A stretch of 64,000 nucleotides of DNA, taken from NCBI RefSeq assembly GCF_006547065.1, contig NZ_CP041243.1, forward strand, positions 945,001-1,009,000. Direction: 5' to 3'. The position numbers and the translations under genes are program-made. The notes beneath the pieces are model-generated. The model was not told where the DNA came from and searched no databases. It was given only the letters and a program-made list of their open reading frames with translations. Of this stretch, positions 1 to 64,000 are shown piece by piece (within the stretch, counting starts at the first letter, position 1; each line of letters starts with the position of its first letter). The DNA is from Brevundimonas sp. M20. GTDB taxonomy: Bacteria; Pseudomonadota; Alphaproteobacteria; Caulobacterales; Caulobacteraceae.

Positions 1-896
<896 letters not shown>

Positions 897-980
897 GTTT
901 CTCAGCAAAACTCATTCGATTACCTTGCAACAACGCAAGGCTGACAATGTCTTCTTCGCAATCCTTCTATCCGCCTGGTT

Positions 981-1098
981 GACCTGGTGGCTATGTCGGA
1001 GGTTCCCCACCCGATCCCATTCCGAACTCGGTCGTTAAGCCCTCCAGAGCCGATGGTACTTCGTCTTAAGTCGCGGGAGAGTAGGTCGCCGCCGGGTC
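981..1098 (+). rRNA. 5S ribosomal RNA
   Basis: This 118-nt segment has the 5S hallmarks CCCGATCCCATTCCGAACTCGG and GCGGGAGAGTAGGTCGCC in order. The ends are set by the terminal helix: GACCTGG at the 5' end pairs with CCGGGTC at the 3' end, with one G-U pair. It lies 84 nt after the 23S end and 77 nt before the initiator tRNA, so it is part of the same rRNA transcript. Confidence 0.95.
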
Positions 1099-1175
1099 TA
1101 CCAGTCGGATAGAAAGTATTGCACTCGATCCCAAAAGATCGCTCCTCGAACACCTTCCTTCACACACCACCCTGC

Positions 1176-1252
<77 letters not shown>

Positions 1253-1259
1253 AACTTGC

Positions 1260-1296
1260 AAAAAGCCCTGCATGCCAAACGCTGCGGGGCTTTTTG
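1260..1296 (+). terminator. Intrinsic terminator of the rRNA operon
   Basis: AAAAAGCCCTGC and GCGGGGCTTTTT form a 12-bp stem (one G-T pair) around a short loop and end in a run of five T. It lies 8 nt after the tRNA CCA end, so it should close the rRNA transcript. The remaining stretch up to the operators at 1495 holds no supported gene. Confidence 0.9.
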
Positions 1297-1494
1297 ACGT
1301 TCAGATCCAGGCCGCCGCTAAGGGCGCCGATGCCGGCGCGGCCTCACGTCGTGCCTGATAGGCATGGCATTGCCGAAGTTGCCGGAGCAACCAGAGCGAT
1401 GGCAAGGGCGCACAAGCCTCACGCCAGCGGCGCCGGCCTTCCGGAGCCATCTTTCCCGGAGTTCATCCGGCCGCCCTGATCCTGACGCAATTCG

Positions 1495-1520
1495 CTACAA
1501 ATGTAGCGCTACAGATGTAG
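1495..1520. promoter_or_regulatory. Twin BlaI/MecI-type operator palindromes
   Basis: Two dyads, CTACAAATGTAG (1495-1506) and CTACAGATGTAG (1509-1520), each have 5-bp arms CTACA/TGTAG around a 2-bp centre. They are separated by 2 bp, so their centres are 14 bp apart. TACA-N2-TGTA is the core recognised by BlaI/MecI/CopY-family repressors. The pair ends 18 bp before the start codon of just such a repressor, which implies autoregulation of the repressor-protease pair. Confidence 0.8.
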
Positions 1521-1538
1521 TGGACAGGGAATGCTGCA

Positions 1539-1913
1539 ATGATCGAGACGCTGCCCAGGCGGGAGCGCGAAGTGTTCGAGACCCTGTGTCGCCTTGAACA
1601 GGGGACGACCGGCGCGGTCCGCGCCGCCCTGACCGATCCGCTCAGTGATTCCGCTGTTCGGACCCTGCTGGCCCGTCTGGAAGCCAAGGGGCTCGTCGGT
1701 CGGGAACCAGGCGAGGGCGGGGTGGTCTACCGCCCCGCGCCGGAGCCGGAGGCGCTGGCGACGGGGGCTCTGCGCCGAATGGTCGACACCTTCTTCGCGG
1801 GTTCGGCGGCCAGCGCGGCGACGGCATTGCTGGGCCTGACCCGTTCCCTGAAACCGGAAGAAATCCAGGCTCTTCGCCGGGCGATCGACGATGCCGGGGA
1901 CCGGGACGCATGA
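1539..1913 (+). CDS. BlaI/MecI/CopY-family transcriptional repressor
   Basis: A 124-residue protein with the size and layout of BlaI/MecI repressors: an N-terminal winged helix (about residues 1-70) and a C-terminal helical dimerisation part. The start ATG follows an AGGGA ribosome site. The last codons overlap the start of the M56 protease gene by 4 nt (ATGA), so the two are translationally coupled. The partner gene and the two TACA-N2-TGTA operators upstream support an autoregulated, protease-inactivated repressor. I infer that loss of repression follows cleavage by the neighbouring M56 protein. The regulon is unknown: no beta-lactamase is in the window. Alternative signals are cell-wall stress or metal. 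Confidence 0.88.
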   Translation: MIETLPRREREVFETLCRLEQGTTGAVRAALTDPLSDSAVRTLLARLEAKGLVGREPGEGGVVYRPAPEPEALATGALRRMVDTFFAGSAASAATALLGLTRSLKPEEIQALRRAIDDAGDRDA

Positions 1914-3655
1914 CCGTCACCCTGTTTATCGAACTCCTTCTCAAGTCCGGCCTGATCGCCGGTGTGGGGCTGCTGATCTCGGCGGCGTTGCGCGGGCGTC
2001 CCGCGACGGAGGCGGTGGATGTGCTGAGGGCTACCGTTTTGCTGCTGCTGGCCTTGCCGGTTCTGATGCTGGTGCTGCCCGCGCTGTCGGTGCCCCTGTT
2101 GCCCGCTTCGCTGTCGGTGCCCCTGTTGCCCGCTTCGGAGCCGGTGACGGCAATCGCCACGGCGCCGCTGTGGAGCGGGAACATCGGTCCGGTCGGCGGC
2201 GTCGCCTTTTCCGCCTCGGTGTTCGATCCGTCGCCGAGCCTTGTGGCGCCGGCTGTCTGGGCTGTGGGTGTGACGCTGGTGCTGGGCCGCTTTGCTCTGG
2301 GCCTTCTGACGCTTTTTCACTGGACCCGGGCCGGCAATCCCGTGACCGCATCCCGCTGGACGACCACTCTGGACGCCCTGTCCAGCGGACGGCGCCCCCG
2401 TTTGATCGCGTCGGCGTCCACGCCCGCACCTCTGAGCTGGGGGCTGCCGCCCGGGGTGGTGCTCATCAGCGAGGAACTCGCCGCCCGTCCGGAATGCGCT
2501 CAGGCTGTGCTGGCTCATGAGCTGGCTCACATCCGCCGCGGGGACTGGCTGTTCCTGCTGCTCTCCCGCGCGGCCGTGGCTCTCTTCTGGTTTAATCCGT
2601 TGGTCTGGTGGCTGCATTCCCGGCTGGCGGCCCGAACGGAAGACGCCGCAGACGCCGCGGCGCTCGAGCATCTCGAACCGGGCGCCTACGCCCGCACCCT
2701 CGTCGGTCTCGCCGCCGAGTTCGGCCAGCTCCCGGCCACCTCTTCCGCTCTGGGCATGACCGGCCCCGCCCGCTCTCTTTCCAAAAGGATCGCACGCATC
2801 ATGAAAACGCCTCGCTCCCTGCCGTCCCGTCCGCTGTTCCTGGCCCTGACCGTTGGTGGTCTGGTGGCTGTGGCGACGCCTCTGGCCGCCGTTGAACTGA
2901 CGGAGAACGTGCCGCCTGACAGCCCGGTATCCGCATCGTCGCAGGAGACCACGACCGTGATCGTGCGGGACGGGGAGACCCTGCGGCTGGTCGCGCCCCC
3001 GGCCCCGCCGGCTCCCCCGGCCCCGCCGGCTCCCCCTGCGCCGCTGGCGCGGACCGCTCCGCCAGAGCCACCGGCCCCTCCGGCTCCACCCGCCCTCCAA
3101 ATGGGGGCCGCTGTCTTCGCGACACCGCCCGCGCCTCCGGCCCCTCCGGCGCCGGTCAGGGCCTATTGGCAGGACGGCCGTCAGGTGACACGAGAAGAAG
3201 CCACCCGTGAAGCGGCTCGTTCGGTGCGCGCCGACGCCGCTCGGGCGAGAGCTGAGGCTGACCGCGCTCGCGCCGAGGCCCGTGCACAACGCCCGGAAAT
3301 CGCCGCTCAGGTCCGCCGGGCCGAGGAGGCCGCCAGCCGCGCCCGTGACGCCGCCGCCGTCGCCCGTGAACACGCCGCCGCCGCTCGCGTCGAGGCGGCC
3401 AACGCTCGAGCCGATGCGCGCGTGAACATGGCCCTGGGCGCGGATCAGATGGAACAGGGCGCTCGCGAGATGCGGCGGGAGGCCGAGCGTCTGCGCGATC
3501 CTGCCTATCGTCAGCGCGTCATTGCGCGTCAGCGGGCCGACGGAAACCCAGTGACGGACGCTGAACTGCAGGCCCTGTCGCCCACCCTGTTGCGGCGGGC
3601 GGACGAGATGACCGCCCGCGCCCGGGACCTGCGAGCCCGATCGCGCGAGGCCTGA
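1910..3655 (+). CDS. BlaR1-like M56 family membrane metallopeptidase with Pro-rich and coiled-coil C-terminus
   Basis: A 581-residue membrane protein. Hydrophobic segments fill about residues 1-65 and 100-130. The M56 zinc site HELAH is at residues 203-207, followed by a hydrophobic helix and an E-D-x-x-D stretch likely to hold the third ligand. The usual C-terminal penicillin-binding sensor of BlaR1 is missing. Instead there is one more hydrophobic segment (about 300-325), a proline-alanine-rich run with many PPAP repeats (about 360-420), and a long Ala/Arg/Glu-rich helix likely to form a coiled coil (about 430-530). It overlaps the repressor gene by 4 nt. Its role is probably to sense an envelope signal and inactivate that repressor. 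The sensed ligand cannot be told from sequence. A 27-bp tandem duplication lies inside the gene. Confidence 0.85.
   Translation: MTVTLFIELLLKSGLIAGVGLLISAALRGRPATEAVDVLRATVLLLLALPVLMLVLPALSVPLLPASLSVPLLPASEPVTAIATAPLWSGNIGPVGGVAFSASVFDPSPSLVAPAVWAVGVTLVLGRFALGLLTLFHWTRAGNPVTASRWTTTLDALSSGRRPRLIASASTPAPLSWGLPPGVVLISEELAARPECAQAVLAHELAHIRRGDWLFLLLSRAAVALFWFNPLVWWLHSRLAARTEDAADAAALEHLEPGAYARTLVGLAAEFGQLPATSSALGMTGPARSLSKRIARIMKTPRSLPSRPLFLALTVGGLVAVATPLAAVELTENVPPDSPVSASSQETTTVIVRDGETLRLVAPPAPPAPPAPPAPPAPLARTAPPEPPAPPAPPALQMGAAVFATPPAPPAPPAPVRAYWQDGRQVTREEATREAARSVRADAARARAEADRARAEARAQRPEIAAQVRRAEEAASRARDAAAVAREHAAAARVEAANARADARVNMALGADQMEQGAREMRREAERLRDPAYRQRVIARQRADGNPVTDAELQALSPTLLRRADEMTARARDLRARSREA
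2083..2136 (+). repeat. Perfect 27-bp tandem duplication inside the M56 gene
   Basis: The 27 bases at 2083-2109 are repeated exactly at 2110-2136. In protein this doubles the 9-residue unit LSVPLLPAS and keeps the frame. It lies in the loop after the N-terminal membrane segments. Exact identity at all 27 positions suggests a recent slippage event. Confidence 0.95.
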
Positions 3656-3676
3656 TCGGAAGGCCTGAAAGCAAGG

Positions 3677-3708
3677 CGGCCCCGCCCGGGTTCGGGCGGG
3701 GCCGTTTT
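3677..3708 (+). terminator. Terminator between M56 gene and ileS
   Basis: CGGCCCCGCCCG and CGGGCGGGGCCG form a perfect 12-bp stem with a 4-nt loop, followed by TTTT. It ends the repressor-protease transcript. It lies directly against the stop codon of the convergent ileS gene, so it may serve both strands. Confidence 0.88.
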
Positions 3709-3709
3709 G

Positions 3710-6637
3710 TTATGGGCGTTGTGCGTCCAGGAAGCGGACGGCGTCGGCGTCGCGGGCCGACAGATCCGGGTAGTCCGGATCGGAGCCGACGTCGGGCACC
3801 TTGCGCCAGGAGCGAGCGCACTTCGGATGGTCCGACTTCTTGAACTGGAACGAGATGCCGCCGTCGATCACAGAGTCGACGCGGATGGTCGCCATGCTGG
3901 TCCGGAAAACTTCTGCCGGATCAATCCCATCAAATGCTGCATAATCCTCGGCGGTCAGGCCGACTTCAGGCGCAGCATCCAACGCTGAACCAATGGTCTT
4001 GTCCCGGCGATACTCTTCAAGCGACCCGGTGACGAGGTCGAGCACCCGTACAACCTTGGCCCAGCGATCCGCTTCCGCCCCGTTCTCCCATTCCGCCGGA
4101 GTCTGCGGGATGACGCGGGCGCAGTTGGAGCCGGCGTCGGGGAAGCGGGTGGTCCAGGCTTCTTCCATCGTGAACGGCGTCAGCGGTGCCAGCCAGGCGG
4201 TGAGGCGGGCGAAGACCTCGTCCATCACCGTGCGGACGGCGCGACGGCGGATGCTGTCGGGGCGGTCGCAGTAGAGGCTGTCCTTGCGAACGTCGAAGTA
4301 GAGGGCGGACAGGTCGTTGGAGCAGAACTCCAGCACCGGCCGGACGACGTCCTGGAAGCGGTATTCGCCGTAGGCGGCGCGGACCTGACCATCCAGTTCG
4401 TGCAGACGATGCAGGACGAACTTCTCCAGGGGCGGCATCTGGTCGTAGGGCAGGCGCTCGGCCTCATGGAAACCGGCGAGGGCGCCCAGCAGGTAGCGGA
4501 CGGTATTGCGCAGCTTGCGATAGGCGTCGACCGTGGTCTGCAGGATCTGTTTGCCGATCCGCTGGTCGTCCGAATAGTCGACCAGCGCCACCCACAGACG
4601 CAGGATGTCCGCGCCGGATTCCTTGATGACGGTCGCCGGGTCGACGGTGTTGCCCTTGGACTTCGACATCTTCTCCCCGTTCTCGTCGAGGGTGAAGCCG
4701 TGGGTCAGGACCGCCTTGAACGGGGCGCGACCACGGGTGCCGCAGCCTTCCAGCAGGGACGACTGGAACCAGCCGCGGTGCTGGTCCGAGCCTTCCAGAT
4801 ACAGGTCGGCGGGCCAGTGGGCCGGGCGGTCGCCGGTGTAGCCGTTCCCGGGCAGGCGCGGGTCGAGGGTGAAGGCATGGGTCGAGCCGGAGTCGAACCA
4901 GACGTCCAGAATGTCCTCGACCTTCTCGAAGCGCGAGGCGTCGTGGGCGCCCAGGAACTCGCTGTCCGGGGCGGTGAACCAGATGTCGGCGCCGTGCTCG
5001 GCGACGGCCGCGACGATGCGGGCGTCCACCTCGGGATCATGCAGCGGCTGGCCGGTCTGCTTGTCGATGAACATGGCCAGCGGGGTGCCCCAGGCGCGTT
5101 GACGGCTGACCAGCCAGTCCGGACGGCCTTCGACCATCGAGCGGATGCGGTTGCGCCCGGCAGCCGGGTGGAAGGCGGTGTCGTCAATGGCTTGCAGCGC
5201 GGTCTCGCGCAGGGTGTCGCCGGACTTCAGAGGCTGGTCCATGCGGATGAACCATTGCGGGGTGTTGCGGAAGATGACCGGCGCCTTGGAGCGCCAGCTG
5301 TGCGGGTAGGAGTGCTCCAGACGACCGCGCGCAAGCAGGTTGCCGGCCTCGATCAGCTTTTCCATCACCGCGCCGTTGGCGGGACCGAACTTGCCGGTCT
5401 TCTTGCCCTCGGTCTCCAGCACCTTCAGGCCCGCGAACAGCGGGACGGAGGGGTAGTAGGCGCCGTCCGGGTCGACGGTGTCCGGCACCTCGTGATGGCC
5501 GTGGGCCTTCCAGACCTCGAAGTCGTCCGCGCCGTGACCGGGGGCGGTGTGCACGAAGCCTGTACCCGCGTCGTCGGTGACGTGGTCGCCGGCGAGCAGG
5601 GGCACGGAGAAGCCGTAGCCGCTGTCCAGCGCGGCCAGCGGGTGGGCGCATTCCAGACCCGACGGGTTCAGGTCGTCCACACGCGTCCAGGCTGCGATCT
5701 TCGCGGCCTTGAAGACATCCTCGGCCAGCTTGTCGGCGACGATCAGGCGGTCACCCGGCTTGGCCCAGGGCTCGAACTCCAGCCCTTCTTCCATGGCCGT
5801 GACCTCGTAGAGGCCATAGGCGATCTCGGGGCCATAGCTGATGGCGCGGTTGGCCGGGATGGTCCACGGGGTCGTGGTCCAGATGACGATCGACGGCGTG
5901 CCGGCGCGGAAGCTCAGCAGGTCGTCTGGATGATCGTCCGAGGCGCCGGTGACCGGGAACTTCACCCAGATCGTGGGCGAGACGTGGTCGTGGTACTCGA
6001 TCTCGGCGTCGGCCAGAGCCGTGCGCTCGACCGGCGACCACATCACCGGCTTGGAGCCGCGATAGAGCTGGCCAGAGTTCTTGAACTTGTGGAACTCGGC
6101 GACGATGGCGGCCTCGGAAGCGTAATCCATCGTGGCGTAGCGGTTCGCGAAGTCGCCGGTGATGCCCAGGCGTTTGAACTGGTCGCGCTGCAGGTCGATG
6201 TACTTGCCCGCATACTCGCGGCAGGCGGCGCGGAACTCGTCCTTGGAGACCTCGTCCTTGCGGCGGCCCTTGGCGCGGAACTGCTCCTCGATCTTCCACT
6301 CGATCGGCAGGCCGTGGCAGTCCCAGCCGGGGACGTAGTCGACATCGTAGCCCAGCAGGAAGCGGCTGCGGACCACGAAGTCCTTCAGCGTCTTGTTCAG
6401 CGCGTGGCCGATATGGATATCGCCGTTGGCGTAGGGCGGGCCGTCGTGCAGGACGTAGAGGGGTGCGCCCTCCGATTGCCGCTGCTTGCGCAGGGCGCCG
6501 TAGAGGTCGCCCCACTGTTCGAGGATCAGCGGTTCCTTCTGGGGCAGGCCGCCGCGCATGGGGAAGGGCGTCTCCGGCAGGAAGACGGTGTCGCGGTAGT
6601 CGCGGCCGGTGGGGGTGTCGTTGTCGGCGTCAGCCAT
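3710..6637 (-). CDS. ileS: Isoleucyl-tRNA synthetase
   Basis: A 975-residue class I synthetase of normal length that charges tRNA-Ile with isoleucine in the cytoplasm. HIGH is at residues 75-78 and KMSKS at 656-660. The large CP1 editing domain lies between them, and the anticodon-binding domain follows. The C-terminal zinc knuckle is degenerate: where the E. coli protein has two CxxC pairs, this one keeps only C940, with S943, S960 and D963 in the other places. ribF and the MaoC gene lie upstream on the same strand and could be co-transcribed across a 126-bp gap. I see no T-box or other leader in that gap. Confidence 0.98.
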   Translation of the reverse strand: MADADNDTPTGRDYRDTVFLPETPFPMRGGLPQKEPLILEQWGDLYGALRKQRQSEGAPLYVLHDGPPYANGDIHIGHALNKTLKDFVVRSRFLLGYDVDYVPGWDCHGLPIEWKIEEQFRAKGRRKDEVSKDEFRAACREYAGKYIDLQRDQFKRLGITGDFANRYATMDYASEAAIVAEFHKFKNSGQLYRGSKPVMWSPVERTALADAEIEYHDHVSPTIWVKFPVTGASDDHPDDLLSFRAGTPSIVIWTTTPWTIPANRAISYGPEIAYGLYEVTAMEEGLEFEPWAKPGDRLIVADKLAEDVFKAAKIAAWTRVDDLNPSGLECAHPLAALDSGYGFSVPLLAGDHVTDDAGTGFVHTAPGHGADDFEVWKAHGHHEVPDTVDPDGAYYPSVPLFAGLKVLETEGKKTGKFGPANGAVMEKLIEAGNLLARGRLEHSYPHSWRSKAPVIFRNTPQWFIRMDQPLKSGDTLRETALQAIDDTAFHPAAGRNRIRSMVEGRPDWLVSRQRAWGTPLAMFIDKQTGQPLHDPEVDARIVAAVAEHGADIWFTAPDSEFLGAHDASRFEKVEDILDVWFDSGSTHAFTLDPRLPGNGYTGDRPAHWPADLYLEGSDQHRGWFQSSLLEGCGTRGRAPFKAVLTHGFTLDENGEKMSKSKGNTVDPATVIKESGADILRLWVALVDYSDDQRIGKQILQTTVDAYRKLRNTVRYLLGALAGFHEAERLPYDQMPPLEKFVLHRLHELDGQVRAAYGEYRFQDVVRPVLEFCSNDLSALYFDVRKDSLYCDRPDSIRRRAVRTVMDEVFARLTAWLAPLTPFTMEEAWTTRFPDAGSNCARVIPQTPAEWENGAEADRWAKVVRVLDLVTGSLEEYRRDKTIGSALDAAPEVGLTAEDYAAFDGIDPAEVFRTSMATIRVDSVIDGGISFQFKKSDHPKCARSWRKVPDVGSDPDYPDLSARDADAVRFLDAQRP

Positions 6638-6763
6638 GAAGTCGGTCTCGTCGTGTCGATCGTTCGCGTGGATTTCGATGGGATATCCCGACGTGCGCGG
6701 GGCCGACGGCCCTGCAGCGCTACGCCGGGCGGCTAATCGAAATCGGGAGACGGACGCGGACGG

Positions 6764-7735
6764 TCATGGTGCAGGCGGTCTAGCAGGGGCTTCGCCGCCG
6801 CGCCACTGATGAAGCGCCGCGCGGGCGTCGGCGGCGTCCTGATCGATCTGGACCTTGAGGGCGTCCAGGCCGTCGAACTTCAGCTCGCCGCGCAGGAAGG
6901 CGACCAGTTCGGTCTCGACCGTCTGGCCGTAGAGGTCCTCGTTGAAGTCGAACAGCCAGACCTCGAGCAGCGGGTCCTCGGTCGGATACATGGGACGGAC
7001 ACCGAGGTTGGCGACACCGTCGATCACACGGCCGTCCGGCAGGCGGGTGCGGGTCGCATAGACACCGTAGGCCGGGCGCATATAGCCGCCGAGGCTGACA
7101 TTGGCGGTCGGCACGCCGATGGTGCGCCCGCGCTTGTCGCCGTGGATGACCTCGCCCTGCACCGCGAAGGGGCGGCCCAGAATGGCGGTGGCGCGGGTCA
7201 TGTCCCCGGCCTTGAGCGCCTCGCGCACGGCGGAGGAAGAGAGCTTCAGCCCGTCGGCGTCGTCCAGCCGTTCAGCGACCGAGACGGTGAAGCCCGCGGT
7301 CTCGCCATAGCGACGCAGGGCTTCCGGAGACCCGGTCCGGCCCTTGCCGAAGGTGAAGTCGAAGCCGACGGCGGCGTGGGCGATGCCCAGACCATCGCCG
7401 AGCACATCGCGGGCGAACTGCTCGTCCGACATGGCGGCCATCTCGCCGTCGAACGGCAGGAGGTAGAGGCGGTCGACGCCGAGTGGCGCGAGGGCGCGGG
7501 CCATCTGGTCCGGTGTCATCAGGCGGAAGGGAGCGGCGTCGGGCTGGAACCAGCGGCGCGGGTGCGGGTCGAAGCTGACCACGGCGAGGGGCGCGCCCAG
7601 ACGGGCCGCGGCCTCGCGCGCGCCGGCGATGACGGCCTGATGCCCGCGATGGACGCCGTCGAAGGCGCCGATGGCGACGGCCGCGCCCCGCTGTTCCGGG
7701 GGCAGGTCGCGCCAGCCTCGGACGATCCGGATCAA
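6764..7735 (-). CDS. ribF: Bifunctional riboflavin kinase / FAD synthetase
   Basis: A 323-residue protein that phosphorylates riboflavin to FMN and adenylylates FMN to FAD. The N-terminal nucleotidyltransferase part has GAFDGVHRGH at residues 23-32 and SFDPHP shortly after. The C-terminal flavokinase domain (about 185-310) carries GDKRGRTIGVPTAN. The length is typical for the family. The start overlaps the stop of the upstream MaoC-family gene by 4 nt. The ribF-ileS order is common in bacteria and suggests a small housekeeping operon. Confidence 0.97.
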   Translation of the reverse strand: MIRIVRGWRDLPPEQRGAAVAIGAFDGVHRGHQAVIAGAREAAARLGAPLAVVSFDPHPRRWFQPDAAPFRLMTPDQMARALAPLGVDRLYLLPFDGEMAAMSDEQFARDVLGDGLGIAHAAVGFDFTFGKGRTGSPEALRRYGETAGFTVSVAERLDDADGLKLSSSAVREALKAGDMTRATAILGRPFAVQGEVIHGDKRGRTIGVPTANVSLGGYMRPAYGVYATRTRLPDGRVIDGVANLGVRPMYPTEDPLLEVWLFDFNEDLYGQTVETELVAFLRGELKFDGLDALKVQIDQDAADARAALHQWRGGEAPARPPAP

Positions 7736-8193
7736 CGGGCCGACGGTTTACGGCGACGCGGGACGCGGACGGTAGCTATGCCGTCCATGATCAGCTTGTC
7801 GTCGACGAAGCCTTCGCAGTTGAGCTCGACCCGGGCGCCTTCCTGATCGACCGACACGACCGTGATGCGGATGGTGACCACATCGTCGATCCGCACCGGC
7901 AGGTGGAAGGACAGGGTCTGCGAGATGTAGATCGAGCCGGCGCCCGGCAGGATGGTTCCGACCACGGCAGAGCCGAACGAGGCCGACAGCAGGCCGTGGG
8001 CGATGCGGCCGCGATAGGCGGTCCGGGAGGCGAAGGCTTCATCCAGATGGACCGGATTGAAGTCATCCGACGCCTCGGCGAACAGGCGGATTCGCTCCTC
8101 GGTCGCGTGGATCACCTTTTCGGCGATCATGCCGACGCGAAGCTCCTCGAGGATGTAGCCGCCCGAGGGATGTTTATGAACGAGATCAACCAT
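7732..8193 (-). CDS. MaoC-family (R)-specific enoyl-CoA hydratase-like protein
   Basis: A 153-residue single hot-dog domain protein. The R-hydratase signature is present: D44-x4-H49 in SDDFNPVH, then AHGLLSAS with H66. Family members add water to trans-2-enoyl-CoA to give (R)-3-hydroxyacyl-CoA. That step can feed polyhydroxyalkanoate or fatty-acid metabolism, but nothing nearby fixes the substrate here. It overlaps ribF by 4 nt and lies 38 nt downstream of the HAD hydrolase gene, so co-transcription with ribF is likely. Confidence 0.88.
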   Translation of the reverse strand: MVDLVHKHPSGGYILEELRVGMIAEKVIHATEERIRLFAEASDDFNPVHLDEAFASRTAYRGRIAHGLLSASFGSAVVGTILPGAGSIYISQTLSFHLPVRIDDVVTIRITVVSVDQEGARVELNCEGFVDDKLIMDGIATVRVPRRRKPSAR

Positions 8194-8231
8194 GAATCGG
8201 TGTTAGCGCCCGTGCGACGGAATGACCATCC

Positions 8232-9101
8232 TCACCATGCGAGATCGAGCATGGCGTAGCGCGCATATGTCGTTTCAGCCTTCAAAAGCTCTGCCGCGCG
8301 GGCCGGATCGAGCTTTCCGTCGGCGCCGCGCGCCTTGTCGCCATGGATGCCCTGGGCGATGAAGAGGCAGTCCATCGCCTGTTTGTCCGCCCCCAGAACA
8401 TCGGTGATGACCCCGTCGCCGATGCACAGGACGCGCGAACGGTTGACCGGTCCGCCGAGCAGGTCGGCGGCTTCCTTCAGCGCCCGGTCGTAGATGGGGC
8501 CGTAGGGCTTGCCCGCCATGGTGACGCGACCGCCGAGGTGTTCGTACAGGTCGGCCAGCGACCCGGCGCACCAGATCAGACGATCCCCGCGCTGAACGAC
8601 GCGGTCCGGGTTGACGCAGATCATCTCCAGCCCGCGCGCGGCGGCGGCGGTGAGGCGTTCGCGGTAGTCTTCGGGGGTCTCGACCTCGTCGTCGTAGAGG
8701 CCGGTGACGGAGATGAAGGCGGCTTCGTCGCCGTTCGGAACGGTGGTCAGGCCCAGACCCTCGTACAGGGGGGCGTCGCGGTCGGGGCCGATCAGCCAGG
8801 CGGGGCCGGGCGCGCGTCTGGCCAGTTCGGCGCGGGTGGCGTCGCCGGAGGTGACCACGGCCTTCCAGCTTTCGCGCGGCACGCCCAGATCGTCCATCTG
8901 GGTGATGACGCCGGGGCCGGTGCGGGGGGAGTTGGAGATCAGGATGACGTGCCCGCCCTCGCGGTTGAAGCGCGCCAGCGCCTCGCACGCCTCGGGCCAG
9001 CTTTCGCGTCCGTTATGGATCACGCCCCAGACGTCGCAGAGCAGGATGTCATAGTCCCCGGCGACAGCGCCGAGACCGGTGAGGGCGTGGGGAGGGGTCA
9101 T
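8232..9101 (-). CDS. HAD-superfamily class IIA hydrolase (TIGR01459-type)
   Basis: A 289-residue hydrolase of the NagD-like class IIA HAD group. The nucleophile motif is LLCDVWGV with D23. It is followed by SNSPR (motif II), a GKP motif and CIGDGVITDV (motif IV acidic residues). The substrate is unknown, probably a small phosphoester. I chose the ATG at 9099-9101 because protein similarity to the family begins there. An upstream extension of 80 codons is rich in Cys and low-complexity sequence unlike the family and runs through the 9.2 kb inverted repeats. Confidence 0.87.
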   Translation of the reverse strand: MTPPHALTGLGAVAGDYDILLCDVWGVIHNGRESWPEACEALARFNREGGHVILISNSPRTGPGVITQMDDLGVPRESWKAVVTSGDATRAELARRAPGPAWLIGPDRDAPLYEGLGLTTVPNGDEAAFISVTGLYDDEVETPEDYRERLTAAAARGLEMICVNPDRVVQRGDRLIWCAGSLADLYEHLGGRVTMAGKPYGPIYDRALKEAADLLGGPVNRSRVLCIGDGVITDVLGADKQAMDCLFIAQGIHGDKARGADGKLDPARAAELLKAETTYARYAMLDLAW

Positions 9102-9485
9102 GTCGTCGGAGATAGCCGGTTGGGAGCCGCGGGTGAAGGGCGAGCGGCTACACGCGAAATTCCGGGTGTGAAGAGTGTAATCCGTGCAATCCGGAAACGC
9201 TGAAAAAGTGCACTCACAAAAAAAAGCAGTGCACATCGTGCACTTTTTCCCGCGGCGCGGGGGATGAGGCGAGGCGCTCAACCTGAGTGGTTTGATTGTC
9301 AAAGACCCGACTGCGCGCAGTGTAGCAGGGCCATGCGTCAAATTTGGTCGTAGGGTGCCGAAGAGGGCTCAGGCGCCGGGTCTTGCGCTCGTCTTTCTCA
9401 CTCGGGGAGGGGGCTGGGCGCTCGGCTTCTCGCCGCCAGAAGACGGGCGGCGCGGTCCGGCTGGACTGCGCGAGGGAAGCGTCGG
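9102..9485. other. 384-bp intergenic region with inverted repeats
   Basis: No protein gene is supported here. The notable structure is a perfect 12-bp inverted repeat, GAAAAAGTGCAC (9202-9213) and GTGCACTTTTTC (9238-9249). The palindrome GTGCAC occurs three times within 36 bp (9208, 9229 and 9238). TTCCGG and CCGGAA flank the left side. The A+T content is locally high compared with the genes. It lies downstream of tipF and upstream of the HAD hydrolase on the minus strand, so it may hold the tipF terminator and the promoter or operator of the HAD-MaoC-ribF group. Confidence 0.6.
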
Positions 9486-10754
9486 TCAGCCGAAGCGGCG
9501 GCGTTGTTCGGCGCTGCGGAGGGTGGAGCGCAGGAATTCGGCGGGCGGGTCGGTTTCGGCCAGCACCTGTTCCTTGATGGCGCGGGGTTCGCCGAAGAGG
9601 TGGCCCTGACCCATGGAGACGTCGAGCTCGAGGATGTCGACGATCTGACGCTCGCTCTCGCACTTCTCGGCGATGACCTCGATGCCGTAGCGGCGGGTCA
9701 ACTGGGCGAAATCGGCGGCCTGGATATCGCGCAGCGACGGGATGGCCGGGCCGTTGTCGAGGTCGAGCAGTTGCTCGATCAGCAGGTCGGCAGAGACCTT
9801 GAGGAATTTGACGTCCGAGCGTTGCAGGTCGGCGAAATCGAGGTCGAGCGTCTGGACCTTGTCGATCGAGAAGCGGAAGCCGAGATCGGCCAGCTTGGCC
9901 ATGTTGCGGGCCTCGACCGCGCCGCGCGCGTCGAAGACAGCCTGACCCAGTTCAAAGATCAGGGCCTGATTGAGGTCGCGGTTCTCGGACAGGAAGTCGA
10001 GGAACTGCGGGAAGAAGGTCTCGTCGCCCAGAGAGGACAGCGCCACGTTGCAGAACACGCCGACCTTGCGATCCTGACGGGCCAGACGGCGCACGATCTG
10101 GGCGCAGCGGAACAGCAGCAGGTTGTCGATGGCCGGAACCAGACCCTCGCCCTCGGCGACCGACAGATATTCGGCGGGCATCATCACCCGGTCGTCGGCG
10201 GCGCGCAGGCGGGTGAAGCTTTCGTAGAAGATGGTCCGGCGCTGGGGCAGGGAGACGACCGGCTGGAGGTAGAGGTCCACACGGTTCTCGGCGAGGGCCT
10301 CATGGATGGTGGCCAGCAGGACGTTCGATTGCTGCTGATGGCGGGCCTCGAAGGCGCTGGCGGGCGCAGGACGGCTCATCCGCTCGTCGAGAGAGAGGCT
10401 CATCTGCTGGATCAGGGTCTCCAGCATACGGACCTCGCCGGACAGCTGCTCGGTCGAGGTCAGGGCGCCGGCCTCGATGGCCTGGGCCAGTTCGGTCAGC
10501 GCGCCCTGGGTGGACTCCATCGCGTCGGCCAGCAGGCGGTGCGCCTCGCGGACCTGATCAATCTCTTTCTTGAGCGCGGCGCGCTGGGTCCGGCCGACCA
10601 GCATGACGTGGGCGGCCAGAAGCAGGCCCCCCGCGCCAAGGCCGCCGGCCACGCCCGCCCCGCCGCCGAGACCCGCGCGCCAAAGGAAGGCGCCGACGGT
10701 CATCGCCAGGAACAGGTAGCCGAAGAACAAAAAGCCGTTGGTAATGGCGCGCAT
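9486..10754 (-). CDS. tipF: TipF-like flagellar EAL-domain protein
   Basis: A 422-residue protein with two N-terminal membrane helices (about 5-25 and 32-53), a coiled-coil stretch (about 60-125) and a C-terminal EAL domain (about 145-395). This is the architecture of Caulobacter TipF, a cyclic-di-GMP receptor that marks the pole for flagellum assembly. The EAL motif is altered to ESF (in YESFTRL). The usual downstream acidic motifs are changed too, for example SIDKVQTLDLD in place of the DDFG-type loop and AEKCES in place of AEGVE. It should therefore bind rather than hydrolyse cyclic-di-GMP. It is divergent from the SDR gene. The name rests on architecture and recall, not on a computed alignment. 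Confidence 0.82.
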   Translation of the reverse strand: MRAITNGFLFFGYLFLAMTVGAFLWRAGLGGGAGVAGGLGAGGLLLAAHVMLVGRTQRAALKKEIDQVREAHRLLADAMESTQGALTELAQAIEAGALTSTEQLSGEVRMLETLIQQMSLSLDERMSRPAPASAFEARHQQQSNVLLATIHEALAENRVDLYLQPVVSLPQRRTIFYESFTRLRAADDRVMMPAEYLSVAEGEGLVPAIDNLLLFRCAQIVRRLARQDRKVGVFCNVALSSLGDETFFPQFLDFLSENRDLNQALIFELGQAVFDARGAVEARNMAKLADLGFRFSIDKVQTLDLDFADLQRSDVKFLKVSADLLIEQLLDLDNGPAIPSLRDIQAADFAQLTRRYGIEVIAEKCESERQIVDILELDVSMGQGHLFGEPRAIKEQVLAETDPPAEFLRSTLRSAEQRRRFG

Positions 10755-10863
10755 GGGTTACGGAGTTTCCGCCTTCCCGGATGGAATCGCCCGAGTATCG
10801 GGGTATCACGACGATACGCATAGGGTCCGGACACGGATTCTCCCCACGCATTCGAGGTTAACG

Positions 10864-11634
10864 ATGGAATTGTTCGATCTGACCGGCAAGGTCGCGGTGA
10901 TTACCGGCTCCTCCAAGGGTATCGGCAAGGCGATCGCCGAGCGGATGGCCGAGCACGGCGCCAAGGTGGTGATCTCGTCGCGCAAGGCCGGGCCGTGCGA
11001 TGAGGTCGCGCAGGCCCTGAACGCCAAGCACGGTGAGGGCACGGCGCTGGCGATCCCGGCCAACATCGCGTCCAAGGAAGAGCTGCAGCGTCTGGTCGAT
11101 GAGACCAACGCCACCTTCGGCAAGATCGACATTCTGGTCTGCAACGCGGCGTCGAACCCCTATGCCGGGCCGATGGCGGGCATCTCGGACGACCAGTTCC
11201 AGAAGATCTTCCACAACAATGTGCTGGCCAATCACTGGCTGACCCAGATGGTCGCGCCGCAGATGCTGGAGCGTAGGGACGGCGCGATCCTGATCATTTC
11301 GTCGGTCGGTGGTCTGCGCGGCAACGCCCTGATCGGCGCCTATAACGTGTCCAAGGCGGCGGACATGCAGCTGGTCCGCAATCTGGCGGTCGAGTACGGC
11401 CCGTCGAATGTGCGGGTGAACTGTATCGCGCCGGGCCTGATCCAGACCGACTTCGCCCGCTATCTGTGGGAGAACGAGGAGGTGCTGAAGGTGACGGTCG
11501 AGCCGAACCCGATGAAGCGCATCGGTCAGCCGGACGAGATCGCGGGCACGGCGGTCTATCTGTGCTCGAAGGCCGCGGCCTATGTGACCGGCCAGACGCT
11601 GGTGGTGGACGGCGGGCTGACGATTGCCTGGTGA
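10864..11634 (+). CDS. Short-chain dehydrogenase/reductase
   Basis: A 256-residue classical SDR. The cofactor motif TGSSKGIG is at residues 14-21. NAAS follows the fourth strand, and the catalytic Ser and YNVSK (Tyr-x3-Lys) are at about 141-159. The C-terminus, YVTGQTLVVDGG, is typical of the family. An Arg pair after the second strand (SSRKAG) suggests NADP(H) preference. The substrate is not predictable. I chose the ATG at 10864, preceded by GAGG, because upstream codons do not resemble an SDR. The 3' end overlaps the acyltransferase gene by 11 nt, suggesting translational coupling. Confidence 0.9.
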   Translation: MELFDLTGKVAVITGSSKGIGKAIAERMAEHGAKVVISSRKAGPCDEVAQALNAKHGEGTALAIPANIASKEELQRLVDETNATFGKIDILVCNAASNPYAGPMAGISDDQFQKIFHNNVLANHWLTQMVAPQMLERRDGAILIISSVGGLRGNALIGAYNVSKAADMQLVRNLAVEYGPSNVRVNCIAPGLIQTDFARYLWENEEVLKVTVEPNPMKRIGQPDEIAGTAVYLCSKAAAYVTGQTLVVDGGLTIAW

Positions 11635-12553
11635 GGGCGACAAGGTCGGTTTCGGCCAGGATCTGATCTGGCGGCTGGAGGGGGCGGGCTTCGCCGCCTT
11701 CGTCGGCCTGATGCGGATGCTGGGCGTGGAGCGGGCGTCGAACGTCGGCGGCGCCCTGCTGCGCGCGCTGGGCCCGAAGGTCGGCACCCACAAGACGGTG
11801 ACCCGCAACCTGCGCATCGCCTTCCCCGACATGTCGAAGACGGAGCGCGAGGCGCTGGCGCTGGAGGCATGGGAACGGATCGGCCGCAGCTTCGCGGAGA
11901 CGGCGGTGATGGACCAACTGACCCCCGCGAGCGGTCGGCTGGAGATCGTCGGCAAGGAACGGCTGGAGGCGATCCGCGACAGCGGCAAGCCGGTGGTTTT
12001 CGTGTCGGGCCACCTGTCGAATTTCGAGGTGATGGCGGCCGTGCTGGTGGCGTCAGGGGCGCCGGTGCAGGTGACCTATCGCGCGGCCAACAACCCCTAT
12101 GTGGACAGGCAGATCCGCGATGCGCGGGCCCGCTACGGCATCAAGCTGTTCGCGCCCAAGGGCGGGGACGGGGCGCGGGAGTTGCTGGCCGGGCTGGAGC
12201 GCGGCGAGTCCGTCGCCCTGCTGAACGACCAGAAATTCTCCGAAGGGCCGGAAGTGACCTTCTTCGGTCAGCCGGTGAACGCCGCGCCGGGACCGTCGCG
12301 GCTGGCGCTGCGGTTCGGGACGGTGATGCAGCCCATCTCGGTGGTCCGTCTGCCGGGCGTCCGTTTCCGTGTGACGGCGCATGAGCCGATCGAGGTGCCC
12401 TCGACCGGTGACAGACAGGCCGACATCGCGCGCGGCGTGCAGGCGATCACCACCTTCGTCGAGGATCGGGTTCGCGAAGTCCCCGAGGACTGGTTCTGGG
12501 TGCACAAGCGTTGGCCGCAGGCGGTTTATGACGCCCTGCCGCCGGAAGACTGA
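11624..12553 (+). CDS. LpxL/LpxM-family lysophospholipid (lipid A) acyltransferase
   Basis: A 309-residue protein of the HtrB/LpxL family, which moves an acyl chain to the Kdo2-lipid IVA core at the inner membrane. The catalytic H-x4-E motif is in GHLSNFEV (about residue 129), and NDQKFSEGP and FFG-PVNAAPGPSRLA blocks match the family. The N-terminal membrane anchor is weaker than in E. coli LpxL. The start is a TTG at 11624 inside the end of the SDR gene. No ATG appears in frame until about residue 30, which would cut the N-terminus. With lpxK, waaA and msbA 12 kb away it supports a lipid A pathway. Confidence 0.88.
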   Translation: MPGEGDKVGFGQDLIWRLEGAGFAAFVGLMRMLGVERASNVGGALLRALGPKVGTHKTVTRNLRIAFPDMSKTEREALALEAWERIGRSFAETAVMDQLTPASGRLEIVGKERLEAIRDSGKPVVFVSGHLSNFEVMAAVLVASGAPVQVTYRAANNPYVDRQIRDARARYGIKLFAPKGGDGARELLAGLERGESVALLNDQKFSEGPEVTFFGQPVNAAPGPSRLALRFGTVMQPISVVRLPGVRFRVTAHEPIEVPSTGDRQADIARGVQAITTFVEDRVREVPEDWFWVHKRWPQAVYDALPPED

Positions 12554-12559
12554 ACCGGG

Positions 12560-13060
12560 TCAGATTTCGCGCGACTGATCCAGGGCGCGACGCCACGGAC
12601 CGTTGAAGCCGGGAGACTGGACCCGGCGACGGTCGGGACCGAAATAGCCGTCGGTCTTCACGAACGGACGCGGGCGGAAAATGACGGCCTGAATACGGTC
12701 CAGAATGGCCTTGGCCGTGATCGGCTTGACCACGAACTCGGTGACGCCCGCGTCGCGGGCCTCATAGACGCGGCTCTTCTCCGAGTGGCCGGTCATCATG
12801 ATGATCGGCATATAGGGATTGGCGCTGTCCGGGCTGTTGCGGACCAGACGGGTGAACTCGACCCCGTCCAGCGGGAACATGTTGAAGTCCACGATCACCA
12901 GATCGACAGGATGCTCGCGCAGGACGACGAGCGCGGCGGCGCCGTCGGTGGCCTCGCGCACCTTGCGGATGCCGGCAGACTGGAGAACGGCGGCGGTGAT
13001 CGCCCGCATGTGCTGGTTGTCGTCAACCAGAAGAACCTGAAGGGCGGCGAGCGAAGACAT
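12560..13060 (-). CDS. Single-domain (CheY-like) response regulator with basic tail
   Basis: A 166-residue protein. Residues 8-125 form a receiver domain: acidic pair DD at 13-14, phospho-acceptor Asp in IVDFNM (about 58), Thr in MMTGHS and Lys in VVKPI. There is no DNA-binding or enzymatic output. The C-terminal tail holds YFGPDRRR, a motif I remember from other alphaproteobacterial single-domain regulators. The gene converges on the acyltransferase gene with 6 bp between. The cognate kinase is not in the window. Confidence 0.9.
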   Translation of the reverse strand: MSSLAALQVLLVDDNQHMRAITAAVLQSAGIRKVREATDGAAALVVLREHPVDLVIVDFNMFPLDGVEFTRLVRNSPDSANPYMPIIMMTGHSEKSRVYEARDAGVTEFVVKPITAKAILDRIQAVIFRPRPFVKTDGYFGPDRRRVQSPGFNGPWRRALDQSREI

Positions 13061-13181
13061 CGGGACGGCAGCTTGGATCGGTGACGGTGAACGCGTCGGA
13101 GTCCGGCAGGTCTATGGACGGATTCGGCCCGCGTCCATCGACGAACGTCGTTTCAACTTCAGCGTAAATGGCCAAGCTTGT

Positions 13182-14018
13182 TCAGGTTTTCACCAGAAGC
13201 GACGGGTCGATGTTCCGGTCCCGCCATTTTCCGCGCCAGCAGAGATGGGGGCCGGTGGCGCGACCGGTCATCCCGACACGCCCGATCAGGTCGCCGCGCA
13301 GGACGTCCTGCCCCTGACGGACCTCGATGCGGGACTGGTGCAGATAGGCGGTGATCAGGCCCTGGCCGTGGTCGATCAGGACCAGCCCGCCCTCGAAATG
13401 CATGCCCGACCGGGCCAGGGTCACACGGCCGGGCGCCGGGGCGCGGATGGCCGAGCCCTGCGGCGCGGCCAGGTCGATGCCGTAGTGGGGCCGGGCCGGC
13501 GTGCCGTTCAGAACGCGCTGGGCGCCCCAGCGGCTGGTGACGCGGTAGGTCTCCAGCGGCCAGGCGAAGCCGTCCCGGAAGCCGTCGCCGTCAACACGGC
13601 TGGAGAAGGCCTCGGTCTTGACCAGCACCTCCTCCTGTATGCGGGCCAGAAGGGCGGGGTCGGACGGCGCGACCGTCGAGGGCGGCAGGCCGTTGACGGC
13701 GGTGGAGGGAAAGCGCCCGGGAGCGACGCTGAGGGTGCGTGAGGCGCTGCGCCCTTCGGAACGGGCCTCGATCTGGACGCTGCCGGGCGCGTCGCGGTCG
13801 AAGCCGACCAAGAACCAGCCGTCGGCGGAGGCGGCGGACAGGGCCTCGCCATCGACGAAGATCAGGGCGCGGGGCCAGGTGCGGCCGATGACGTGGCCGC
13901 CCTGAACGAAGCGGCCGTCGAGATCGAGGTCGGTGGTCGGGCCGCGGGTCTGGCTGCGGGCCTGTCCGGCGGCGAGCAGGGCCGCGCCTCCGGCGAGCAG
14001 ACCGCGGCGGTCGAGCAT
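13182..14018 (-). CDS. M23-family (LytM) periplasmic peptidase-like protein
   Basis: A 278-residue exported protein. A twin-arginine-like start (DRRGLLAGG) and hydrophobic stretch end at about residue 22. The LytM domain covers about 165-275 with H178 and D182 (HYGID) and the catalytic His candidates H227 and H258. The usual HxH is H258-L-C260, so a Cys stands at the third zinc-ligand position. It could cleave peptidoglycan cross-bridges or act as an amidase activator. The gene overlaps the DUF2093 gene by one base and follows it in the same direction, so the two are probably one transcript with xseA. Confidence 0.88.
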   Translation of the reverse strand: MLDRRGLLAGGAALLAAGQARSQTRGPTTDLDLDGRFVQGGHVIGRTWPRALIFVDGEALSAASADGWFLVGFDRDAPGSVQIEARSEGRSASRTLSVAPGRFPSTAVNGLPPSTVAPSDPALLARIQEEVLVKTEAFSSRVDGDGFRDGFAWPLETYRVTSRWGAQRVLNGTPARPHYGIDLAAPQGSAIRAPAPGRVTLARSGMHFEGGLVLIDHGQGLITAYLHQSRIEVRQGQDVLRGDLIGRVGMTGRATGPHLCWRGKWRDRNIDPSLLVKT

Positions 14019-14218
14019 CAGGGCTGCTGGCCCAGGCGCTGGAAGGCCTCGGCCGGACCGGCGTAGGCCTCCTGCAGGCTGGCGGACCAGTAGCGCAGGC
14101 TTTCCAGCGGGATCGCCTTGCCGGTGACGGCGCAGGTCACGAAGCGGCCCGGCTTGAGCACGACGAATTCGCCGTCGCCGTAGTGAAGCGTGGCCTGCGG
14201 ATTGGCTGACTGGTCCAT
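14018..14218 (-). CDS. DUF2093 family small protein
   Basis: A 66-residue protein matching the DUF2093 pattern: LHYGDGEFVVLKPG near residue 11, then AVTGKAIPLESLRYW and EAY near the end. No function is known. It has no signal peptide or membrane segment. It is placed between xseA (48 bp upstream) and the M23 peptidase gene (end to start overlap), and this order recurs in alphaproteobacteria as far as I recall, which suggests co-transcription. Confidence 0.88.
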   Translation of the reverse strand: MDQSANPQATLHYGDGEFVVLKPGRFVTCAVTGKAIPLESLRYWSASLQEAYAGPAEAFQRLGQQP

Positions 14219-14266
14219 GGCCTTAACCTAGCTTGGCCGGTGGCGGGGCGCCAAGGGTTTCCCGTT

Positions 14267-15877
14267 TCAGAACAGGTCGCCCTGACCCGGCGCGGCGGGT
14301 TTCGGCTTCGGCGGAGGGGCAGGACGCGGCCTGGGAGCGGGCGGCGGCGTATCCTCGCCGCCGTCGATGCGGGCGCCCTTCGATCCATCCGAGAACACCA
14401 GCCGGACGGCCTGACCGTCGTGCAGCCCTGCGGCGGAGGCGATCATGGCTCCCGTCTCGTCCTCGATGCGGGCGAAGCCGGGCTTGGGCCGTTTGGGATC
14501 GAGGCTGGTCAGGGCGCGGGACAGGGCGGCGAGGCGGGTCTGGTCGCGATCCAGACGGCGGGGAATGACCGCGTCGAGCTTTTCACTCAAGGCTTCAAGA
14601 CGAGCGGCGCGTTGATCCAGCCTGCGATGCAGGGGGGCCGGCGACAGGCGACCCGTGATCTGAAGCAATCGCCGCTCGCGTCCCGCGACAGTCGAGGACA
14701 GACCGCTGCCGAGACGAGCCGTCAGCGCGGCGATGCGATCAGACTCTCGCTGTACGCGCTGGCGTAGCAGGATTGGGCTGAGACGGCCCGACGCTCCGGC
14801 CAGCTGCCGCTCATGCACCGCGACGTTGCGGTGCAGGGCCGAGCCGAGACGGCTGCCGGCCAGGTCGAGCCGCTGCTGGGGCAGGGCCAGCAGGTCCTCG
14901 GGGCGGGCGGGAAGGCCGCGGGCGGCGGCGCGCAGGCGGGTGCGGCGATCCTCGAGCAGACGACCACCCGCGCGGGCCAGACGACGCTCGAAATCGGCGA
15001 CCGCGTACTGAAGGTCGGCCAGCACGGGCGTGGCGATCTCGGCGGCGCCGGTGGGAGTGGGGGCGCGGCGGTCCGAGACGAAGTCGATCAGGGTGGTGTC
15101 CGTCTCGTGCCCCACGGCCGAGATGATCGGGATGGAGGCGGCGGCGACGGTGCGGGCCAGCGCCTCGTCATTGAAGGCCCAGAGATCCTCGACCGAACCG
15201 CCACCGCGCGCGACGATGACCACGTCGGGACGGGGGATGGGGCCGTCGGGAGCCATGCTGTCGAAGCCGCGCACGGCGTTGGCGACCTGACCGGCGGCGG
15301 CGTCGCCCTGGACCACGCAGGGCCAGACGATGACGCGGCAGGGCCAGCGCTCGGAAATGCGGTGCAGGATGTCGCGGATGACCGCGCCGGTGGGGCTGGT
15401 GACCACGCCGACGACGGCGGGGAAAGCGGGGATGGGCTTCTTGCGAGACCCCTCGAACAGGCCCTCGCCCGCCAGCCGGGCCTTCAGCCGCTCCAGCTGG
15501 GCCAGCAGGGCGCCGGCGCCGGCGGCCTCCATGCTTTCGATGACGATCTGGTACGACGAGCGGGCGGGGTAGGAGGTGATCTTGCCGGTGACGATGACTT
15601 CCAGCCCCGACTCGGGCCGGACGCCGAGGCCGCGCACCACGCCCTTCCAGACGACGCCGTCGATGGCCGACTTGTCGTCCTTGAGCGTCAGATAGACGTG
15701 GCCCGAGGCGTGGTGGTTCACCTTCGAGATTTCGCCGCGCAGGCGGACATGGCCGAAGCGATCCTCGAGCGTGCGCTTCAGGGCGAAGGACAGCTCGGAG
15801 ATCGACAGCGGCGGATTGTTGTCGCGTGGCGCGGGCGGTTCGTCCGCCGGGGCCTCGAAGACGTAGTCGTCGGTCAT
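14267..15877 (-). CDS. xseA: Exodeoxyribonuclease VII large subunit
   Basis: A 536-residue protein. The N-terminal OB-fold (about 25-125) has the family start motif [15 protein letters not shown] and the block GHVYLTLKD. The catalytic domain (about 135-330) includes [28 protein letters not shown] and [12 protein letters not shown] long helical region follows, and a proline/lysine-rich tail ends in GDLF. With XseB (not in the window) it degrades single-stranded DNA from both ends. The length is slightly above the usual 400-500 because of the tail. Confidence 0.97.
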
Positions 15878-15913
15878 GCGGTCAGGTTAGCGAGGTCGGA
15901 TGCGCCGCGAAAC

Positions 15914-18553
15914 TCAGAACCGCTTCCTGAGGCCGATGGTGAGGATGCGACCGCGCGGATCGGCGACGACCGGATCATAGCCGAGGGCGAACTGGGCCAG
16001 CGGCGGATCGGAGTCGGCGAGGTTCACCACCCCGAGCGACAGGTCCAGCGAGGGGGTGACGGCGCGGACGTAGTGAAGGTCCACGGTGGTCCAGCTGTCG
16101 ATGGTGGTGTCGGTGACGCCGCTGCGGTCGTTACTGTAGCCGCCGGTGTAGTGGGCCAGCAGGGTGATGGTGTCGGTCGGACCGCTCCAGCCGACCGAGA
16201 CCTCGCCCCGGTCCTGCGGCAGGGAGCGGGCGATGGTGTTCAGATTGGTCGAGCCGAGGCCCGAGGTCGCCGCCGCGCCGGGCGTCAGGCGGATGTCGTA
16301 CCTGTCCACGTAGGTCCAGGTGGCGGCGGCGGAGAAGACGCCGCCGAACAGGTCACGGTCATAGCGGGCGGACAGGTCCAGCCCCTGCGTCTCGATGGAC
16401 GAGGCGTTGATGAAGCGCAGGTCCACGAAGGTCAGGGCCCCGTTGCCCGCGCGGGTGACGCGTTGCTGCGCCGCCGTGTCGGTCAGTCCCGCCAGATCAT
16501 CGGCGGCGGCCTGATTGATGATCGCCTGCGCCGACTCCTTCACGATCAGGTTGGTGTAGTCGATCCGCCAGGCGTCGAGGCCGAGGCGCAGGCCGGGCAG
16601 GGGCGTCCAGATCGCGCCGAGGGTAAGGGTTTCGGACTCCTCCGGCTTCAGGTCGGGATCGCCGGTGGTCAGGGTGTTGACGAAGACGAAGGCGCCCCGG
16701 TCCAGCACCGACGGCTGCGACGCCTGTGCGCCCGACAGGGTGAAGACCGATGGGGCGCGGAAGCCCTGACCCCACGAGGCGCGCAGGGCGAACGCATCAG
16801 TGGCGTCCCAGCGGACGGCGAGGCGCGGGCTGAGAGCGTCGGCGCCGCCGTCATAGATTTCCTCGCGCAGGGCCAGTTGGGCCTCGATGCGCTCGCCGAG
16901 ATGCAGACGGGCTTCGGCGAAGGCGGCGAAGACCTCCTGGTCGCCGTCGAAGTCGGGCGAATAGCCGGCGGTCAGCAGGTCACCGGCATTGACCAGATCG
17001 CTCCAGTCATGACGCAGGGTGCTGAGGCGGTACTGGGCGCCGAAGGCGAGGTCCAGACGACCGCCTTCCCAGCTGAAGGCGCGCCCGTCGGTCTGGACAT
17101 CAACGGTGGTCAGGGTCGAGGCGCCGCGCAGGCCCGTTGAGCCGATCAGGCTGGAGACCAGCGCCGGGCTGTTGGTCGTGCCGGTTCCCAGATAAGCGCT
17201 GCCGAAGGGATTGAACCACTGGCAGGGGCCGACGCCGGGCGTTCCCGTCGCCGGATCGCAGCCCGCCCCGCCCAGACCGTTCAGGGCGTTCTGCAGGGCC
17301 GTGCCGATGGTGTCCGGCTTGTCATAGGCGATGTGCTGGCGGCTGGAGGTCGCGGACAGGTCCCAGTCCCAGCCATTGGCGAACTGGCCGGACACGCCGC
17401 CCGCGATGCGCCAGGTTTCGTAGTCGAAGGTCGCCTCGGACGCGCCCGCCTCGGCGCCCAGAAGGCGGCCCCGGAACAGCACGGCCTCGCCGAACGGATT
17501 GTCCGGGTGGTTGGTCGGAACCGTCAGGGCGCGGGCGAGGATGGGCAGGGACGGGCTCTGGCGGGCGATGGTCCCGGTCGAGGACCATGCGGCCTGAAGC
17601 CGGACCTCGACAGAACCGACCGGTCGGCGCCAGTCGGCGAACAGCTGGGTCCGGGTCTCCTCCGGCGCGAGGTCGAAGAAGTCCGAGTAGTCCAGACGGC
17701 AGAAGGCGTCTGTCGGGCTGTTGCGGAAGGCATTGGGGAAGGCCGCGTTGGTGCAGTCGGGGTCGGGGGCGTAGCCGTTCGCGCTCGGGCGGAAGTAGGA
17801 ACCCGGCTGGCCGTAGCTGGTCACGGCGGTCCAGCCCGCGCGCCCGTAGTTTTCGGCCTGGGTGAAGCCGCGCTCATTCGATCCCAGCGCCGAGCGGTGG
17901 GCCCAGGAGCCCGCCAGCGTCAGGTCGCCGCCCAGAACGGTGGCGCCGCCGATCGCCTCGATCAGGCTTTCCTCGGCGCCGTCCAAAAGGCCGTAGCGGG
18001 CGCGCAGCTCGGCGCCCTCGACCTCGGTGCGGGTGACGAAGTTGACCACCCCGGCCACGGCGTCGGAGCCATAGACGGCTGAGGCGCCGTCCTTGAACGC
18101 CTCGACCCGCTCCAGCGCGATCAGCGGGACCAGGCTGTTGATGTCGACATAGGCGGAGCCGTCGGTGGCGACCGCCGCGCTTGAGGTCCAGCGCAGACCG
18201 TCCACAAGAACGAGGGTCGAACCGAGCCCGAGATTGCGCAGGTTGAACTGGGCCGTGCCCGAACTCTGGGGCTGGTTCAGCTGGTCCACCTGGGCCTCGG
18301 AGCCCGAGTTGGCGGTCAGCAGCTGCAGCATCCGGGCCGGGTCCGTGACGGCGGCGGCTTCCAGATCGGTGCGGTCGATGACTTCGACCGGCGCCAGCCG
18401 ATGGGCGCCGGACAGGCGCGAGCCGGTGACGACGACTTCATCGAGCGCGGTGGGCGACGGCGCTGTCTGGGCGTGCGCGGGACCGGCGAAGGCGCAAAGC
18501 GCGGCTCCGGCGAGGAGGGTGAAGCGGCGGTCGAGGGGGGAGAACTCAAACAT
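15914..18553 (-). CDS. TonB-dependent outer-membrane receptor
   Basis: An 879-residue outer-membrane receptor. A signal peptide ends at AHAQ (about 29). A TonB-box-like DEVVVTG follows at about 38-44. The plug domain (about 50-170) shows the LxLVDGLRW and VEAFKDGASAVYGSDAVAGVVN motifs. The beta-barrel fills the rest and ends in the aromatic GLRKRF, as needed for barrel insertion. The substrate is not clear. The plug resembles receptors of the large Caulobacter/Xanthomonas group that take up plant-derived or peptide ligands. It lies between xseA and purD with a small membrane protein and a lipoprotein divergent from it. Confidence 0.93.
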   Translation of the reverse strand: MFEFSPLDRRFTLLAGAALCAFAGPAHAQTAPSPTALDEVVVTGSRLSGAHRLAPVEVIDRTDLEAAAVTDPARMLQLLTANSGSEAQVDQLNQPQSSGTAQFNLRNLGLGSTLVLVDGLRWTSSAAVATDGSAYVDINSLVPLIALERVEAFKDGASAVYGSDAVAGVVNFVTRTEVEGAELRARYGLLDGAEESLIEAIGGATVLGGDLTLAGSWAHRSALGSNERGFTQAENYGRAGWTAVTSYGQPGSYFRPSANGYAPDPDCTNAAFPNAFRNSPTDAFCRLDYSDFFDLAPEETRTQLFADWRRPVGSVEVRLQAAWSSTGTIARQSPSLPILARALTVPTNHPDNPFGEAVLFRGRLLGAEAGASEATFDYETWRIAGGVSGQFANGWDWDLSATSSRQHIAYDKPDTIGTALQNALNGLGGAGCDPATGTPGVGPCQWFNPFGSAYLGTGTTNSPALVSSLIGSTGLRGASTLTTVDVQTDGRAFSWEGGRLDLAFGAQYRLSTLRHDWSDLVNAGDLLTAGYSPDFDGDQEVFAAFAEARLHLGERIEAQLALREEIYDGGADALSPRLAVRWDATDAFALRASWGQGFRAPSVFTLSGAQASQPSVLDRGAFVFVNTLTTGDPDLKPEESETLTLGAIWTPLPGLRLGLDAWRIDYTNLIVKESAQAIINQAAADDLAGLTDTAAQQRVTRAGNGALTFVDLRFINASSIETQGLDLSARYDRDLFGGVFSAAATWTYVDRYDIRLTPGAAATSGLGSTNLNTIARSLPQDRGEVSVGWSGPTDTITLLAHYTGGYSNDRSGVTDTTIDSWTTVDLHYVRAVTPSLDLSLGVVNLADSDPPLAQFALGYDPVVADPRGRILTIGLRKRF

Positions 18554-18651
18554 GGTCGGGCGGTTTAAGCCGCCTTGCGTATGAGTGACAGAGTGAAGCT
18601 TGACCTTGCGCCAAGGGGAACATCGTTCAGGTGTGGGTCGTTTGCTCAGAC

Positions 18652-18810
18652 ATGGCCGCTGACCCGCCCAACACAGACCCTATTGATCAGGACCCCGGCG
18701 AGCGCGAACTGAGCCGCCGGACCGGCTCGCCGGAGGCCGGCCTGTGGCTGGTGATCGGCGGACTGCTGATGCTGGGCGGGGTGGCCTACATCGTCTTCGC
18801 CCTGATCTGA
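18652..18810 (+). CDS. Small single-span membrane protein (52 aa)
   Basis: A short frame of 52 codons from ATG to TGA. The N-terminal half is polar and acidic (DPPNTDPIDQDPGE), and residues about 30-51 form one hydrophobic helix (LWLVIGGLLMLGGVAYIVFAL). Codon use is GC3-rich like neighbouring genes. The stop lies 14 bp before the lipoprotein gene, which has its own AAGGAG ribosome site, so the two look like an operon. I do not recognise a family. It is divergent from the TonB receptor gene. Confidence 0.68.
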   Translation: MAADPPNTDPIDQDPGERELSRRTGSPEAGLWLVIGGLLMLGGVAYIVFALI

Positions 18811-18824
18811 CCAAGGAGTCCCTG

Positions 18825-19265
18825 ATGATCCGGACCACTCTCGTCGCGGCCGCCGCCGCCAGCCTGTTCGCCGTCGGCGCCTGTTCCGACACCACTGACG
18901 ATGTCGTGCAGGCCCCCGCGCCGGGCGCCGCCCCCGCCACCGTGACCGAACAAAGGGCGGAGGCCGTTCAGGACGCCGTCGCGCCGGCGTTCGGCATGAC
19001 CCGCCAGCAACTCGAGGACGCTGATCTGGTGTCGTCCGCCTATACCGATCTCGGCGACGTCGAGAGCCTCGTTCTGGACGCCAACGGCATGCTGACCCAC
19101 GTGATCATCGAACTGGAAGGGGCGGGCGACCGCAAGGTGTCGTTGCCTGTCAGCCAGGTCAGGGGCATTGCACATGATGACGGCAAGTTCACCGATCTGA
19201 CCACGGATCTGGGCGCGGCGCAGCTGGCGGCCCTGCCGGAATGGACCCCGCCGCCCGCGCGTTGA
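18825..19265 (+). CDS. Putative lipoprotein with PRC-barrel-like C-terminal part
   Basis: A 146-residue protein. A short signal sequence ends in the lipobox-like VGAC with C21. After a Pro/Ala-rich linker, residues about 60-120 (DLGDVESLVLDANGML, then a beta-rich stretch) resemble a PRC-barrel fold. That assignment is from pattern only. The start is the ATG at 18825, eight bases after AAGGAG. It is probably co-transcribed with the 52-residue membrane protein. Function unknown; an envelope location is likely. Confidence 0.8.
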   Translation: MIRTTLVAAAAASLFAVGACSDTTDDVVQAPAPGAAPATVTEQRAEAVQDAVAPAFGMTRQQLEDADLVSSAYTDLGDVESLVLDANGMLTHVIIELEGAGDRKVSLPVSQVRGIAHDDGKFTDLTTDLGAAQLAALPEWTPPPAR

Positions 19266-19323
19266 CGCGCTTTAACCGTCCTGACGACTTGACCGTCTTC
19301 GCAGGTGCGGTAGTTGCGCTGTC

Positions 19324-20598
19324 ATGAACATCCTGCTGGTCGGATCGGGTGGGCGCGAGCACGCCCTGGCGTGGAAAATCGCCCAGTCGCCGCTCGTGAA
19401 GCGTCTCGTCATCGCGCCGGGCAATCCGGGAATGGAGACGCTGGGCGAGCTGGTGGCGGTCAAGGCGACGGACGCGGAACAACTGGCGGCGGTGGCGCGC
19501 GAGATTCGCGCCGATCTGGTGGTCGTCGGCCCCGAGACCGCTCTGGAGCAGGGACTGGCCGATCGGCTGGCCGCCGCGGGCATCCCCTGCTTCGGCCCGA
19601 GCGCCAAGGCGGCGCAGCTGGAAACCTCCAAGGCCTTTTCCAAGGCCTTCATGGAACGACACGAAATCCCGACCGCCGGTTTCGGCGTCTATGAGCGGCT
19701 GCACGAGGCGCGGCAGGCGCTGACCGTGTTCAAGCCGCCGTATGTGATCAAGGCGGACGGGCTGGCGGCGGGGAAGGGCGTGGCCATCTCGCCCACCAAG
19801 CGCGAGGCCGAGCGCGAGATCGAATGGATGCTGGGCGGCCGCTTCGGCCAGGCCGGCGCCCGTGTGGTGATCGAAGAGTTCATGGACGGTGAGGAAGGCT
19901 CGCTGTTCGCCCTCTCGGACGGCCGCAACTATGTCCTGCTGGGCGGGGCGCAGGATCACAAGCGCGCCTACGATGGCGATCTGGGCCCCAACACCGGCGG
20001 GATGGGTAGCTATTCGCCCGCGCCGGTGTTCACCCCCGAGTTGGTCGAGGCCGCCGAGCGCCAGGTGGTGAAGCCGGTGATCGACGGCATGGCCGCCGAG
20101 GGCATGCCCTATCGCGGCGTCCTGTACGCCGGGCTGATGTCGACCGCCGACGGCCCCAAGGTCGTGGAGTTCAACGCCCGCTTCGGTGATCCGGAGTGTC
20201 AGGTGCTGATGATGCGTCTGGGCGGCGACATCGTGCCGATGCTGCTGGCCTGTGCGCGGGGCGACCTGAGCCGGGCGACGCTGCCGGAGTTTCTGTCAGA
20301 GACCGTGATCTGCGTGGTCATGGCCGCGCAGGGCTATCCGGACAGCCCGGTCGAGGGCTCGATCATCCGCGGCGCCGAACAGGATTTCGGCCCGAACGTG
20401 CAGGTCTTCCACGCGGGCACCAAGCGCCGTGAGGACGGCCAGCTGGTCGCCGCCGGCGGTCGGGTGCTGAACATCTGCGCCCGTGGCGCGGACATCGCCG
20501 AGGCCCGCGAGCGGGCCTATTCCGCGATCAGGAAAATCGACTGGCCGGGCGGTTTCTACCGCACTGACATCGCCTGGCGGGCGCTGGAGCGGGAGTAG
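19324..20598 (+). CDS. purD: Phosphoribosylamine--glycine ligase
   Basis: A 424-residue ATP-grasp enzyme of normal length. It joins 5-phosphoribosylamine and glycine to GAR, the second step of purine synthesis. The N-terminus MNILLVGSGGREHALAWK is the PurD hallmark. The ATP-grasp region has VIKADGLAAGKGV, EEFMDGEE and GAQDHKRAYDGD-GPNTGGMG. The metal-binding motif is VEFNARFGDPE. xseA lies 3.4 kb away on the other strand, with the TonB receptor and two small envelope genes between. Confidence 0.98.
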   Translation: MNILLVGSGGREHALAWKIAQSPLVKRLVIAPGNPGMETLGELVAVKATDAEQLAAVAREIRADLVVVGPETALEQGLADRLAAAGIPCFGPSAKAAQLETSKAFSKAFMERHEIPTAGFGVYERLHEARQALTVFKPPYVIKADGLAAGKGVAISPTKREAEREIEWMLGGRFGQAGARVVIEEFMDGEEGSLFALSDGRNYVLLGGAQDHKRAYDGDLGPNTGGMGSYSPAPVFTPELVEAAERQVVKPVIDGMAAEGMPYRGVLYAGLMSTADGPKVVEFNARFGDPECQVLMMRLGGDIVPMLLACARGDLSRATLPEFLSETVICVVMAAQGYPDSPVEGSIIRGAEQDFGPNVQVFHAGTKRREDGQLVAAGGRVLNICARGADIAEARERAYSAIRKIDWPGGFYRTDIAWRALERE

Positions 20599-20671
20599 GC
20601 GCGAGCTGAGGCTTTGCGCGTCCAGATTGAGGGCAGGTGCGGCGGTCTGGCCGGTGTGTTAGCCTTTGGGC

Positions 20672-20869
20672 ATGGACGAGGCCGACAAACAGTTCGCCGA
20701 AGAGCCGCCAGGCTTCGACGCCGAGGACGCGCTTGTTCAAGACGCGCGCGAGCGGCAAGCCATGGCGGATGTCGCGGCCGGGCGGTTCATCAGCAATGAG
20801 GCGATGATCCGGTGGCTTCTGACCTGGGGCGATGAAACGCCATCGCCGCCACCCGAATGCGGCGAGTAG
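20672..20869 (+). CDS. Putative antitoxin of a ParE/RelE-type toxin-antitoxin pair
   Basis: A 65-residue acidic protein with the pattern DVAAGRFISNEAMIRWLLTWG, which resembles small antitoxins encoded just before ParE/RelE toxins. Such proteins neutralise the toxin and repress their own promoter. Its end overlaps the toxin gene by 13 nt, the usual coupling in type II modules. The start is either the ATG at 20672 (chosen) or a TTG six bases upstream. The gene sits 73 bp after purD, and no clear operator is visible. Confidence 0.75.
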   Translation: MDEADKQFAEEPPGFDAEDALVQDARERQAMADVAAGRFISNEAMIRWLLTWGDETPSPPPECGE

Positions 20870-21159
20870 TCTGGTCGCCGGGTGCTCGGTCAGAGCTGCT
20901 CGCCATTCGTGACTATGTGCGAGCCTTCAACGTGTCCGGGGCCCGGAAGCTGGCCGAGCGTTTGATTGAAGCTGCAGGAAACCTGACCGAACACGCCGAT
21001 CGCGGACGCATTGTGCGAGGGAGCGTGCGAGAGTTGGTGACGGTTCGGCCTTATATCATCCGCTACGAGATCGCCGATGAAGAGGTTCGCATCCTCACGA
21101 TCCGGCACTCCGCGCGGCACCCTGAACAAGAGCCGCCTCCCTCCACGCGAGCATCATAA
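20857..21159 (+). CDS. ParE/RelE-superfamily toxin
   Basis: A 100-residue basic protein with the ParE/RelE layout: a helical hairpin from VVWSPGARSELLAIRDYV, then GSVRELVTVRPYIIRYEI and VRILTIRHSAR in the C-terminal sheet. RelE members cleave mRNA on the ribosome and ParE members act on DNA gyrase. The sequence leans to the ParE side (RELxxRPYxIRYEI, IRHSAR), but I cannot separate them firmly. It overlaps the antitoxin gene by 13 nt. Confidence 0.85.
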   Translation: MRRVVWSPGARSELLAIRDYVRAFNVSGARKLAERLIEAAGNLTEHADRGRIVRGSVRELVTVRPYIIRYEIADEEVRILTIRHSARHPEQEPPPSTRAS

Positions 21160-21262
21160 GCAGCGTAGCTATACGGACTTATGCCTAACCGCTGATTAGT
21201 CAGGTTTTCAGAGAGCGATGGCATTTGGGATGTCTCCCCCTTTCTCTGCCCCGGATCGCCCC

Positions 21263-23182
21263 ATGAAAGCCCTGACGATCGGCAAACGCATCAGCCTGCT
21301 GACCCTGCTCGCTGTGGCGGGGCTTTTGATCGTGCTGGGGCTGTCGTTGATGCAGCTGAACAGCACGCTGCGCGGCGAGGTCGCGGACCGAACCCGCAAG
21401 ACGGTGGAGGTCGCCCACAGCGTGGTGGCTCACTATCATGCCCAGCAGACCGCCGGGTTGATGACCGAGGCCCAGGCCCAGGAGGCCGCCAAGGCCACCC
21501 TGAAGAGCCTTCGCTATGGCGGCGAGGACTATTTCTGGATCAACGACATGCATCCCAACATGGTGATGCACCCGACCAATCCGAAACTGGACGGCACGGA
21601 CATCAGCGCCAACACCGACGCCGACGGCGTGCGGATGTTCCAGAAGATGGTCGAGGTGGTCCGCGCCGACGGCGAGGGCTTTGTCTCGTATCAGTGGAAC
21701 AAGCCCGGCGAAGATCAGGCCTCGCCGAAGATTTCGTTCGTGAAGGGCTTCGCGCCGTGGGGCTGGGTGATCGGCTCGGGCGTCTATACCGACGAGATCA
21801 TCGGTCTGGTGGCCAAGGCGGCGCTGGGACTGGGCGCTATGGCGCTGCTGGTGATCGCGGCCATGGGTGTGGGCGGCGTGCTGATCGGCCGTTCCGTCTC
21901 GCGCCCGGTCGTGGCCCTGTCGACGCGGATGCGGGCGTTGGCCGCCGGGGACAAGACCTCGGACATTCCGGGCCTGCAACGTCGTGATGAAGTGGGCCAG
22001 ATGGCCGCGGCGCTGGAGGTCTTCCGCGAGGCCGCGATCACCGCGGATCGTCTGGAGGCCGAGGCCGTCGCCAACCGCAGCGCCACCGAGGCGGAGCGGG
22101 CGAAGAACCAGCAGATGACCGAAGCCGCCGCGCGCGAACAGGCGGTGGTCGTGGCGGCTCTGGGCGAAGGCCTGGACCACCTGATGCGGGGCGACCTGAC
22201 CTACAGCCTGACCCAGACCTTCCCGCCGCACTACGCGAAGCTGCAGAACGACTTCAATGCCGCCATCGCCCAGTTGAAGACGGCCATGTCGGCGGTGGTG
22301 ACCAATGTCTCGGCGATCCGTTCGGGCTCTGGCGAGATCAGCATCGCGGCGGACGACCTGTCGCGCCGTACTGAACAGCAGGCCGCCTCGCTGGAGGAGA
22401 CCGCCGCCGCGCTGGACGAGATCACCGCCACGGTGAACCGCACCGCCGCCGGCGCCCGTCAGGCCTCGCAGACCGTGCAGGCGGCGAAGGATGACGCCGA
22501 GACCAGCGGCAATGTCGTGCGCGACGCGGTCGGCGCGATGGGCGCGATTGAAAAGTCCTCGCAGGAGATCAGCCAGATCATCGGCGTGATCGACGAAATC
22601 GCGTTCCAGACCAATCTGCTGGCCCTTAACGCAGGCGTTGAGGCGGCGCGGGCGGGCGACGCCGGGCGTGGTTTCGCGGTGGTGGCCTCGGAAGTCCGGG
22701 CTCTGGCCCAGCGGTCGGCGGACGCGGCCAAGGAGATCAAGACGCTGATCTCGGCCTCGACCCAGCAGGTGAATGCGGGCGTCAATCTGGTCGGCCAGAC
22801 CGGCGAGGCCCTGCAAAGGATCGTCAGCCGAGTGGCCGAGATTGACGGACTGGTGTCCGAGATCGCCGCCTCGGCGCTGGAGCAGGCCACGGGTCTGCAA
22901 CAGGTCAACACGGCCGTGAACCAGATGGATCAGGTGACTCAGCAAAATGCTGCGATGGTCGAGGAATCGACCGCCGCCAGCCATTCGTTGTCGCAGGAGG
23001 CCGAGGTGCTGGCCGGGTCCGTGTCACAGTTCAAGATCGGCGGACCGCAGGCCCCGTCACGCGCTCCGGCCGCTCGCCCGGCCCCCGCGCGTCACGCGCC
23101 GGTCCCGCAGATGCGGACCGTTGGACACGGCGGTGCGGCGCCGCAGTCTCACCCGGCCGAGGACGGCTGGGAGGAGTTTTGA
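21263..23182 (+). CDS. Methyl-accepting chemotaxis protein with Cache-type sensor
   Basis: A 639-residue chemoreceptor. A membrane helix (about 10-32) is followed by a periplasmic single Cache_2 domain with the typical DYFWINDMHPNMVMHP block (about 90-105), a second membrane helix (about 185-210), HAMP, and a long signalling helix pair. The hairpin tip is IGVIDEIAFQTNLLALNAGVEAARAG. The C-terminus WEEF fits the tethering pentapeptide bound by CheR/CheB. I chose ATG 21263 because the 15 codons from the earlier ATG at 21218 use rare A/T-ending codons. That earlier start does have an AGAGAG site, so it remains possible. Cache_2 receptors often sense small organic acids; the ligand here is unknown. 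Confidence 0.93.
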   Translation: MKALTIGKRISLLTLLAVAGLLIVLGLSLMQLNSTLRGEVADRTRKTVEVAHSVVAHYHAQQTAGLMTEAQAQEAAKATLKSLRYGGEDYFWINDMHPNMVMHPTNPKLDGTDISANTDADGVRMFQKMVEVVRADGEGFVSYQWNKPGEDQASPKISFVKGFAPWGWVIGSGVYTDEIIGLVAKAALGLGAMALLVIAAMGVGGVLIGRSVSRPVVALSTRMRALAAGDKTSDIPGLQRRDEVGQMAAALEVFREAAITADRLEAEAVANRSATEAERAKNQQMTEAAAREQAVVVAALGEGLDHLMRGDLTYSLTQTFPPHYAKLQNDFNAAIAQLKTAMSAVVTNVSAIRSGSGEISIAADDLSRRTEQQAASLEETAAALDEITATVNRTAAGARQASQTVQAAKDDAETSGNVVRDAVGAMGAIEKSSQEISQIIGVIDEIAFQTNLLALNAGVEAARAGDAGRGFAVVASEVRALAQRSADAAKEIKTLISASTQQVNAGVNLVGQTGEALQRIVSRVAEIDGLVSEIAASALEQATGLQQVNTAVNQMDQVTQQNAAMVEESTAASHSLSQEAEVLAGSVSQFKIGGPQAPSRAPAARPAPARHAPVPQMRTVGHGGAAPQSHPAEDGWEEF

Positions 23183-23212
23183 AGTCCCACTACGGACTGA
23201 AGCGAAGTGAAG

Positions 23213-23245
23213 GGCCGGGTTGGACGATGTCCGACCCGGCCTTTT
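23213..23245. terminator. Bidirectional terminator between chemoreceptor and L,D-transpeptidase-like gene
   Basis: GGCCGGGTTGGAC (23213-23225) pairs with GTCCGACCCGGCC (23229-23241), a 13-bp stem with one G-T pair and a 3-nt loop. TTTT follows on the plus strand. The two genes converge here, 67 bp apart, so it can stop both transcripts. Confidence 0.85.
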
Positions 23246-23249
23246 GCTG

Positions 23250-23972
23250 TCAGGCCCAGGCGAACAGCAGGCGGCCGTCGCCCATGCGCTCACGCAGGCG
23301 GGGCAGGTCGGTGTGGGCGACCGAGAAGCAGCCGTAGCTGCGGCCCAGCTTGCCCTCGCGGGCCAGGAAGTCCGGATCGGCGTAGTCGGCGCCGTGGACG
23401 ATGATGGCGCGCTCGCGGGCGTTGTTGTTAGTGTACTCCAGCCCGTCCAGCAGGACGTTCGGGCCCTGCTGGGCGCCCCAGCCGGCGCCGGCGGTGGCGA
23501 AGGCGCCGACCGAGGACTTGTAGCTTTCCGGGGTGTTGGAGAAGGTCCGGGCGTAGCCGGAGTGGTCCGGGTCTGAGCCGCGGCCATGGCAGGTGCGCAT
23601 CAGGGTGACGGCGCCGCCCTCGAGATCGACCTCATACAGGCGCTCGTCGCCCGAGAATTTGGTGAAGTCGACCAGATACATGCGGTCGCGCCTGGTGATC
23701 TTGTGGCCGTGGATGTCCATGGCGGCCAGGGCGCGTTCCATAAGTTCGGGGCGAACCTGACCGCGCGGATCGAGCAGACGGGTGGAGTTCAGCTGTGCCG
23801 TGATGGCCTCGGGCTCCGCGGCGCCGACGACGATCTGGGGCGCCGGGACCTGCGCGAGCTGCGCGGAGGTCTGGGGCAGGAGGGCAGCCGTCGGCCGGGT
23901 CGCCGCCGCCGAGGCGCAGCCCGAAAGGAGAGCAGCGCCGCCCAGAATGAATCCACGTCTTGCCAGCCGCAT
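23250..23972 (-). CDS. Murein L,D-transpeptidase catalytic-domain family protein (YkuD_2-type), lipoprotein
   Basis: A 240-residue exported protein. The start RLARRGFILGG plus hydrophobic stretch and LLSGC lipobox suggests a lipoprotein, possibly exported by Tat. The C-terminal half has the YkuD-like catalytic pattern IIVHGADYAD followed by GRSYGCFSV, giving the His and Cys of L,D-transpeptidases. Such enzymes form 3-3 peptidoglycan cross-links or attach proteins to murein. The first ATG lies 21 codons upstream, but that extension breaks the signal sequence. No partner gene is adjacent. Confidence 0.86.
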   Translation of the reverse strand: MRLARRGFILGGAALLSGCASAAATRPTAALLPQTSAQLAQVPAPQIVVGAAEPEAITAQLNSTRLLDPRGQVRPELMERALAAMDIHGHKITRRDRMYLVDFTKFSGDERLYEVDLEGGAVTLMRTCHGRGSDPDHSGYARTFSNTPESYKSSVGAFATAGAGWGAQQGPNVLLDGLEYTNNNARERAIIVHGADYADPDFLAREGKLGRSYGCFSVAHTDLPRLRERMGDGRLLFAWA

Positions 23973-24213
23973 GCGACGCCCCTCGCACGTTTCACAGGAA
24001 GCGACAGTTTGTTTCAAAGCGGACAGGAATGGCAACCTCAGCCTTGGCGTCCGGTGGTGGACAGGTCGGGGGATCCGGGGACGGATCGGGAAATCGGGCG
24101 CCGGGGCGGTCGCGGACGGTCACACATGAGGCCTCAAGCCTTGCCGCTCAAAGCCCCACGACGAGGGTGGTTTCTCCTTGCGGGGGAACGACGTTCCCCT
24201 AACTGCGGCGGCT

Positions 24214-24234
24214 TTGCGCGATCAGATCACGCAA
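24214..24234. promoter_or_regulatory. 21-bp near-perfect palindrome in a 290-bp gene-free stretch
   Basis: TTGCGCGATC-A-GATCACGCAA has 10-bp arms with one mismatched pair. It lies between the lpxK stop (24263) and the start of the L,D-transpeptidase-like gene (23972), both on the minus strand. A second dyad, GGGGAACG-A-CGTTCCCC, is at 24183-24199. Neither has a T-run on the minus strand, so they are not obvious terminators. A dimeric regulator site is possible. The rest of 23973-24262 holds nothing I can support. Confidence 0.45.
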
Positions 24235-24262
24235 ATTGTGCGCTGCGATAAAACTCTCGTGA

Positions 24263-25264
24263 TCAGAGGGAACCGAGCAAGGACTGGAACCCCGTCTCGT
24301 CCTCGAAGGTCGCCTTGACCGGCCAACTGACCACGCGCGCGCGCCATTCGGGGGGCAGGCGGGACCAGTCCTTTTCGGTGGTGACGAGGGTGGCGCCGAA
24401 GGTTTCCGCCCGGTCGGCGAGGAAGCGCAGGTCTTCCTCCTTGAAGGCGGCGTGATCCGGGAAGGGGGCGAAGTCGGCCAGTTCGCCGCCCGCGGCCTTC
24501 AGCGAGCGTTCGACCTTCCACGGCTTGGCGATGCCGGCAAAACCGAGCAGCGGGCCGGAGGGAGGCGGACCGGCGGGCTCCAGCCGGGCGATGAAGACGG
24601 GCAGGGCGCCGAAGGTCTCCACCAGTTCCGGATCAGGCTCGGCCAGATCGGACGGCATCAGGATGACCACGGCGTCGGCGCGGGCCAGACCGGCCTTCAG
24701 CGGTTCGCGCATGGGGCCGGAGGGGAAGACGGAGCCGTCGCCGAAGGGCCATTCTTCATCGCGCGTCTCGCCGTCCACGACGATCAGGCTGAGGGTCTTC
24801 TTCAGGGCCGGATTCTGATGACCGTCGTCCAGCACCAGCGCCTGCGCGCCAGAGGCGGCGGCGGCCTTCGCTCCGGCCACACGGTCACGGGAAATCCACG
24901 CCGGGCTGTCCAGCGCCAGCATCAGGGGTTCGTCACCCACATCGGCGGCGGTGTGGGTGGTCAGGTCGACACGGACGGGGCCTTCCAGCTTGCCGCCGTA
25001 GCCGCGCGACAGGGCCTGGGCGTCGACGCCGGAGGCGCGCAGCAGACGCAGGACCTCGCGCGCGATGGGCGTCTTGCCCGATCCGCCCACGGTCAGATTG
25101 CCGATGGAGATGATCGGCACGCCGGGATCAACCGGCGTCGCCTTCGCGATCCGGTTGGCCGTGACGCCTGCCCAGATCCACGAGACGGGTTTGAGCAGCA
25201 TCCGCGTCATGGCCGCGTGCTTGCGGTCGCGCAGGTACCACCATCTGGGGGTGCTGAGGCTCAT
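24263..25264 (-). CDS. lpxK: Tetraacyldisaccharide 4'-kinase
   Basis: A 333-residue kinase that phosphorylates the 4' position of the lipid A disaccharide at the inner membrane. The P-loop is GNLTVGGSGKTP at residues 55-66. LSRGYGG (about 88) and the DDGHQ catalytic block are present, and the N-terminal hydrophobic anchor is visible. The start overlaps the waaA stop by 4 nt. It is the last gene of the msbA-DUF374-waaA-lpxK series. Confidence 0.97.
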   Translation of the reverse strand: MSLSTPRWWYLRDRKHAAMTRMLLKPVSWIWAGVTANRIAKATPVDPGVPIISIGNLTVGGSGKTPIAREVLRLLRASGVDAQALSRGYGGKLEGPVRVDLTTHTAADVGDEPLMLALDSPAWISRDRVAGAKAAAASGAQALVLDDGHQNPALKKTLSLIVVDGETRDEEWPFGDGSVFPSGPMREPLKAGLARADAVVILMPSDLAEPDPELVETFGALPVFIARLEPAGPPPSGPLLGFAGIAKPWKVERSLKAAGGELADFAPFPDHAAFKEEDLRFLADRAETFGATLVTTEKDWSRLPPEWRARVVSWPVKATFEDETGFQSLLGSL

Positions 25265-26553
25265 CGGCGTTTCCGGGGCGCGGGCGGCAGCAGGGGATGC
25301 AGGCTGTCGATGAGCCGCTCCAGACCCGAGCCGGCCTCGGCGGCGGCCCGGCGGCCGCGTTCGCCCATGGCGCGGGCGGCCTTGTCATCGGCCAGCAGGG
25401 GCGTGAGAGCGCCCGGCAGGTCCCACGGGGCGGCGACGATCTGGAGACCGCCCGCCTCGACCAACGCCTCTGTGACAGCGGCCCAGTTGGTCATGTCCGG
25501 CCCGGTGATGGCGGGCTTGCCCAGACGCGCGGGCTCCAGCGGGTTGTGACCGCCGACCGGGGGCTTCTCCAGCGCCGCCGAGAAGCTGCCGCCCATGACG
25601 ACGACGTCGGCCAGTCGCAGAAACAGACCCATCTCGCCAAGGGTGTCGGCGACGTAGAGGTCGGTGTCGTTGTCCGGCTGACGGCCCTGGGAGCGCAGGG
25701 CGAAGCGGTAGCCGTCCCGGGTCAGGGCGGCGGCGATGGCGGCGCTGCGTTCCGGGTGGCGGGGGATCAGGATCAGGCAGAGGCGGTCGGTCAGCTTGTC
25801 CAGCGCGCGGACGATGGCGATTTCCTCGCCGTCGTGGGTGCTGGCGGCCACGACCACGGGCCGGTCGCCGATGGCGGCGCTGAGCCTGGTGAAGGCCGCG
25901 CCGTCATGCGGCGGGGCCTCGCCCGCCAGCTTCAGGTTCACATGGCCGTCGATCCGGGCGCCGAGGCTTTCCAGCCGGTCGGCGGACACGCCGTCCTGCG
26001 GCAGGACCACGTCGAAGGCCGACAGGATTTCACGCGCCGCGCCGGGGAAGCGCCGCCAGCCGGCGACGGTCTTTTCGGTGATGCGGGCGCTGGCCAACAC
26101 CAGCTTCACCCCGCGACGACGCGACTCCAGGATCAGGTTCGGCCACAGCTCGCTTTCGACGAAGATTCCGACGACAGGCTTCCATTTCGTCAGGAAGGCG
26201 TCGACGGCGCCGGGGGCGTCGACGGGAGCAAACTGGTGGATCACGCCCTCGGGCAGGCGGCGGGCCAGCAGGTTGGCGGACGTCAGCGTACCGGAGGTGA
26301 CGAGGATGTTCAGGTCCGGGCGGACGGCGCGCAGCCGCTCGACCACGGGCAGCAGGGAGAGCGTCTCGCCGACGCTGACGCCGTGCAGCCAGACGACCTC
26401 TCCGTCCGGGCGCGGGACGCGGGTGATCCCCAGCCGTTCATCGACGCGAACGGGGTCTTCCTTGCCCTTCTTCGCCCGACCGTCGAGCAGGCGGGGGGCC
26501 AGAGGCTCCAGCATCCGGGTCAGGAGCCGGTAGAGGATCAGGGCGGGGCTCAA
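25261..26553 (-). CDS. waaA: 3-deoxy-D-manno-octulosonic acid (Kdo) transferase
   Basis: A 430-residue GT30-family glycosyltransferase that adds Kdo from CMP-Kdo to lipid IVA. Recognised blocks are the N-terminal anchor LILYRLLTRML, WLHGVSVGET (with the catalytic Glu), LVTSGTLTSANLLARRLP, FVESELWPN, and the C-terminal GGSFSAALEKPPVGGHNPLEPA. It overlaps lpxK by 4 nt and lies 2 bp from the DUF374 gene, so the four genes are one transcription unit. Whether it adds one or two Kdo residues cannot be told. Confidence 0.97.
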   Translation of the reverse strand: MSPALILYRLLTRMLEPLAPRLLDGRAKKGKEDPVRVDERLGITRVPRPDGEVVWLHGVSVGETLSLLPVVERLRAVRPDLNILVTSGTLTSANLLARRLPEGVIHQFAPVDAPGAVDAFLTKWKPVVGIFVESELWPNLILESRRRGVKLVLASARITEKTVAGWRRFPGAAREILSAFDVVLPQDGVSADRLESLGARIDGHVNLKLAGEAPPHDGAAFTRLSAAIGDRPVVVAASTHDGEEIAIVRALDKLTDRLCLILIPRHPERSAAIAAALTRDGYRFALRSQGRQPDNDTDLYVADTLGEMGLFLRLADVVVMGGSFSAALEKPPVGGHNPLEPARLGKPAITGPDMTNWAAVTEALVEAGGLQIVAAPWDLPGALTPLLADDKAARAMGERGRRAAAEAGSGLERLIDSLHPLLPPAPRKRR

Positions 26554-26555
26554 GG

Positions 26556-27242
26556 TCAGACCCGCTTCAGGCCGGTGATGGCGTCGGCCTCGGCCTCCAC
26601 CGCATTGAGACGCTCGGTCCAGGCGGCGACGACGTCGGCCATTTCGGCGCCTTCGGGATAGTCAGCCGCGTCCCAGACAATGGCCCCCTTGCCGAAGGGC
26701 AGGGGCAGGACCGCCTTGTCCCAGCTGTTCAGACGGATGGCCGGATTGCAGCTCAGGCCGATGAACAGGGCGGGGGCGCCCGAAATCTTCGCCAGCATGG
26801 GCAGGCCCTCGGCCATCTGGCGGACGGGGCCGCGCGGGCCGTCAGGGGTGATGGCCAGACCGCCGACCTTCAGCTGCTTCAGCCCGTCGCGGAGGGCCTG
26901 TGTTCCGCCCTTGGCCGCCTTGGCCTTGTCCTTGTTGGTCGAGGAGCCGCGCACGGCGGGGAAGCCCTGACGGGCGACGGCCTTGGCGATGAACTCTCCA
27001 TCCGCGCTGAGCGAGATCAGGGCCTTGGCCGGGGTGGCGCGATCCAGCGGCCAGCAGGCGGGGCTGAGGCCGATGCGCGAGTGCCAGAAGACGGCCAGCA
27101 CGCCGCCGCCCTGTTTCCACACGGCTTCGGCCGCGCCCTCGTTCTGATGGGTCCAGCGGATGGTGGCGAAGCAGAAGCGCATCCATGCGGCGAGCACCCA
27201 CGCCAAGGTGTTCTGGATGAAAGGAATGCGCAGGGGCCTCAT
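26556..27242 (-). CDS. DUF374-type lysophospholipid acyltransferase family protein
   Basis: A 228-residue membrane-associated protein. The acyltransferase His motif is replaced by the DUF374-type pattern FWHSRIGLSP, followed by SADGEFIAK and RGSSTNKDKAKA, and TPDGPRGP, all typical of the family. Its place between msbA and waaA is conserved in alphaproteobacteria. I infer a role in lipid A or surface-lipid acylation. No reaction has been fixed for the family to my knowledge. The N-terminus has one hydrophobic segment. Confidence 0.88.
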   Translation of the reverse strand: MRPLRIPFIQNTLAWVLAAWMRFCFATIRWTHQNEGAAEAVWKQGGGVLAVFWHSRIGLSPACWPLDRATPAKALISLSADGEFIAKAVARQGFPAVRGSSTNKDKAKAAKGGTQALRDGLKQLKVGGLAITPDGPRGPVRQMAEGLPMLAKISGAPALFIGLSCNPAIRLNSWDKAVLPLPFGKGAIVWDAADYPEGAEMADVVAAWTERLNAVEAEADAITGLKRV

Positions 27243-27247
27243 GAAAG

Positions 27248-27393
27248 CCCTCCCCTCGAGCGGGAGGGTTGGGTGGGGTGGGGGCAGGTCATTGCAAGAC
27301 GAGCCTTAAAGGCTCCGTCGCCTCGCGCGCCATACTCCGTGACAGTGTGCCGCCACCCCATCCCCCGGCCCCTTCCCCCTCGAGGGGAAGGGG
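27248..27393. repeat. Inverted pair of REP/BIME-like palindromic units
   Basis: Between the DUF374 gene and msbA lie two related units in opposite orientation. The left unit (27248-27285) is a CCCTCCC...GGGAGGG hairpin around CTCGAG followed by GGGTGGGGTGG. The right unit (27351-27393) is its mirror, CCACCCCATCC followed by a CCCCTTCCCC/GGGGAAGGGG hairpin around CTCGAG. A perfect 15-nt palindrome GAGCCTTAAAGGCTC (27301-27315) sits between. This looks like a dispersed repetitive extragenic element. It may also modulate mRNA levels inside the msbA-lpxK operon. Confidence 0.7.
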
Positions 27394-27411
27394 AGATGTT
27401 CGACGGGACAC

Positions 27412-29247
<1,836 letters not shown>

Positions 29248-29287
29248 CGCACCGAGGTCGGACGACGGGGGAAGGAAGTCAAGCCGC

Positions 29288-29860
29288 CTATGACTTGAGT
29301 GATGTCCGGGCGTCCTCGTCGGTGATCAGAATAACGCCTTCCGCGCCCTCGATGCGTTCGGCGGGCGCGACGGTGGGATTGGAAGGATAGCGTGAACCGT
29401 CGAACTTGAGCCGGGCTTCATAGCCGTTGATGAGTCCGCCGCCGCCGACACGCACACCGATGTCTGGCAAGCCGTTTGTTCGGGTTGAAAGCACCCGGAC
29501 AGGGGCGCGAGTGACCGACGTGTCGCCCAGCACCGCATAGGTTCCGCCGGTCTTGCGCAGGATCAGCAGTTTGCAGCCTCCGCTGCCGCAGAATTCCGGT
29601 CCGACCAGATAGACCAGTGTCAGGGCCTGCTCGCCTTCGCCCACCTCGCGCGCGACGTACCCGAGCGGCGCCATCGCATCGGCCGTCCGCTCTTGCAGAA
29701 ACGCCGTGAGAGCCGGGTCGGCGCCCGGTGCGGGCGTTGCGGCAGGCGCGGGGCGCTGCAGGTCAGCTGCGGAGCTTGCCTCGGTCGGCGTCCCCGTCCC
29801 GGCGCCGGGCCGGCAACCCACGATCAGAAGGGCCGTGGCGACAAGGGTGACAGCTTTCAT
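29288..29860 (-). CDS. Hypothetical lipoprotein
   Basis: A 190-residue protein. The signal sequence ends in the lipobox LIVGC with C16. A Pro/Ala/Thr-rich linker (about 17-50) leads to a compact domain with a CGSGGC pair that could form a disulfide, then a beta-rich region. I do not recognise a family. It lies 40 bp upstream of msbA on the same strand and may share its transcript. It is divergent from the phosphatase gene. Confidence 0.72.
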   Translation of the reverse strand: MKAVTLVATALLIVGCRPGAGTGTPTEASSAADLQRPAPAATPAPGADPALTAFLQERTADAMAPLGYVAREVGEGEQALTLVYLVGPEFCGSGGCKLLILRKTGGTYAVLGDTSVTRAPVRVLSTRTNGLPDIGVRVGGGGLINGYEARLKFDGSRYPSNPTVAPAERIEGAEGVILITDEDARTSLKS

Positions 29861-29938
29861 GGCGGCTCTCCTGTGGTCGGTAGCGTAGACTCAAACCGCC
29901 AGATGACGATTGGCTCCAGACCCTCTATCTCCACACTC

Positions 29939-30604
29939 ATGTCGTCCTACGATCTCTCCACCCGCGCCGGCCGCTTCAAGGCGCGCTGGGACTATGTCTG
30001 GAAGGACCACGCCTTCCTGCGGCGGTGGTTCATGAACGCCCACTGGCTGGGGCCGGATCTGGTGCGGACGAACCAGCCGTCACCGCGACAGCTGGCCTAC
30101 TGGAAATCGCAGGGGATCAAGACGGTCATCAACCTGCGCGGGGCGCGGGATGAGGCCTATTATGCGCTGGAGAAGGATGCGTGCGAGCGGCTGGGCCTGA
30201 CCCTGATCGACGCGCCGCTGGACAGCCGCGATCCGCCGCAGACGGATCGCATCCACCGGGCGAAGCGGCTGTTCGAGACGATCGAATATCCGGTGCTGAT
30301 CCACTGCAAGTCGGGCGCGGACCGGGCGGGGATGATGGCGGTCTTCTATCGCCACTTCCATCTGGGCGAGCCGATCAGCGAGGCCATCGGCCAGCTGTCG
30401 AAGAAATACCTGCACCACCGCGAGGGGCTGACGGGGGTGCTGGACTATACGCTGGAGAAGTATCTGAAGGAGGTGGAGCCGACGGGCGTCAGCTTCCTCG
30501 ATTGGGTCGACAGCCCGGCCTATGATCCGAAGGCGATACGAGCCGAGTTCAAGGGGCAGTGGTGGGGCACCCTGCTGACGGAAAAACTGCTGAAGCGGGA
30601 GTAG
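29939..30604 (+). CDS. Dual-specificity/tyrosine phosphatase-like protein
   Basis: A 221-residue cytoplasmic protein with the cysteine-phosphatase signature HCKSGADR (H122, C123, R129), preceded by INLRGARDEAYYALE and a general-acid Asp candidate in DAPLDSRDPP. Bacterial members act on phosphotyrosine, phosphoinositide or other phosphoesters. It is a lone gene between minus-strand lipid A and pmbA-cysQ units. Start choice: ATG 29939 or the in-frame ATG at 29903; neither has a clear ribosome site. Confidence 0.85.
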   Translation: MSSYDLSTRAGRFKARWDYVWKDHAFLRRWFMNAHWLGPDLVRTNQPSPRQLAYWKSQGIKTVINLRGARDEAYYALEKDACERLGLTLIDAPLDSRDPPQTDRIHRAKRLFETIEYPVLIHCKSGADRAGMMAVFYRHFHLGEPISEAIGQLSKKYLHHREGLTGVLDYTLEKYLKEVEPTGVSFLDWVDSPAYDPKAIRAEFKGQWWGTLLTEKLLKRE

Positions 30605-30619
30605 GGCTCAGCCCTCCGA

Positions 30620-30844
30620 TCAGCCCCAAGGGCCGCGCGGGCCGTCCGGCGAGGTGGGATTGGATCCGCGCTCCTGCGCCAGTTCGGCCTCGCGGCGAGC
30701 CTTGCGCCGGGCTTCCCAGTTCCGGAACCAGCGGGTCCAGGCCATTTCATTGCGCAGGGCCATGACCCAGATCGCCAGAGACATCAGCAGGAAGACCAGC
30801 ATGCTGATCTCCTCGACGCCGAGGGTGCGGCCAAACAGGGTCAT
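30620..30844 (-). CDS. Small membrane protein with charged tail
   Basis: A 74-residue protein with one hydrophobic helix (about residues 12-32, EISMLVFLLMSLAIWVMAL) and an Arg/Glu-rich helical tail (RRKARREAELAQE). The start ATG at 30844 follows GGAGA with usual spacing; an ATG ten codons upstream is possible. It lies 45 bp after the DUF4170 gene on the same strand, so it probably belongs to the pmbA-cysQ-DUF4170 unit. I know no function. Confidence 0.65.
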   Translation of the reverse strand: MTLFGRTLGVEEISMLVFLLMSLAIWVMALRNEMAWTRWFRNWEARRKARREAELAQERGSNPTSPDGPRGPWG

Positions 30845-30889
30845 GGCGCGGTCTCCGGTTCCTGAGGCAGGCACAATGCCTGCCCCGGC

Positions 30890-31138
30890 TTAGTGTTCCG
30901 CCGCGTCGCCGCGCGGGTCGATCAGGCGGTGGGCGTGCAGGATGAAGTAGCGCATGTGGGCATTGTCGACCGAAGCCTGGGCCTTGGCCTTCCAAGCCTT
31001 GCGCGCTTCCTCATAGTTGGGGAAGGCGCCGACGAACTCGATCTGGCTGACATCGCGGAAGACGGGCGCGTCCAGATGGCGCAGCTCGCCGCCGATGACG
31101 ATGTGAAGAAGTTGGGCCGGATCGGCGTTCGTGGTCAT
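30890..31138 (-). CDS. DUF4170 family protein
   Basis: An 82-residue protein matching DUF4170: LHIVIGGEL, then VGAFPNYEEARKAWKAKAQ, VDNAHMRYFILHAHRLIDP. No enzymatic motif is visible. The gene follows cysQ, an order that recurs in alphaproteobacteria next to Kdo and lipid A genes, which suggests an envelope-related role by association only. The ATG at 31138 is chosen because the preceding 21 codons, which contain Cys and Pro clusters, do not fit the family. Confidence 0.88.
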   Translation of the reverse strand: MTTNADPAQLLHIVIGGELRHLDAPVFRDVSQIEFVGAFPNYEEARKAWKAKAQASVDNAHMRYFILHAHRLIDPRGDAAEH

Positions 31139-31214
31139 GTTCTCGTTCCCGGGGGGAGGGCAGTCAGGGGTGTCACCGTCCCACGAGCAGGTTGAGATCA
31201 CCTGAAGAGACGGA

Positions 31215-32012
31215 TCAGCGGGGCGCGAGCGGAATAGGCCCTGTGCGCTTCAGGATCAACGGGTGGAGGCCCGGAGCGGCGCAGATCAGGCTGGTTTGTC
31301 GCGGATCGGGCTGGTTGAACCGCCACGGAAGACCGTGGTGGTCGCTGACCTTGGCGCCGGACTCCTCGGCGATCAGGGCGCCGGCGCAGACGTCCCAGTC
31401 CCATTTCGGCGTCAGAGCGATGGCGGCGTCGAAGGCGCCCGCGGCGACCAGGGCCATGCGGTAGGCGAGGGCGTTGCGCTTCTCATAGCGCATGGGCGGC
31501 CAGGGCTCGGGCCACAGCGGGCCCTCCATCAACCGGGCGTCGGCCAGCACCGAGGCGTCATCCAGATCGGTGGTGTCGGACGGGGTGATCGCGTGCTCAT
31601 TCAGGCTGGCCCCGCCGCCGAGTGTGGCGACGAAGGTCTCGTTCAGCATCGGCGCATGAATGACGGCCGCGACCGGGCGGCCGTCCTCGACCACGGCGAT
31701 AGGGATACACCACCACGGCTTGTCCTTCATGTAGGCAACGGTGCCGTCGATGGGGTCGACCACGAAGATGCGCCGCTTCGTCAGACGCTCGGCGGTGTCG
31801 GCGGTTTCCTCGGACAGCCAGCCGTAGTCGGGCCGGGCGGCCAGCAGCCGGTCGCGCAGCAAGGCGTCCACCGCCAGATCGGCGGAGGTGACGGGCGAGC
31901 CGCCGGACTTGGACCAGATCTTCAGACCGGCCTCGCGCTCGGACAGGGCCAGTTCGCCGGCGGCGAGGACCGCCTCGCGGATGAGTTCGAGATCGTCCGC
32001 GTAATCCGTCAT
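31215..32012 (-). CDS. Inositol monophosphatase family / CysQ-like 3'(2'),5'-bisphosphate nucleotidase
   Basis: A 265-residue enzyme of the Li+-sensitive phosphatase fold. Metal-binding motifs are visible: the EE pair in WLSEET, DPIDGT (about 87-92) and WDWDVCAGALIAEESGA near 210-225. CysQ hydrolyses PAP to AMP, while related members act on inositol phosphate or fructose bisphosphate. The adjacency to pmbA and DUF4170 is the alphaproteobacterial cysQ/suhB-like context. It overlaps the pmbA stop by 4 nt. Confidence 0.88.
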   Translation of the reverse strand: MTDYADDLELIREAVLAAGELALSEREAGLKIWSKSGGSPVTSADLAVDALLRDRLLAARPDYGWLSEETADTAERLTKRRIFVVDPIDGTVAYMKDKPWWCIPIAVVEDGRPVAAVIHAPMLNETFVATLGGGASLNEHAITPSDTTDLDDASVLADARLMEGPLWPEPWPPMRYEKRNALAYRMALVAAGAFDAAIALTPKWDWDVCAGALIAEESGAKVSDHHGLPWRFNQPDPRQTSLICAAPGLHPLILKRTGPIPLAPR

Positions 32013-33361
32013 TTGCCCGCGATGGCCACCGCGTCGAACAGCAGGGACGGGCTGTTGAAGCCGCCCCGGAACTCAAGGTCCGAGGCGGGGATCAGACGGG
32101 CCCACAAATCCTTCAGATTGCCCGCGACCGTGACTTCACTGACCGGATAGGCGCGCTCACCGTTCTCGAACCAGAAACCCGAGACCCCGGCGGACCAATC
32201 GCCCGTGTTGCCGTTCAGCGAGGGGCCGAACATGGAGGTGATCAGCAGGCCGGTCCCGGCGGCGCCCATCAGACCATTCAGGTCCTGCTCGCCGGCTTCG
32301 AGGTGCAGGTTGTGCGTTGAGACGCCGGGAGGACCGGCGAGGCCGCGCGAGGCGTGCCCGGTCGAGGCGAGACCCAACTGGGCCGCGCTGGAGCTGTTCA
32401 TCAGCCAGGTGGTCAGAACGCCGTCCTCGACGATGGATTGCTTCCAGACCGCGACGCCTTCGTCATCGAACGGGGTGGAGCCGAGGCCGCGCGGACGGAA
32501 GGGATCGTCGATCAGGTTTACGCCCTTCGGCAGAACAGCCTGGCCGAGCCTGTCCTTCAGGAAGGAGGTGCCGCGGGCGATTGATGCGCCGGAGATGGCG
32601 CCCAGCAGGGGCGACAGGACCTGGGTGGCGATGCGGTTCTCGAAGATCACCGGTGCGGTGGTCGAGGCGATCTTGCGCGGGCCGGTGCGTTCGACGGCGC
32701 GCTTGCCCGCATAGGCGCCGATGGCTTCGGCGGAGGGCAGGTCGGAGAGGTGGCGCACGGCGCGGTGCTCGCCGCCGCGTTCCATGGCGCCGTCCTTCTC
32801 GGCGATGACGCCGACGCCCAGCGAGAAGGCCGAGCCCTGATAGGCGCCGTCGAAGCCGTGCGAGGTGACCAGACGCCAGCGGCTGGACGAGGTGGCGGCA
32901 TGACCGCCCTCGGACTTGGCGACACCTTCCACGGACAGGGCGGCGGCCTCGGCGGCGGCGGCGGCGGCCTCCAGCTCGGCGGCGCTGCGCTCGGTCGGGT
33001 CATGAAGGTCGAGATCGGGGAAGGGGCCCTTGGCCAGACGATCCTGCGGCGCGAGACCGGCCCAGGGGTCTTCCGGGGCGAGGCGGGCCATGGCGACCGC
33101 GCGTTCGACCAGACGGGCGCGGGTCTTGTCCGACAGGTCCGAGGCCGAGACGGTGGCCTGACGCTTGCCGATGAAGACGCGCAGGCCGAGATCGCGGCTT
33201 TCCTCGCGTTCCACATCCTCCAGCGCGCCGTTGCGCACGCCGATGGAGAGGGAGGCGCGTTCGGAGGTCACCGCCTCGGCGGCGTCCGCGCCGGCCTTGA
33301 GGGCGGCGGCGATCAGATCGGGCAGGATGTCGGAGGCGGCGGCGTCACGCGGGGAGGTCAT
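32009..33361 (-). CDS. pmbA: TldD/PmbA-family metalloprotease component
   Basis: A 450-residue protein of the PmbA (TldE) side: it starts with the helical ALKAGADAAEAV segment and the beta-rich VRNGALEDVEREESRDLGLRVFIG block, and ends with a domain including NLHLEAGEQDLNGLM and GVSGFWFENGERAYPVSEVTVAGNL. In E. coli, TldD and PmbA form a complex that cleaves unfolded peptides such as microcin precursors and CcdA; the active HExxxH is in TldD. No HExxxH is visible here, as expected for PmbA. It is the first gene of pmbA-cysQ-DUF4170. Confidence 0.93.
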   Translation of the reverse strand: MTSPRDAAASDILPDLIAAALKAGADAAEAVTSERASLSIGVRNGALEDVEREESRDLGLRVFIGKRQATVSASDLSDKTRARLVERAVAMARLAPEDPWAGLAPQDRLAKGPFPDLDLHDPTERSAAELEAAAAAAEAAALSVEGVAKSEGGHAATSSSRWRLVTSHGFDGAYQGSAFSLGVGVIAEKDGAMERGGEHRAVRHLSDLPSAEAIGAYAGKRAVERTGPRKIASTTAPVIFENRIATQVLSPLLGAISGASIARGTSFLKDRLGQAVLPKGVNLIDDPFRPRGLGSTPFDDEGVAVWKQSIVEDGVLTTWLMNSSSAAQLGLASTGHASRGLAGPPGVSTHNLHLEAGEQDLNGLMGAAGTGLLITSMFGPSLNGNTGDWSAGVSGFWFENGERAYPVSEVTVAGNLKDLWARLIPASDLEFRGGFNSPSLLFDAVAIAGK

Positions 33362-33401
33362 GCCCCGATATGGCCGGGCCTCCGTCCGCGCGCAACCGCC
33401 G

Positions 33402-33821
33402 TCAGAAGACGGCGGCGAAGATCAGCAGGCCCGCAGAGCCGATGAAGGTCAGATAGGTCAGGATCATGCCGAGCATCCGGCCGACGGCGGGCTGCTTCTC
33501 CTGACCCATGCCCCAGGCGTGCAGGACTCGGCCGATGAAAAAGGCGCCGCCCACGGCGTGAACGATGGCCGCGCTGTAGAAGACCGCGACCACGGCAAGG
33601 GCGACCAACGCCAGCGGGACATACTCAATGGCGTTGCCGAAGGCGCGGGTGGAGGCGGTCAGGGCAGGGTGGCCGCCGTCGCCGACCGAGACCTTCAACT
33701 TGCGCCGTCCGGCGCTGATCCGCATCGACAGCCACAGGATGAACAGCAGAGACAGGCCGGTCCAGAGGGCGACGGCGCGGAACGCCTCGGTATGAAAGGC
33801 CAGGGCCTGTTCGATGCTCAT
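33402..33821 (-). CDS. MAPEG family membrane protein
   Basis: A 139-residue protein with four membrane helices. The MAPEG pattern is clear: RISAGRRKLKVSVGDGG after helix 1, ASTRAFGNAIEYVPLAL at helix 2, and GRVLHAWGM before helix 4. Eukaryotic homologues are glutathione-dependent enzymes of eicosanoid metabolism. Bacterial members are poorly characterised and may have glutathione transferase activity. It lies 40 bp upstream of pmbA on the same strand and 23 bp downstream of the M14 peptidase gene. Confidence 0.9.
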   Translation of the reverse strand: MSIEQALAFHTEAFRAVALWTGLSLLFILWLSMRISAGRRKLKVSVGDGGHPALTASTRAFGNAIEYVPLALVALAVVAVFYSAAIVHAVGGAFFIGRVLHAWGMGQEKQPAVGRMLGMILTYLTFIGSAGLLIFAAVF

Positions 33822-33844
33822 GGTGTCCCTCCCCGGGAATATGG

Positions 33845-35665
33845 TCAGTTTTCGCGCGCGACCGGATAGAGCCGGTAGTGATCATCATAGAACGGCGTGC
33901 GCTCGTAGAACCACTGCAGGCGGGCGTCGCCGTTGGCGGCGAAGTCGGGCTCGGCGGCCAGCTTGGCCTCGAACTCGGCCTTCAACGCCGGATCGGCGGC
34001 CATCATGCGCTCGGCCAGCGGGGCGATGGCGTAGCCTTCGATGTATTCCACACGGCTGAGGACCTCGGGGAACATGCCCCAGGCGAAGAAGCTTTCGGAC
34101 GACTGCGGTTCCAGCAGCAGAACGACGATGTCGCCCAGCGGCTGGTCGGTCGGCACGCGGACCGAGCCGGCCGGGAAGGTCCAGTCGCGCTGGAGCGGCG
34201 TGACCTGCGTCACGGTCGTCTGGACGTGGCCCTCGTTGGCGCGCGTGGCGAGGCGCGGATCGTTCAGGCGCAGCATCTCGACGGGCACGGTGCGCGGAGC
34301 GGTCAGGGTCTCCATGGTCACGCCGTGGATGCGCAGGCGTTCGATGATGTCGGTGCGATAGGACGGCACCCAGTAGGCCTCGGGCCGGCGCAGGGTCAGC
34401 GTCGGGTGCGAGGCGTAGAAGGGCATCTGCCAGACCTGCGGGTCCGGTTGGCCCAGCCAGCGGATCTCCCGGCGGCCCGAGGCGGGGCTGTCGTAAGTCT
34501 CGTAGGTGATGCCCTTGAAGGCGCGCGTCGAGGACGGCTGTTCGTCAGACGCGAAGTTGGCCGGTATCTCGGCGGGACGCAGGGCGCTGTCGGCGGCGAT
34601 GGCGGTGCGCAGGCCCGCCCCCTCGGTGGCCAGCAGTTTCAGGGTGCGCTCAAGGAAGACATAGGTTCCCAGAACGCGCTGTTCGTGCGGCTTGAGGCTG
34701 TGGTTCTCGATCAGGATGGTCGGGACGTGAGCCGCCGAGCCCCAGCCGTTGGAGAACCGCTCGCCCAGCCCGCCGTCGTTCAGGCCCGCGCGCGGGTTCT
34801 GGTCGTCGATGCCGAACACCAGTTCGCCGGGGATGTGGCCGCGGGCCTCGAGCGCCGCATTGATCGCGGGCTTGAAGGCGTCGTCCAGCCAGCGGGCCGT
34901 GGCGGGCGAGCGGGAATACAGGCCGTTCTCGCCATTGTAGCCGTAGGTGACGTCGTACTGGTAATCCATGCCGTCGGTGACGTGGATGTCGACGTAGAGG
35001 TCGGGCCGGTACTTCACGATCAGGCCGCGCACCGCCCGCATCTCGGGCTGGTCCAGCTTCAGGTAGTCGCGGTTGAGGTTCTGGTTGGTCGCCGTGTTGC
35101 GCCAGCCCTGAATACGGGGCCCGCGCTGGTTCGGGCGGCTGTAGGCGCTCGCGCGCTCGTGCCCGTCGACGGACAGGATCGGGATCAGGATCAGGTTGAC
35201 CCGGTCCAGCAGGTCATCCTTGCCGTAGAAGGCGATGTCGCGCAGCAGCATCATGCCCGCGTCCTTGCCGTCGATCTCGCCGGGGTGGATGCCCGCCTGC
35301 GCCAGCAGCACCGACTTGGACGGATCGAAGGTCGCGCCGTCCTTCGAGGCGATGACGGCGTAGATCGGGCGGCCCTCGGGCGAGACGCCGAACTGTTCAA
35401 TGCGGATCAGGTCCGAGGCGGCGTCCAGCCGGTCGAACCACGCGCGGGTGTCAGCATAATCGGGGCTGAAGTCGTGGTCGGGATCAGCCTCGAACGCGGT
35501 GACCCACGGGTCGGAGGCGTCGCGCAGCAGGTCGCGGCTGGCGCCGTTCCATTCCGGAGCCGGGGGCAGGAAGGGCTGATCCCACGGCGCTGTGTTGGAA
35601 ACAGACTGGGCCATGGCGGGACTCGCGAACAGGAGGGCGGCTGCGATCAGAAGGGGCGTGCGCAT
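33845..35665 (-). CDS. M14-family zinc carboxypeptidase, exported
   Basis: A 606-residue protein. The signal peptide MRTPLLIAAALLFASPAMAQ ends at residue 20. The M14 zinc site begins with HPGE in QAGIHPGEIDGKD (about 110), and the second His is in YVDIHVTDG (about 225). A catalytic Glu candidate is in LIENHSLKPHEQR (about 310). The C-terminal half (about 350-600) has no motif I recognise and may be a beta-rich accessory domain. It should trim C-terminal residues from peptides in the periplasm or outside the cell. The ATG at 35665 is chosen because the signal peptide begins there. Confidence 0.88.
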   Translation of the reverse strand: MRTPLLIAAALLFASPAMAQSVSNTAPWDQPFLPPAPEWNGASRDLLRDASDPWVTAFEADPDHDFSPDYADTRAWFDRLDAASDLIRIEQFGVSPEGRPIYAVIASKDGATFDPSKSVLLAQAGIHPGEIDGKDAGMMLLRDIAFYGKDDLLDRVNLILIPILSVDGHERASAYSRPNQRGPRIQGWRNTATNQNLNRDYLKLDQPEMRAVRGLIVKYRPDLYVDIHVTDGMDYQYDVTYGYNGENGLYSRSPATARWLDDAFKPAINAALEARGHIPGELVFGIDDQNPRAGLNDGGLGERFSNGWGSAAHVPTILIENHSLKPHEQRVLGTYVFLERTLKLLATEGAGLRTAIAADSALRPAEIPANFASDEQPSSTRAFKGITYETYDSPASGRREIRWLGQPDPQVWQMPFYASHPTLTLRRPEAYWVPSYRTDIIERLRIHGVTMETLTAPRTVPVEMLRLNDPRLATRANEGHVQTTVTQVTPLQRDWTFPAGSVRVPTDQPLGDIVVLLLEPQSSESFFAWGMFPEVLSRVEYIEGYAIAPLAERMMAADPALKAEFEAKLAAEPDFAANGDARLQWFYERTPFYDDHYRLYPVAREN

Positions 35666-35712
35666 GGCGCCCTTCCTCGACCAAATGACGGGTTGCCGCA
35701 AGCGGGTCAGGC

Positions 35713-36342
35713 TTAACCGGTGACCCCGAGCGCGGGCGACCAGGCGCCCGAGGCCATCAGGTGGATCGCGGCCTGAGACGCGCTCCACAGGCTGTAGGCG
35801 AGCACGATCAGAAGGGCGGCGATGACGACGGGGCGCCACGGCGCGAACGCCGCGACGGCGGTGGTGCTGAAGAATATGCCGAAGCCCACCCACAGGCGGA
35901 CGGTGGACAGGGCGGCGAAGCCCGTGTTGACGCTCATCAGTCCGAGGAACAGCAGGCCGACGCAGAGGTTGGCTGTCATGATGCAGCCGAACACCAGCCT
36001 GCGGTGCTTCCAGAAATGCTGGTCGAGATCTATCCGGCCGTGTTGGCCCTCGGCCGTCAGGCGGGGGAAGGTCACGCTGGCGGCGACATAGAAGGTGGAG
36101 GCGATGATCAGCCCGACGATCAGCAAGGCCGAATTGAACGGCGCGCCGCGGAAGATCACCCAGGCCTGGTTCCAGAAAGTGACGACATCCAGCGCGACGA
36201 AGGCCGCCAGCACGGGGGTCAACCAGCCGAAGCGAACACGCTCCTTCTCATGCAGCACGCGGGCGAAACCGCCGACGAGTTCGGCGACGCACAGGCCCAG
36301 CAGAAGGCCGTAGAAGCTGAAGAAGAACTCGAACGCGCTCAT
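35713..36342 (-). CDS. Hypothetical multi-spanning membrane protein
   Basis: A 209-residue protein with about six hydrophobic helices (starts near residues 5, 43, 70, 115, 142 and 168), short loops and a few charged residues between helices 3 and 4 (EGQHGRIDLDQHFWKHRR). I do not recognise a family or catalytic motif. It lies 47 bp upstream of the M14 peptidase gene on the same strand and could be co-transcribed. Confidence 0.75.
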   Translation of the reverse strand: MSAFEFFFSFYGLLLGLCVAELVGGFARVLHEKERVRFGWLTPVLAAFVALDVVTFWNQAWVIFRGAPFNSALLIVGLIIASTFYVAASVTFPRLTAEGQHGRIDLDQHFWKHRRLVFGCIMTANLCVGLLFLGLMSVNTGFAALSTVRLWVGFGIFFSTTAVAAFAPWRPVVIAALLIVLAYSLWSASQAAIHLMASGAWSPALGVTG

Positions 36343-36414
36343 GGCCCCACCCTTGTTCCGGGCAACCTATGCCTTGGGGCGCCGTCCGTCACCCTGTCCG
36401 CCCCCGCAAACGCA

Positions 36415-36457
36415 AACAGCCGGCGCCGCTCCCGGAGCAGGGGCGACGCCGGCTGTT
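36415..36457 (-). terminator. Hairpin downstream of small periplasmic protein gene
   Basis: AACAGCCGGCG (36415-36425) and CGCCGGCTGTT (36447-36457) are 11-bp perfect arms with a 21-nt loop that can itself fold. On the minus strand it begins 24 bp after the stop codon at 36482 and is followed by TGCGTTTGCG, a weak T-rich tract. It probably ends the transcript of the 114-residue protein. Confidence 0.6.
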
Positions 36458-36481
36458 GAAAGCCGGATGGGCCTTGCGGCG

Positions 36482-36826
36482 TCAGGCGCCGCGCTTGGCG
36501 ACCAGGCGGTCGACGGTGGCCTGGGCCTCGTTGCGACGGGTGGTGTGCCCGGCGATCTCGGCGCGTTGGGCGGCGCTGAGACCACCGGCGGCGGCGCCCT
36601 GCTCCTGGATCGCTTCGATCTGGGCGTTCAGGTCGGCGACGGTGTCCTGGGCGTCCCAAAGCTGCTGTTGTTCAGCGGGGGTGAGGCGCGGCGGCTGCAC
36701 GCGACGCGGACGCGAGGCGCCGCGGGCCGAATTGCGACCGGTCAGGACCTGCGCGTCGGAAATGGTCGGAATGCTGATCACCGGCATGGCGGTGGCGACG
36801 GCGAGAACGGCGATGAGTGCGCGCAT
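36482..36826 (-). CDS. Small exported coiled-coil protein
   Basis: A 114-residue protein. A signal peptide (MRALIAVLAVATAMPVISI, about residues 1-25) is followed by an Arg/Pro-rich stretch and a Gln/Ala/Glu-rich helix (about 50-110) with heptad character, such as DAQDTVADLNAQIEAIQEQG. It may bind an envelope component. No family is recognised. The ATG at 36826 is preferred to one six codons earlier because the signal peptide then has the usual short n-region. Confidence 0.7.
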   Translation of the reverse strand: MRALIAVLAVATAMPVISIPTISDAQVLTGRNSARGASRPRRVQPPRLTPAEQQQLWDAQDTVADLNAQIEAIQEQGAAAGGLSAAQRAEIAGHTTRRNEAQATVDRLVAKRGA

Positions 36827-36951
36827 GAGGGGCTCCGTGTCCAAGCGAAGCCCGGACGTTAGATTACAAGACTGTCATTTGGGAAGCGTTTTTCTGACAC
36901 AGATGTTGCACTGCATCGTGAACAGCGGCGCCGGGAACACAACGGGCGCGA

Positions 36952-38481
36952 CTACCTCCAGATCGGCGTCTTGTCGCCGGGCAGGCCGAGGCGGTCCCAC
37001 ATGTCTGAGACGCGGTCGATGACCTCGGTCTCCATGCGGATTTCCTCACCCCACTCGCGCTTGGTCTCCGGCTCCCACTTGTCGGTGGCGTCCAGACCGA
37101 TCTTCGAGCCCAGCCCGCTCTCCGGGCTGGCGAAGTCGAGATAGTCGATCGGGGTGTTCTCGATCAGGGTGATGTCCCGCGCCGGGTCCATCTTGGTCGA
37201 GATGGCCCACATGACGTCCTTCCAGTCGCGGGCGTTGATGTCGTCGTCCACGACGATCACCCACTTGGTGTACATGAACTGGCGCAGGTAGCTCCACACG
37301 CCCAGCATCACGCGCTTGGCGTGGCCGGGATAGGCCTTCTTCATCGACACCACGGCGATGCGATAGCTGCAGCCCTCGGGCGGCAGCCAGAAGTCGGTGA
37401 TCTCCGGGAACTGCTGACGCAGCAGGGGGATGAAGACCTCGTTCAGCGCTTCCCCCAGCACCGAGGGCTCATCCGGCGGGCGGCCGGTGAAGGTGGTGAG
37501 GTAGATCGGGTCCTTCCGCATGGTGATGGCGGTGACCTGGAAGACCGGGAAGGTCTCGACCGAGTTGTAGTAGCCGGTGTGGTCGCCGTAGGGTCCCTCG
37601 GCGTGGTGCTCGTCCAGCAGGACATGGCCTTCCAGCACGATCTCGGCCTGGGCCGGGACCATCAGCGGCACGGTTTTGCAGGGTACCAGCTCGGCCTTGG
37701 CGCCGCGCAGCAGGCCGGCGAACTGATACTCCGACAGGGTGTCCGGCACCGGGGTCACGGCGGCGAGGATGGTGCCCGGATCGGCGCCGAGCACGATGGC
37801 CGCGGGCAGGGGCTCGCGCGAGCCGGTCTTCTTGTGACGGGCGTAGTGCTGGGCGCCGCCGCGGTGGGCCAGCCAGCGCATGATCGCCTTGTCCTTGCCC
37901 AGCACCTGCATGCGGTAGATGCCGAGGTTGAAGTCGTCCTCGCGGGCGTCGGACGGCCCCTTGGTGACGACCAGACCCCAGGTGATCAGCGGCGCGGGCT
38001 CGCCGGGCCAGCAGCCCTGGATCGGCAGCGAGGTCAGGTCGATCTGGTCGCCCTTCAGCACCACCTGCTGCACGGGCGCGGTCTTCACCGTCCTGGGGCG
38101 CATGGCCATGACGGTCTGGGCCAGCGGCAGCATCTCCATCGCGTCGCCGAAACCGCGCGGCGGGGTCGGGTTGCGAAGGAAGGCCAGCAGTTCGCCGACC
38201 TCGCGCAGTTCGGCGGCGGTGGTGCGTTGCTTCTTCTCCAGCGTCACCCCCATGGCGACCCGCTTCACCGTCCCGAACAGATTGGCGAGGCAGGGGATGG
38301 GGCTGATCGTGCCGTCCGGCATGACCGGCTTTTCAAAGATCACCGCCGGGCCGCCGTTGCGCAGCAGCCGGGTCTGAATCTCGGTCATCTCGAGATGAGT
38401 GGAGACCGGCTCGCTTACCCGAACGAGCTCGCCCTCGGCTTCGAGGATTTCGATGAAGTCGCGCAGCGATTTGTAGGCCAT
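36952..38481 (-). CDS. ubiD: UbiD-family prenylated-FMN-dependent decarboxylase
   Basis: A 509-residue protein. The start [18 protein letters not shown] and later blocks ([74 protein letters not shown]) match UbiD. UbiD removes the carboxylate of 4-hydroxy-3-polyprenylbenzoate in ubiquinone synthesis using prenyl-FMN made by UbiX. UbiX is not in the window. The GTG at 38517 would add 12 Pro-rich residues; the ATG at 38481 fits the family better. Other aromatic-acid substrates cannot be excluded but are less likely for this length and motif set. Confidence 0.93.
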
Positions 38482-38554
38482 GGGCGGAGGCTTAGGCGGA
38501 CCGACTGGTTCTGTCACGCCGCCTTTGCCGTGTCGCGTCAGCGCAGACCCGACC

Positions 38555-39406
38555 TCAAGCCCATTCTTCGTCCCACTGGAAGGCCTTGTCGAGCCAGTCG
38601 CCGAGGCGGCCGTCGGGACGGGCGAGGGCGTGGATGCGGTCCATCTCTTCCGCCGACAGTTCGAAGTCGAAGATGTCGAAGCTTTCCTCGGCGCGGCTGA
38701 CCTTGCTGGTGCGGGGGATGGCGATGATGTTCTGCTGGATCAGCCAGCGCAGGGTGACCTGACCGGCGGACTTGCCGTGCGCCTTGCCGATCTCGATCAG
38801 GGTCGGATCGGTGGCGATGTTGCCTTGGGCCAGCGGCGACCATGCGGTGATCGACGAGCCCAGTTCCTTCGCCGTGGCGATCAGCGACGTGAGTTTCAGG
38901 TAGGGGTGATACTCGACCTGGTTGGTGACCAGTTTCGCCTTCGACAGGGTCTGGGCGCGGGCGAAGTCGAACGACGGGAAGTTCGACAGGCCGATGCTCT
39001 TCGTGAAGCCCTGCTCCAGCGCCTCATTGAGGGCGCCCAGCGTCTCCTCGAACGACGGCTCGGGTTTGGGCCAGTGCAGCAGCAGCAGGTCGGGCGTGAA
39101 GCCCAGCGCCTCGGCGGACTCCTTCGCCTGCTTCAGCAGGTCGGCGCGGTGGAAGTGCGCGACCCAGATCTTGGTCGTCAGCCAGATGTCCTCGCGCTTC
39201 ACATGGCCGGCGGCGATGGCGTCGCGGATGCCGTCGCCGACCGCCGCCTCGTTCTTGTAAATCCACGCCGTGTCGATGTGGCGGTAGCCGATACGCAGGG
39301 CCTCGGCGACCATCTTGCGGGCGTCGGCCGGCTCCAGATTCCAAGTCCCGAAGCCGAGCAGGGGGATGGTGTGGCCGTCGACGGTGATGGCGGGCTGGTC
39401 GGTCAT
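38555..39406 (-). CDS. Aldo/keto reductase
   Basis: A 283-residue NADPH-dependent reductase of the DkgA/DkgB-like type. The catalytic tetrad is visible as D and Y in HIDTAWIY, K in TTKIW, and H in LLLHWPK. The C-terminal signature IPRTSK is the NADPH 2'-phosphate site. It converts aldehydes or ketoaldehydes to alcohols. The substrate is unknown. It lies 26 bp from the alpha/beta hydrolase gene, which is upstream on the same strand. Confidence 0.93.
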
Positions 39407-39432
39407 GGGAAGGCTCCGGGCAGGGGAGGCGC

Positions 39433-40311
39433 TTACCTATGCTGTGACGCCGCCGGTTCAAGCAGCCAGTCCGCAATCTTGTCCCACAAAGGCTCCATCC
39501 CCTTCCGGAATGCGCCCTCGTGGCCGATGCGCTTCAGGCTGAAATCGGCGGGCGTGTGCACGGTAATGTCGCGCGGGGCGTTGGGATAGACCTGCATCAG
39601 GATCGGCCCGGTCGTGGGTGTGGCGATGGGATCGTCAGTGAATATCCACGAGTGGATCGGAGCGGTGACGGCGTCGAAGTGATGCGGCCTCAACTCATGC
39701 TTCAGCTCATCGAGGAAGTAGGGCTCCTTCAGGCACCAGCGTCGCCAGGTCTCGAAGACGCCGCGTGGCAGGTCGGTCCCGGCCCACAAGCCGCCGCCCT
39801 TGATATAGCCGTGCCGGACCAGGCTGAGCGGGCCGAAGCCGAGCCAGAAGAATAACTCCATGGGATTGTAGGACCGGTGGTGGCGGCCCCAGTAGCCGCT
39901 GCCAACCGAGACGAAGGCGTGCTTCGAAATCCGGTGCTGATTGGGCATGAAGCCGAGGAAATGGCCGCCGACGCTGTGGCCGACATGGACGACCGGCAGG
40001 TCCGGCGCGGCCTCGATCAGGGCGTCCAGCGCCGCGGGCATGTCGAGACGGCCCCAGTCGACATAGTCCATCTGCATCGCCGCCAGATCGTCTGGGCGCG
40101 AGCCCGCGATGCCGCGGAAGTCATAGGTCAGGACCGCCGCGCCCTTGCCCGCCAGATACCGGGCGAACCGGTCGTAGAACCCCTTGGGGAAGCCGGTGCC
40201 GGAACTGACCAGAACCGCCACGATCGGCTCGGAGGCGGAGACCAGCCGCATCGACAGCGGATAGCCGTCGGCGGCCGGGGCGGTGAAGTCGCGGATCGTC
40301 AGGTCGGTCAC
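39433..40311 (-). CDS. Alpha/beta hydrolase family protein
   Basis: A 292-residue cytoplasmic hydrolase. The nucleophile elbow is HVGHSVGGHF (Ser near residue 114). The oxyanion loop is SSGTGFPKGFYDRFA and a C-terminal His candidate is in KRIGHEGAFRKG. FRGIAGSRP recalls the serine-aminopeptidase-like S33 group. It starts with GTG. Substrate unknown. It probably shares a transcript with the aldo/keto reductase gene. Confidence 0.88.
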   Translation of the reverse strand: MTDLTIRDFTAPAADGYPLSMRLVSASEPIVAVLVSSGTGFPKGFYDRFARYLAGKGAAVLTYDFRGIAGSRPDDLAAMQMDYVDWGRLDMPAALDALIEAAPDLPVVHVGHSVGGHFLGFMPNQHRISKHAFVSVGSGYWGRHHRSYNPMELFFWLGFGPLSLVRHGYIKGGGLWAGTDLPRGVFETWRRWCLKEPYFLDELKHELRPHHFDAVTAPIHSWIFTDDPIATPTTGPILMQVYPNAPRDITVHTPADFSLKRIGHEGAFRKGMEPLWDKIADWLLEPAASQHR

Positions 40312-40431
40312 GATTGAGGTCCGTAGTGATTTGAAACGAACCTAGTGGATTGACCCGGCGTCAGGTCAAGAGCTTGGAGCCGGGCGACGGAACCGCTAAA
40401 GGCGGCGGCTGATTTGCCGAAGAGCCATTCC

Positions 40432-40671
40432 ATGACCGACCTTCCTGACCGCCTGTCCGTCGATCCCGACAGCAAGTTCCACGATGCCGACCTGCTGGCG
40501 CAGGGCATCGGCGTCCGCTTCAAGGGCGAGGAAAAGACCAACGTCGAGGAATACTGCATCTCGGAAGGCTGGGTCCGTCTGGCCGTCGGCAACCGTGTCG
40601 ACCGCCGCGGCAAGGCCCTGACCGTGAAGCTGCAGGGGCCTGTCGAGGTGTGGATCAAGGGCGACGCCTGA
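40432..40671 (+). CDS. DUF3297 family protein
   Basis: A 79-residue soluble protein matching DUF3297: LPDRLSVDPDSKFHDADLLAQGIGVRF, KTNVEEYCISEGWVR, DRRGKALTVKL. No function is known. The start ATG at 40432 agrees with the family; an upstream in-frame start would add six residues. It is a lone gene between a minus-strand pair and the M28 peptidase. Confidence 0.9.
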   Translation: MTDLPDRLSVDPDSKFHDADLLAQGIGVRFKGEEKTNVEEYCISEGWVRLAVGNRVDRRGKALTVKLQGPVEVWIKGDA

Positions 40672-40784
40672 GCCCTGTGACGACCGTTGAGGGCGCTGCT
40701 GACACGCGGCGCCCCGACATGCTTCCCGGTGCGACAATGTGGGTCTAGGGTCCGGCTCCATCGTTGAGTCCCACCGGAGCCGCC

Positions 40785-42215
40785 ATGCGTCTGTCCGTCC
40801 GTCTTCTCGCCGCCAGCGCCCTGGCGCTGGGCTTCGCCGCCCCGGCCTTCGCGCAGGACGCCGCGACCATCCAGCGGGCCGAGCGCATTCGGGACGCGGC
40901 GCTCGAGCAGAACATCGCGCTCGACTACGTCACCCGCCTGACCACCACCTTCGGCGCCCGTCCGGCGGGATCGCCCTCGGAGCAGGCCGCCGCCGAATGG
41001 GCGGCCGGCTACATGCGCCAGCACGGCTTCCAGAACGTCCGCATCGAAACCTTCCCGCTGATCGGCTGGGAGCGGGGCGAGGAGAGCGCCTCCATCGTCG
41101 GCGCGCATCCGCAGCGTCTGGTGGTCGCGGCGCTGGGCCATTCGCCCGGCACCAACGGCGTGATCGAGGCCGAGGTGGTGCGCTTTACCAGCCTTGAAGA
41201 CCTGAACGCCGCCCCGGCCGGCTCGTTGACCGGCAAGATCGCCTATGTCGACGCGGGCCAGATGGTCCGCATGCAGGACGGCGCCGGCTATGGTCCGCTG
41301 ACCCGCATCCGGGGCGCGGGGCCCGCCGCTGCGGCGTCCAAGGGGGCTGTGGCCTTCATCATGCGCTCGGTCGGCTCGGACGAGCACCGCATGCCGCACA
41401 CCGGCACCACCCGCTATGTCGAGGGCCGCGTGCCCCTGCCGGGCTTCGCCCTGTCGGCGCCCGACGCCAGCCAGCTGTCGCGCCTGATCGCGAGCGGCGA
41501 GACGGTGCGTCTGCGTCTGTCCTCGACCGCCCATACCTATGAGACCGTGTCCCAGAACGTGGTCGGCGAGATCACCGGCGCCTCGCGTCCGAACGAGGTG
41601 ATCGTGCTGGGCTCGCACATGGACAGCTGGGATCTGGGCACCGGCGCCATCGACGACGGCGCGGGCGGGGCGATCACCCTGGCCGCCGCCAAGGCCATCG
41701 CCGAAAGCGGTCGTCGTCCGGCCCGTACGGTGCGCGTGGTCCTGTACGGCTCGGAAGAAGTGGCCCAGCCGAACGACACCGGCAACGGTGGCGGCGCCTA
41801 TCTGCGCGGCATCGGCGCGGCGGTGGAACAGCATATCATCGCGGGCGAAAGCGACTTCGGCGCCGACCGGGTCTATGCCCTGCAGCTGCCGCCCGGCGCC
41901 CAGAACAGCGCCTTCCAGCGCGCCGCGACGCAGGTGCTGTATCCCATCGGCGTGCTGGCCTCGGCCGAGCCGGAACTGCACGGCGGCGCCGACGTCGGGC
42001 CTCTGGCCGAGGCGGGGGTGCCGGTGTTCGGCCTGAGCCAGGACGGCACCCGCTATTTCGACCTGCACCACACCGCCGACGACACCCTGGACAAGATCGA
42101 TCCGGAACAACTGAGCCAGAACGTGGCCGCGTGGGCCGGGCTGGTGTACCTGATCGCCGATTCCGACGTGGACTTCCGGGCCCTGCGCTCGGCGGCGAGT
42201 GCGCCTGCTCACTGA
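40785..42215 (+). CDS. M28-family exported aminopeptidase/carboxypeptidase-like protein
   Basis: A 476-residue protein. The signal peptide ends at PAFAQ (about residue 22). The M28 zinc site is present in order: GSHMDSWDLG (His, Asp), AIDDGAGG (bridging Asp), YGSEEV (catalytic and ligand Glu), ESDFGADRV (Asp) and a C-terminal DLHHTADDTLD (His). A protease-associated insert-like region covers about 130-240. The layout resembles carboxypeptidase Q. It should release amino acids from peptides in the periplasm. A GGAG ribosome site precedes the chosen ATG. The stop is only 9 bp before tRNA-Leu. Confidence 0.9.
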   Translation: MRLSVRLLAASALALGFAAPAFAQDAATIQRAERIRDAALEQNIALDYVTRLTTTFGARPAGSPSEQAAAEWAAGYMRQHGFQNVRIETFPLIGWERGEESASIVGAHPQRLVVAALGHSPGTNGVIEAEVVRFTSLEDLNAAPAGSLTGKIAYVDAGQMVRMQDGAGYGPLTRIRGAGPAAAASKGAVAFIMRSVGSDEHRMPHTGTTRYVEGRVPLPGFALSAPDASQLSRLIASGETVRLRLSSTAHTYETVSQNVVGEITGASRPNEVIVLGSHMDSWDLGTGAIDDGAGGAITLAAAKAIAESGRRPARTVRVVLYGSEEVAQPNDTGNGGGAYLRGIGAAVEQHIIAGESDFGADRVYALQLPPGAQNSAFQRAATQVLYPIGVLASAEPELHGGADVGPLAEAGVPVFGLSQDGTRYFDLHHTADDTLDKIDPEQLSQNVAAWAGLVYLIADSDVDFRALRSAASAPAH

Positions 42216-42224
42216 CGGATCGCC

Positions 42225-42309
42225 GCGAGCGTGGCGAAATTGGTAGACGCAGGAGACTTAAAATCTCTCGGCTTCGGCTATGCGGGTTCGAGTCCCGCCG
42301 CTCGCACCA
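42225..42309 (+). tRNA. tRNA-Leu (anticodon TAA)
   Basis: An 85-nt class II tRNA. The acceptor arms GCGAGCG and CGCTCGC pair perfectly, and ACCA is encoded. The anticodon stem GGAGA/TCTCT holds loop CTTAAAA with anticodon TAA. The long variable arm CGGCTTCGGCTATG and the T-loop GGTTCGAGTCC are as expected for tRNA-Leu. It lies directly after the M28 gene and 69 bp before the xyl repressor gene. Confidence 0.96.
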
Positions 42310-42378
42310 TCTGTGGCCCATTGGCGTATGGCCCCGCATCGCTCTAGGTTCGGGCGAAGCAGTCAACGGGGCAGGGAC

Positions 42379-43398
42379 GTGAACAAGGCCGTCAAGATCG
42401 ACGACGTGGCGCGTCTTGCGGGCGTATCGCCCATGACCGTGTCGCGGGTGATGAACCGCGCGGCCGGTGTGCGGGAAAAGACCCGCGAGGTCGTACAGGC
42501 CGCGATCGAGGAGCTGGGCTATCGCCCCAACGCCGCCGCCCGCAATCTGGCGCGAGCCGGGGCCGGGCGACTGGGCATGCTCTATTCCAATCCCAGCGCC
42601 GGATACCTGACCCAATTCCTGCTGGGCGCGCTGGAAGGCGCGCATCAGGTCGGCGCACAGCTGGTGCTCGAGAAATGCGAAGCCGATCCTGACAGTGAAA
42701 GGGCGGCGGTGACGCGGCTGGCCGAAGGCGGGGTGACGGGCGTTGTCCTGCCGCCGCCACACGGCGAGAGCTGGGCGGCTCTGGCCGCGGTCAAGGCGAA
42801 GGGGCTGGCGGTGGTCGCCGTGGCGCCGGGCCGGTTCAAGTCGGCGGCTCCGGCGATCCGCATCGACGACCTCGCGGCCTCGGCCGAGATGACCCGCTAT
42901 CTGCTGGAGCTGGGCCATCGCCGCATCGGCTTCATCAAGGGCGCCGCCAACCAGACGGCCAGCGCCGAGCGTCTGATCGGTTTCGAAACCGAGGTGGCGG
43001 CCTTCGCAGAGCCGGTGGAGGCGCTGATCGAGGCGGGCGAGTTCACCTATCGCTCGGGCTTCGACGCGGCGGAGCGACTTCTGGCGGCTGACCCGCCGCC
43101 GACAGCCATCTTCGCGTCGAACGACGATATGGCGGCTGCGGCCATCGCGGCGGCGCACCGGCGTGGGCTGGACGTGCCGCGTGACCTGACCGTGGTGGGC
43201 TTCGACGACATTCCGGTGGCGCAGGAAATCTGGCCCGCCCTGACCACCGTCCGTCAGCCGGTCGCCGAGATGGCGGAAACCGCCGTGCGCCTGTTGAGTG
43301 AGACGCAGGGCCCCGCCGACGAGGGTGAGAGCGGCGTCCAACATCTGATCCGGCACCAGCTCATTATTCGCGACTCCTCCGCGGCTCCGCGCGGCTAG
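42379..43398 (+). CDS. xylR: LacI-family repressor of the xylose locus (XylR-like)
   Basis: A 339-residue regulator. Residues 5-55 form the LacI helix-turn-helix (DDVARLAGVSPMTVSRVMN) and hinge. The rest is a periplasmic-binding-protein-like effector domain with SNDDMAAAAI and VVGFDDIPVAQ. The start is a GTG at 42379 after GGGGCAGGG. It lies directly upstream of the xylX promoter, which carries a LacI-type palindrome over the -10 region. I infer that it represses the operon until xylose or a derivative is present. The same palindrome at 58.4 kb suggests a wider regulon. Confidence in the LacI family is high; the name XylR rests on context. Confidence 0.85.
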   Translation: MNKAVKIDDVARLAGVSPMTVSRVMNRAAGVREKTREVVQAAIEELGYRPNAAARNLARAGAGRLGMLYSNPSAGYLTQFLLGALEGAHQVGAQLVLEKCEADPDSERAAVTRLAEGGVTGVVLPPPHGESWAALAAVKAKGLAVVAVAPGRFKSAAPAIRIDDLAASAEMTRYLLELGHRRIGFIKGAANQTASAERLIGFETEVAAFAEPVEALIEAGEFTYRSGFDAAERLLAADPPPTAIFASNDDMAAAAIAAAHRRGLDVPRDLTVVGFDDIPVAQEIWPALTTVRQPVAEMAETAVRLLSETQGPADEGESGVQHLIRHQLIIRDSSAAPRG

Positions 43399-43424
43399 AG
43401 CGCCGGCCGCCCGTCACGGGCCGC

Positions 43425-43463
43425 TTGACAGCTCATCTTTCTGGAAGAATGTTAGCGCTAACA
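43425..43463 (+). promoter_or_regulatory. xylX promoter with LacI-type operator
   Basis: A -35 box TTGACA (43425-43430) and a -10 box AATGTT (43448-43453) are separated by 17 bp. The perfect 14-bp palindrome TGTTAGCGCTAACA (43450-43463) overlaps the -10 and covers the expected start site, so bound repressor would block RNA polymerase. The start codon of xylX is about 40 bp downstream. The LacI-type gene ends 26 bp upstream. Confidence 0.85.
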
Positions 43464-43501
43464 TCTGACGTCCCGCACGTATGGGGCGCGAGGGGGAAGC
43501 G

Positions 43502-44650
43502 TTGCGTATACAGGACTACCTTCCGGCCGATTGGCCCGAAGCCATACTGGCTGGGCGAGTGCAAACCGGGGATGGGCCGTCGCCCGTTCTGGTTCGCGAA
43601 GGTCGTCTGATCGACGTCAGCCTTACCGCCCCCACCATGGCCGACCTGCTGGCGCGTCCTGACGCGGCGACGGTCGAGGGCGTGGATATGGGGCCTATCG
43701 CGGATATGGACTTCCGCACGACCTGGAGCGGCGGCGACATCGAGCTGCTGTCACCGGTCGACCTGCAATGCATCAAGGCCTCGGGCGTGACCTTCGCGGT
43801 CTCTGCGATGGAGCGGGTGATCGAGGAGCGCGCGCGCGGTGATTCCACCGCCGCCGAAGGCATCCGCGCCGATCTGGGCCGTCGCATCGGCGGCGATCTG
43901 TCGGCGGTGAAGCCGGGCTCGGAGCAGGCGCAGGCCCTGAAGGCCGCCCTGATCGCAGACGGCATGTGGTCCCAGTATCTGGAAGTCGCCATCGGCCCAG
44001 ACGCCGAGATTTTCACAAAGGCCCCGATCCTGTCGTCGGTCGGCTGGGGCGCCGAGGTCGGCGTCCATCCCGGCTCCGCCTGGAACAATCCTGAGCCTGA
44101 AGTGGTGCTGGTTTGCGACCCGTCGGGCCGGACGGTCGGCGCATCGCTGGGCAACGACGTCAACCTGCGCGACGTCGAGGGCCGTTCGGCTCTGCTGCTG
44201 GGCAAGGCCAAGGACAACAACGCCTCGGCCGCCATCGGCCCCTTCATCCGCCTGTTCGACGGTCGGTTCGGCATGGACGACGTCCGCAAGGCCGAGGTGC
44301 GCCTGGAGGTCATCGGACCGGACGGCTTCGTCATGGACGGGACCAGCAACATGGCCCTGATCAGCCGCGACCCGGAAGAGCTGGTGCGACAGGCGGCGGG
44401 CGCCAATCACCAGTATCCGGACGGCTTCGCCCTGTATCTCGGCACCATGTTCGCGCCGGTCGATGACCGTGGCCCGCCGGGGCTGGGCTTCACCCACAAG
44501 GTCGGGGACCGCGTGCGCGTGTCCTCGCCCAAGCTGGGCGTGCTGGAGAACATTGTGACCACGTCGGACAAGGCGCCGCCGTGGGTGTTTGGAGTGTCGG
44601 CCCTGATGCGCAACCTGGCGCAGCGCGGCCTGCTGGGGGCGAGCGTATGA
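43502..44650 (+). CDS. xylX: 2-keto-3-deoxy-D-xylonate dehydratase, FAH superfamily
   Basis: A 382-residue FAH-fold protein matching Caulobacter XylX. It converts 2-keto-3-deoxyxylonate to 2-oxoglutarate semialdehyde, step 4 of the Weimberg pathway. Conserved blocks are LLSPVDLQCIKASGVTFAVS, QYLEVAIGPDAEIFTKAP, WNNPEPEVVLVCD, GNDVNLRDVEGRSALLL and KAKDNNASAAIGPF, holding the metal-binding acids. I chose the TTG at 43502 because AGGGGGAAG lies just before it. An ATG at 43481 lacks a ribosome site and would begin in the 5' leader. The stop overlaps the xylB start (ATGA). Confidence 0.94.
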   Translation: MRIQDYLPADWPEAILAGRVQTGDGPSPVLVREGRLIDVSLTAPTMADLLARPDAATVEGVDMGPIADMDFRTTWSGGDIELLSPVDLQCIKASGVTFAVSAMERVIEERARGDSTAAEGIRADLGRRIGGDLSAVKPGSEQAQALKAALIADGMWSQYLEVAIGPDAEIFTKAPILSSVGWGAEVGVHPGSAWNNPEPEVVLVCDPSGRTVGASLGNDVNLRDVEGRSALLLGKAKDNNASAAIGPFIRLFDGRFGMDDVRKAEVRLEVIGPDGFVMDGTSNMALISRDPEELVRQAAGANHQYPDGFALYLGTMFAPVDDRGPPGLGFTHKVGDRVRVSSPKLGVLENIVTTSDKAPPWVFGVSALMRNLAQRGLLGASV

Positions 44651-45405
44651 GTGCCGCGATTTATCCGTCGCTGAAGGACAAGCTGGTCGTGGTGACCGGC
44701 GGCGGCTCGGGCATCGGCGCCGCCCTGACCGACGGGTTCGCCCGGCAGGGCGCCCGCGTGGTGTTTCTGGACATCGCGGTCGAGGACTCGAAGGCGCTGG
44801 AGGCGTCGCTGGCCGGCCTGTCGCCCGCGCCGGTCTTCCATCCCTGCAACCTGACCGACGTCGAGGCCCTGCAAGCCTGTCTGGCCGAGATCGCCGCAAC
44901 GCACGGCCCGGTCGAGGTGCTGGTCAACAACGCCGCCAACGACGACCGCCACGCGCTGGCCGAGGTCACGCCCGCCTATTGGGAGGACCGGATCGCGGTG
45001 AACCTGCGCCATCTGTATTTCGCGACCCAGTCGGTGGCTCCGGCCATGCAGGCGGCGGGGCGGGGGGTGATCCTGAACCTCGGCTCGATCAGCTGGCATC
45101 TGGGGCTGCCCGAACTTTCGCTCTACGAAACCGCCAAGGCGGGGATCGAGGGGATGACGCGGGCGCTGGCGCGGGAACTGGGCGCCGACGGCGTGCGGGT
45201 CGCCTGCATCGTGCCGGGCAATGTGAAGACCCCGCGCCAGATGAAATGGTACACCCCGGAAGGGGAGGCGGAGATCGTCGCGGCGCAATGTCTCAAGGGC
45301 CGGATCGAGCCGCGCGACGTGGCCGCGCTGGCGATGTTCCTGGCGTCGGACGACGCCCGCTTCATCACGGGACATGAGTATTTCGTGGACGCCGGCTGGC
45401 GCTAG
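44647..45405 (+). CDS. xylB: D-xylose 1-dehydrogenase, SDR family
   Basis: A 252-residue SDR close to Caulobacter XylB. It oxidises D-xylose with NAD+ to D-xylonolactone. TGGGSGIG is at residues 17-24, the NAD-selecting Asp is in FLDIA, NNAANDDRH follows strand 4, and the catalytic set is S in GSISWHLG with Y160-x3-K164. The end GHEYFVDAGWR is typical of sugar SDRs in this pathway. It overlaps xylX by 4 nt, so their translation is coupled. A second, similar SDR lies at 52.0-52.7 kb. Confidence 0.92.
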   Translation: MSAAIYPSLKDKLVVVTGGGSGIGAALTDGFARQGARVVFLDIAVEDSKALEASLAGLSPAPVFHPCNLTDVEALQACLAEIAATHGPVEVLVNNAANDDRHALAEVTPAYWEDRIAVNLRHLYFATQSVAPAMQAAGRGVILNLGSISWHLGLPELSLYETAKAGIEGMTRALARELGADGVRVACIVPGNVKTPRQMKWYTPEGEAEIVAAQCLKGRIEPRDVAALAMFLASDDARFITGHEYFVDAGWR

Positions 45406-45454
45406 GCCGACGGTGATCTGAACGGGCCGATAGAGCCCTCTGGGAGGATTGAGA

Positions 45455-46882
45455 ATGGCAGGACCGACGGGGGGCTCAGGCCCTGACATCGCGGGTGATG
45501 ACAAGGTCAACATCGGCTTCATTATCGCCATCGTGGCCGTCGCCACGATCGGTGGTCTTCTTTTCGGCTATGACTCGGGTGCGGTGAACGGCACCCAGGC
45601 GGGGCTGCAGGCGCAGTTCAATCTGGACGCCAACGGGCTGGGCTTCACGGTCGGTTCGCTGCTGATCGGTTGCGCGTTCGGCGCCTTCTTCGCCGGTCGA
45701 CTGGCGGATCTGGTCGGTCGTCGCACGGTGATGATCGTGTCGGCCGTGCTGTTCCTTGTCGGGGCCCTGATCCAGGGTGTCACCGACGTGCACGCCGTCT
45801 TCGTCGCCGCGCGGTTCGCGGGCGGCATGGCGGTCGGCGCGGCCAGCGTGCTGTCGCCGCTCTACATCTCCGAGGTCGCTCCGGCGAAAATCCGCGGACG
45901 GATGAGCACCGTGCAGCAGGTCATGATCATCAGCGGCCTGACCGCCGCCTTCCTGGTGAACTATTTCCTCGCCCAGAACGCCGGCAGCAGCTTGGGCGAG
46001 ATCGCCGGGACGACGGCATGGCGCTGGATGTATCTGGCGCAGGCCGCGCCCGCCGCCGTCTTCCTGCTGGCCCTGTTCCTGATCCCGGAAAGCCCGCGCT
46101 ATCTGGTCATGAAGGGCAAGGACCAGGCGGCCCGGGCCGTGCTGACCAAGTTGTTCGGCGCGGAGGCGGCTGCCCGCAAGATCGGCGAAATCCGCGCCAG
46201 CTTCACCGAAGGCCACCGCCCGAGCTTCAGGGACGTCACGGGCAAGTTCGGCTTCCGTCCGATCGTCTGGGCCGGTCTGGTTCTGGCGACCTTCCAGCAG
46301 TTCGTCGGCATCAACATCATCTTCTACTATGGCGAGACCCTGTGGCGGCTTGCCGGGGTGTCGGAGGAAGTCGCGCTGGAGCGCAACATCATCTCCGGCG
46401 CCGTCTCCATCGGCGCGGTGCTGCTGGCGCTGGCGGTGATCGACAAGATCGGCCGCAAGCCCCTGCTGCTGATCGGCTCGGTCGGCATGGCCCTGACGCT
46501 CGGCGCCATGACCTGGGCCTTCAGCGGCGCCGGCGCGGATGCGGCGGGGAACCTGACGCTGAGCGCCACCGCCGGCATGACCGCCCTGGTCGCCGCCAAC
46601 CTGTACGTCATCTTCTTCAACTTCAGCTGGGGCCCGGTGATGTGGGTCATGCTGGGCGAGATGTTCCCGAACCAGATGCGCGGCTCGGCGCTGGCCATCT
46701 GCGGCCTGGCCCAGTGGGGCGCGAACTATCTGGTCGTCCAGAGCTTCCCGGGCATGGCCGAAGGTATCGGTCTGGTCGGCACCTACGCCCTGTACACGGC
46801 CGCCGCCGTGATCAGCGTCTTCCTGGTCCGCTCCTTCATCAAGGAGACCAAGGGCAAGGAACTGGAAGAAATGACCGGCTGA
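45455..46882 (+). CDS. xylE: MFS sugar/H+ symporter (XylE-like)
   Basis: A 475-residue sugar porter with 12 membrane helices. The motifs GGLLFGYDSGAVNGT (helix 1), GRLADLVGRRTVM, PESPRYL after helix 6, QQFVGINIIFYYGETLW (helix 7) and DKIGRKPLL match sugar porters such as E. coli XylE. The start ATG at 45455 follows GGGAGG. It lies inside the xyl operon, 49 bp after xylB, which makes xylose the likely substrate. It crosses the inner membrane. The GGSGPDIAGDD N-terminus is an ordinary cytoplasmic tail. Confidence 0.9.
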   Translation: MAGPTGGSGPDIAGDDKVNIGFIIAIVAVATIGGLLFGYDSGAVNGTQAGLQAQFNLDANGLGFTVGSLLIGCAFGAFFAGRLADLVGRRTVMIVSAVLFLVGALIQGVTDVHAVFVAARFAGGMAVGAASVLSPLYISEVAPAKIRGRMSTVQQVMIISGLTAAFLVNYFLAQNAGSSLGEIAGTTAWRWMYLAQAAPAAVFLLALFLIPESPRYLVMKGKDQAARAVLTKLFGAEAAARKIGEIRASFTEGHRPSFRDVTGKFGFRPIVWAGLVLATFQQFVGINIIFYYGETLWRLAGVSEEVALERNIISGAVSIGAVLLALAVIDKIGRKPLLLIGSVGMALTLGAMTWAFSGAGADAAGNLTLSATAGMTALVAANLYVIFFNFSWGPVMWVMLGEMFPNQMRGSALAICGLAQWGANYLVVQSFPGMAEGIGLVGTYALYTAAAVISVFLVRSFIKETKGKELEEMTG

Positions 46883-46989
46883 CCATTCTCCCCGAACGGA
46901 GTACGGCGGGCGGCGCTTCGGATGCCTATCTGATGCGTCGCCCGTCGGGCTTCGACCTGTACGACTGACTTCTCCAAGGAATACCTCCC

Positions 46990-48432
46990 ATGACCGACAC
47001 CCTCGAGCTTTCGCACTGGATCAACGGCGAGCGCGTCGGGGGTGATCGCCCGGCCGAGAGCACCAACCCCTCTGACACGCGCGAGGTCGTGGCCCGCACG
47101 CCGGACGGCTCGGCGTCGGACGTCGATGATGCGGTGGCGGCGGCCAAGGCCGCCTTCCCATCGTGGTCGGAAGCCTCGCCGGAAGCGCGCTCGGATGTGC
47201 TGGACAAGGCCTCCAACCTGCTGATGGAGCGCAAGGAAGAGGTCGGCCGTCTGCTGTCGCGCGAGGAAGGCAAGACCCTGCCGGAAGGCATTGGCGAGAC
47301 CGCTCGCGCCGCCCGCATCCTGAAATATTTCGCCGGTGAGGCCCTGCGCCTGCATGGCCAGAACCTGGCCTCGACCCGTCCGGGCGTGGAAGTCCAGACC
47401 TATCGCCAGCCGGTCGGCGTCTATGGCCTGATCACCCCTTGGAACTTCCCCATCGCCATCCCGGCCTGGAAAGCCGCGCCCGCGCTGGCGTTCGGCAATA
47501 CGGTGGTGCTGAAGCCCGCCGGTCCGACCCCCGCGACGGCCGAGGCGCTGGTCGCCATCCTGCATGAGGCGGGCCTGCCCAAGGGCGTGCTGAACATGGT
47601 CATCGGTCGCGGCGGCGTCGGTCAGGCGATTGTCGATCACAAGGACGTCGCGGGTATCTCCTTCACGGGCTCACAGGGCGTCGGCGCCGGTGTGGCGGCG
47701 GGCGCGGTCAAGCGTCAGGCCCGCGTGCAGCTGGAGATGGGCGGCAAGAACCCGCTGATCGTGCTGGACGACGCCGATCTGGAGCGGGCGGTGAATATCG
47801 CGCTGGATGGCTCCTTCTTCGCCACGGGGCAGCGCTGCACCGCCTCCAGCCGCCTGATCATTCAGGACGGCATCCACGACAAATTCGTCGCCCTGCTGGC
47901 CGAGAAGGTCGCCGCGCTGCGCGTCGGCGATGCTCTGGACCCGAACACCCAGATGGGCCCGGCGGTCAGCGAGGCCCAGATGGAGACCTCCTACACCTAC
48001 ATCGACATCGCGCGCGGCGAGGGCGCCCGCATCGCCACCGGCGGCGATCGTCTGAAGCTGGACAAGCCCGGCTGGTACGTCCAGCCGACCCTGATCGCCG
48101 ACACCGCCGCCGACATGCGGATCAACAACGAGGAAGTCTTCGGTCCCGTCGCCTCGACCATCCGCGTGAAGAGCTACGAAGAGGCTCTGGAGATCGCCAA
48201 CGGCGTCGAGTTCGGCCTGTCGGCCGGTATCGTCACCAGCTCGCTGAAGCACGCGCGCGACTTCCAGCGCCGCGCCAAGGCGGGGATGACCATGGTCAAC
48301 CTGCCGACCGCGGGCGTCGACTATCACGTGCCGTTCGGCGGGACGAAGTCGTCCAGCTATGGCGCGCGCGAGCAGGGCTTCGCCGCCGCGGAGTTCTTCA
48401 CCACCATCAAGACCAGCTACAGCGCGGGCTGA
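46990..48432 (+). CDS. xylA: 2-oxoglutarate semialdehyde dehydrogenase, ALDH family
   Basis: A 480-residue aldehyde dehydrogenase. It oxidises 2-oxoglutarate semialdehyde to 2-oxoglutarate, the last Weimberg step. E249 (LEMGGKN) and the nucleophile C283 (GQRCTAS) are spaced as in the family. The NAD site includes [13 protein letters not shown]. The position in the operon and similarity to the Caulobacter xylA product support the name. xylA here means this ALDH, not xylose isomerase. The upstream gap (46883-46989) holds no gene I can support. Confidence 0.93.
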
Positions 48433-48436
48433 CCCC

Positions 48437-49300
48437 ATGCAGATCGGAACCGAGCCCGTTCTGCTGTGGGACCTTCAGGCCGAGCTGGGCGAGGGGCCGG
48501 TCTGGGATGACCGCCGCCGCTGCGTCTGGTTCGTCGACATCAAGGGCCGTCGTCTGCACCGCTACGGCGTGGACGACGGCGCCCGGGACAGCTGGGATGC
48601 GCCGGAACAGATCGGCTTCGCGCTCCCTGCCGAGGACGGGTCGCTGATCTGCGGCGTGCGGGGCGGTCTGTACCGGTTCGATCCGGAAACGGGCGACTTC
48701 GCCCTGATCATCCGGGTGGAAGAGGATCGTCCGCAGAACCGCATCAACGACGGCTTTGTGGCTCCGGACGGGACACTGTGGTTCGGCACGATGGATGACA
48801 GCGAGGAGACCGTCTCGGGCGCTCTCTATCGCTGGCGGGACGGTGAGCTGACCCGCCACGACGACGACCATCGCGTCACCAACGGCCCGGCGCTGAGCCC
48901 CGATGGCCGGACCCTCTATCACCACGACACGACCGAGAAATGCATCTACGCCTTCGACCATGACGACGGCGAACTGAGCAACAAGCGCCTCTTCGCCGTG
49001 ACCGAGGACGGCTATGCCGACGGGCCGAGCATGGACGAGGCGGGCGTGCTGCACGTCGGCCTGTTCAACGGCTGGGGCGTGGCGCGGTTCGCGCCCGACG
49101 GCACGCGGATCGGTAAGATCGAACTGCCGGTCCAGACGGTGACCAAGGCGGCCTTCGGCGGCGATGATCTGAAGAGCCTGTTCTGCACTACGGCCTGGCT
49201 GGGCAATGCCGACAAGCGCGCCGAGCAGCCGACGTTGGGCGGGCTGTATGCGCTGCGGGTCGAGACTCCGGGGCTTCCGCAGGCGCGGGTAAAACTGTGA
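48437..49300 (+). CDS. xylC: D-xylonolactonase, SMP-30/gluconolactonase family
   Basis: A 287-residue six-bladed propeller lactonase that hydrolyses D-xylonolactone to D-xylonate. Metal-ligand sites are visible: E in AELGEGPVWD (E19), N in NRINDGF (about 103) and Asp in the DGPSMDEAG block (about 195). The domain GTLWFGTMDDSE is typical. It starts 4 bp after the xylA stop. I chose the ATG at 48437 since the protein family begins there. It overlaps the epimerase gene by 4 nt. Confidence 0.92.
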   Translation: MQIGTEPVLLWDLQAELGEGPVWDDRRRCVWFVDIKGRRLHRYGVDDGARDSWDAPEQIGFALPAEDGSLICGVRGGLYRFDPETGDFALIIRVEEDRPQNRINDGFVAPDGTLWFGTMDDSEETVSGALYRWRDGELTRHDDDHRVTNGPALSPDGRTLYHHDTTEKCIYAFDHDDGELSNKRLFAVTEDGYADGPSMDEAGVLHVGLFNGWGVARFAPDGTRIGKIELPVQTVTKAAFGGDDLKSLFCTTAWLGNADKRAEQPTLGGLYALRVETPGLPQARVKL

Positions 49301-50145
49301 TTGAACTGCGTCACGGCAACTGGCGACTGGTCCTGCGGCCCGAGCTCGGGGGCTCCATCGGGGCGCTGAGCCGGGATGGCGTCGATATCCTGCGCAGGAT
49401 GCCGGACGGCTCGACCGATGTGCTGGAGGCGGGCTGCTTTCCGCTGACGCCCTACGCCAACCGGATCGCCGGCGGGGTGTTTGCCTTCGAGGGACGGGAG
49501 ATCGCCCTGCCGGTCCAGCCCGCGTTCGCGCCGCATGCCCTGCATGGGGACGGCTGGCTGAGCGCATGGGCGGTCGAGACGCGGGACGAGACTTCCGCGA
49601 CACTGATCCATCGCCATGCGCCGGACGCCTGGCCTTGGGCCTATGAGGCGCGGCAGACGTTCGGGCTGACGGACGCGGGGCTATCGGTTGGCCTGTCGAT
49701 GACCAATCTGTCGGATAGCCGGATGCCCGCCGGACTCGGCCTGCACCCCTATTTTCCGGTGACGGACAAGACCCGCCTGCGCTTCGATGCGGCGCGGGTC
49801 TGGGGCGGGGGCGTGGACGAGGTGCCGACGACCTTGCTGCCGGTGTCGGATGTCCATGACTGGTCGGGAGGAGCGCGCGTGATCGAGGCTCCGTTCGTGG
49901 ACCACGCCTATGTCGGCGACGGCGCGGCGGTGTTGGCGGAGCCCGGTCGGACGACGACCGTCACGGCCTCCGCCAATGCGGGCTGGCGTCACATCTTCGT
50001 TCCCGGCGGCGACTTCTGCTGCATCGAGCCGGTGACGCACCGCCCGGACGCCGCCCACGCGCCCGACGGCGAGGCCAGCGGCTGGACCGTTCTGGCGCCG
50101 GGCGAAACCCTGACGATGCGGATGGACGTGACGGTTCAGGGCTGA
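49297..50145 (+). CDS. Aldose 1-epimerase (mutarotase)-like protein
   Basis: A 282-residue beta-sandwich protein. The aldose epimerase residues appear in PLTPYANRIAGG (Arg), ALHGDGW (H83), GLHPYFP (second His) and CIEPVTH (catalytic Glu). It interconverts alpha and beta anomers, and could feed xylB the anomer it uses. It starts with GTG overlapping xylC (GTGA). It is the last gene of the plus-strand xyl operon and is not part of the five-gene Caulobacter core as I recall it. Confidence 0.9.
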   Translation: MIELRHGNWRLVLRPELGGSIGALSRDGVDILRRMPDGSTDVLEAGCFPLTPYANRIAGGVFAFEGREIALPVQPAFAPHALHGDGWLSAWAVETRDETSATLIHRHAPDAWPWAYEARQTFGLTDAGLSVGLSMTNLSDSRMPAGLGLHPYFPVTDKTRLRFDAARVWGGGVDEVPTTLLPVSDVHDWSGGARVIEAPFVDHAYVGDGAAVLAEPGRTTTVTASANAGWRHIFVPGGDFCCIEPVTHRPDAAHAPDGEASGWTVLAPGETLTMRMDVTVQG

Positions 50146-50151
50146 GCCCCG

Positions 50152-50179
50152 TCCCGGATCGCGCTGCGCGCGTCCGGGA
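50152..50179. terminator. Hairpin between convergent epimerase gene and xylD
   Basis: TCCCGGA (50152-50158) and TCCGGGA (50173-50179) pair, with inner GCGC contacts around the loop. It fills the 49-bp space between two convergent operons. There is no long T-run, so it may act as a weak bidirectional terminator or mRNA 3' stabiliser. Confidence 0.55.
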
Positions 50180-50194
50180 TCACAAGAACTCAGG

Positions 50195-51979
50195 TCAGTG
50201 GTTGTCCCGGGCTTCGCCGAACTTGTCGATGATGCGGTGGTACTTCACCGCAGGCTCCAGCACCGCGCCGGTTTCCAGTTCGCCGACCATCCCGCGCTGG
50301 ATCTCCTGCCAAGGGGTCTGGGACGCCGGATATTTGTAGCCCCCGGCGGCCTCGAAGGCGGCGCGGCGTTCGGCCAGTTCGGCGTCCGAAATCAGGATGT
50401 CGGCGCGCCCGGTGTTCAGGTCGATGCGCAGGCGGTCGCCGGTGCGCACCAGCGCGATATTGCCCCCCGTCGCCGCTTCCGGCGAGGCGTTCAGGATCGA
50501 GGGCGAGCCCGAGGTGCCGGACTGGCGCCCGTCACCGATGCAGGCCAGCGCCGAGACGCCCTTTTTGATCAGATAGGCGGGCGGTCGCATGTTCACGACC
50601 TCGGCCGCGCCCGGGTAGCCAACCGGACCCGCGCCGCGCATGACCAGCAGGGTCTGTTCGGTGATGCCCAGCGCCGGATCGTCGATGCGGTGGTGGTAGT
50701 CCTCGGGCCCGTCGAACACGACGACCGGGCCTTCGAAGGCGTTGAGGTCGTCCGGGTTGGACAGGTAGCGGTCGCGGAACTCGGGGCTGATGACGCTGAG
50801 CTTCATCACGGCGGTCGAGAACAGGCTGCCCGAGAGGACCATGAAGCCCGCGCGGGTCTTCATCGGGTTGTCGAACGGGCGGATGACGTCGGGCAGGTCC
50901 GAGACCTTGCCACGGCAGTTCTCGCCCATGGTCTTGCCGTTGGCGGTCATGGCGCCTTCGGCGATCAGGCCCTGTTCGATCAGCGCGCCGACCACGGCGG
51001 GCACGCCGCCTGCGTGGAAATAGTCCTCGCCCAGATACTCGCCGGCGGGCTGCAGGTTGACCAGCAGGGGGACGTCCAGCCCCTCGTCCTGCCAGGCCTT
51101 CAGAGGCACATCCACGCCCGCGTGGCGGGCCAGGGCGGTCAGGTGGATCGGGGCGTTGGTCGAGCCGCCGATGGCCGAGTTGACCACGATGGCGTTGTGG
51201 AAGGCCTCGCGCGTCAGGATGTCCGACGGCTTCAGGTCCTCGCGGACCATGTCCACGATCCGCTTGCCGGTCTCATAGGCGACCTGCGCCCGTTCGCGAT
51301 AGGGCGCAGGGATGGCGGCCGAGCCGGGCAGGGACATGCCCAGGGCCTCGGCCAGCGAGTTCATCGTCGTGGCCGTGCCCATGGTGTTGCAGTAGCCGAC
51401 CGACGGGGCCGACGAGGCCACCAGTTCGATGAAGCCGTCATAATCGATCTCGCCGGCGGCCATCATCTGGCGGGCCTTCCAGATGATCGTGCCGGAGCCG
51501 GTGCGCTCGCCCTTGTGCCAGCCGTTCAGCATCGGACCGACCGACAGGGCGATGGCCGGAATGTCGACGGTGGCCGCGGCCATCAGGCAGGCCGGGGTGG
51601 TCTTGTCGCAGCCGATGGTCAGGACCACGCCGTCCAGTGGATAGCCGTAAAGGCTCTCGACGAGACCGAGATAAGCCAGGTTGCGGTCCAGCCCCGCGGT
51701 CGGGCGCTTGCCGGTTTCCTGGATCGGGTGGACCGGGAACTCCATGGCGATGCCCCCGGCCTCGCGGATGCCTTCGCGCAGGCGCTCGGCCAGCACCAGG
51801 TGGTGGCGGTTGCAGGGGCTCAGGTCCGAGCCGGTCTGGGCGATGCCGATGATCGGCTTGTCCGACTGCAGCTCCTGACGGGTCAAGCCGTAGTTCAGGT
51901 AGCGCTCCAGATAGAGCGCGGTCATGTCGGGGTTGTCCGGGTTGTTGAACCAGGCGCGCGAGCGAAGCGGCTTTGTCAT
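50195..51979 (-). CDS. xylD: D-xylonate dehydratase, IlvD/Edd family
   Basis: A 594-residue Fe-S dehydratase close to Caulobacter XylD. It removes water from D-xylonate to give 2-keto-3-deoxyxylonate. Cluster cysteines are C56 (SPCNRHH), C124 (GCDKTTPA) and C197 (GYCNTMG). [16 protein letters not shown] and [16 protein letters not shown] near the C-terminus are family signatures. It is on the opposite strand from the rest of the xyl genes, 5 bp after the second SDR gene. This suggests control by the IclR regulator rather than, or in addition to, the LacI-type one. L-arabonate or galactonate as extra substrates are possible. Confidence 0.92.
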
Positions 51980-51984
51980 CTCAG

Positions 51985-52731
51985 TCAGTTCCAGCCGCCG
52001 TCGACGACGTAGTGTTGGTTGGTGATCGCCGAGGCATCATCCGAGGACAGGAAGACCACCACGCGGGCGATGTCGTCCGGGACCAGCGGGCGTTTGATGC
52101 ACTGGTTGGCGTAGATTTCCTTCTCGGTCTCCGGGGTGACCCAGAGCTCGAGCTGGCGCTCCGTCATGATCCAGCCGGGAGCCACGGCGTTCACGCGCAC
52201 GCCATGCTCGCCGAAGTCGCGGGCCAGCGAGCGGGTCAGGCCCAGCACGGCGGACTTTGAGGCGGTGTAGGCGGGCATGCCGCCCTGGCCGATGATCCAC
52301 GAGCAGGAACCCAGGTTGACGATTGAGCCCTTCTTCGAGCCGATCATGTCGGGCAGCACGGCCTGGGAGGCGAAGAACTGGTGCTTCAGGTTCACGGCCA
52401 CGCGGCCATCCCAGTACTCTTCCGTCACCTCGAGGGTGGCGTGGCGCTCGTCGTGGGCTGCGTTGTTGATCAGGATGCCGATGGGGCCGAAACGGGCGCG
52501 GACCTGTTCGATGGCGGCCCTGAGCGCCGGGATATCTGTCACGTCGCAGCGGACGAACTCGACCGAGGGAGACAGGGCCTTGGCCAACGACTCGCCGCGA
52601 GGGTTATCAAGGTCCAGAACGCCGACGCGCGCGCCCTGCGCCACGAAGGCGCGGGTGATCGCCTCGCCGATGCCGCCGGCGCCGCCGGTCACGATGACCG
52701 TCGCGCCTTCGAGGTCCGGATAGATCGCCAT
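51985..52731 (-). CDS. Second sugar-type SDR, XylB paralog
   Basis: A 248-residue SDR with TGGAGGIG at residues 15-22, VLDLDN (Asp for NAD), NNAAHDERH, a catalytic AYTASK and the C-terminal [10 protein letters not shown]. The [19 protein letters not shown] block aligns with NNAANDDRHALAEVTPAYW of XylB, so the two are clear paralogs. I infer a sugar 1-dehydrogenase for another aldose such as L-arabinose, D-galactose or D-glucose. The gene is 5 bp from xylD and follows the IclR gene. GGAGCGAG precedes the chosen ATG. Confidence 0.85.
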
Positions 52732-52838
52732 CTCGCTCCCGCCGCCCAAAGGGCCACATCCAAGGTTTTATTCTTGGCTTGATTTTTGTGCGTAAAAAAT
52801 GACGCCGAGGGAGGCTTTCGTCAACGCCGGATCGGGCG

Positions 52839-53609
52839 TCAGCTCGCGGAATGTCCCATTTCACTCGAGATCGCCGCCGCCGCGCGTTGCAGTTGCTCGA
52901 CCGAGTCGGTGATCGAGCCGACGGCGGGGGTCCGCTCGATGTAGGGCGTGATCAGGGTGGCCAGAATGCCTTCGGCGCCGATGATCGGGGCGACCAGATC
53001 GGTGACCCCCTTCACGAAGTCGCTCGGGCGCTCGGCGTGTCCCTCGGCTGCGGCGGCTTCGGCGGCGGCGATATAGTCGGCCACGCGTTTCTTGCCATAC
53101 CGGGCGGACAGGGTCTCACGCATATGCGCCTGCATCCGCTCGCCGGCGAAGCCATAGAACAGCAGGCCTGAGGTGGCTTCCAGAATGCTGCGGCGATAGC
53201 CGATACGGACCGAGTAGCCGAGGTCGCCGGGCGCCTCGATGCGGGCGACGACGACGATCTGGTCATCCGAGCGGACCACGAGGTGGCAGGACTGCACGGT
53301 CGAATCGGCCAGCTCGCGCATGTGGGGCAGGGCGGCCTCGACCAGATCCTTGGCCGGGCCGTGGGCGATGCCGAGGGCAAACAGCCGGTTGGTCAGTCGA
53401 TAACCGGACGTCGTCGGTTCGATATAGCCGCGGAACTCCAGCACCTGGATCATCCGGAACAGCTCGCTGACCGAACGGCCCAGCATGGCCGACATCTGCG
53501 ACGGCGTCAGGGGCGCGCCGTGCTGGGACAGCAGCTCGAGAACGTCCAGCCCCTTTTCCAACGCCGGGGCGCGGTATTTGCGGCTTTCGTCGTCAACGCT
53601 GTCCAGCAT
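52839..53609 (-). CDS. IclR-family transcriptional regulator
   Basis: A 256-residue regulator. The N-terminal winged helix (about 15-75, LEKGLDVLELLSQHG ... LTPSQMSAML) and C-terminal effector domain (about 80-250) match IclR proteins. GAGGGAG just before the ATG at 53609 decides the start. It lies divergent from the SSS symporter gene and upstream of the SDR-xylD pair, so it likely controls both. IclR proteins act as activators or repressors; the effector here is unknown but a sugar acid is plausible. Confidence 0.88.
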   Translation of the reverse strand: MLDSVDDESRKYRAPALEKGLDVLELLSQHGAPLTPSQMSAMLGRSVSELFRMIQVLEFRGYIEPTTSGYRLTNRLFALGIAHGPAKDLVEAALPHMRELADSTVQSCHLVVRSDDQIVVVARIEAPGDLGYSVRIGYRRSILEATSGLLFYGFAGERMQAHMRETLSARYGKKRVADYIAAAEAAAAEGHAERPSDFVKGVTDLVAPIIGAEGILATLITPYIERTPAVGSITDSVEQLQRAAAAISSEMGHSAS

Positions 53610-53727
53610 GGAATCTCCCTCAGTCGCCAATGCCATATTGTTATCACCTGTAAAAGCGATTGCCGATTGTGAAAATTGAACCTAGCGTCGGACCTTCGAG
53701 CCGAAGACGGCCGGGGGAGACGATACC
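53610..53727. promoter_or_regulatory. Divergent promoter region IclR / SSS symporter
   Basis: This 118-bp gap is A+T-rich compared with its surroundings and contains TTGTTATCACCTG and the tandem GATTGCCGATTG, followed by GTGAAAATTGAAC. Both genes must start from it. No copy of the TGTTAGCGCTAACA operator is present, which separates this unit from the LacI-type regulon. A second A+T-rich gap (52732-52838), with CCAAG/CTTGG dyad and TTTTTTACGC, lies before the SDR-xylD pair. Confidence 0.55.
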
Positions 53728-55302
53728 ATGACGCTGGCGCCGATCGACCTGATCCTGCTCGCAATCTATGCGGTGTTCATTTTCGCTCTCGCCCAGTGGG
53801 TGTCCCGCGACAAGGGGGGCGCGCAGAAGAACTCGACCGACTACTTCCTGGCGTCCAAGGCTCTGCCCTGGTGGGCCATCGGCGCCTCGCTGATCGCCGC
53901 CAACATCTCGGCCGAGCAGATCATCGGCATGTCGGGTTCGGGCTACCTGATCGGTCTGGCTATCGCCTCCTATGAGTGGATGGCGGCCCTGACCCTGCTG
54001 ATTGTCGGCAAGTGGTTCCTGCCGATCTTCCTCGCCAACAACATCTACACCATGCCGCAGTTCCTCGAGCAGCGGTACGGCACGACGATCCGCAACGTGA
54101 TGGCCGGCTTCTGGCTGGTTCTCTACGTCTTCGTGAACGTGACCTCGATCCTGTGGCTGGGCTCGATCGCCGTGACCACGGTGACCGGCATGGACCAGAT
54201 GTGGGCCATCGTCGCCATCGGCGTCTTCGCCCTGGCCTATCAACTGTGGGGCGGTCTGAAGGCCGTGGCCCTGACGGACATCGTGCAGGTGACCCTGTTG
54301 GTCGCCGGCGGCCTGATCATCGGCTTCATCGCACTGGGCCAGATCGGCGGCGACGCGGGCGTACTGGGCGGGTTCAGCCGTCTGACGACCGAGTTCCCCG
54401 AGAAGTTCGACATGATCCTCTCGCCTGACAGCCCCTACTTCAAGGACCTGCCGGGCCTCTCCGTCATCTTGGGCGGGATGTGGATCATGAATCTGAGCTA
54501 CTGGGGCTTCAACCAATACATCATCCAGCGGGCGCTGGCGGCCAAGTCGGTGCAGGAGGCCCAGAAGGGCATCGCCTTCGCCGCCTATCTGAAGCTGCTG
54601 ATGCCGGTGATCGTGGTGCTCCCGGGCATGGCGGCGCTGATCCTGGCGCCCGGCCTGCCCAAGCCGGATCAGGCCTATCCGACGATGATGAACCTGCTGC
54701 CCATCGGGCTGAAGGGCATCGTCTTCGCCGCCCTGATGGCCGCGGTGGTCGCCTCGCTGGCGTCCAAGATCAACTCCATCGCCACCATCTTCACGCTGGA
54801 CCTCTACGCCAAGGCCAACAAGGGCGCGTCCGAGAAGCAACTGGTCACGGTCGGCCGGATCGCGGCGGTGGTGGCCATGGTCGTCGGCGTGATCGCCGCC
54901 CGTCCGCTGCTTGGCGGCTTCGAGCAGGGTTTCCAGTACATTCAGGAGTTCACCGGCTTCTTCACCCCGGGCATCGTGGTGATCTTCATGCTGGGCATGT
55001 TCTGGCCGAGGGCGTCGCAGGCCGGCGCCCTGACCGGGGCCATCCTGTCGGTGGTGCTGTCGGGCGTCTTCTGGTGGCTGCAATCGGCAGATATCTTCAC
55101 CATGCCGTTCATGAACCGCGTGGGCGTGGTCTTCATCGCCTCGCTGCTGGCGGCGATCCTGGTGTCGTTCATCGCGCCGCAGAGGGAGACCACCCTGCCG
55201 ATCAGCTTCGCGGGTGTCAGCTACAAGACGACCATGGGCTTCAACATCGCGGCGCTCGGCGTCATCGCGTTCCTGATCGCGGTCTATTCGATCTGGTGGT
55301 GA
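53728..55302 (+). CDS. Sodium/solute symporter (SSS/SGLT family), sugar type
   Basis: A 524-residue symporter with about 14 membrane helices. It resembles the Vibrio vSGLT galactose/glucose carrier: AANISAEQIIGMSGSGY near helix 1, YQLWGGLKAVALTDIVQ, NLSYWGFNQYIIQRALAAKS, and SLASKINSIATIFTLDLY. Uptake of a hexose or pentose driven by sodium is expected. The ATG follows GGGGGAGA with good spacing. It is divergent from the IclR gene and converges on the halogenase pair with 6 bp between. Confidence 0.9.
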   Translation: MTLAPIDLILLAIYAVFIFALAQWVSRDKGGAQKNSTDYFLASKALPWWAIGASLIAANISAEQIIGMSGSGYLIGLAIASYEWMAALTLLIVGKWFLPIFLANNIYTMPQFLEQRYGTTIRNVMAGFWLVLYVFVNVTSILWLGSIAVTTVTGMDQMWAIVAIGVFALAYQLWGGLKAVALTDIVQVTLLVAGGLIIGFIALGQIGGDAGVLGGFSRLTTEFPEKFDMILSPDSPYFKDLPGLSVILGGMWIMNLSYWGFNQYIIQRALAAKSVQEAQKGIAFAAYLKLLMPVIVVLPGMAALILAPGLPKPDQAYPTMMNLLPIGLKGIVFAALMAAVVASLASKINSIATIFTLDLYAKANKGASEKQLVTVGRIAAVVAMVVGVIAARPLLGGFEQGFQYIQEFTGFFTPGIVVIFMLGMFWPRASQAGALTGAILSVVLSGVFWWLQSADIFTMPFMNRVGVVFIASLLAAILVSFIAPQRETTLPISFAGVSYKTTMGFNIAALGVIAFLIAVYSIWW

Positions 55303-55308
55303 CGAACC

Positions 55309-56820
55309 TCAGCGGGGCGCGGCCTGCACCGCGCCCCGAATGAAGTCATCATGGGTCGGCATGCGCTCGACACCGTCACGGATCAACGCCCGCATTCGGT
55401 GCAGGTGATCGCGGGTGGCCTCCAGCGGCATGACCTCGGTGATCGGGTCGTGACGCTCCGGCCTCACGCCCTGGCCCAGAAGCACCGCGATCCAGCTGGT
55501 GTCCTGGAACAGCTCATCCTCGAAACGGAAGACCCGCCCGCGGCTCCGGAACAGCTCCATCTTCCGGCGCAGACTGTCCGGTATCTCCATGGCGCCGACC
55601 TGACGCCACAGGGGCGTGTCGGTGCGCTCGGTGGCCTTGTAGTGAAGCACGACGAAATCACGGACCCGCTCGTACTCCAGCTGTGACAGGTGATTGTAGT
55701 TGTCGATGTCGGGCTGCGAAAACGCCGTGTCAGGGAAACTGAGCAACAGACGTGTGATGCCGGTCTGGATCAGGTGAATGCTGGTCGACTCCAGCGGCTC
55801 CAGGAAACCGGAGGACAGGCCGATCGCCAGACAGTTCCGGTTCCAGGCCTTCTTGCGTCGCCCGGTGTGGAAGCGCAGTAGGTTGGGATCGGCAAGACAT
55901 TCGCCGTCGATGGACCCGCGAAGCCGGGCCAGCGCCTCGTCATCGCTGATGTGCTCGCTGCAATAGACATAGCCGTTGCCGGTGCGGTGCTGGAGGGGGA
56001 TGCGCCAGCGCCAGCCGGCCTCCAGCGCTGTGGAGCGGGTGTAGGGCGTCGGCGGTTCGACCCGCGCGCAAGGCAGGGCGACGGCCCGGTCGCAGGGGAG
56101 CCAGTGAGTCCAGTCCTCGTAACCCGTCTTCAGCGCGCCTTCGATCAGAAGGCCGCGGAAGCCCGAACAGTCGATGAAGAAATCGGCGTCCAGAACACGC
56201 CCGTCCTCCAGCGCCACCGCGCCGATGTCGCCGTTGGGGGCCATCCGGACATCAGCGATACGGCCCTCATGCCTGACAACGCCGGCCCGCTCGGCGCGCC
56301 CCCGCAGAAAGCGCGCATACAGGGAGGCGTCAAAGTGGAAGGCGTAGGCCATCGCGGCGTTGATGGATCGCGGATCGCCCTGCGGGCGGGCGAAGCGGCC
56401 CAGACGGGCGGCCATCGCCGGCGCCGAGTAGGCGTCCAGATCGTCGTCCAGCCCGGCCGCTTGGAGACGGAGCCAGTACTGATGGAAGGACGCGGCCCCG
56501 ACGCGGGAGCCATACTGGCCGAACGGATGGAAATAGGCGTGACCCTTTCGGAACCAGTCCTGGAACTGGATGCCAAGCTTGTAGGTCGCTTGGGTCTCGC
56601 GCAGGAATTCGTTCTCGTCGATTCCGAGCAAGGCGTTGAAAAGCAGGATCGGCGGAATGGTCGCCTCTCCGACGCCCACCGTGCCGATGGCTTCGGATTC
56701 GACCAGCTCGACCTGTACGGCTCCGCGCAGCACGTGAGACAGTGCGGCGGCGGTCATCCAGCCGGCGGTTCCCCCGCCGACAATCAGGACTTTCCGGATC
56801 GGCTCAGGAGGTGTGCTCAT
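55309..56820 (-). CDS. Flavin-dependent tryptophan-halogenase family protein, copy 1
   Basis: A 503-residue enzyme. The FAD site GGGTAGWM is at about 15-22. The halogenase motif WRWRIP is at about 270-275. The reactive Lys is K81 (YKLGIQF), and the Glu of FLEPLESTSI is near 340, so all known catalytic positions are kept. It needs reduced flavin and a halide. It lies in a carbohydrate locus with no NRPS/PKS or indole pathway nearby. The start overlaps the second copy's stop by 4 nt. It converges on the SSS gene. The substrate may be free indole-like molecules, a peptide or the plant-derived ligand; none is shown by sequence. Confidence 0.9.
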   Translation of the reverse strand: MSTPPEPIRKVLIVGGGTAGWMTAAALSHVLRGAVQVELVESEAIGTVGVGEATIPPILLFNALLGIDENEFLRETQATYKLGIQFQDWFRKGHAYFHPFGQYGSRVGAASFHQYWLRLQAAGLDDDLDAYSAPAMAARLGRFARPQGDPRSINAAMAYAFHFDASLYARFLRGRAERAGVVRHEGRIADVRMAPNGDIGAVALEDGRVLDADFFIDCSGFRGLLIEGALKTGYEDWTHWLPCDRAVALPCARVEPPTPYTRSTALEAGWRWRIPLQHRTGNGYVYCSEHISDDEALARLRGSIDGECLADPNLLRFHTGRRKKAWNRNCLAIGLSSGFLEPLESTSIHLIQTGITRLLLSFPDTAFSQPDIDNYNHLSQLEYERVRDFVVLHYKATERTDTPLWRQVGAMEIPDSLRRKMELFRSRGRVFRFEDELFQDTSWIAVLLGQGVRPERHDPITEVMPLEATRDHLHRMRALIRDGVERMPTHDDFIRGAVQAAPR

Positions 56821-58343
56821 CTCGCCTCGGTCTTCATCTGGACGCCACGGAGAAATTCGAGCCGGTCAGGCAGGGTGGCGGTCGCCCGGGCGATAAGCTC
56901 GGAGATTTTCAAGGCCTGACGCTCCACGACGTCGAGGTCGAGCGCGGAGACCTGCGGCGCAACCTTGCGCGGCCAGACGTCCAGCCCGGTCAGGACCGAG
57001 GTCCAGCTGGCCTCGCGGAAGGAATCGTAGTGACTGGGGTCAATCTCGCCACGGGCCCGGAACAGCTCCAGCCGTTCCGCCAGACTGTCCGGAGGCGCGG
57101 TCTCGCGGCAGTGGGCCCAGAGCGCGCCTTCGGTTCGCCCCGCCAGATGGTAGTGCGCGATGATGAAGTCCCGCACCCCGATCCACTCCAGCTCGGTACG
57201 GCGGTTGTATTCGGCGATCAGCGCCGGATCGAACTCCCGATCAGGGAAGAGCTCCAGCAACCGCCCGATGCCGGTCTGGATCAGGTTGATGCTGGTCGAC
57301 TCCAGCGGCTCGAGGAAGCCCGACGCCAGCCCCAGAGCGACCACATTGCCCTTCCACGCCGCGCGGCGGCGACCGGTTACGAAACGCAGCCGGTTCGGTT
57401 CAGCCTCGGCCGGGGCCTCAAGCCCGTTCACAAGTTCATCGAGCGCGTCGTCGTCATTGATGAAGGCGCTCGAATAGACGTAGCCGTTGCCCACCCGATG
57501 TTGCAGCGGAATGCGCCAGCACCAGCCCGCCGAGGCGGCGCGGGCGGTCGTGTAGAGGTCTGGCGGACGACTGGCGGAGGTCGGCAGGGCGATGGCCCGA
57601 TCACACGGAAGCCAACGGCTCCAGTCCTCATAGCCTGCCTGCAACGCACCCTCGATCAGCAGGCCGCGGAAGCCAGAGCAGTCGATGAACAGATCGGCTT
57701 CTAGGCGCCGCCCGTCCTCCAGCCGGATCGCCTGCACCCGTCCGTCGGCGGCCTCGACATCGCTGATCCGTCCCTCCACCCGCGCGACACCAGCGGTCTG
57801 GGCCAAGGCGGACAGACGCTTGGCGAACAGTCCCGCGTCGAAATGATAGGCGTAGGAATAGGCGGACAGGATGGAGCGGGGATCGGAAACTGGCGGGCCG
57901 AATCGTCCGCTTTCGGCCATCACTGCGGGGACGGACCAGGGATCAAGACTGGACAGGCGGCCCTCCGCCTTCAGCCTGAACAGGTGCTGCCGGTAGGGCT
58001 GGCCCTGAACGTCCGGTCCATGGTCGCCGAAGCCGTGGAAATAGCGGGAGCCGCTCCCCATCCAATCGTGGAAGGCGATACCCAGTTTCGGCGTCGCCCC
58101 CGTGCTGGCCATGAAGTCGGCTTCGTCCAGACCAATGGAGCGGTTGAACTGCCGTATCGGGGGGATGGTGGCCTCGCCGACGCCGACGGTGCCGATCGCA
58201 TCGGACTCGACCAGACGGATGACCGGCCTGCCCGGTTCAGGCAGGTCGCCGAAAGCGCGGGACAGGGCCGCCGCCGCCATCCAGCCTGCGGTGCCCCCAC
58301 CGACGATGAGAACGCTCGTGATGCGGGGATCGGTATCGCCCAT
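56817..58343 (-). CDS. Flavin-dependent tryptophan-halogenase family protein, copy 2
   Basis: A 508-residue paralog of copy 1, with FAD motif GGGTAGWM (about 15-22), K86 (PKLGIAF), WCWRIP near 272 and GFLEPLESTSINLIQTGI. CDRAIALP and NGYVYSS are shared by both copies. It is the first gene of the pair, 75 bp from a LacI-type operator, and divergent from the TonB receptor gene, so xylose-linked control is likely. Similar halogenase-TonB receptor pairs are known in Xanthomonas and Caulobacter relatives. Their function there is unresolved. Confidence 0.9.
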   Translation of the reverse strand: MGDTDPRITSVLIVGGGTAGWMAAAALSRAFGDLPEPGRPVIRLVESDAIGTVGVGEATIPPIRQFNRSIGLDEADFMASTGATPKLGIAFHDWMGSGSRYFHGFGDHGPDVQGQPYRQHLFRLKAEGRLSSLDPWSVPAVMAESGRFGPPVSDPRSILSAYSYAYHFDAGLFAKRLSALAQTAGVARVEGRISDVEAADGRVQAIRLEDGRRLEADLFIDCSGFRGLLIEGALQAGYEDWSRWLPCDRAIALPTSASRPPDLYTTARAASAGWCWRIPLQHRVGNGYVYSSAFINDDDALDELVNGLEAPAEAEPNRLRFVTGRRRAAWKGNVVALGLASGFLEPLESTSINLIQTGIGRLLELFPDREFDPALIAEYNRRTELEWIGVRDFIIAHYHLAGRTEGALWAHCRETAPPDSLAERLELFRARGEIDPSHYDSFREASWTSVLTGLDVWPRKVAPQVSALDLDVVERQALKISELIARATATLPDRLEFLRGVQMKTEAR

Positions 58344-58418
58344 GTTTCCTCCGGCCAGTCTGACGCCAGCTTCGGGACACTGAACGCCATGGAGACCGCG
58401 TCACGCAAGCCGGAGAAA

Positions 58419-58432
58419 TGGTAGCGCTAACA
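58419..58432. promoter_or_regulatory. Second LacI-type operator, in the halogenase/TonB receptor divergent promoter
   Basis: TGGTAGCGCTAACA differs by one base from the perfect palindrome TGTTAGCGCTAACA in the xylX promoter, and 13 of 14 bases are the same. It lies 75 bp before the halogenase-2 start and 135 bp before the TonB receptor start. On the minus strand TTGAAA (-35-like) lies 9 bp upstream and TACCAT (-10-like) overlaps it, so repression of the halogenase promoter is plausible. The rest of 58344-58567 holds no gene I can support. Confidence 0.8.
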
Positions 58433-58567
58433 GAATTTACTTTTCAACGCGTGAAACTCCGTGCATCCTTGAAATGACGGCGGGGTGTTTCAGGCTCTGT
58501 TTCGTCTCGGGGAGGACCGCGCTCAAGACCGCTAAAGCGGCTGGCGCATGCAGGAAGGACGACAACC

Positions 58568-61513
58568 TTGTCCCATATCAAGCGTAACGGCCGCGCGGCC
58601 CTGCTGTGTGGCGCGTCACTGTTCAGTCTCGTGGCGCTGACGCCCATGAGCGCCCTGGCGCAAACCGCGCCCGCGGCCCAGGATCCGGATGAGGACGCGG
58701 CCCAGCTGGACGAGGTCGTGGTTACCGGCATTCGCGCGCAGCTGCAGAGCGCCCAGTCCATCAAGCAGGATTCCGAAGTGATCGTGGATTCGATCACCGC
58801 GGTGGACATCGGCGCGCTGCCGGACCGTTCCGTGTCCGAGGCGCTGCAACGCGTGTCCGGCGTGACCCTTCAGCGCACCAACGCCGCCCGTGACCCCGCC
58901 CGTCTGGCGGCCGAAGGCGGCGGCGTGTTCGTTCGCGGCCTGTCGTGGGTTCGGTCCGAAACCAACGGGCGCGACATCTTTTCGGCGTCCAACGGCCGTG
59001 GGCTGAGCTTCGAGGATGTCTCGGCCGACCTGCTCGCCGGCGTGGACGTCTACAAGAACGTGGCCGCCAACATGATTGAGGGCGGCATCGCCGGTACGAT
59101 CAACCTGCGCACGCGGGTTCCGTTCGATAACCGCGGCCATCTGCTGGCGGTGAACACCGACTACAACTACGGCGACCTGTCGGAGCGCGGCTTCTGGTCG
59201 GGCAGCATGATCGGGTCGAACCGCTGGGACACCGGCATCGGCGAGATCGGCCTGCTGGCCAACATCAGTGTTTCGAACGTGGGCAACCGCACCGACTCGA
59301 TCTCGGTGGACCGCTATGATCCGGTTGTGCTGGACGCCGGCAACGCTTCGGACGGACGGGTCGCGGGCGACACGGTCTATGTGCCCAAGTATCTGGGCTG
59401 GCGGACCATCGACTGGGAGCAGGAGCGCACCGCGGTCGCTCTGGCGGCGCAGTGGCGTCCGAATGCCGACCTGCTCTTCACCTTCCAGGCTCTCGGATCG
59501 CAGGCGGATGCCTACAATATCGAGCGCGCGCTCGGCACCGAGAGCATTCTCTCACCCAACTCCACCTACCGCTACAATGAAGACGACGTCTTCATTGGCG
59601 GTACTGTTCCCCAAGCCAACTACAACACCGATACGCGTGTCGGCGACGACACCAAGCGGACCGGCGAGGTCTCGGTCGGCTTCCAGTACACGCCGAACTC
59701 GCCATGGTCGGTCACCGGCGACCTGCAGTATGTGAAGTCGACGGCCGAAATCTACTCGATGACGGCCTTCACCCAGCTGGAGAACCGCCCCGATCTGACG
59801 ATCACCATCGACGGCGACCTGCCGACGGTCACCTCCACGGGCGGCACGCCGACCGATCAGTCGACCTACTGGTGGGCGGCGGCGATGGATCACATCGAGG
59901 ACAATGAGGCCGACGAACTCGCCGGTCGTCTGGACGCCACCTACACCTTCGAGAATCCGGATGGATTCTGGAAGTCGGTCGCGATGGGTGTGCGCGGCAC
60001 CGAGAAGAACTACATCAACCGCCAGACCGGCTATAACTGGGGGCTTCTGTCCAACCAGTACTGGGGCAACGGTGGGGGAGCGGTCGTCTATCTGGACGAC
60101 ACCGGCTATCCGGGCGGCACGGTCGATCCGCGCCTGCCGGCTTCGTCCGAGCTGTTCTCGTTCACCAACTTCTTCCGTGGCGACGCGCCGGTTCCGGGCG
60201 TGGCCTGGTTCCCCACCGCGGCGCTGGTCAGCGGCGGCACGGCGAATGCCTATGATATCCTGCGCAACACCCAGAGCTCCGGCTGGGGCTGGACGCCGCT
60301 TTCGGACGACTATGAGAGCTATCGCCTGGGCGGCGGCAACGGCGGCATCACCGAGCTGACCGAGGAAACACAGGCCGGCTATATCTACGCCCGGTTCGGC
60401 GGAGACGAGTCGATGTTCGGTCGGCGCTTCGACGGTAACGTCGGCGTTCGTATCGTGCGGACCAATACGCAAACGAACACCATCACCACCCTGCCGGTGA
60501 TCTCCGGGGCGTGCCCGCCCGTCGGTAACCCGACGGCCGATTGTACGGCCTTCAACCGCGCCGTCGCCTTCTCGACCGGCGGCTCGCTGGACGGCGCGAG
60601 CGTCGATCACAGCTATACGGACGTCCTTCCCAGCCTGAACCTGCGCGTCTTCCTGCGTGATGATCTGCAGGCGCGCTTCGCCGTGTCGCGCGCCATGGTG
60701 CGGCCTGAGATGTACCAGCTGCAGCCGTTCACCAACCTGTCGATCAATTTCGAGGCCGACGGCTACACCCTGGATGACGTCGCGCCCTTCACCGGCGTCG
60801 GCGGCAACCCGGCGCTCGATCCGATCAAGGCGACCAACTACGACCTCAGCCTTGAATGGTATTTCGCTCCGACCGGCAGTGTGACCCTGGCGGTGTTCCA
60901 CAAGGACATCACCGACTACATCTTCACCGGGACCGAGACCCAGTCGTACACCAACGGCGGCGTCACCTACGACTTCCTGATGACGCGCTACGTCAACGGG
61001 GATGAAGGCACTGTCGACGGGTTCGAGCTGGCCTATCAGCAGTTCTTCGATTTCCTGCCGGGCTGGATGGGCGGCTTCGGGGTGCAGGGCAACTTCACCT
61101 TCATCGACAGCAATGGTGGTCGCAACACCAGCCAGAACGTGCTGGATCCCTTGCAGAACACGGCCTCCGCTGACGCCCTGCCGCTCGAAGGCATGTCGCG
61201 CACCAGCTACAACGCGGCCCTGTTGTACGAGCGGTACGGAATCTCCGCCCGACTGGCCTACAACTGGCGTGAAGAATATCTGCTGACCACCTCGGCCGCG
61301 AACGTGAACGCGCCGGTCTGGGCCAGCGACTATGGCCAGCTGGACGGCTCGATCTTCTACAACATCAATGATGATCTGAAGATCGGTCTGCAGTCGACCA
61401 ATATCCTCAACGAACGGACCGTGCTGAAGGTGGGCAACGAGACCCGCAAGCCGCCCTACAACTGGGTGGATACGGATCGTCGCGTCGCGATCGTTCTGCG
61501 CGCCGCCTTCTAG
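58568..61513 (+). CDS. TonB-dependent receptor of the Xanthomonas/Caulobacter type, likely xyloglucan oligosaccharide transporter
   Basis: A 981-residue outer-membrane receptor. The signal peptide ends at ALAQ (about 32). A TonB-box-like DEVVVTG is at about 48-54. The plug includes SITAVDIGALPDRSVSEALQRVSGV, GRGLSFEDVSADLLAGVDVYKN and IEGGIAGTINLRT. The barrel ends with the aromatic VLRAAF. Start is TTG, with AGGAAGGA 8 bp upstream and no better start. GH35 and GH31 genes follow on the same strand, and the operator at 58.4 kb precedes it, so an oligosaccharide from xyloglucan is the likely ligand. Transport needs TonB-ExbBD, not in the window. Confidence 0.93.
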   Translation: MSHIKRNGRAALLCGASLFSLVALTPMSALAQTAPAAQDPDEDAAQLDEVVVTGIRAQLQSAQSIKQDSEVIVDSITAVDIGALPDRSVSEALQRVSGVTLQRTNAARDPARLAAEGGGVFVRGLSWVRSETNGRDIFSASNGRGLSFEDVSADLLAGVDVYKNVAANMIEGGIAGTINLRTRVPFDNRGHLLAVNTDYNYGDLSERGFWSGSMIGSNRWDTGIGEIGLLANISVSNVGNRTDSISVDRYDPVVLDAGNASDGRVAGDTVYVPKYLGWRTIDWEQERTAVALAAQWRPNADLLFTFQALGSQADAYNIERALGTESILSPNSTYRYNEDDVFIGGTVPQANYNTDTRVGDDTKRTGEVSVGFQYTPNSPWSVTGDLQYVKSTAEIYSMTAFTQLENRPDLTITIDGDLPTVTSTGGTPTDQSTYWWAAAMDHIEDNEADELAGRLDATYTFENPDGFWKSVAMGVRGTEKNYINRQTGYNWGLLSNQYWGNGGGAVVYLDDTGYPGGTVDPRLPASSELFSFTNFFRGDAPVPGVAWFPTAALVSGGTANAYDILRNTQSSGWGWTPLSDDYESYRLGGGNGGITELTEETQAGYIYARFGGDESMFGRRFDGNVGVRIVRTNTQTNTITTLPVISGACPPVGNPTADCTAFNRAVAFSTGGSLDGASVDHSYTDVLPSLNLRVFLRDDLQARFAVSRAMVRPEMYQLQPFTNLSINFEADGYTLDDVAPFTGVGGNPALDPIKATNYDLSLEWYFAPTGSVTLAVFHKDITDYIFTGTETQSYTNGGVTYDFLMTRYVNGDEGTVDGFELAYQQFFDFLPGWMGGFGVQGNFTFIDSNGGRNTSQNVLDPLQNTASADALPLEGMSRTSYNAALLYERYGISARLAYNWREEYLLTTSAANVNAPVWASDYGQLDGSIFYNINDDLKIGLQSTNILNERTVLKVGNETRKPPYNWVDTDRRVAIVLRAAF

Positions 61514-61522
61514 GGCGACTGC

Positions 61523-61549
61523 GAGAGAGGGGGCTTCGCCCCCTCTCTC
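61523..61549 (+). terminator. Strong hairpin after TonB receptor gene
   Basis: GAGAGAGGGGG (61523-61533), loop CTTCG, and CCCCCTCTCTC (61539-61549) form a perfect 11-bp stem that starts 9 bp after the stop codon. No T-run follows. It lies 32 bp before the GH35 start, so it may lower downstream transcription or protect the upstream mRNA rather than end it completely. Confidence 0.65.
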
Positions 61550-61581
61550 CTCCCTTCGATTGGTAGACCGGAGAGACTGGG

Positions 61582-63249
61582 GTGAGTTTTGTGAACGCCC
61601 GGCCGCGCGCGCTGGCCTTTCTCGCGGGATGCCTCGCACTGACGATCGGAGCCGCCGCCCAGGGGCAGACGTCGGCGCGGGGCGAGGCCGCGATCCCGCA
61701 TGTGCTGAATCAGGACGGCCGCCATGCCCTGATCGTGGACGGCGCGCCGTTCACCATCCTGGGCGCGCAGGTCAACAACTCCTCCAACTATCCGGCTCCA
61801 CTGGCCGAAGCCTGGCCCGCGGTGAATTTCATCGGAGCCAACACCGTTCAGGTGCCGATCGGCTGGGAGCAGATCGAACCGGTCGAGGGACAGTTTGACT
61901 TCAGCTTCGTCGATCACGTCGTGGCCGAGGCGCGCCGCAACAATGTGCGTCTGGTCCTGCTGTGGTTCGCCACCTGGAAGAACACCGCGCCGAAATACGC
62001 GCCGGCCTGGGTCAAGCTGAACCCCGAGCGCTTCCCGCTGCTGACCCGTCAGGACGGCACGGCGTCCTATGCGATGTCGCCGCACTCACGCACGACGCTT
62101 GAGGCCGACAAACGCGCTTTCGTCGCCCTGATGACCCACCTGCGTCGCATCGACGGCGACCGGCATACGGTGATCATGGTCCAGCCTGAGAACGAGACCG
62201 GCACCTATGGTTCGGTCCGCGACTACGGTCCCGAAGCGCAGGCGCTGTTCGACGGCCCTGTGCCGCAGGCCCTGCTGACGCGTCTTGGCAAGGCGCCCGG
62301 AACCTGGCGTCAGGTTTTCGGTGATGACGCCGACGAGTTCTTTCACGCCTGGGCTATCGGCTCCTACGTCGGCGAGATCGCCGCGGCCGGGAAGGCGGTC
62401 TATCCGCTGCCGATGTATGTCAACGCGGCACTGCGCAATCCCGTCGAGCATCAGGCCCCCGACAGCTATGCCTCCGGCGGGCCGACCTGGAATGTGATCG
62501 AGGTCTGGCAGGCCGCCGCGCCCGCCATCGACTTCCTGTCGCCCGATATCTACGACCGCCCCTCGCGGACCTACGAGGCTCACCTCGACCGCTATGGACG
62601 GGCCGACAATGCGCTGTTCGTGGCCGAGACCGGCAATGACGTGCAGTACGCCCGCTTCCTTTTTTCGGTGCTCGGACGTGGCGGCCTCGGCTACTCGCCG
62701 TTCGGCATCGACTACACCGGCTATGCCAACTATCCGCTCGGCGCTCAGGAAGTCACCGAGGAGACACTGACGCCGTTGCGCGACGTCTATCGGGTCATCG
62801 CCCCCTGGCAGCGGGTCTGGGCCCGCCTGTCGTGGGAAGGCAAGGTGCGCGGGGTGTCCGAGCCGGACGACCGCAGCTCGCAGACGGTCGATCTGGGTGC
62901 GTGGACCGCCACTGTCGGCTATCGCCGCTGGCAGTTCGGTCAGCCCGAATGGACCTGGCTCGGACCGCAGGACGTGGTGCCGGGCACCGAGACGCCCGGT
63001 GGCGGCGCCGTCTTCGCCGAAATCTCGCCCGGTGAGTTCATCGTCACCGGCTATCGCGTCCGCGTCGATTTCAACGCCAAGCCCTCGACCGACGGGAAGC
63101 GCCGAATGGTGCTGCGCATCGAGGAAGGCCATTTCGACGAGCGCCAGAACTGGGTGTTCGAACGCATCTGGAACGGCGACCAGACGGACTACGGCCTGAA
63201 CTTCACCGACCGTCCGCGCCTGCTGCGCGTGGTCACCGCCACCTACTGA
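61582..63249 (+). CDS. GH35 beta-galactosidase, DUF5597 type, exported
   Basis: A 555-residue glycoside hydrolase. The signal peptide is followed by mature sequence from about residue 30. The GH35 acid/base is E205 after N204 (PENETGTYG) and the nucleophile is E349 (FVAETGND). Typical blocks are [22 protein letters not shown] and [11 protein letters not shown]. The C-terminal 150 residues match the DUF5597 domain seen in Cellvibrio Bgl35A, which removes galactose from xyloglucan side chains. It starts with a GTG after GGAGAG. It lies between the TonB receptor and the GH31 gene. Confidence 0.9.
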
Positions 63250-63273
63250 CCGACGACGTTACGAGTGTTTGCC

Positions 63274-64000
63274 ATGACCCACGCCCGTCTCCTGAAATCC
63301 GCCGCGATGGCGCTTGTTCTGGCCGCAGCGGCGCCGGTCTGGGCCGTCGCCTCGCCGATGGTGCAGTCGGTCTCGACCGAGCGCGTCCAGCGCCTGCCCG
63401 ACGGCGTCATCGTCGTTCCGTCGAGCGGTGAGGCGAGAGCCGTGCGTCTTCAGGTCTATGGACCGCGCACCATCCGTGTCACCGCCTCGCCCGATGACAG
63501 CTTCGAGGCTCCGGCCAGCCTGATGGTCACGGCCACCCCGCAGACCACCGGCTTCACCGTCGAGCAGCGCGCGGACGTGGTGCTGGTGAAGGCCGCCGAA
63601 GTCACCGCCGAGGTGACGCTGACCACCGGCGCCGTGAGGTTCCTCGATCCTTCGGGGCAGGTGATCCTCGCCGAGCGCGTGAACGGCCGGGAAATCGCCC
63701 CGGTCACCATTGAGGATCAGACGGGTTCGCACCGCTACAACACCGTCCGTCAGGTGTTCGAACCGGGCGCCGATGACGCCTTCTACGGCCTGGGACAGCA
63801 CCAGCAAGGCGTCGCCAACTATCGCGGCCATGACGTTGAACTGGCCCAGCACAACATCGACGTGGGCATTCCCTTCGTCGCCTCGACCGGCGGCTACGGC
63901 CTGCTGTGGGACAACAACTCGATCACCCGTTTCGGTGATCCCCGCGAGTACGGGATGCTGGATCAACGCCTGATCCTCCGCGACGCCACGGGCCGCTTCG
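63274..64000 (+). CDS. GH31 family glycoside hydrolase, N-terminal part (gene continues past window)
   Basis: An open frame of 242 codons from ATG 63274 that is still open at the window end. A signal peptide covers about residues 1-25. The following beta-sandwich region with FYGLGQHQQGVANYRG and PFVASTGGYGLLWDN is the N-terminal domain of GH31, close to alpha-xylosidase such as Cellvibrio Xyl31A. The catalytic domain lies outside the window, so xylosidase versus glucosidase is not decided. It starts 24 bp after GH35, on the same transcript. Confidence 0.85.
   Translation, partial: MTHARLLKSAAMALVLAAAAPVWAVASPMVQSVSTERVQRLPDGVIVVPSSGEARAVRLQVYGPRTIRVTASPDDSFEAPASLMVTATPQTTGFTVEQRADVVLVKAAEVTAEVTLTTGAVRFLDPSGQVILAERVNGREIAPVTIEDQTGSHRYNTVRQVFEPGADDAFYGLGQHQQGVANYRGHDVELAQHNIDVGIPFVASTGGYGLLWDNNSITRFGDPREYGMLDQRLILRDATGRF

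Follow-up and report, generated by a model that had tools for sequence, protein, structure and literature searches.

BrvH-type halogenases beside TonB-dependent receptors: a gene pair in a xyloglucan-type locus of Brevundimonas sp. M20

The flavin-dependent halogenases PrnA, RebH and Thal serve biosynthetic pathways. For the enzymes most similar to those considered here, the literature, as far as covered, gives no native substrate and treats them as biocatalysts. One of them is BrvH of Brevundimonas sp. BAL3 (PDB 6frl), which is reported to brominate free indole at C3 but not tryptophan (PMC5945002). With indole, BrvH shows little activity (2.5 mU/mg); its authors question whether this is the substrate in nature and point out that larger substrates could fit the site (PMC5945002). 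Three of four metagenomic relatives of BrvH are active on indole and not on tryptophan, and two act on phenol (PMC5945002, PMC8269204). The brvH gene is adjoined by a second halogenase gene (gene 13; PMC5945002); the word 'TonB' is absent from the main text of that paper, and the portions consulted mention neither a xyl-box nor sugar genes. Halogenases are also described from Xanthomonas campestris, which is of a genus other than that of the DNA analysed here, and include Xcc4156 (PDB 6y1w).

Two BrvH-type halogenases with intact catalytic residues

The 64 kb stretch of DNA under analysis (the window) carries two halogenase genes on the minus strand. H2 (56817..58343; 508 aa) is the first gene of the pair and H1 (55309..56820; 503 aa) the second; the stop codon of H2 and the start codon of H1 overlap in an ATGA (56817..56820, minus strand). 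A previous sequence-only reading had the coordinates, strands, lengths and 4-nt overlap right, and the catalytic elements it listed are all found in both proteins. The FAD motif GGGTAGWM (GxGxxG) is at residue 15 in each, the reactive lysine is Lys81 in H1 and Lys86 in H2, the WxWxIP motif reads WRWRIP and WCWRIP, respectively, and FLEPLEST, with its glutamate, lies at residue 339 in H1 and 343 in H2. In a Pfam profile search, H1 and H2 match almost all of PF04820 (665 and 578 bits, respectively, against a cut-off of 21), and the full-length match together with all four catalytic elements places both in this halogenase family. They are the only full-length PF04820 genes in the genome, where three further matches are partial and weak. 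Both are under purifying selection when compared with four genus relatives each (dN 0.14–0.30, dS 0.86–1.29).

The nearest solved structures are 9luq, 6frl (BrvH) and 6y1w (Xcc4156). H1 scores 494–510 bits against these chains and at most 296 against the next; the corresponding values for H2 are 405–462 and at most 280. BrvH, from the same genus and with the same catalytic motifs, matches over its full length (507 bits for H1, 462 bits for H2), and both it and Xcc4156 are closer to the pair than are the tryptophan halogenases, as expected for members of a BrvH-type subgroup. PrnA, RebH and Thal share the fold family, FAD motif, lysine and WxWxIP motif with H1 and H2. The tryptophan-binding residues of PrnA are given as YYEN (PMC8269204), whereas H1 lacks them: taking the PrnA letters meant by YYEN as we infer them in the alignment, the two tyrosines align to Phe-Gln and the Glu/Asn stretch to a seven-residue gap. 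H2 was judged indirectly in this region, through its alignment with BrvH, which is gap-free there. The Brevundimonas enzyme that the earlier reading mentioned as brominating indole is BrvH (PMC5945002). The two loci resemble each other in having two halogenase genes side by side, so that the label 'undescribed system' was too strong for the gene pair itself (PMC5945002).

It is also conceivable that H1 and H2 no longer halogenate in vivo; their role could instead be that of a flavin monooxygenase, a flavin sensor or an oxygenase that modifies proteins in the manner of QhpG or LodB. QhpG models do match both proteins weakly, and a LodB model matches H1 only, but the scores are far under the curated cut-offs. 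A related subfamily found in similar arrays lacks the catalytic residues yet is retained under purifying selection, which lends the idea some weight; however, every halogenase residue examined is kept in H1 and H2, and their close relative BrvH halogenates in vitro (PMC5945002). We regard a loss of halogenation as unlikely.

A xyloglucan-type locus with a xyl-box in the halogenase–receptor spacer

Divergent from the halogenases is a gene for a TonB-dependent receptor (58568..61513, plus strand; TIGR01782, TonB-Xanth-Caul, 642 bits), and beyond it on the same strand are a GH35-type beta-galactosidase (61582..63249; DUF5597; 481 bits against NF051902, just under the cut-off of 500) and a GH31 enzyme of the alpha-xylosidase type (63265..64000), which continues past the window end and has a full length of 978 aa in locus L144. 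On the other side of the pair lie a sodium:solute (SSS) symporter of the sugar type (53728..55302, plus strand), an IclR-type regulator (52839..53636, minus strand), an SDR dehydrogenase whose best NCBIfam match, D-xylose 1-dehydrogenase, is below cut-off (51985..52749, minus strand) and an IlvD/EDD sugar-acid dehydratase (50195..51979, minus strand). Further away, a xylose-type catabolic operon (43559..50145, plus strand) comprises a 363-aa gene, an SDR, a sugar porter, an aldehyde dehydrogenase, a lactonase and an aldose epimerase; a LacI-family regulator (42379..43398, plus strand) is the candidate XylR. The xyloglucan-type cluster extends beyond the window, with GH35, GH31, acetylesterase, GH29, BNR protein and galactose genes.

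A TonB receptor, glycoside hydrolases, an inner-membrane sugar transporter, a regulator and catabolic genes are the components of a carbohydrate utilization (CUT/PUL) locus, and the placement of the halogenase pair in such a locus, of the xyloglucan type, is supported. The partner genes named in the sequence-only reading (TonB receptor, GH35, GH31 and xylose catabolism) are present. Its statement that no indole, NRPS or PKS gene is nearby also holds: a Pfam scan from 40.8 kb to ~12 kb past the window end found no biosynthetic gene among the neighbours, and neither an NRPS condensation domain nor TnaA has a match anywhere in the genome. The locus and the Xanthomonas xyloglucan utilization locus (XyGUL) have GH31, GH35, an esterase and a TonB receptor in common, and the BNR protein may be GH74-like; two receptors and GH95 are found in the XyGUL only. 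The word 'halogenase' is absent from the main text of the XyGUL paper.

The spacer between H2 and the receptor gene contains a perfect xyl-box, TGGTAGCGCTAACA (58419..58432), with the same letters as the printed Xanthomonas xyl-box; it overlaps the -10 element of a weak predicted H2 promoter. A second xyl-box, TGTTAGCGCTAACA (43450..43463), lies upstream of the xylose-type operon, and these two sites in 64 kb compare with 0.09 expected. Four perfect sites exist genome-wide; apart from the one in the spacer, they are next to GH43, to GH39 and to the xylose-type operon. Of 53 genus loci, 8 (the window counted) have a xyl-box with at most one mismatch between halogenase and receptor, as do 4 of 80 named loci. 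The perfect site upstream of H2, which is new here, is what a member of a XylR regulon should have, and the H2–H1 genes and the receptor gene are predicted to share a xylose-controlled switch.

Linkage to receptors across genomes

For the wider comparison, genes were called with our own codon-usage script, trained on the high-GC genes of the window, which placed several starts too far downstream. In six of the 80 named loci (L159, L163, L171, L215, L219 and L221) the script called no halogenase, and the counts exclude these six. A TonB receptor is present in 65 of the 74 loci counted and is adjacent to the halogenase in 51, from alpha-, beta- and gammaproteobacterial genera, so that the proximity the earlier reading had noted elsewhere recurs across many genera. 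Within the 53 genus loci, a receptor of the window's cluster lies no more than three genes from 49 of 64 halogenase runs. Xanthomonas N-acetylglucosamine loci are also said to contain halogenase-like genes. JmjC-type Cupin_8 genes recur as well (15 of 80 named loci; 12 of 61 genus genomes, all 12 with a halogenase), and neither Cupin_8 nor DUF6445 was found in the window genome at E 1e-20. A literature search, which covered sources in part, returned no paper on a halogenase–TonB receptor gene link; one study attributes halogenase transcripts to phages and to Colwellia and, without a gene link, offers speculation on virus–host receptor interactions (PMC11337851).

The glycoside hydrolases near the halogenase and receptor vary by locus; there are loci of the starch/maltodextrin type and loci with GH3, GH10, GH43, GH30 or GH97. 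Halogenase–TonB pairs occur in these varied loci, contrary to the possibility, raised in the earlier reading, that they never accompany carbohydrate genes in other genomes. Because the same enzymes are found in loci for unrelated polysaccharides, a plant-defence compound or plant phenolic, also suggested there, is a poor fit as substrate.

Of 61 genomes, 14 encode the maltodextrin-type halogenase, and every one of these also has the matching receptor; in six the copy is unlinked. Since the maltodextrin-type locus is found with a linked, with an unlinked or without a matching halogenase, the halogenase is optional at the sugar-uptake locus. Upstream of the unlinked halogenase genes, no maltodextrin-type operator is visible by eye. 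That a halogenase invariably accompanies one receptor clade seemed likely at first but became less so with the added maltodextrin-type loci; the non-adjacent receptors in the first tree came mostly from top-scoring loci.

These distributions also bear on whether halogenase genes are simply transferred along with receptor cassettes and have no role in uptake. The presence of TIGR01782 receptors in 60 of 61 genus genomes, against halogenase-family matches in 33, and the persistence of the maltodextrin-type locus without a matching halogenase would be compatible with this. However, the breadth of receptor adjacency, the purifying selection on H1 and H2, the xyl-box common to halogenases and receptor, and the finding of matching halogenases, even unlinked, only in receptor-holding genomes (a statistic that ignores shared ancestry) make passive linkage quite improbable.

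Candidate targets and proposed role

Modification of the receptor itself, another role suggested from the sequence, drew no support from residue comparisons, which are weak tests; no receptor residue varied convincingly with the presence of the halogenase. There is no Trp or Tyr that 41 halogenase-linked receptors share and 28 others lack, and no Trp conserved in 15 halogenase-associated maltodextrin-type receptors is lost in 17 without a matching halogenase. In those 17, the replacement of Tyr138, a plug residue, by Phe is the sole aromatic change, and Trp is present at four additional positions; 11 of the 17 genomes hold other halogenases, which weakens the test. Five other maltodextrin-type locus proteins have lost no Trp or Tyr. 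H1 and H2 have no signal-peptide-like N-terminal segment, and the receptor is located in the outer membrane.

Catalytic residues are lost in 16 of 219 relatives, each of them the second member of its array; 14 of the 16 form a single clade. In five of six pairs, dN/dS is at most 0.40. The conservation of an inactive second member in arrays, among them the four-gene arrays of L166 and L199, suggests complex formation; an inactive partner is absent from the window genome. A doubtful extension is that receptor-linked arrays form a protein-modifying complex under sugar control that halogenates the uptake machinery, perhaps hiding the receptor from phages or bacteriocins. Such a complex would combine active halogenases with a conserved inactive second subunit in many species, and the window pair would be a two-subunit version.

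Our preferred reading, with a probability of roughly 0.4, is that H2–H1 is a xylose-switched, optional accessory of xyloglucan uptake, whose most likely substrate is a macromolecule belonging to the uptake system. In the presence of xylose, the LacI-type XylR would leave the xyl-box, to which it presumably binds, and its release would derepress the receptor gene and the divergent, coupled H2–H1 operon. The cytosolic H1 and H2, predicted to be active, would then use FADH2 (presumably from an unlinked reductase), O2 and a halide, with bromide probably preferred by analogy to BrvH, and may add the halogen to an exposed indole or phenol group. The target is more probably a macromolecule, for example a protein that is exported or part of the envelope, than a secondary metabolite. 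Counted in favor are the family match, residues and selection of H1 and H2, the xyl-box, the receptor linkage amid varying GH families, the restriction of the maltodextrin-type halogenase to genomes with its receptor, the absence of YYEN from H1, the larger substrates that the BrvH site could take, the Cupin_8 genes and the arrays. Counted against are the receptor-residue results, the lack of a visible maltodextrin-type operator or a signal-peptide-like start, the action of BrvH-type enzymes on free indole and phenols, and the absence of Cupin_8, DUF6445 and an inactive partner from the window genome.

Nearly as likely, the pair may halogenate a small aromatic (indole, a phenol or another scavenged compound) that is produced or encountered while the cells grow on plant polysaccharide, and the reaction would serve deterrence, signalling or detoxification. 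BrvH brominates indole and related enzymes act on indole or phenol, not tryptophan (PMC5945002, PMC8269204), a deterrent under sugar control would be produced when the cells feed, and the receptor-residue results, although weak tests, take away one reason for favoring a protein target. However, there is no scaffold gene nearby and no TnaA or condensation domain match in the genome, the indole activity of BrvH is low (PMC5945002) and a plant phenolic is ill-suited to enzymes that also occur in unrelated-polysaccharide loci.

Taken as a whole, the halogenase–receptor partnership resembles an optional extra of sugar uptake more than a part of natural-product synthesis. To our knowledge, the halogenation of a protein in sugar uptake would, if true, be new bacterial biology. 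Paired halogenases had already been seen at brvH (PMC5945002), and the recurrent receptor linkage, the optionality and the inactive second members are new here. With a tie to a sugar receptor and a named inducer, xylose, the search for the substrate of BrvH-type enzymes becomes a defined experiment, and our results suggest that, in these genera, many genes annotated as 'tryptophan halogenase' are no indicator of natural-product synthesis.

The BrvH-type halogenase pair and its sugar locus

The window (positions 945001-1009000 of a 3.3 Mb, one-contig genome) encodes two complete PF04820 proteins on the reverse strand, H2 (56817-58343) and H1 (55309-56820), whose genes overlap at an ATGA. Every catalytic element claimed for the two enzymes in the sequence-only reading is indeed present in both. 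The proteins share 51% identity, and comparison with genus relatives indicates purifying selection on each. The solved structures closest to H1 are 9luq, BrvH (6frl) and Xcc4156 (6y1w), at 494-510 bits, with tryptophan halogenases at 296 bits or below; H2 shows the same split (405-462 bits for its top solved relatives versus 280 for the next). PMC8269204 describes YYEN residues as important for tryptophan in other halogenases. In our alignment of H1, with letters assigned by inference, both Tyr are replaced by Phe-Gln and the Glu and Asn stretch corresponds to a gap. We assign the pair as a new member of the BrvH type, and BrvH likewise has a second halogenase gene beside it (PMC5945002).

Rightward of the halogenases lie a divergent TonB-dependent receptor gene (TIGR01782, 58568-61513, forward strand), then GH35 and GH31 genes and, beyond the window, genes for a SASA-type acetylesterase, a GH29 fucosidase, a BNR-repeat protein, DGOK and a KDPG-type aldolase. 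Leftward are an SSS symporter, IclR, SDR and IlvD/EDD dehydratase genes and a xylose-type operon preceded by a LacI regulator gene. By its gene families, and by its resemblance in gene set to the Xanthomonas XyGUL (PMC8245568), the window locus is a predicted xyloglucan-type gene set.

The 224-base spacer between H2 and the receptor contains TGGTAGCGCTAACA at 58419-58432, which is identical in every letter to the Xanthomonas xyl-box printed in PMC7748154 and PMC10380989; according to one of these two sources, Caulobacter XylR releases the xyl-box in the presence of xylose. At a tolerance of two mismatches, the window holds two sites (0.09 expected), this one and one at 43450, which precedes the xylose-type operon. 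There are four perfect places in the genome, and the two outside the window adjoin a GH43 gene and a GH39 gene. Allowing one mismatch yields six genome places, compared with four for the reversed pattern used as a control, and isolated one-mismatch sites therefore carry little weight. A predicted sigma-70-type promoter for H2, matching 9 of 12 consensus bases (shuffle mean 0.1), has a -10 element that overlaps the xyl-box. The halogenase/receptor spacer carries a xyl-box (at most one mismatch) in 8 of the 53 loci of our genus set, which comprises the regions of all full-length genus PF04820 matches (52 plus the window): the window, L041, L045, L049 (where the receptor is apparently truncated by the contig end), L052, L060, L061 and L073. 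The same is seen in four of the 80 loci of our named set, a non-random sample consisting of the best 80 of at least 592 confirmed stretches: Oceanicaulis L148, Caulobacter zeae L154 and Sphingomonas L166 and L199.

Receptor linkage and optional halogenases

PF04820 matches occur in 33 of the 61 genus genomes (32 above the cut-off), and 60 of the 61 have TIGR01782 receptors at E 1e-60. In the class as a whole, PF04820 at E 1e-100 is present in 26 of 289 genomes. A member of the receptor cluster is adjacent to 36 of the 64 genus halogenase runs and at most three genes away in 49, where a rough estimate of chance proximity is ~4% (~21 receptor-like genes, mostly weak matches, among ~3,200 genes). 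Among the named loci (best 80 of at least 592), our custom gene caller called the halogenase in 74; the genus receptor HMM places a receptor within three genes in 59 of these and adjacent in 51, and a second receptor cluster, one representative of which was examined with Pfam, lies within three genes in 6 of the other 15 (L162, L179, L188, L193, L198 and L201). Of the nine with neither cluster within three genes, five are short stretches or stop close to the gene. Genera in this survey include Caulobacter, Sphingomonas, Asticcacaulis, Pseudoxanthomonas, Pelomonas, Marinimicrobium and Gilvimarinus. One locus is counted in both sets, L069 (genus) and L157 (Brevundimonas intermedia, named) being identical across 19,001 bases. 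Cluster representatives show glycoside hydrolases of families GH3, 5, 10, 13, 30, 31, 35, 43 and 97 in halogenase loci. At L065:8807-14363 the halogenase adjoins an Oar-like TonB receptor (PF25183, CarboxypepD_reg) and a DUF6445 gene, the same partner here accompanying another type of receptor.

An HMM of halogenase-linked receptors identified 72 places at 770 bits or more in the 61 genomes (next score, 633), and regions around receptors without a halogenase nearby were fetched too. The maltodextrin-type locus (LacI, two GH13 genes, GH97, receptor and MFS) was found in three states: its matching halogenase may be linked, lie at a separate place in the same genome, or be absent. Eighteen receptors that have no matching halogenase cluster in the receptor tree as a single derived group, their genomes having either no halogenase (6) or other halogenase types (12); seven more are scattered, most of them located where a contig ends or in a genome that is incomplete. 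A matching halogenase is present in 14 of 36 genomes with a maltodextrin-type receptor versus 0 of 25 without (Fisher p = 3e-4, from hand-assembled counts with genomes treated as independent and kinship ignored). Thus, the halogenase appears to need the receptor locus, but not the reverse.

In L079, L084 and L085, unlinked maltodextrin-type halogenase genes (between 8785 and 10491) adjoin a tRNA-Pro(TGG) gene, possibly an insertion site. In L037, L047 and L081, an unlinked halogenase is flanked by acyl-CoA dehydrogenase-like and enoyl-CoA hydratase-like genes (named by eye), with one small gene intervening in L047.

Companion genes and deficient second members

Among the named loci (best 80 of at least 592), 15 have Cupin_8 (JmjC-like) genes, 7 have DUF6445 and none has SapC by phmmer with one query. 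Cupin_8 occurs in 12 of the 61 genus genomes, each of the 12 being one of the 33 that have a halogenase match (that of G004 falling below the cut-off; Fisher p = 2e-4 with genomes treated as independent and kinship ignored). Of the 15 Cupin_8 genes in the genus, eight have a halogenase, or a receptor of the halogenase-linked type, no more than two genes away; of the other seven, one (genome G013) adjoins a different TonB receptor, one (G052) adjoins a similar-looking gene and five adjoin neither. SapC is found in one genus locus, L048:8808-15334, in a compact halogenase–Cupin_8–SapC–TonB receptor cassette. No Cupin_8, DUF6445 or SapC is present among the scanned genes of the window locus, nor Cupin_8 or DUF6445 in its genome at E 1e-20.

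We surveyed catalytic residues in the halogenase-type proteins, 219 in all, that are encoded in the 53 genus loci and in the named set (best 80 of at least 592; L157 and L069 both included). The catalytic Lys and/or Glu is lost in 16, for example L166:7051-8472, L199:8517-9989 and L203:8476-9981, and all are second genes of arrays (16 of 45 second genes versus 0 of 174 others). Of the 16, 14 belong to a single clade that spans Brevundimonas, Caulobacter, Asticcacaulis, Sphingomonas, Parvularcula and Oceanicaulis; outside it are L045_4280 (Lys to Arg) and the marginal L177_8318 (Glu to Asp). Long branches perhaps aided this grouping, and array position is independent evidence. The clade apparently evolves under purifying selection, with rough dN/dS values of 0.26-0.40 in five of six pairs and 0.66 in one distant pair (dS >1 in five of six). 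In L158, L166, L203 and L220 the deficient gene starts within the stop of the preceding gene. This suggests that the deficient members are retained partners forming complexes with the active ones. No deficient member is present in the window pair. Elsewhere in its genome, G000:C1:2969432-2970244 matches PF04820 weakly and contains an in-frame TGA; it lies a few kb away from a further TIGR01782 receptor and seems to be some other kind of flavoprotein.

Possible targets and meaning

No Trp is common to the 41 linked receptors yet absent from 28 others, and mean Trp counts are 14.9 and 10.5, respectively. Maltodextrin-type receptors average 11.3 Trp without a matching halogenase versus 9.2 with one. 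Between 15 associated and 17 unassociated receptors of this type (17 of the 18 in the derived group, L308 being omitted), only one conserved aromatic change was found, the replacement of plug residue Tyr138 by Phe, which represents one evolutionary event. Trp accounts for 4 of 64 group-typical residues in the derived group versus 0 of 48 in its sister group. At positions 188, 275, 346 and 769 (L062 numbering), Trp is found in receptors without a matching halogenase and mostly not in associated ones, within a single lineage. Receptor halogenation gains no support from these residue comparisons, which do not count against it either because lineage-specific targets or other halogenases acting in trans would escape them.

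We consider a macromolecular target slightly more likely than a small aromatic compound. A putative role in masking the receptor from the phages or bacteriocins that exploit it would be in keeping with a pattern that is optional, receptor-linked and sugar-independent. Beyond membership of the BrvH type, the findings comprise a linkage to sugar receptors across genera, a predicted xylose switch, the optionality of the halogenase and a conserved inactive second member in larger arrays.
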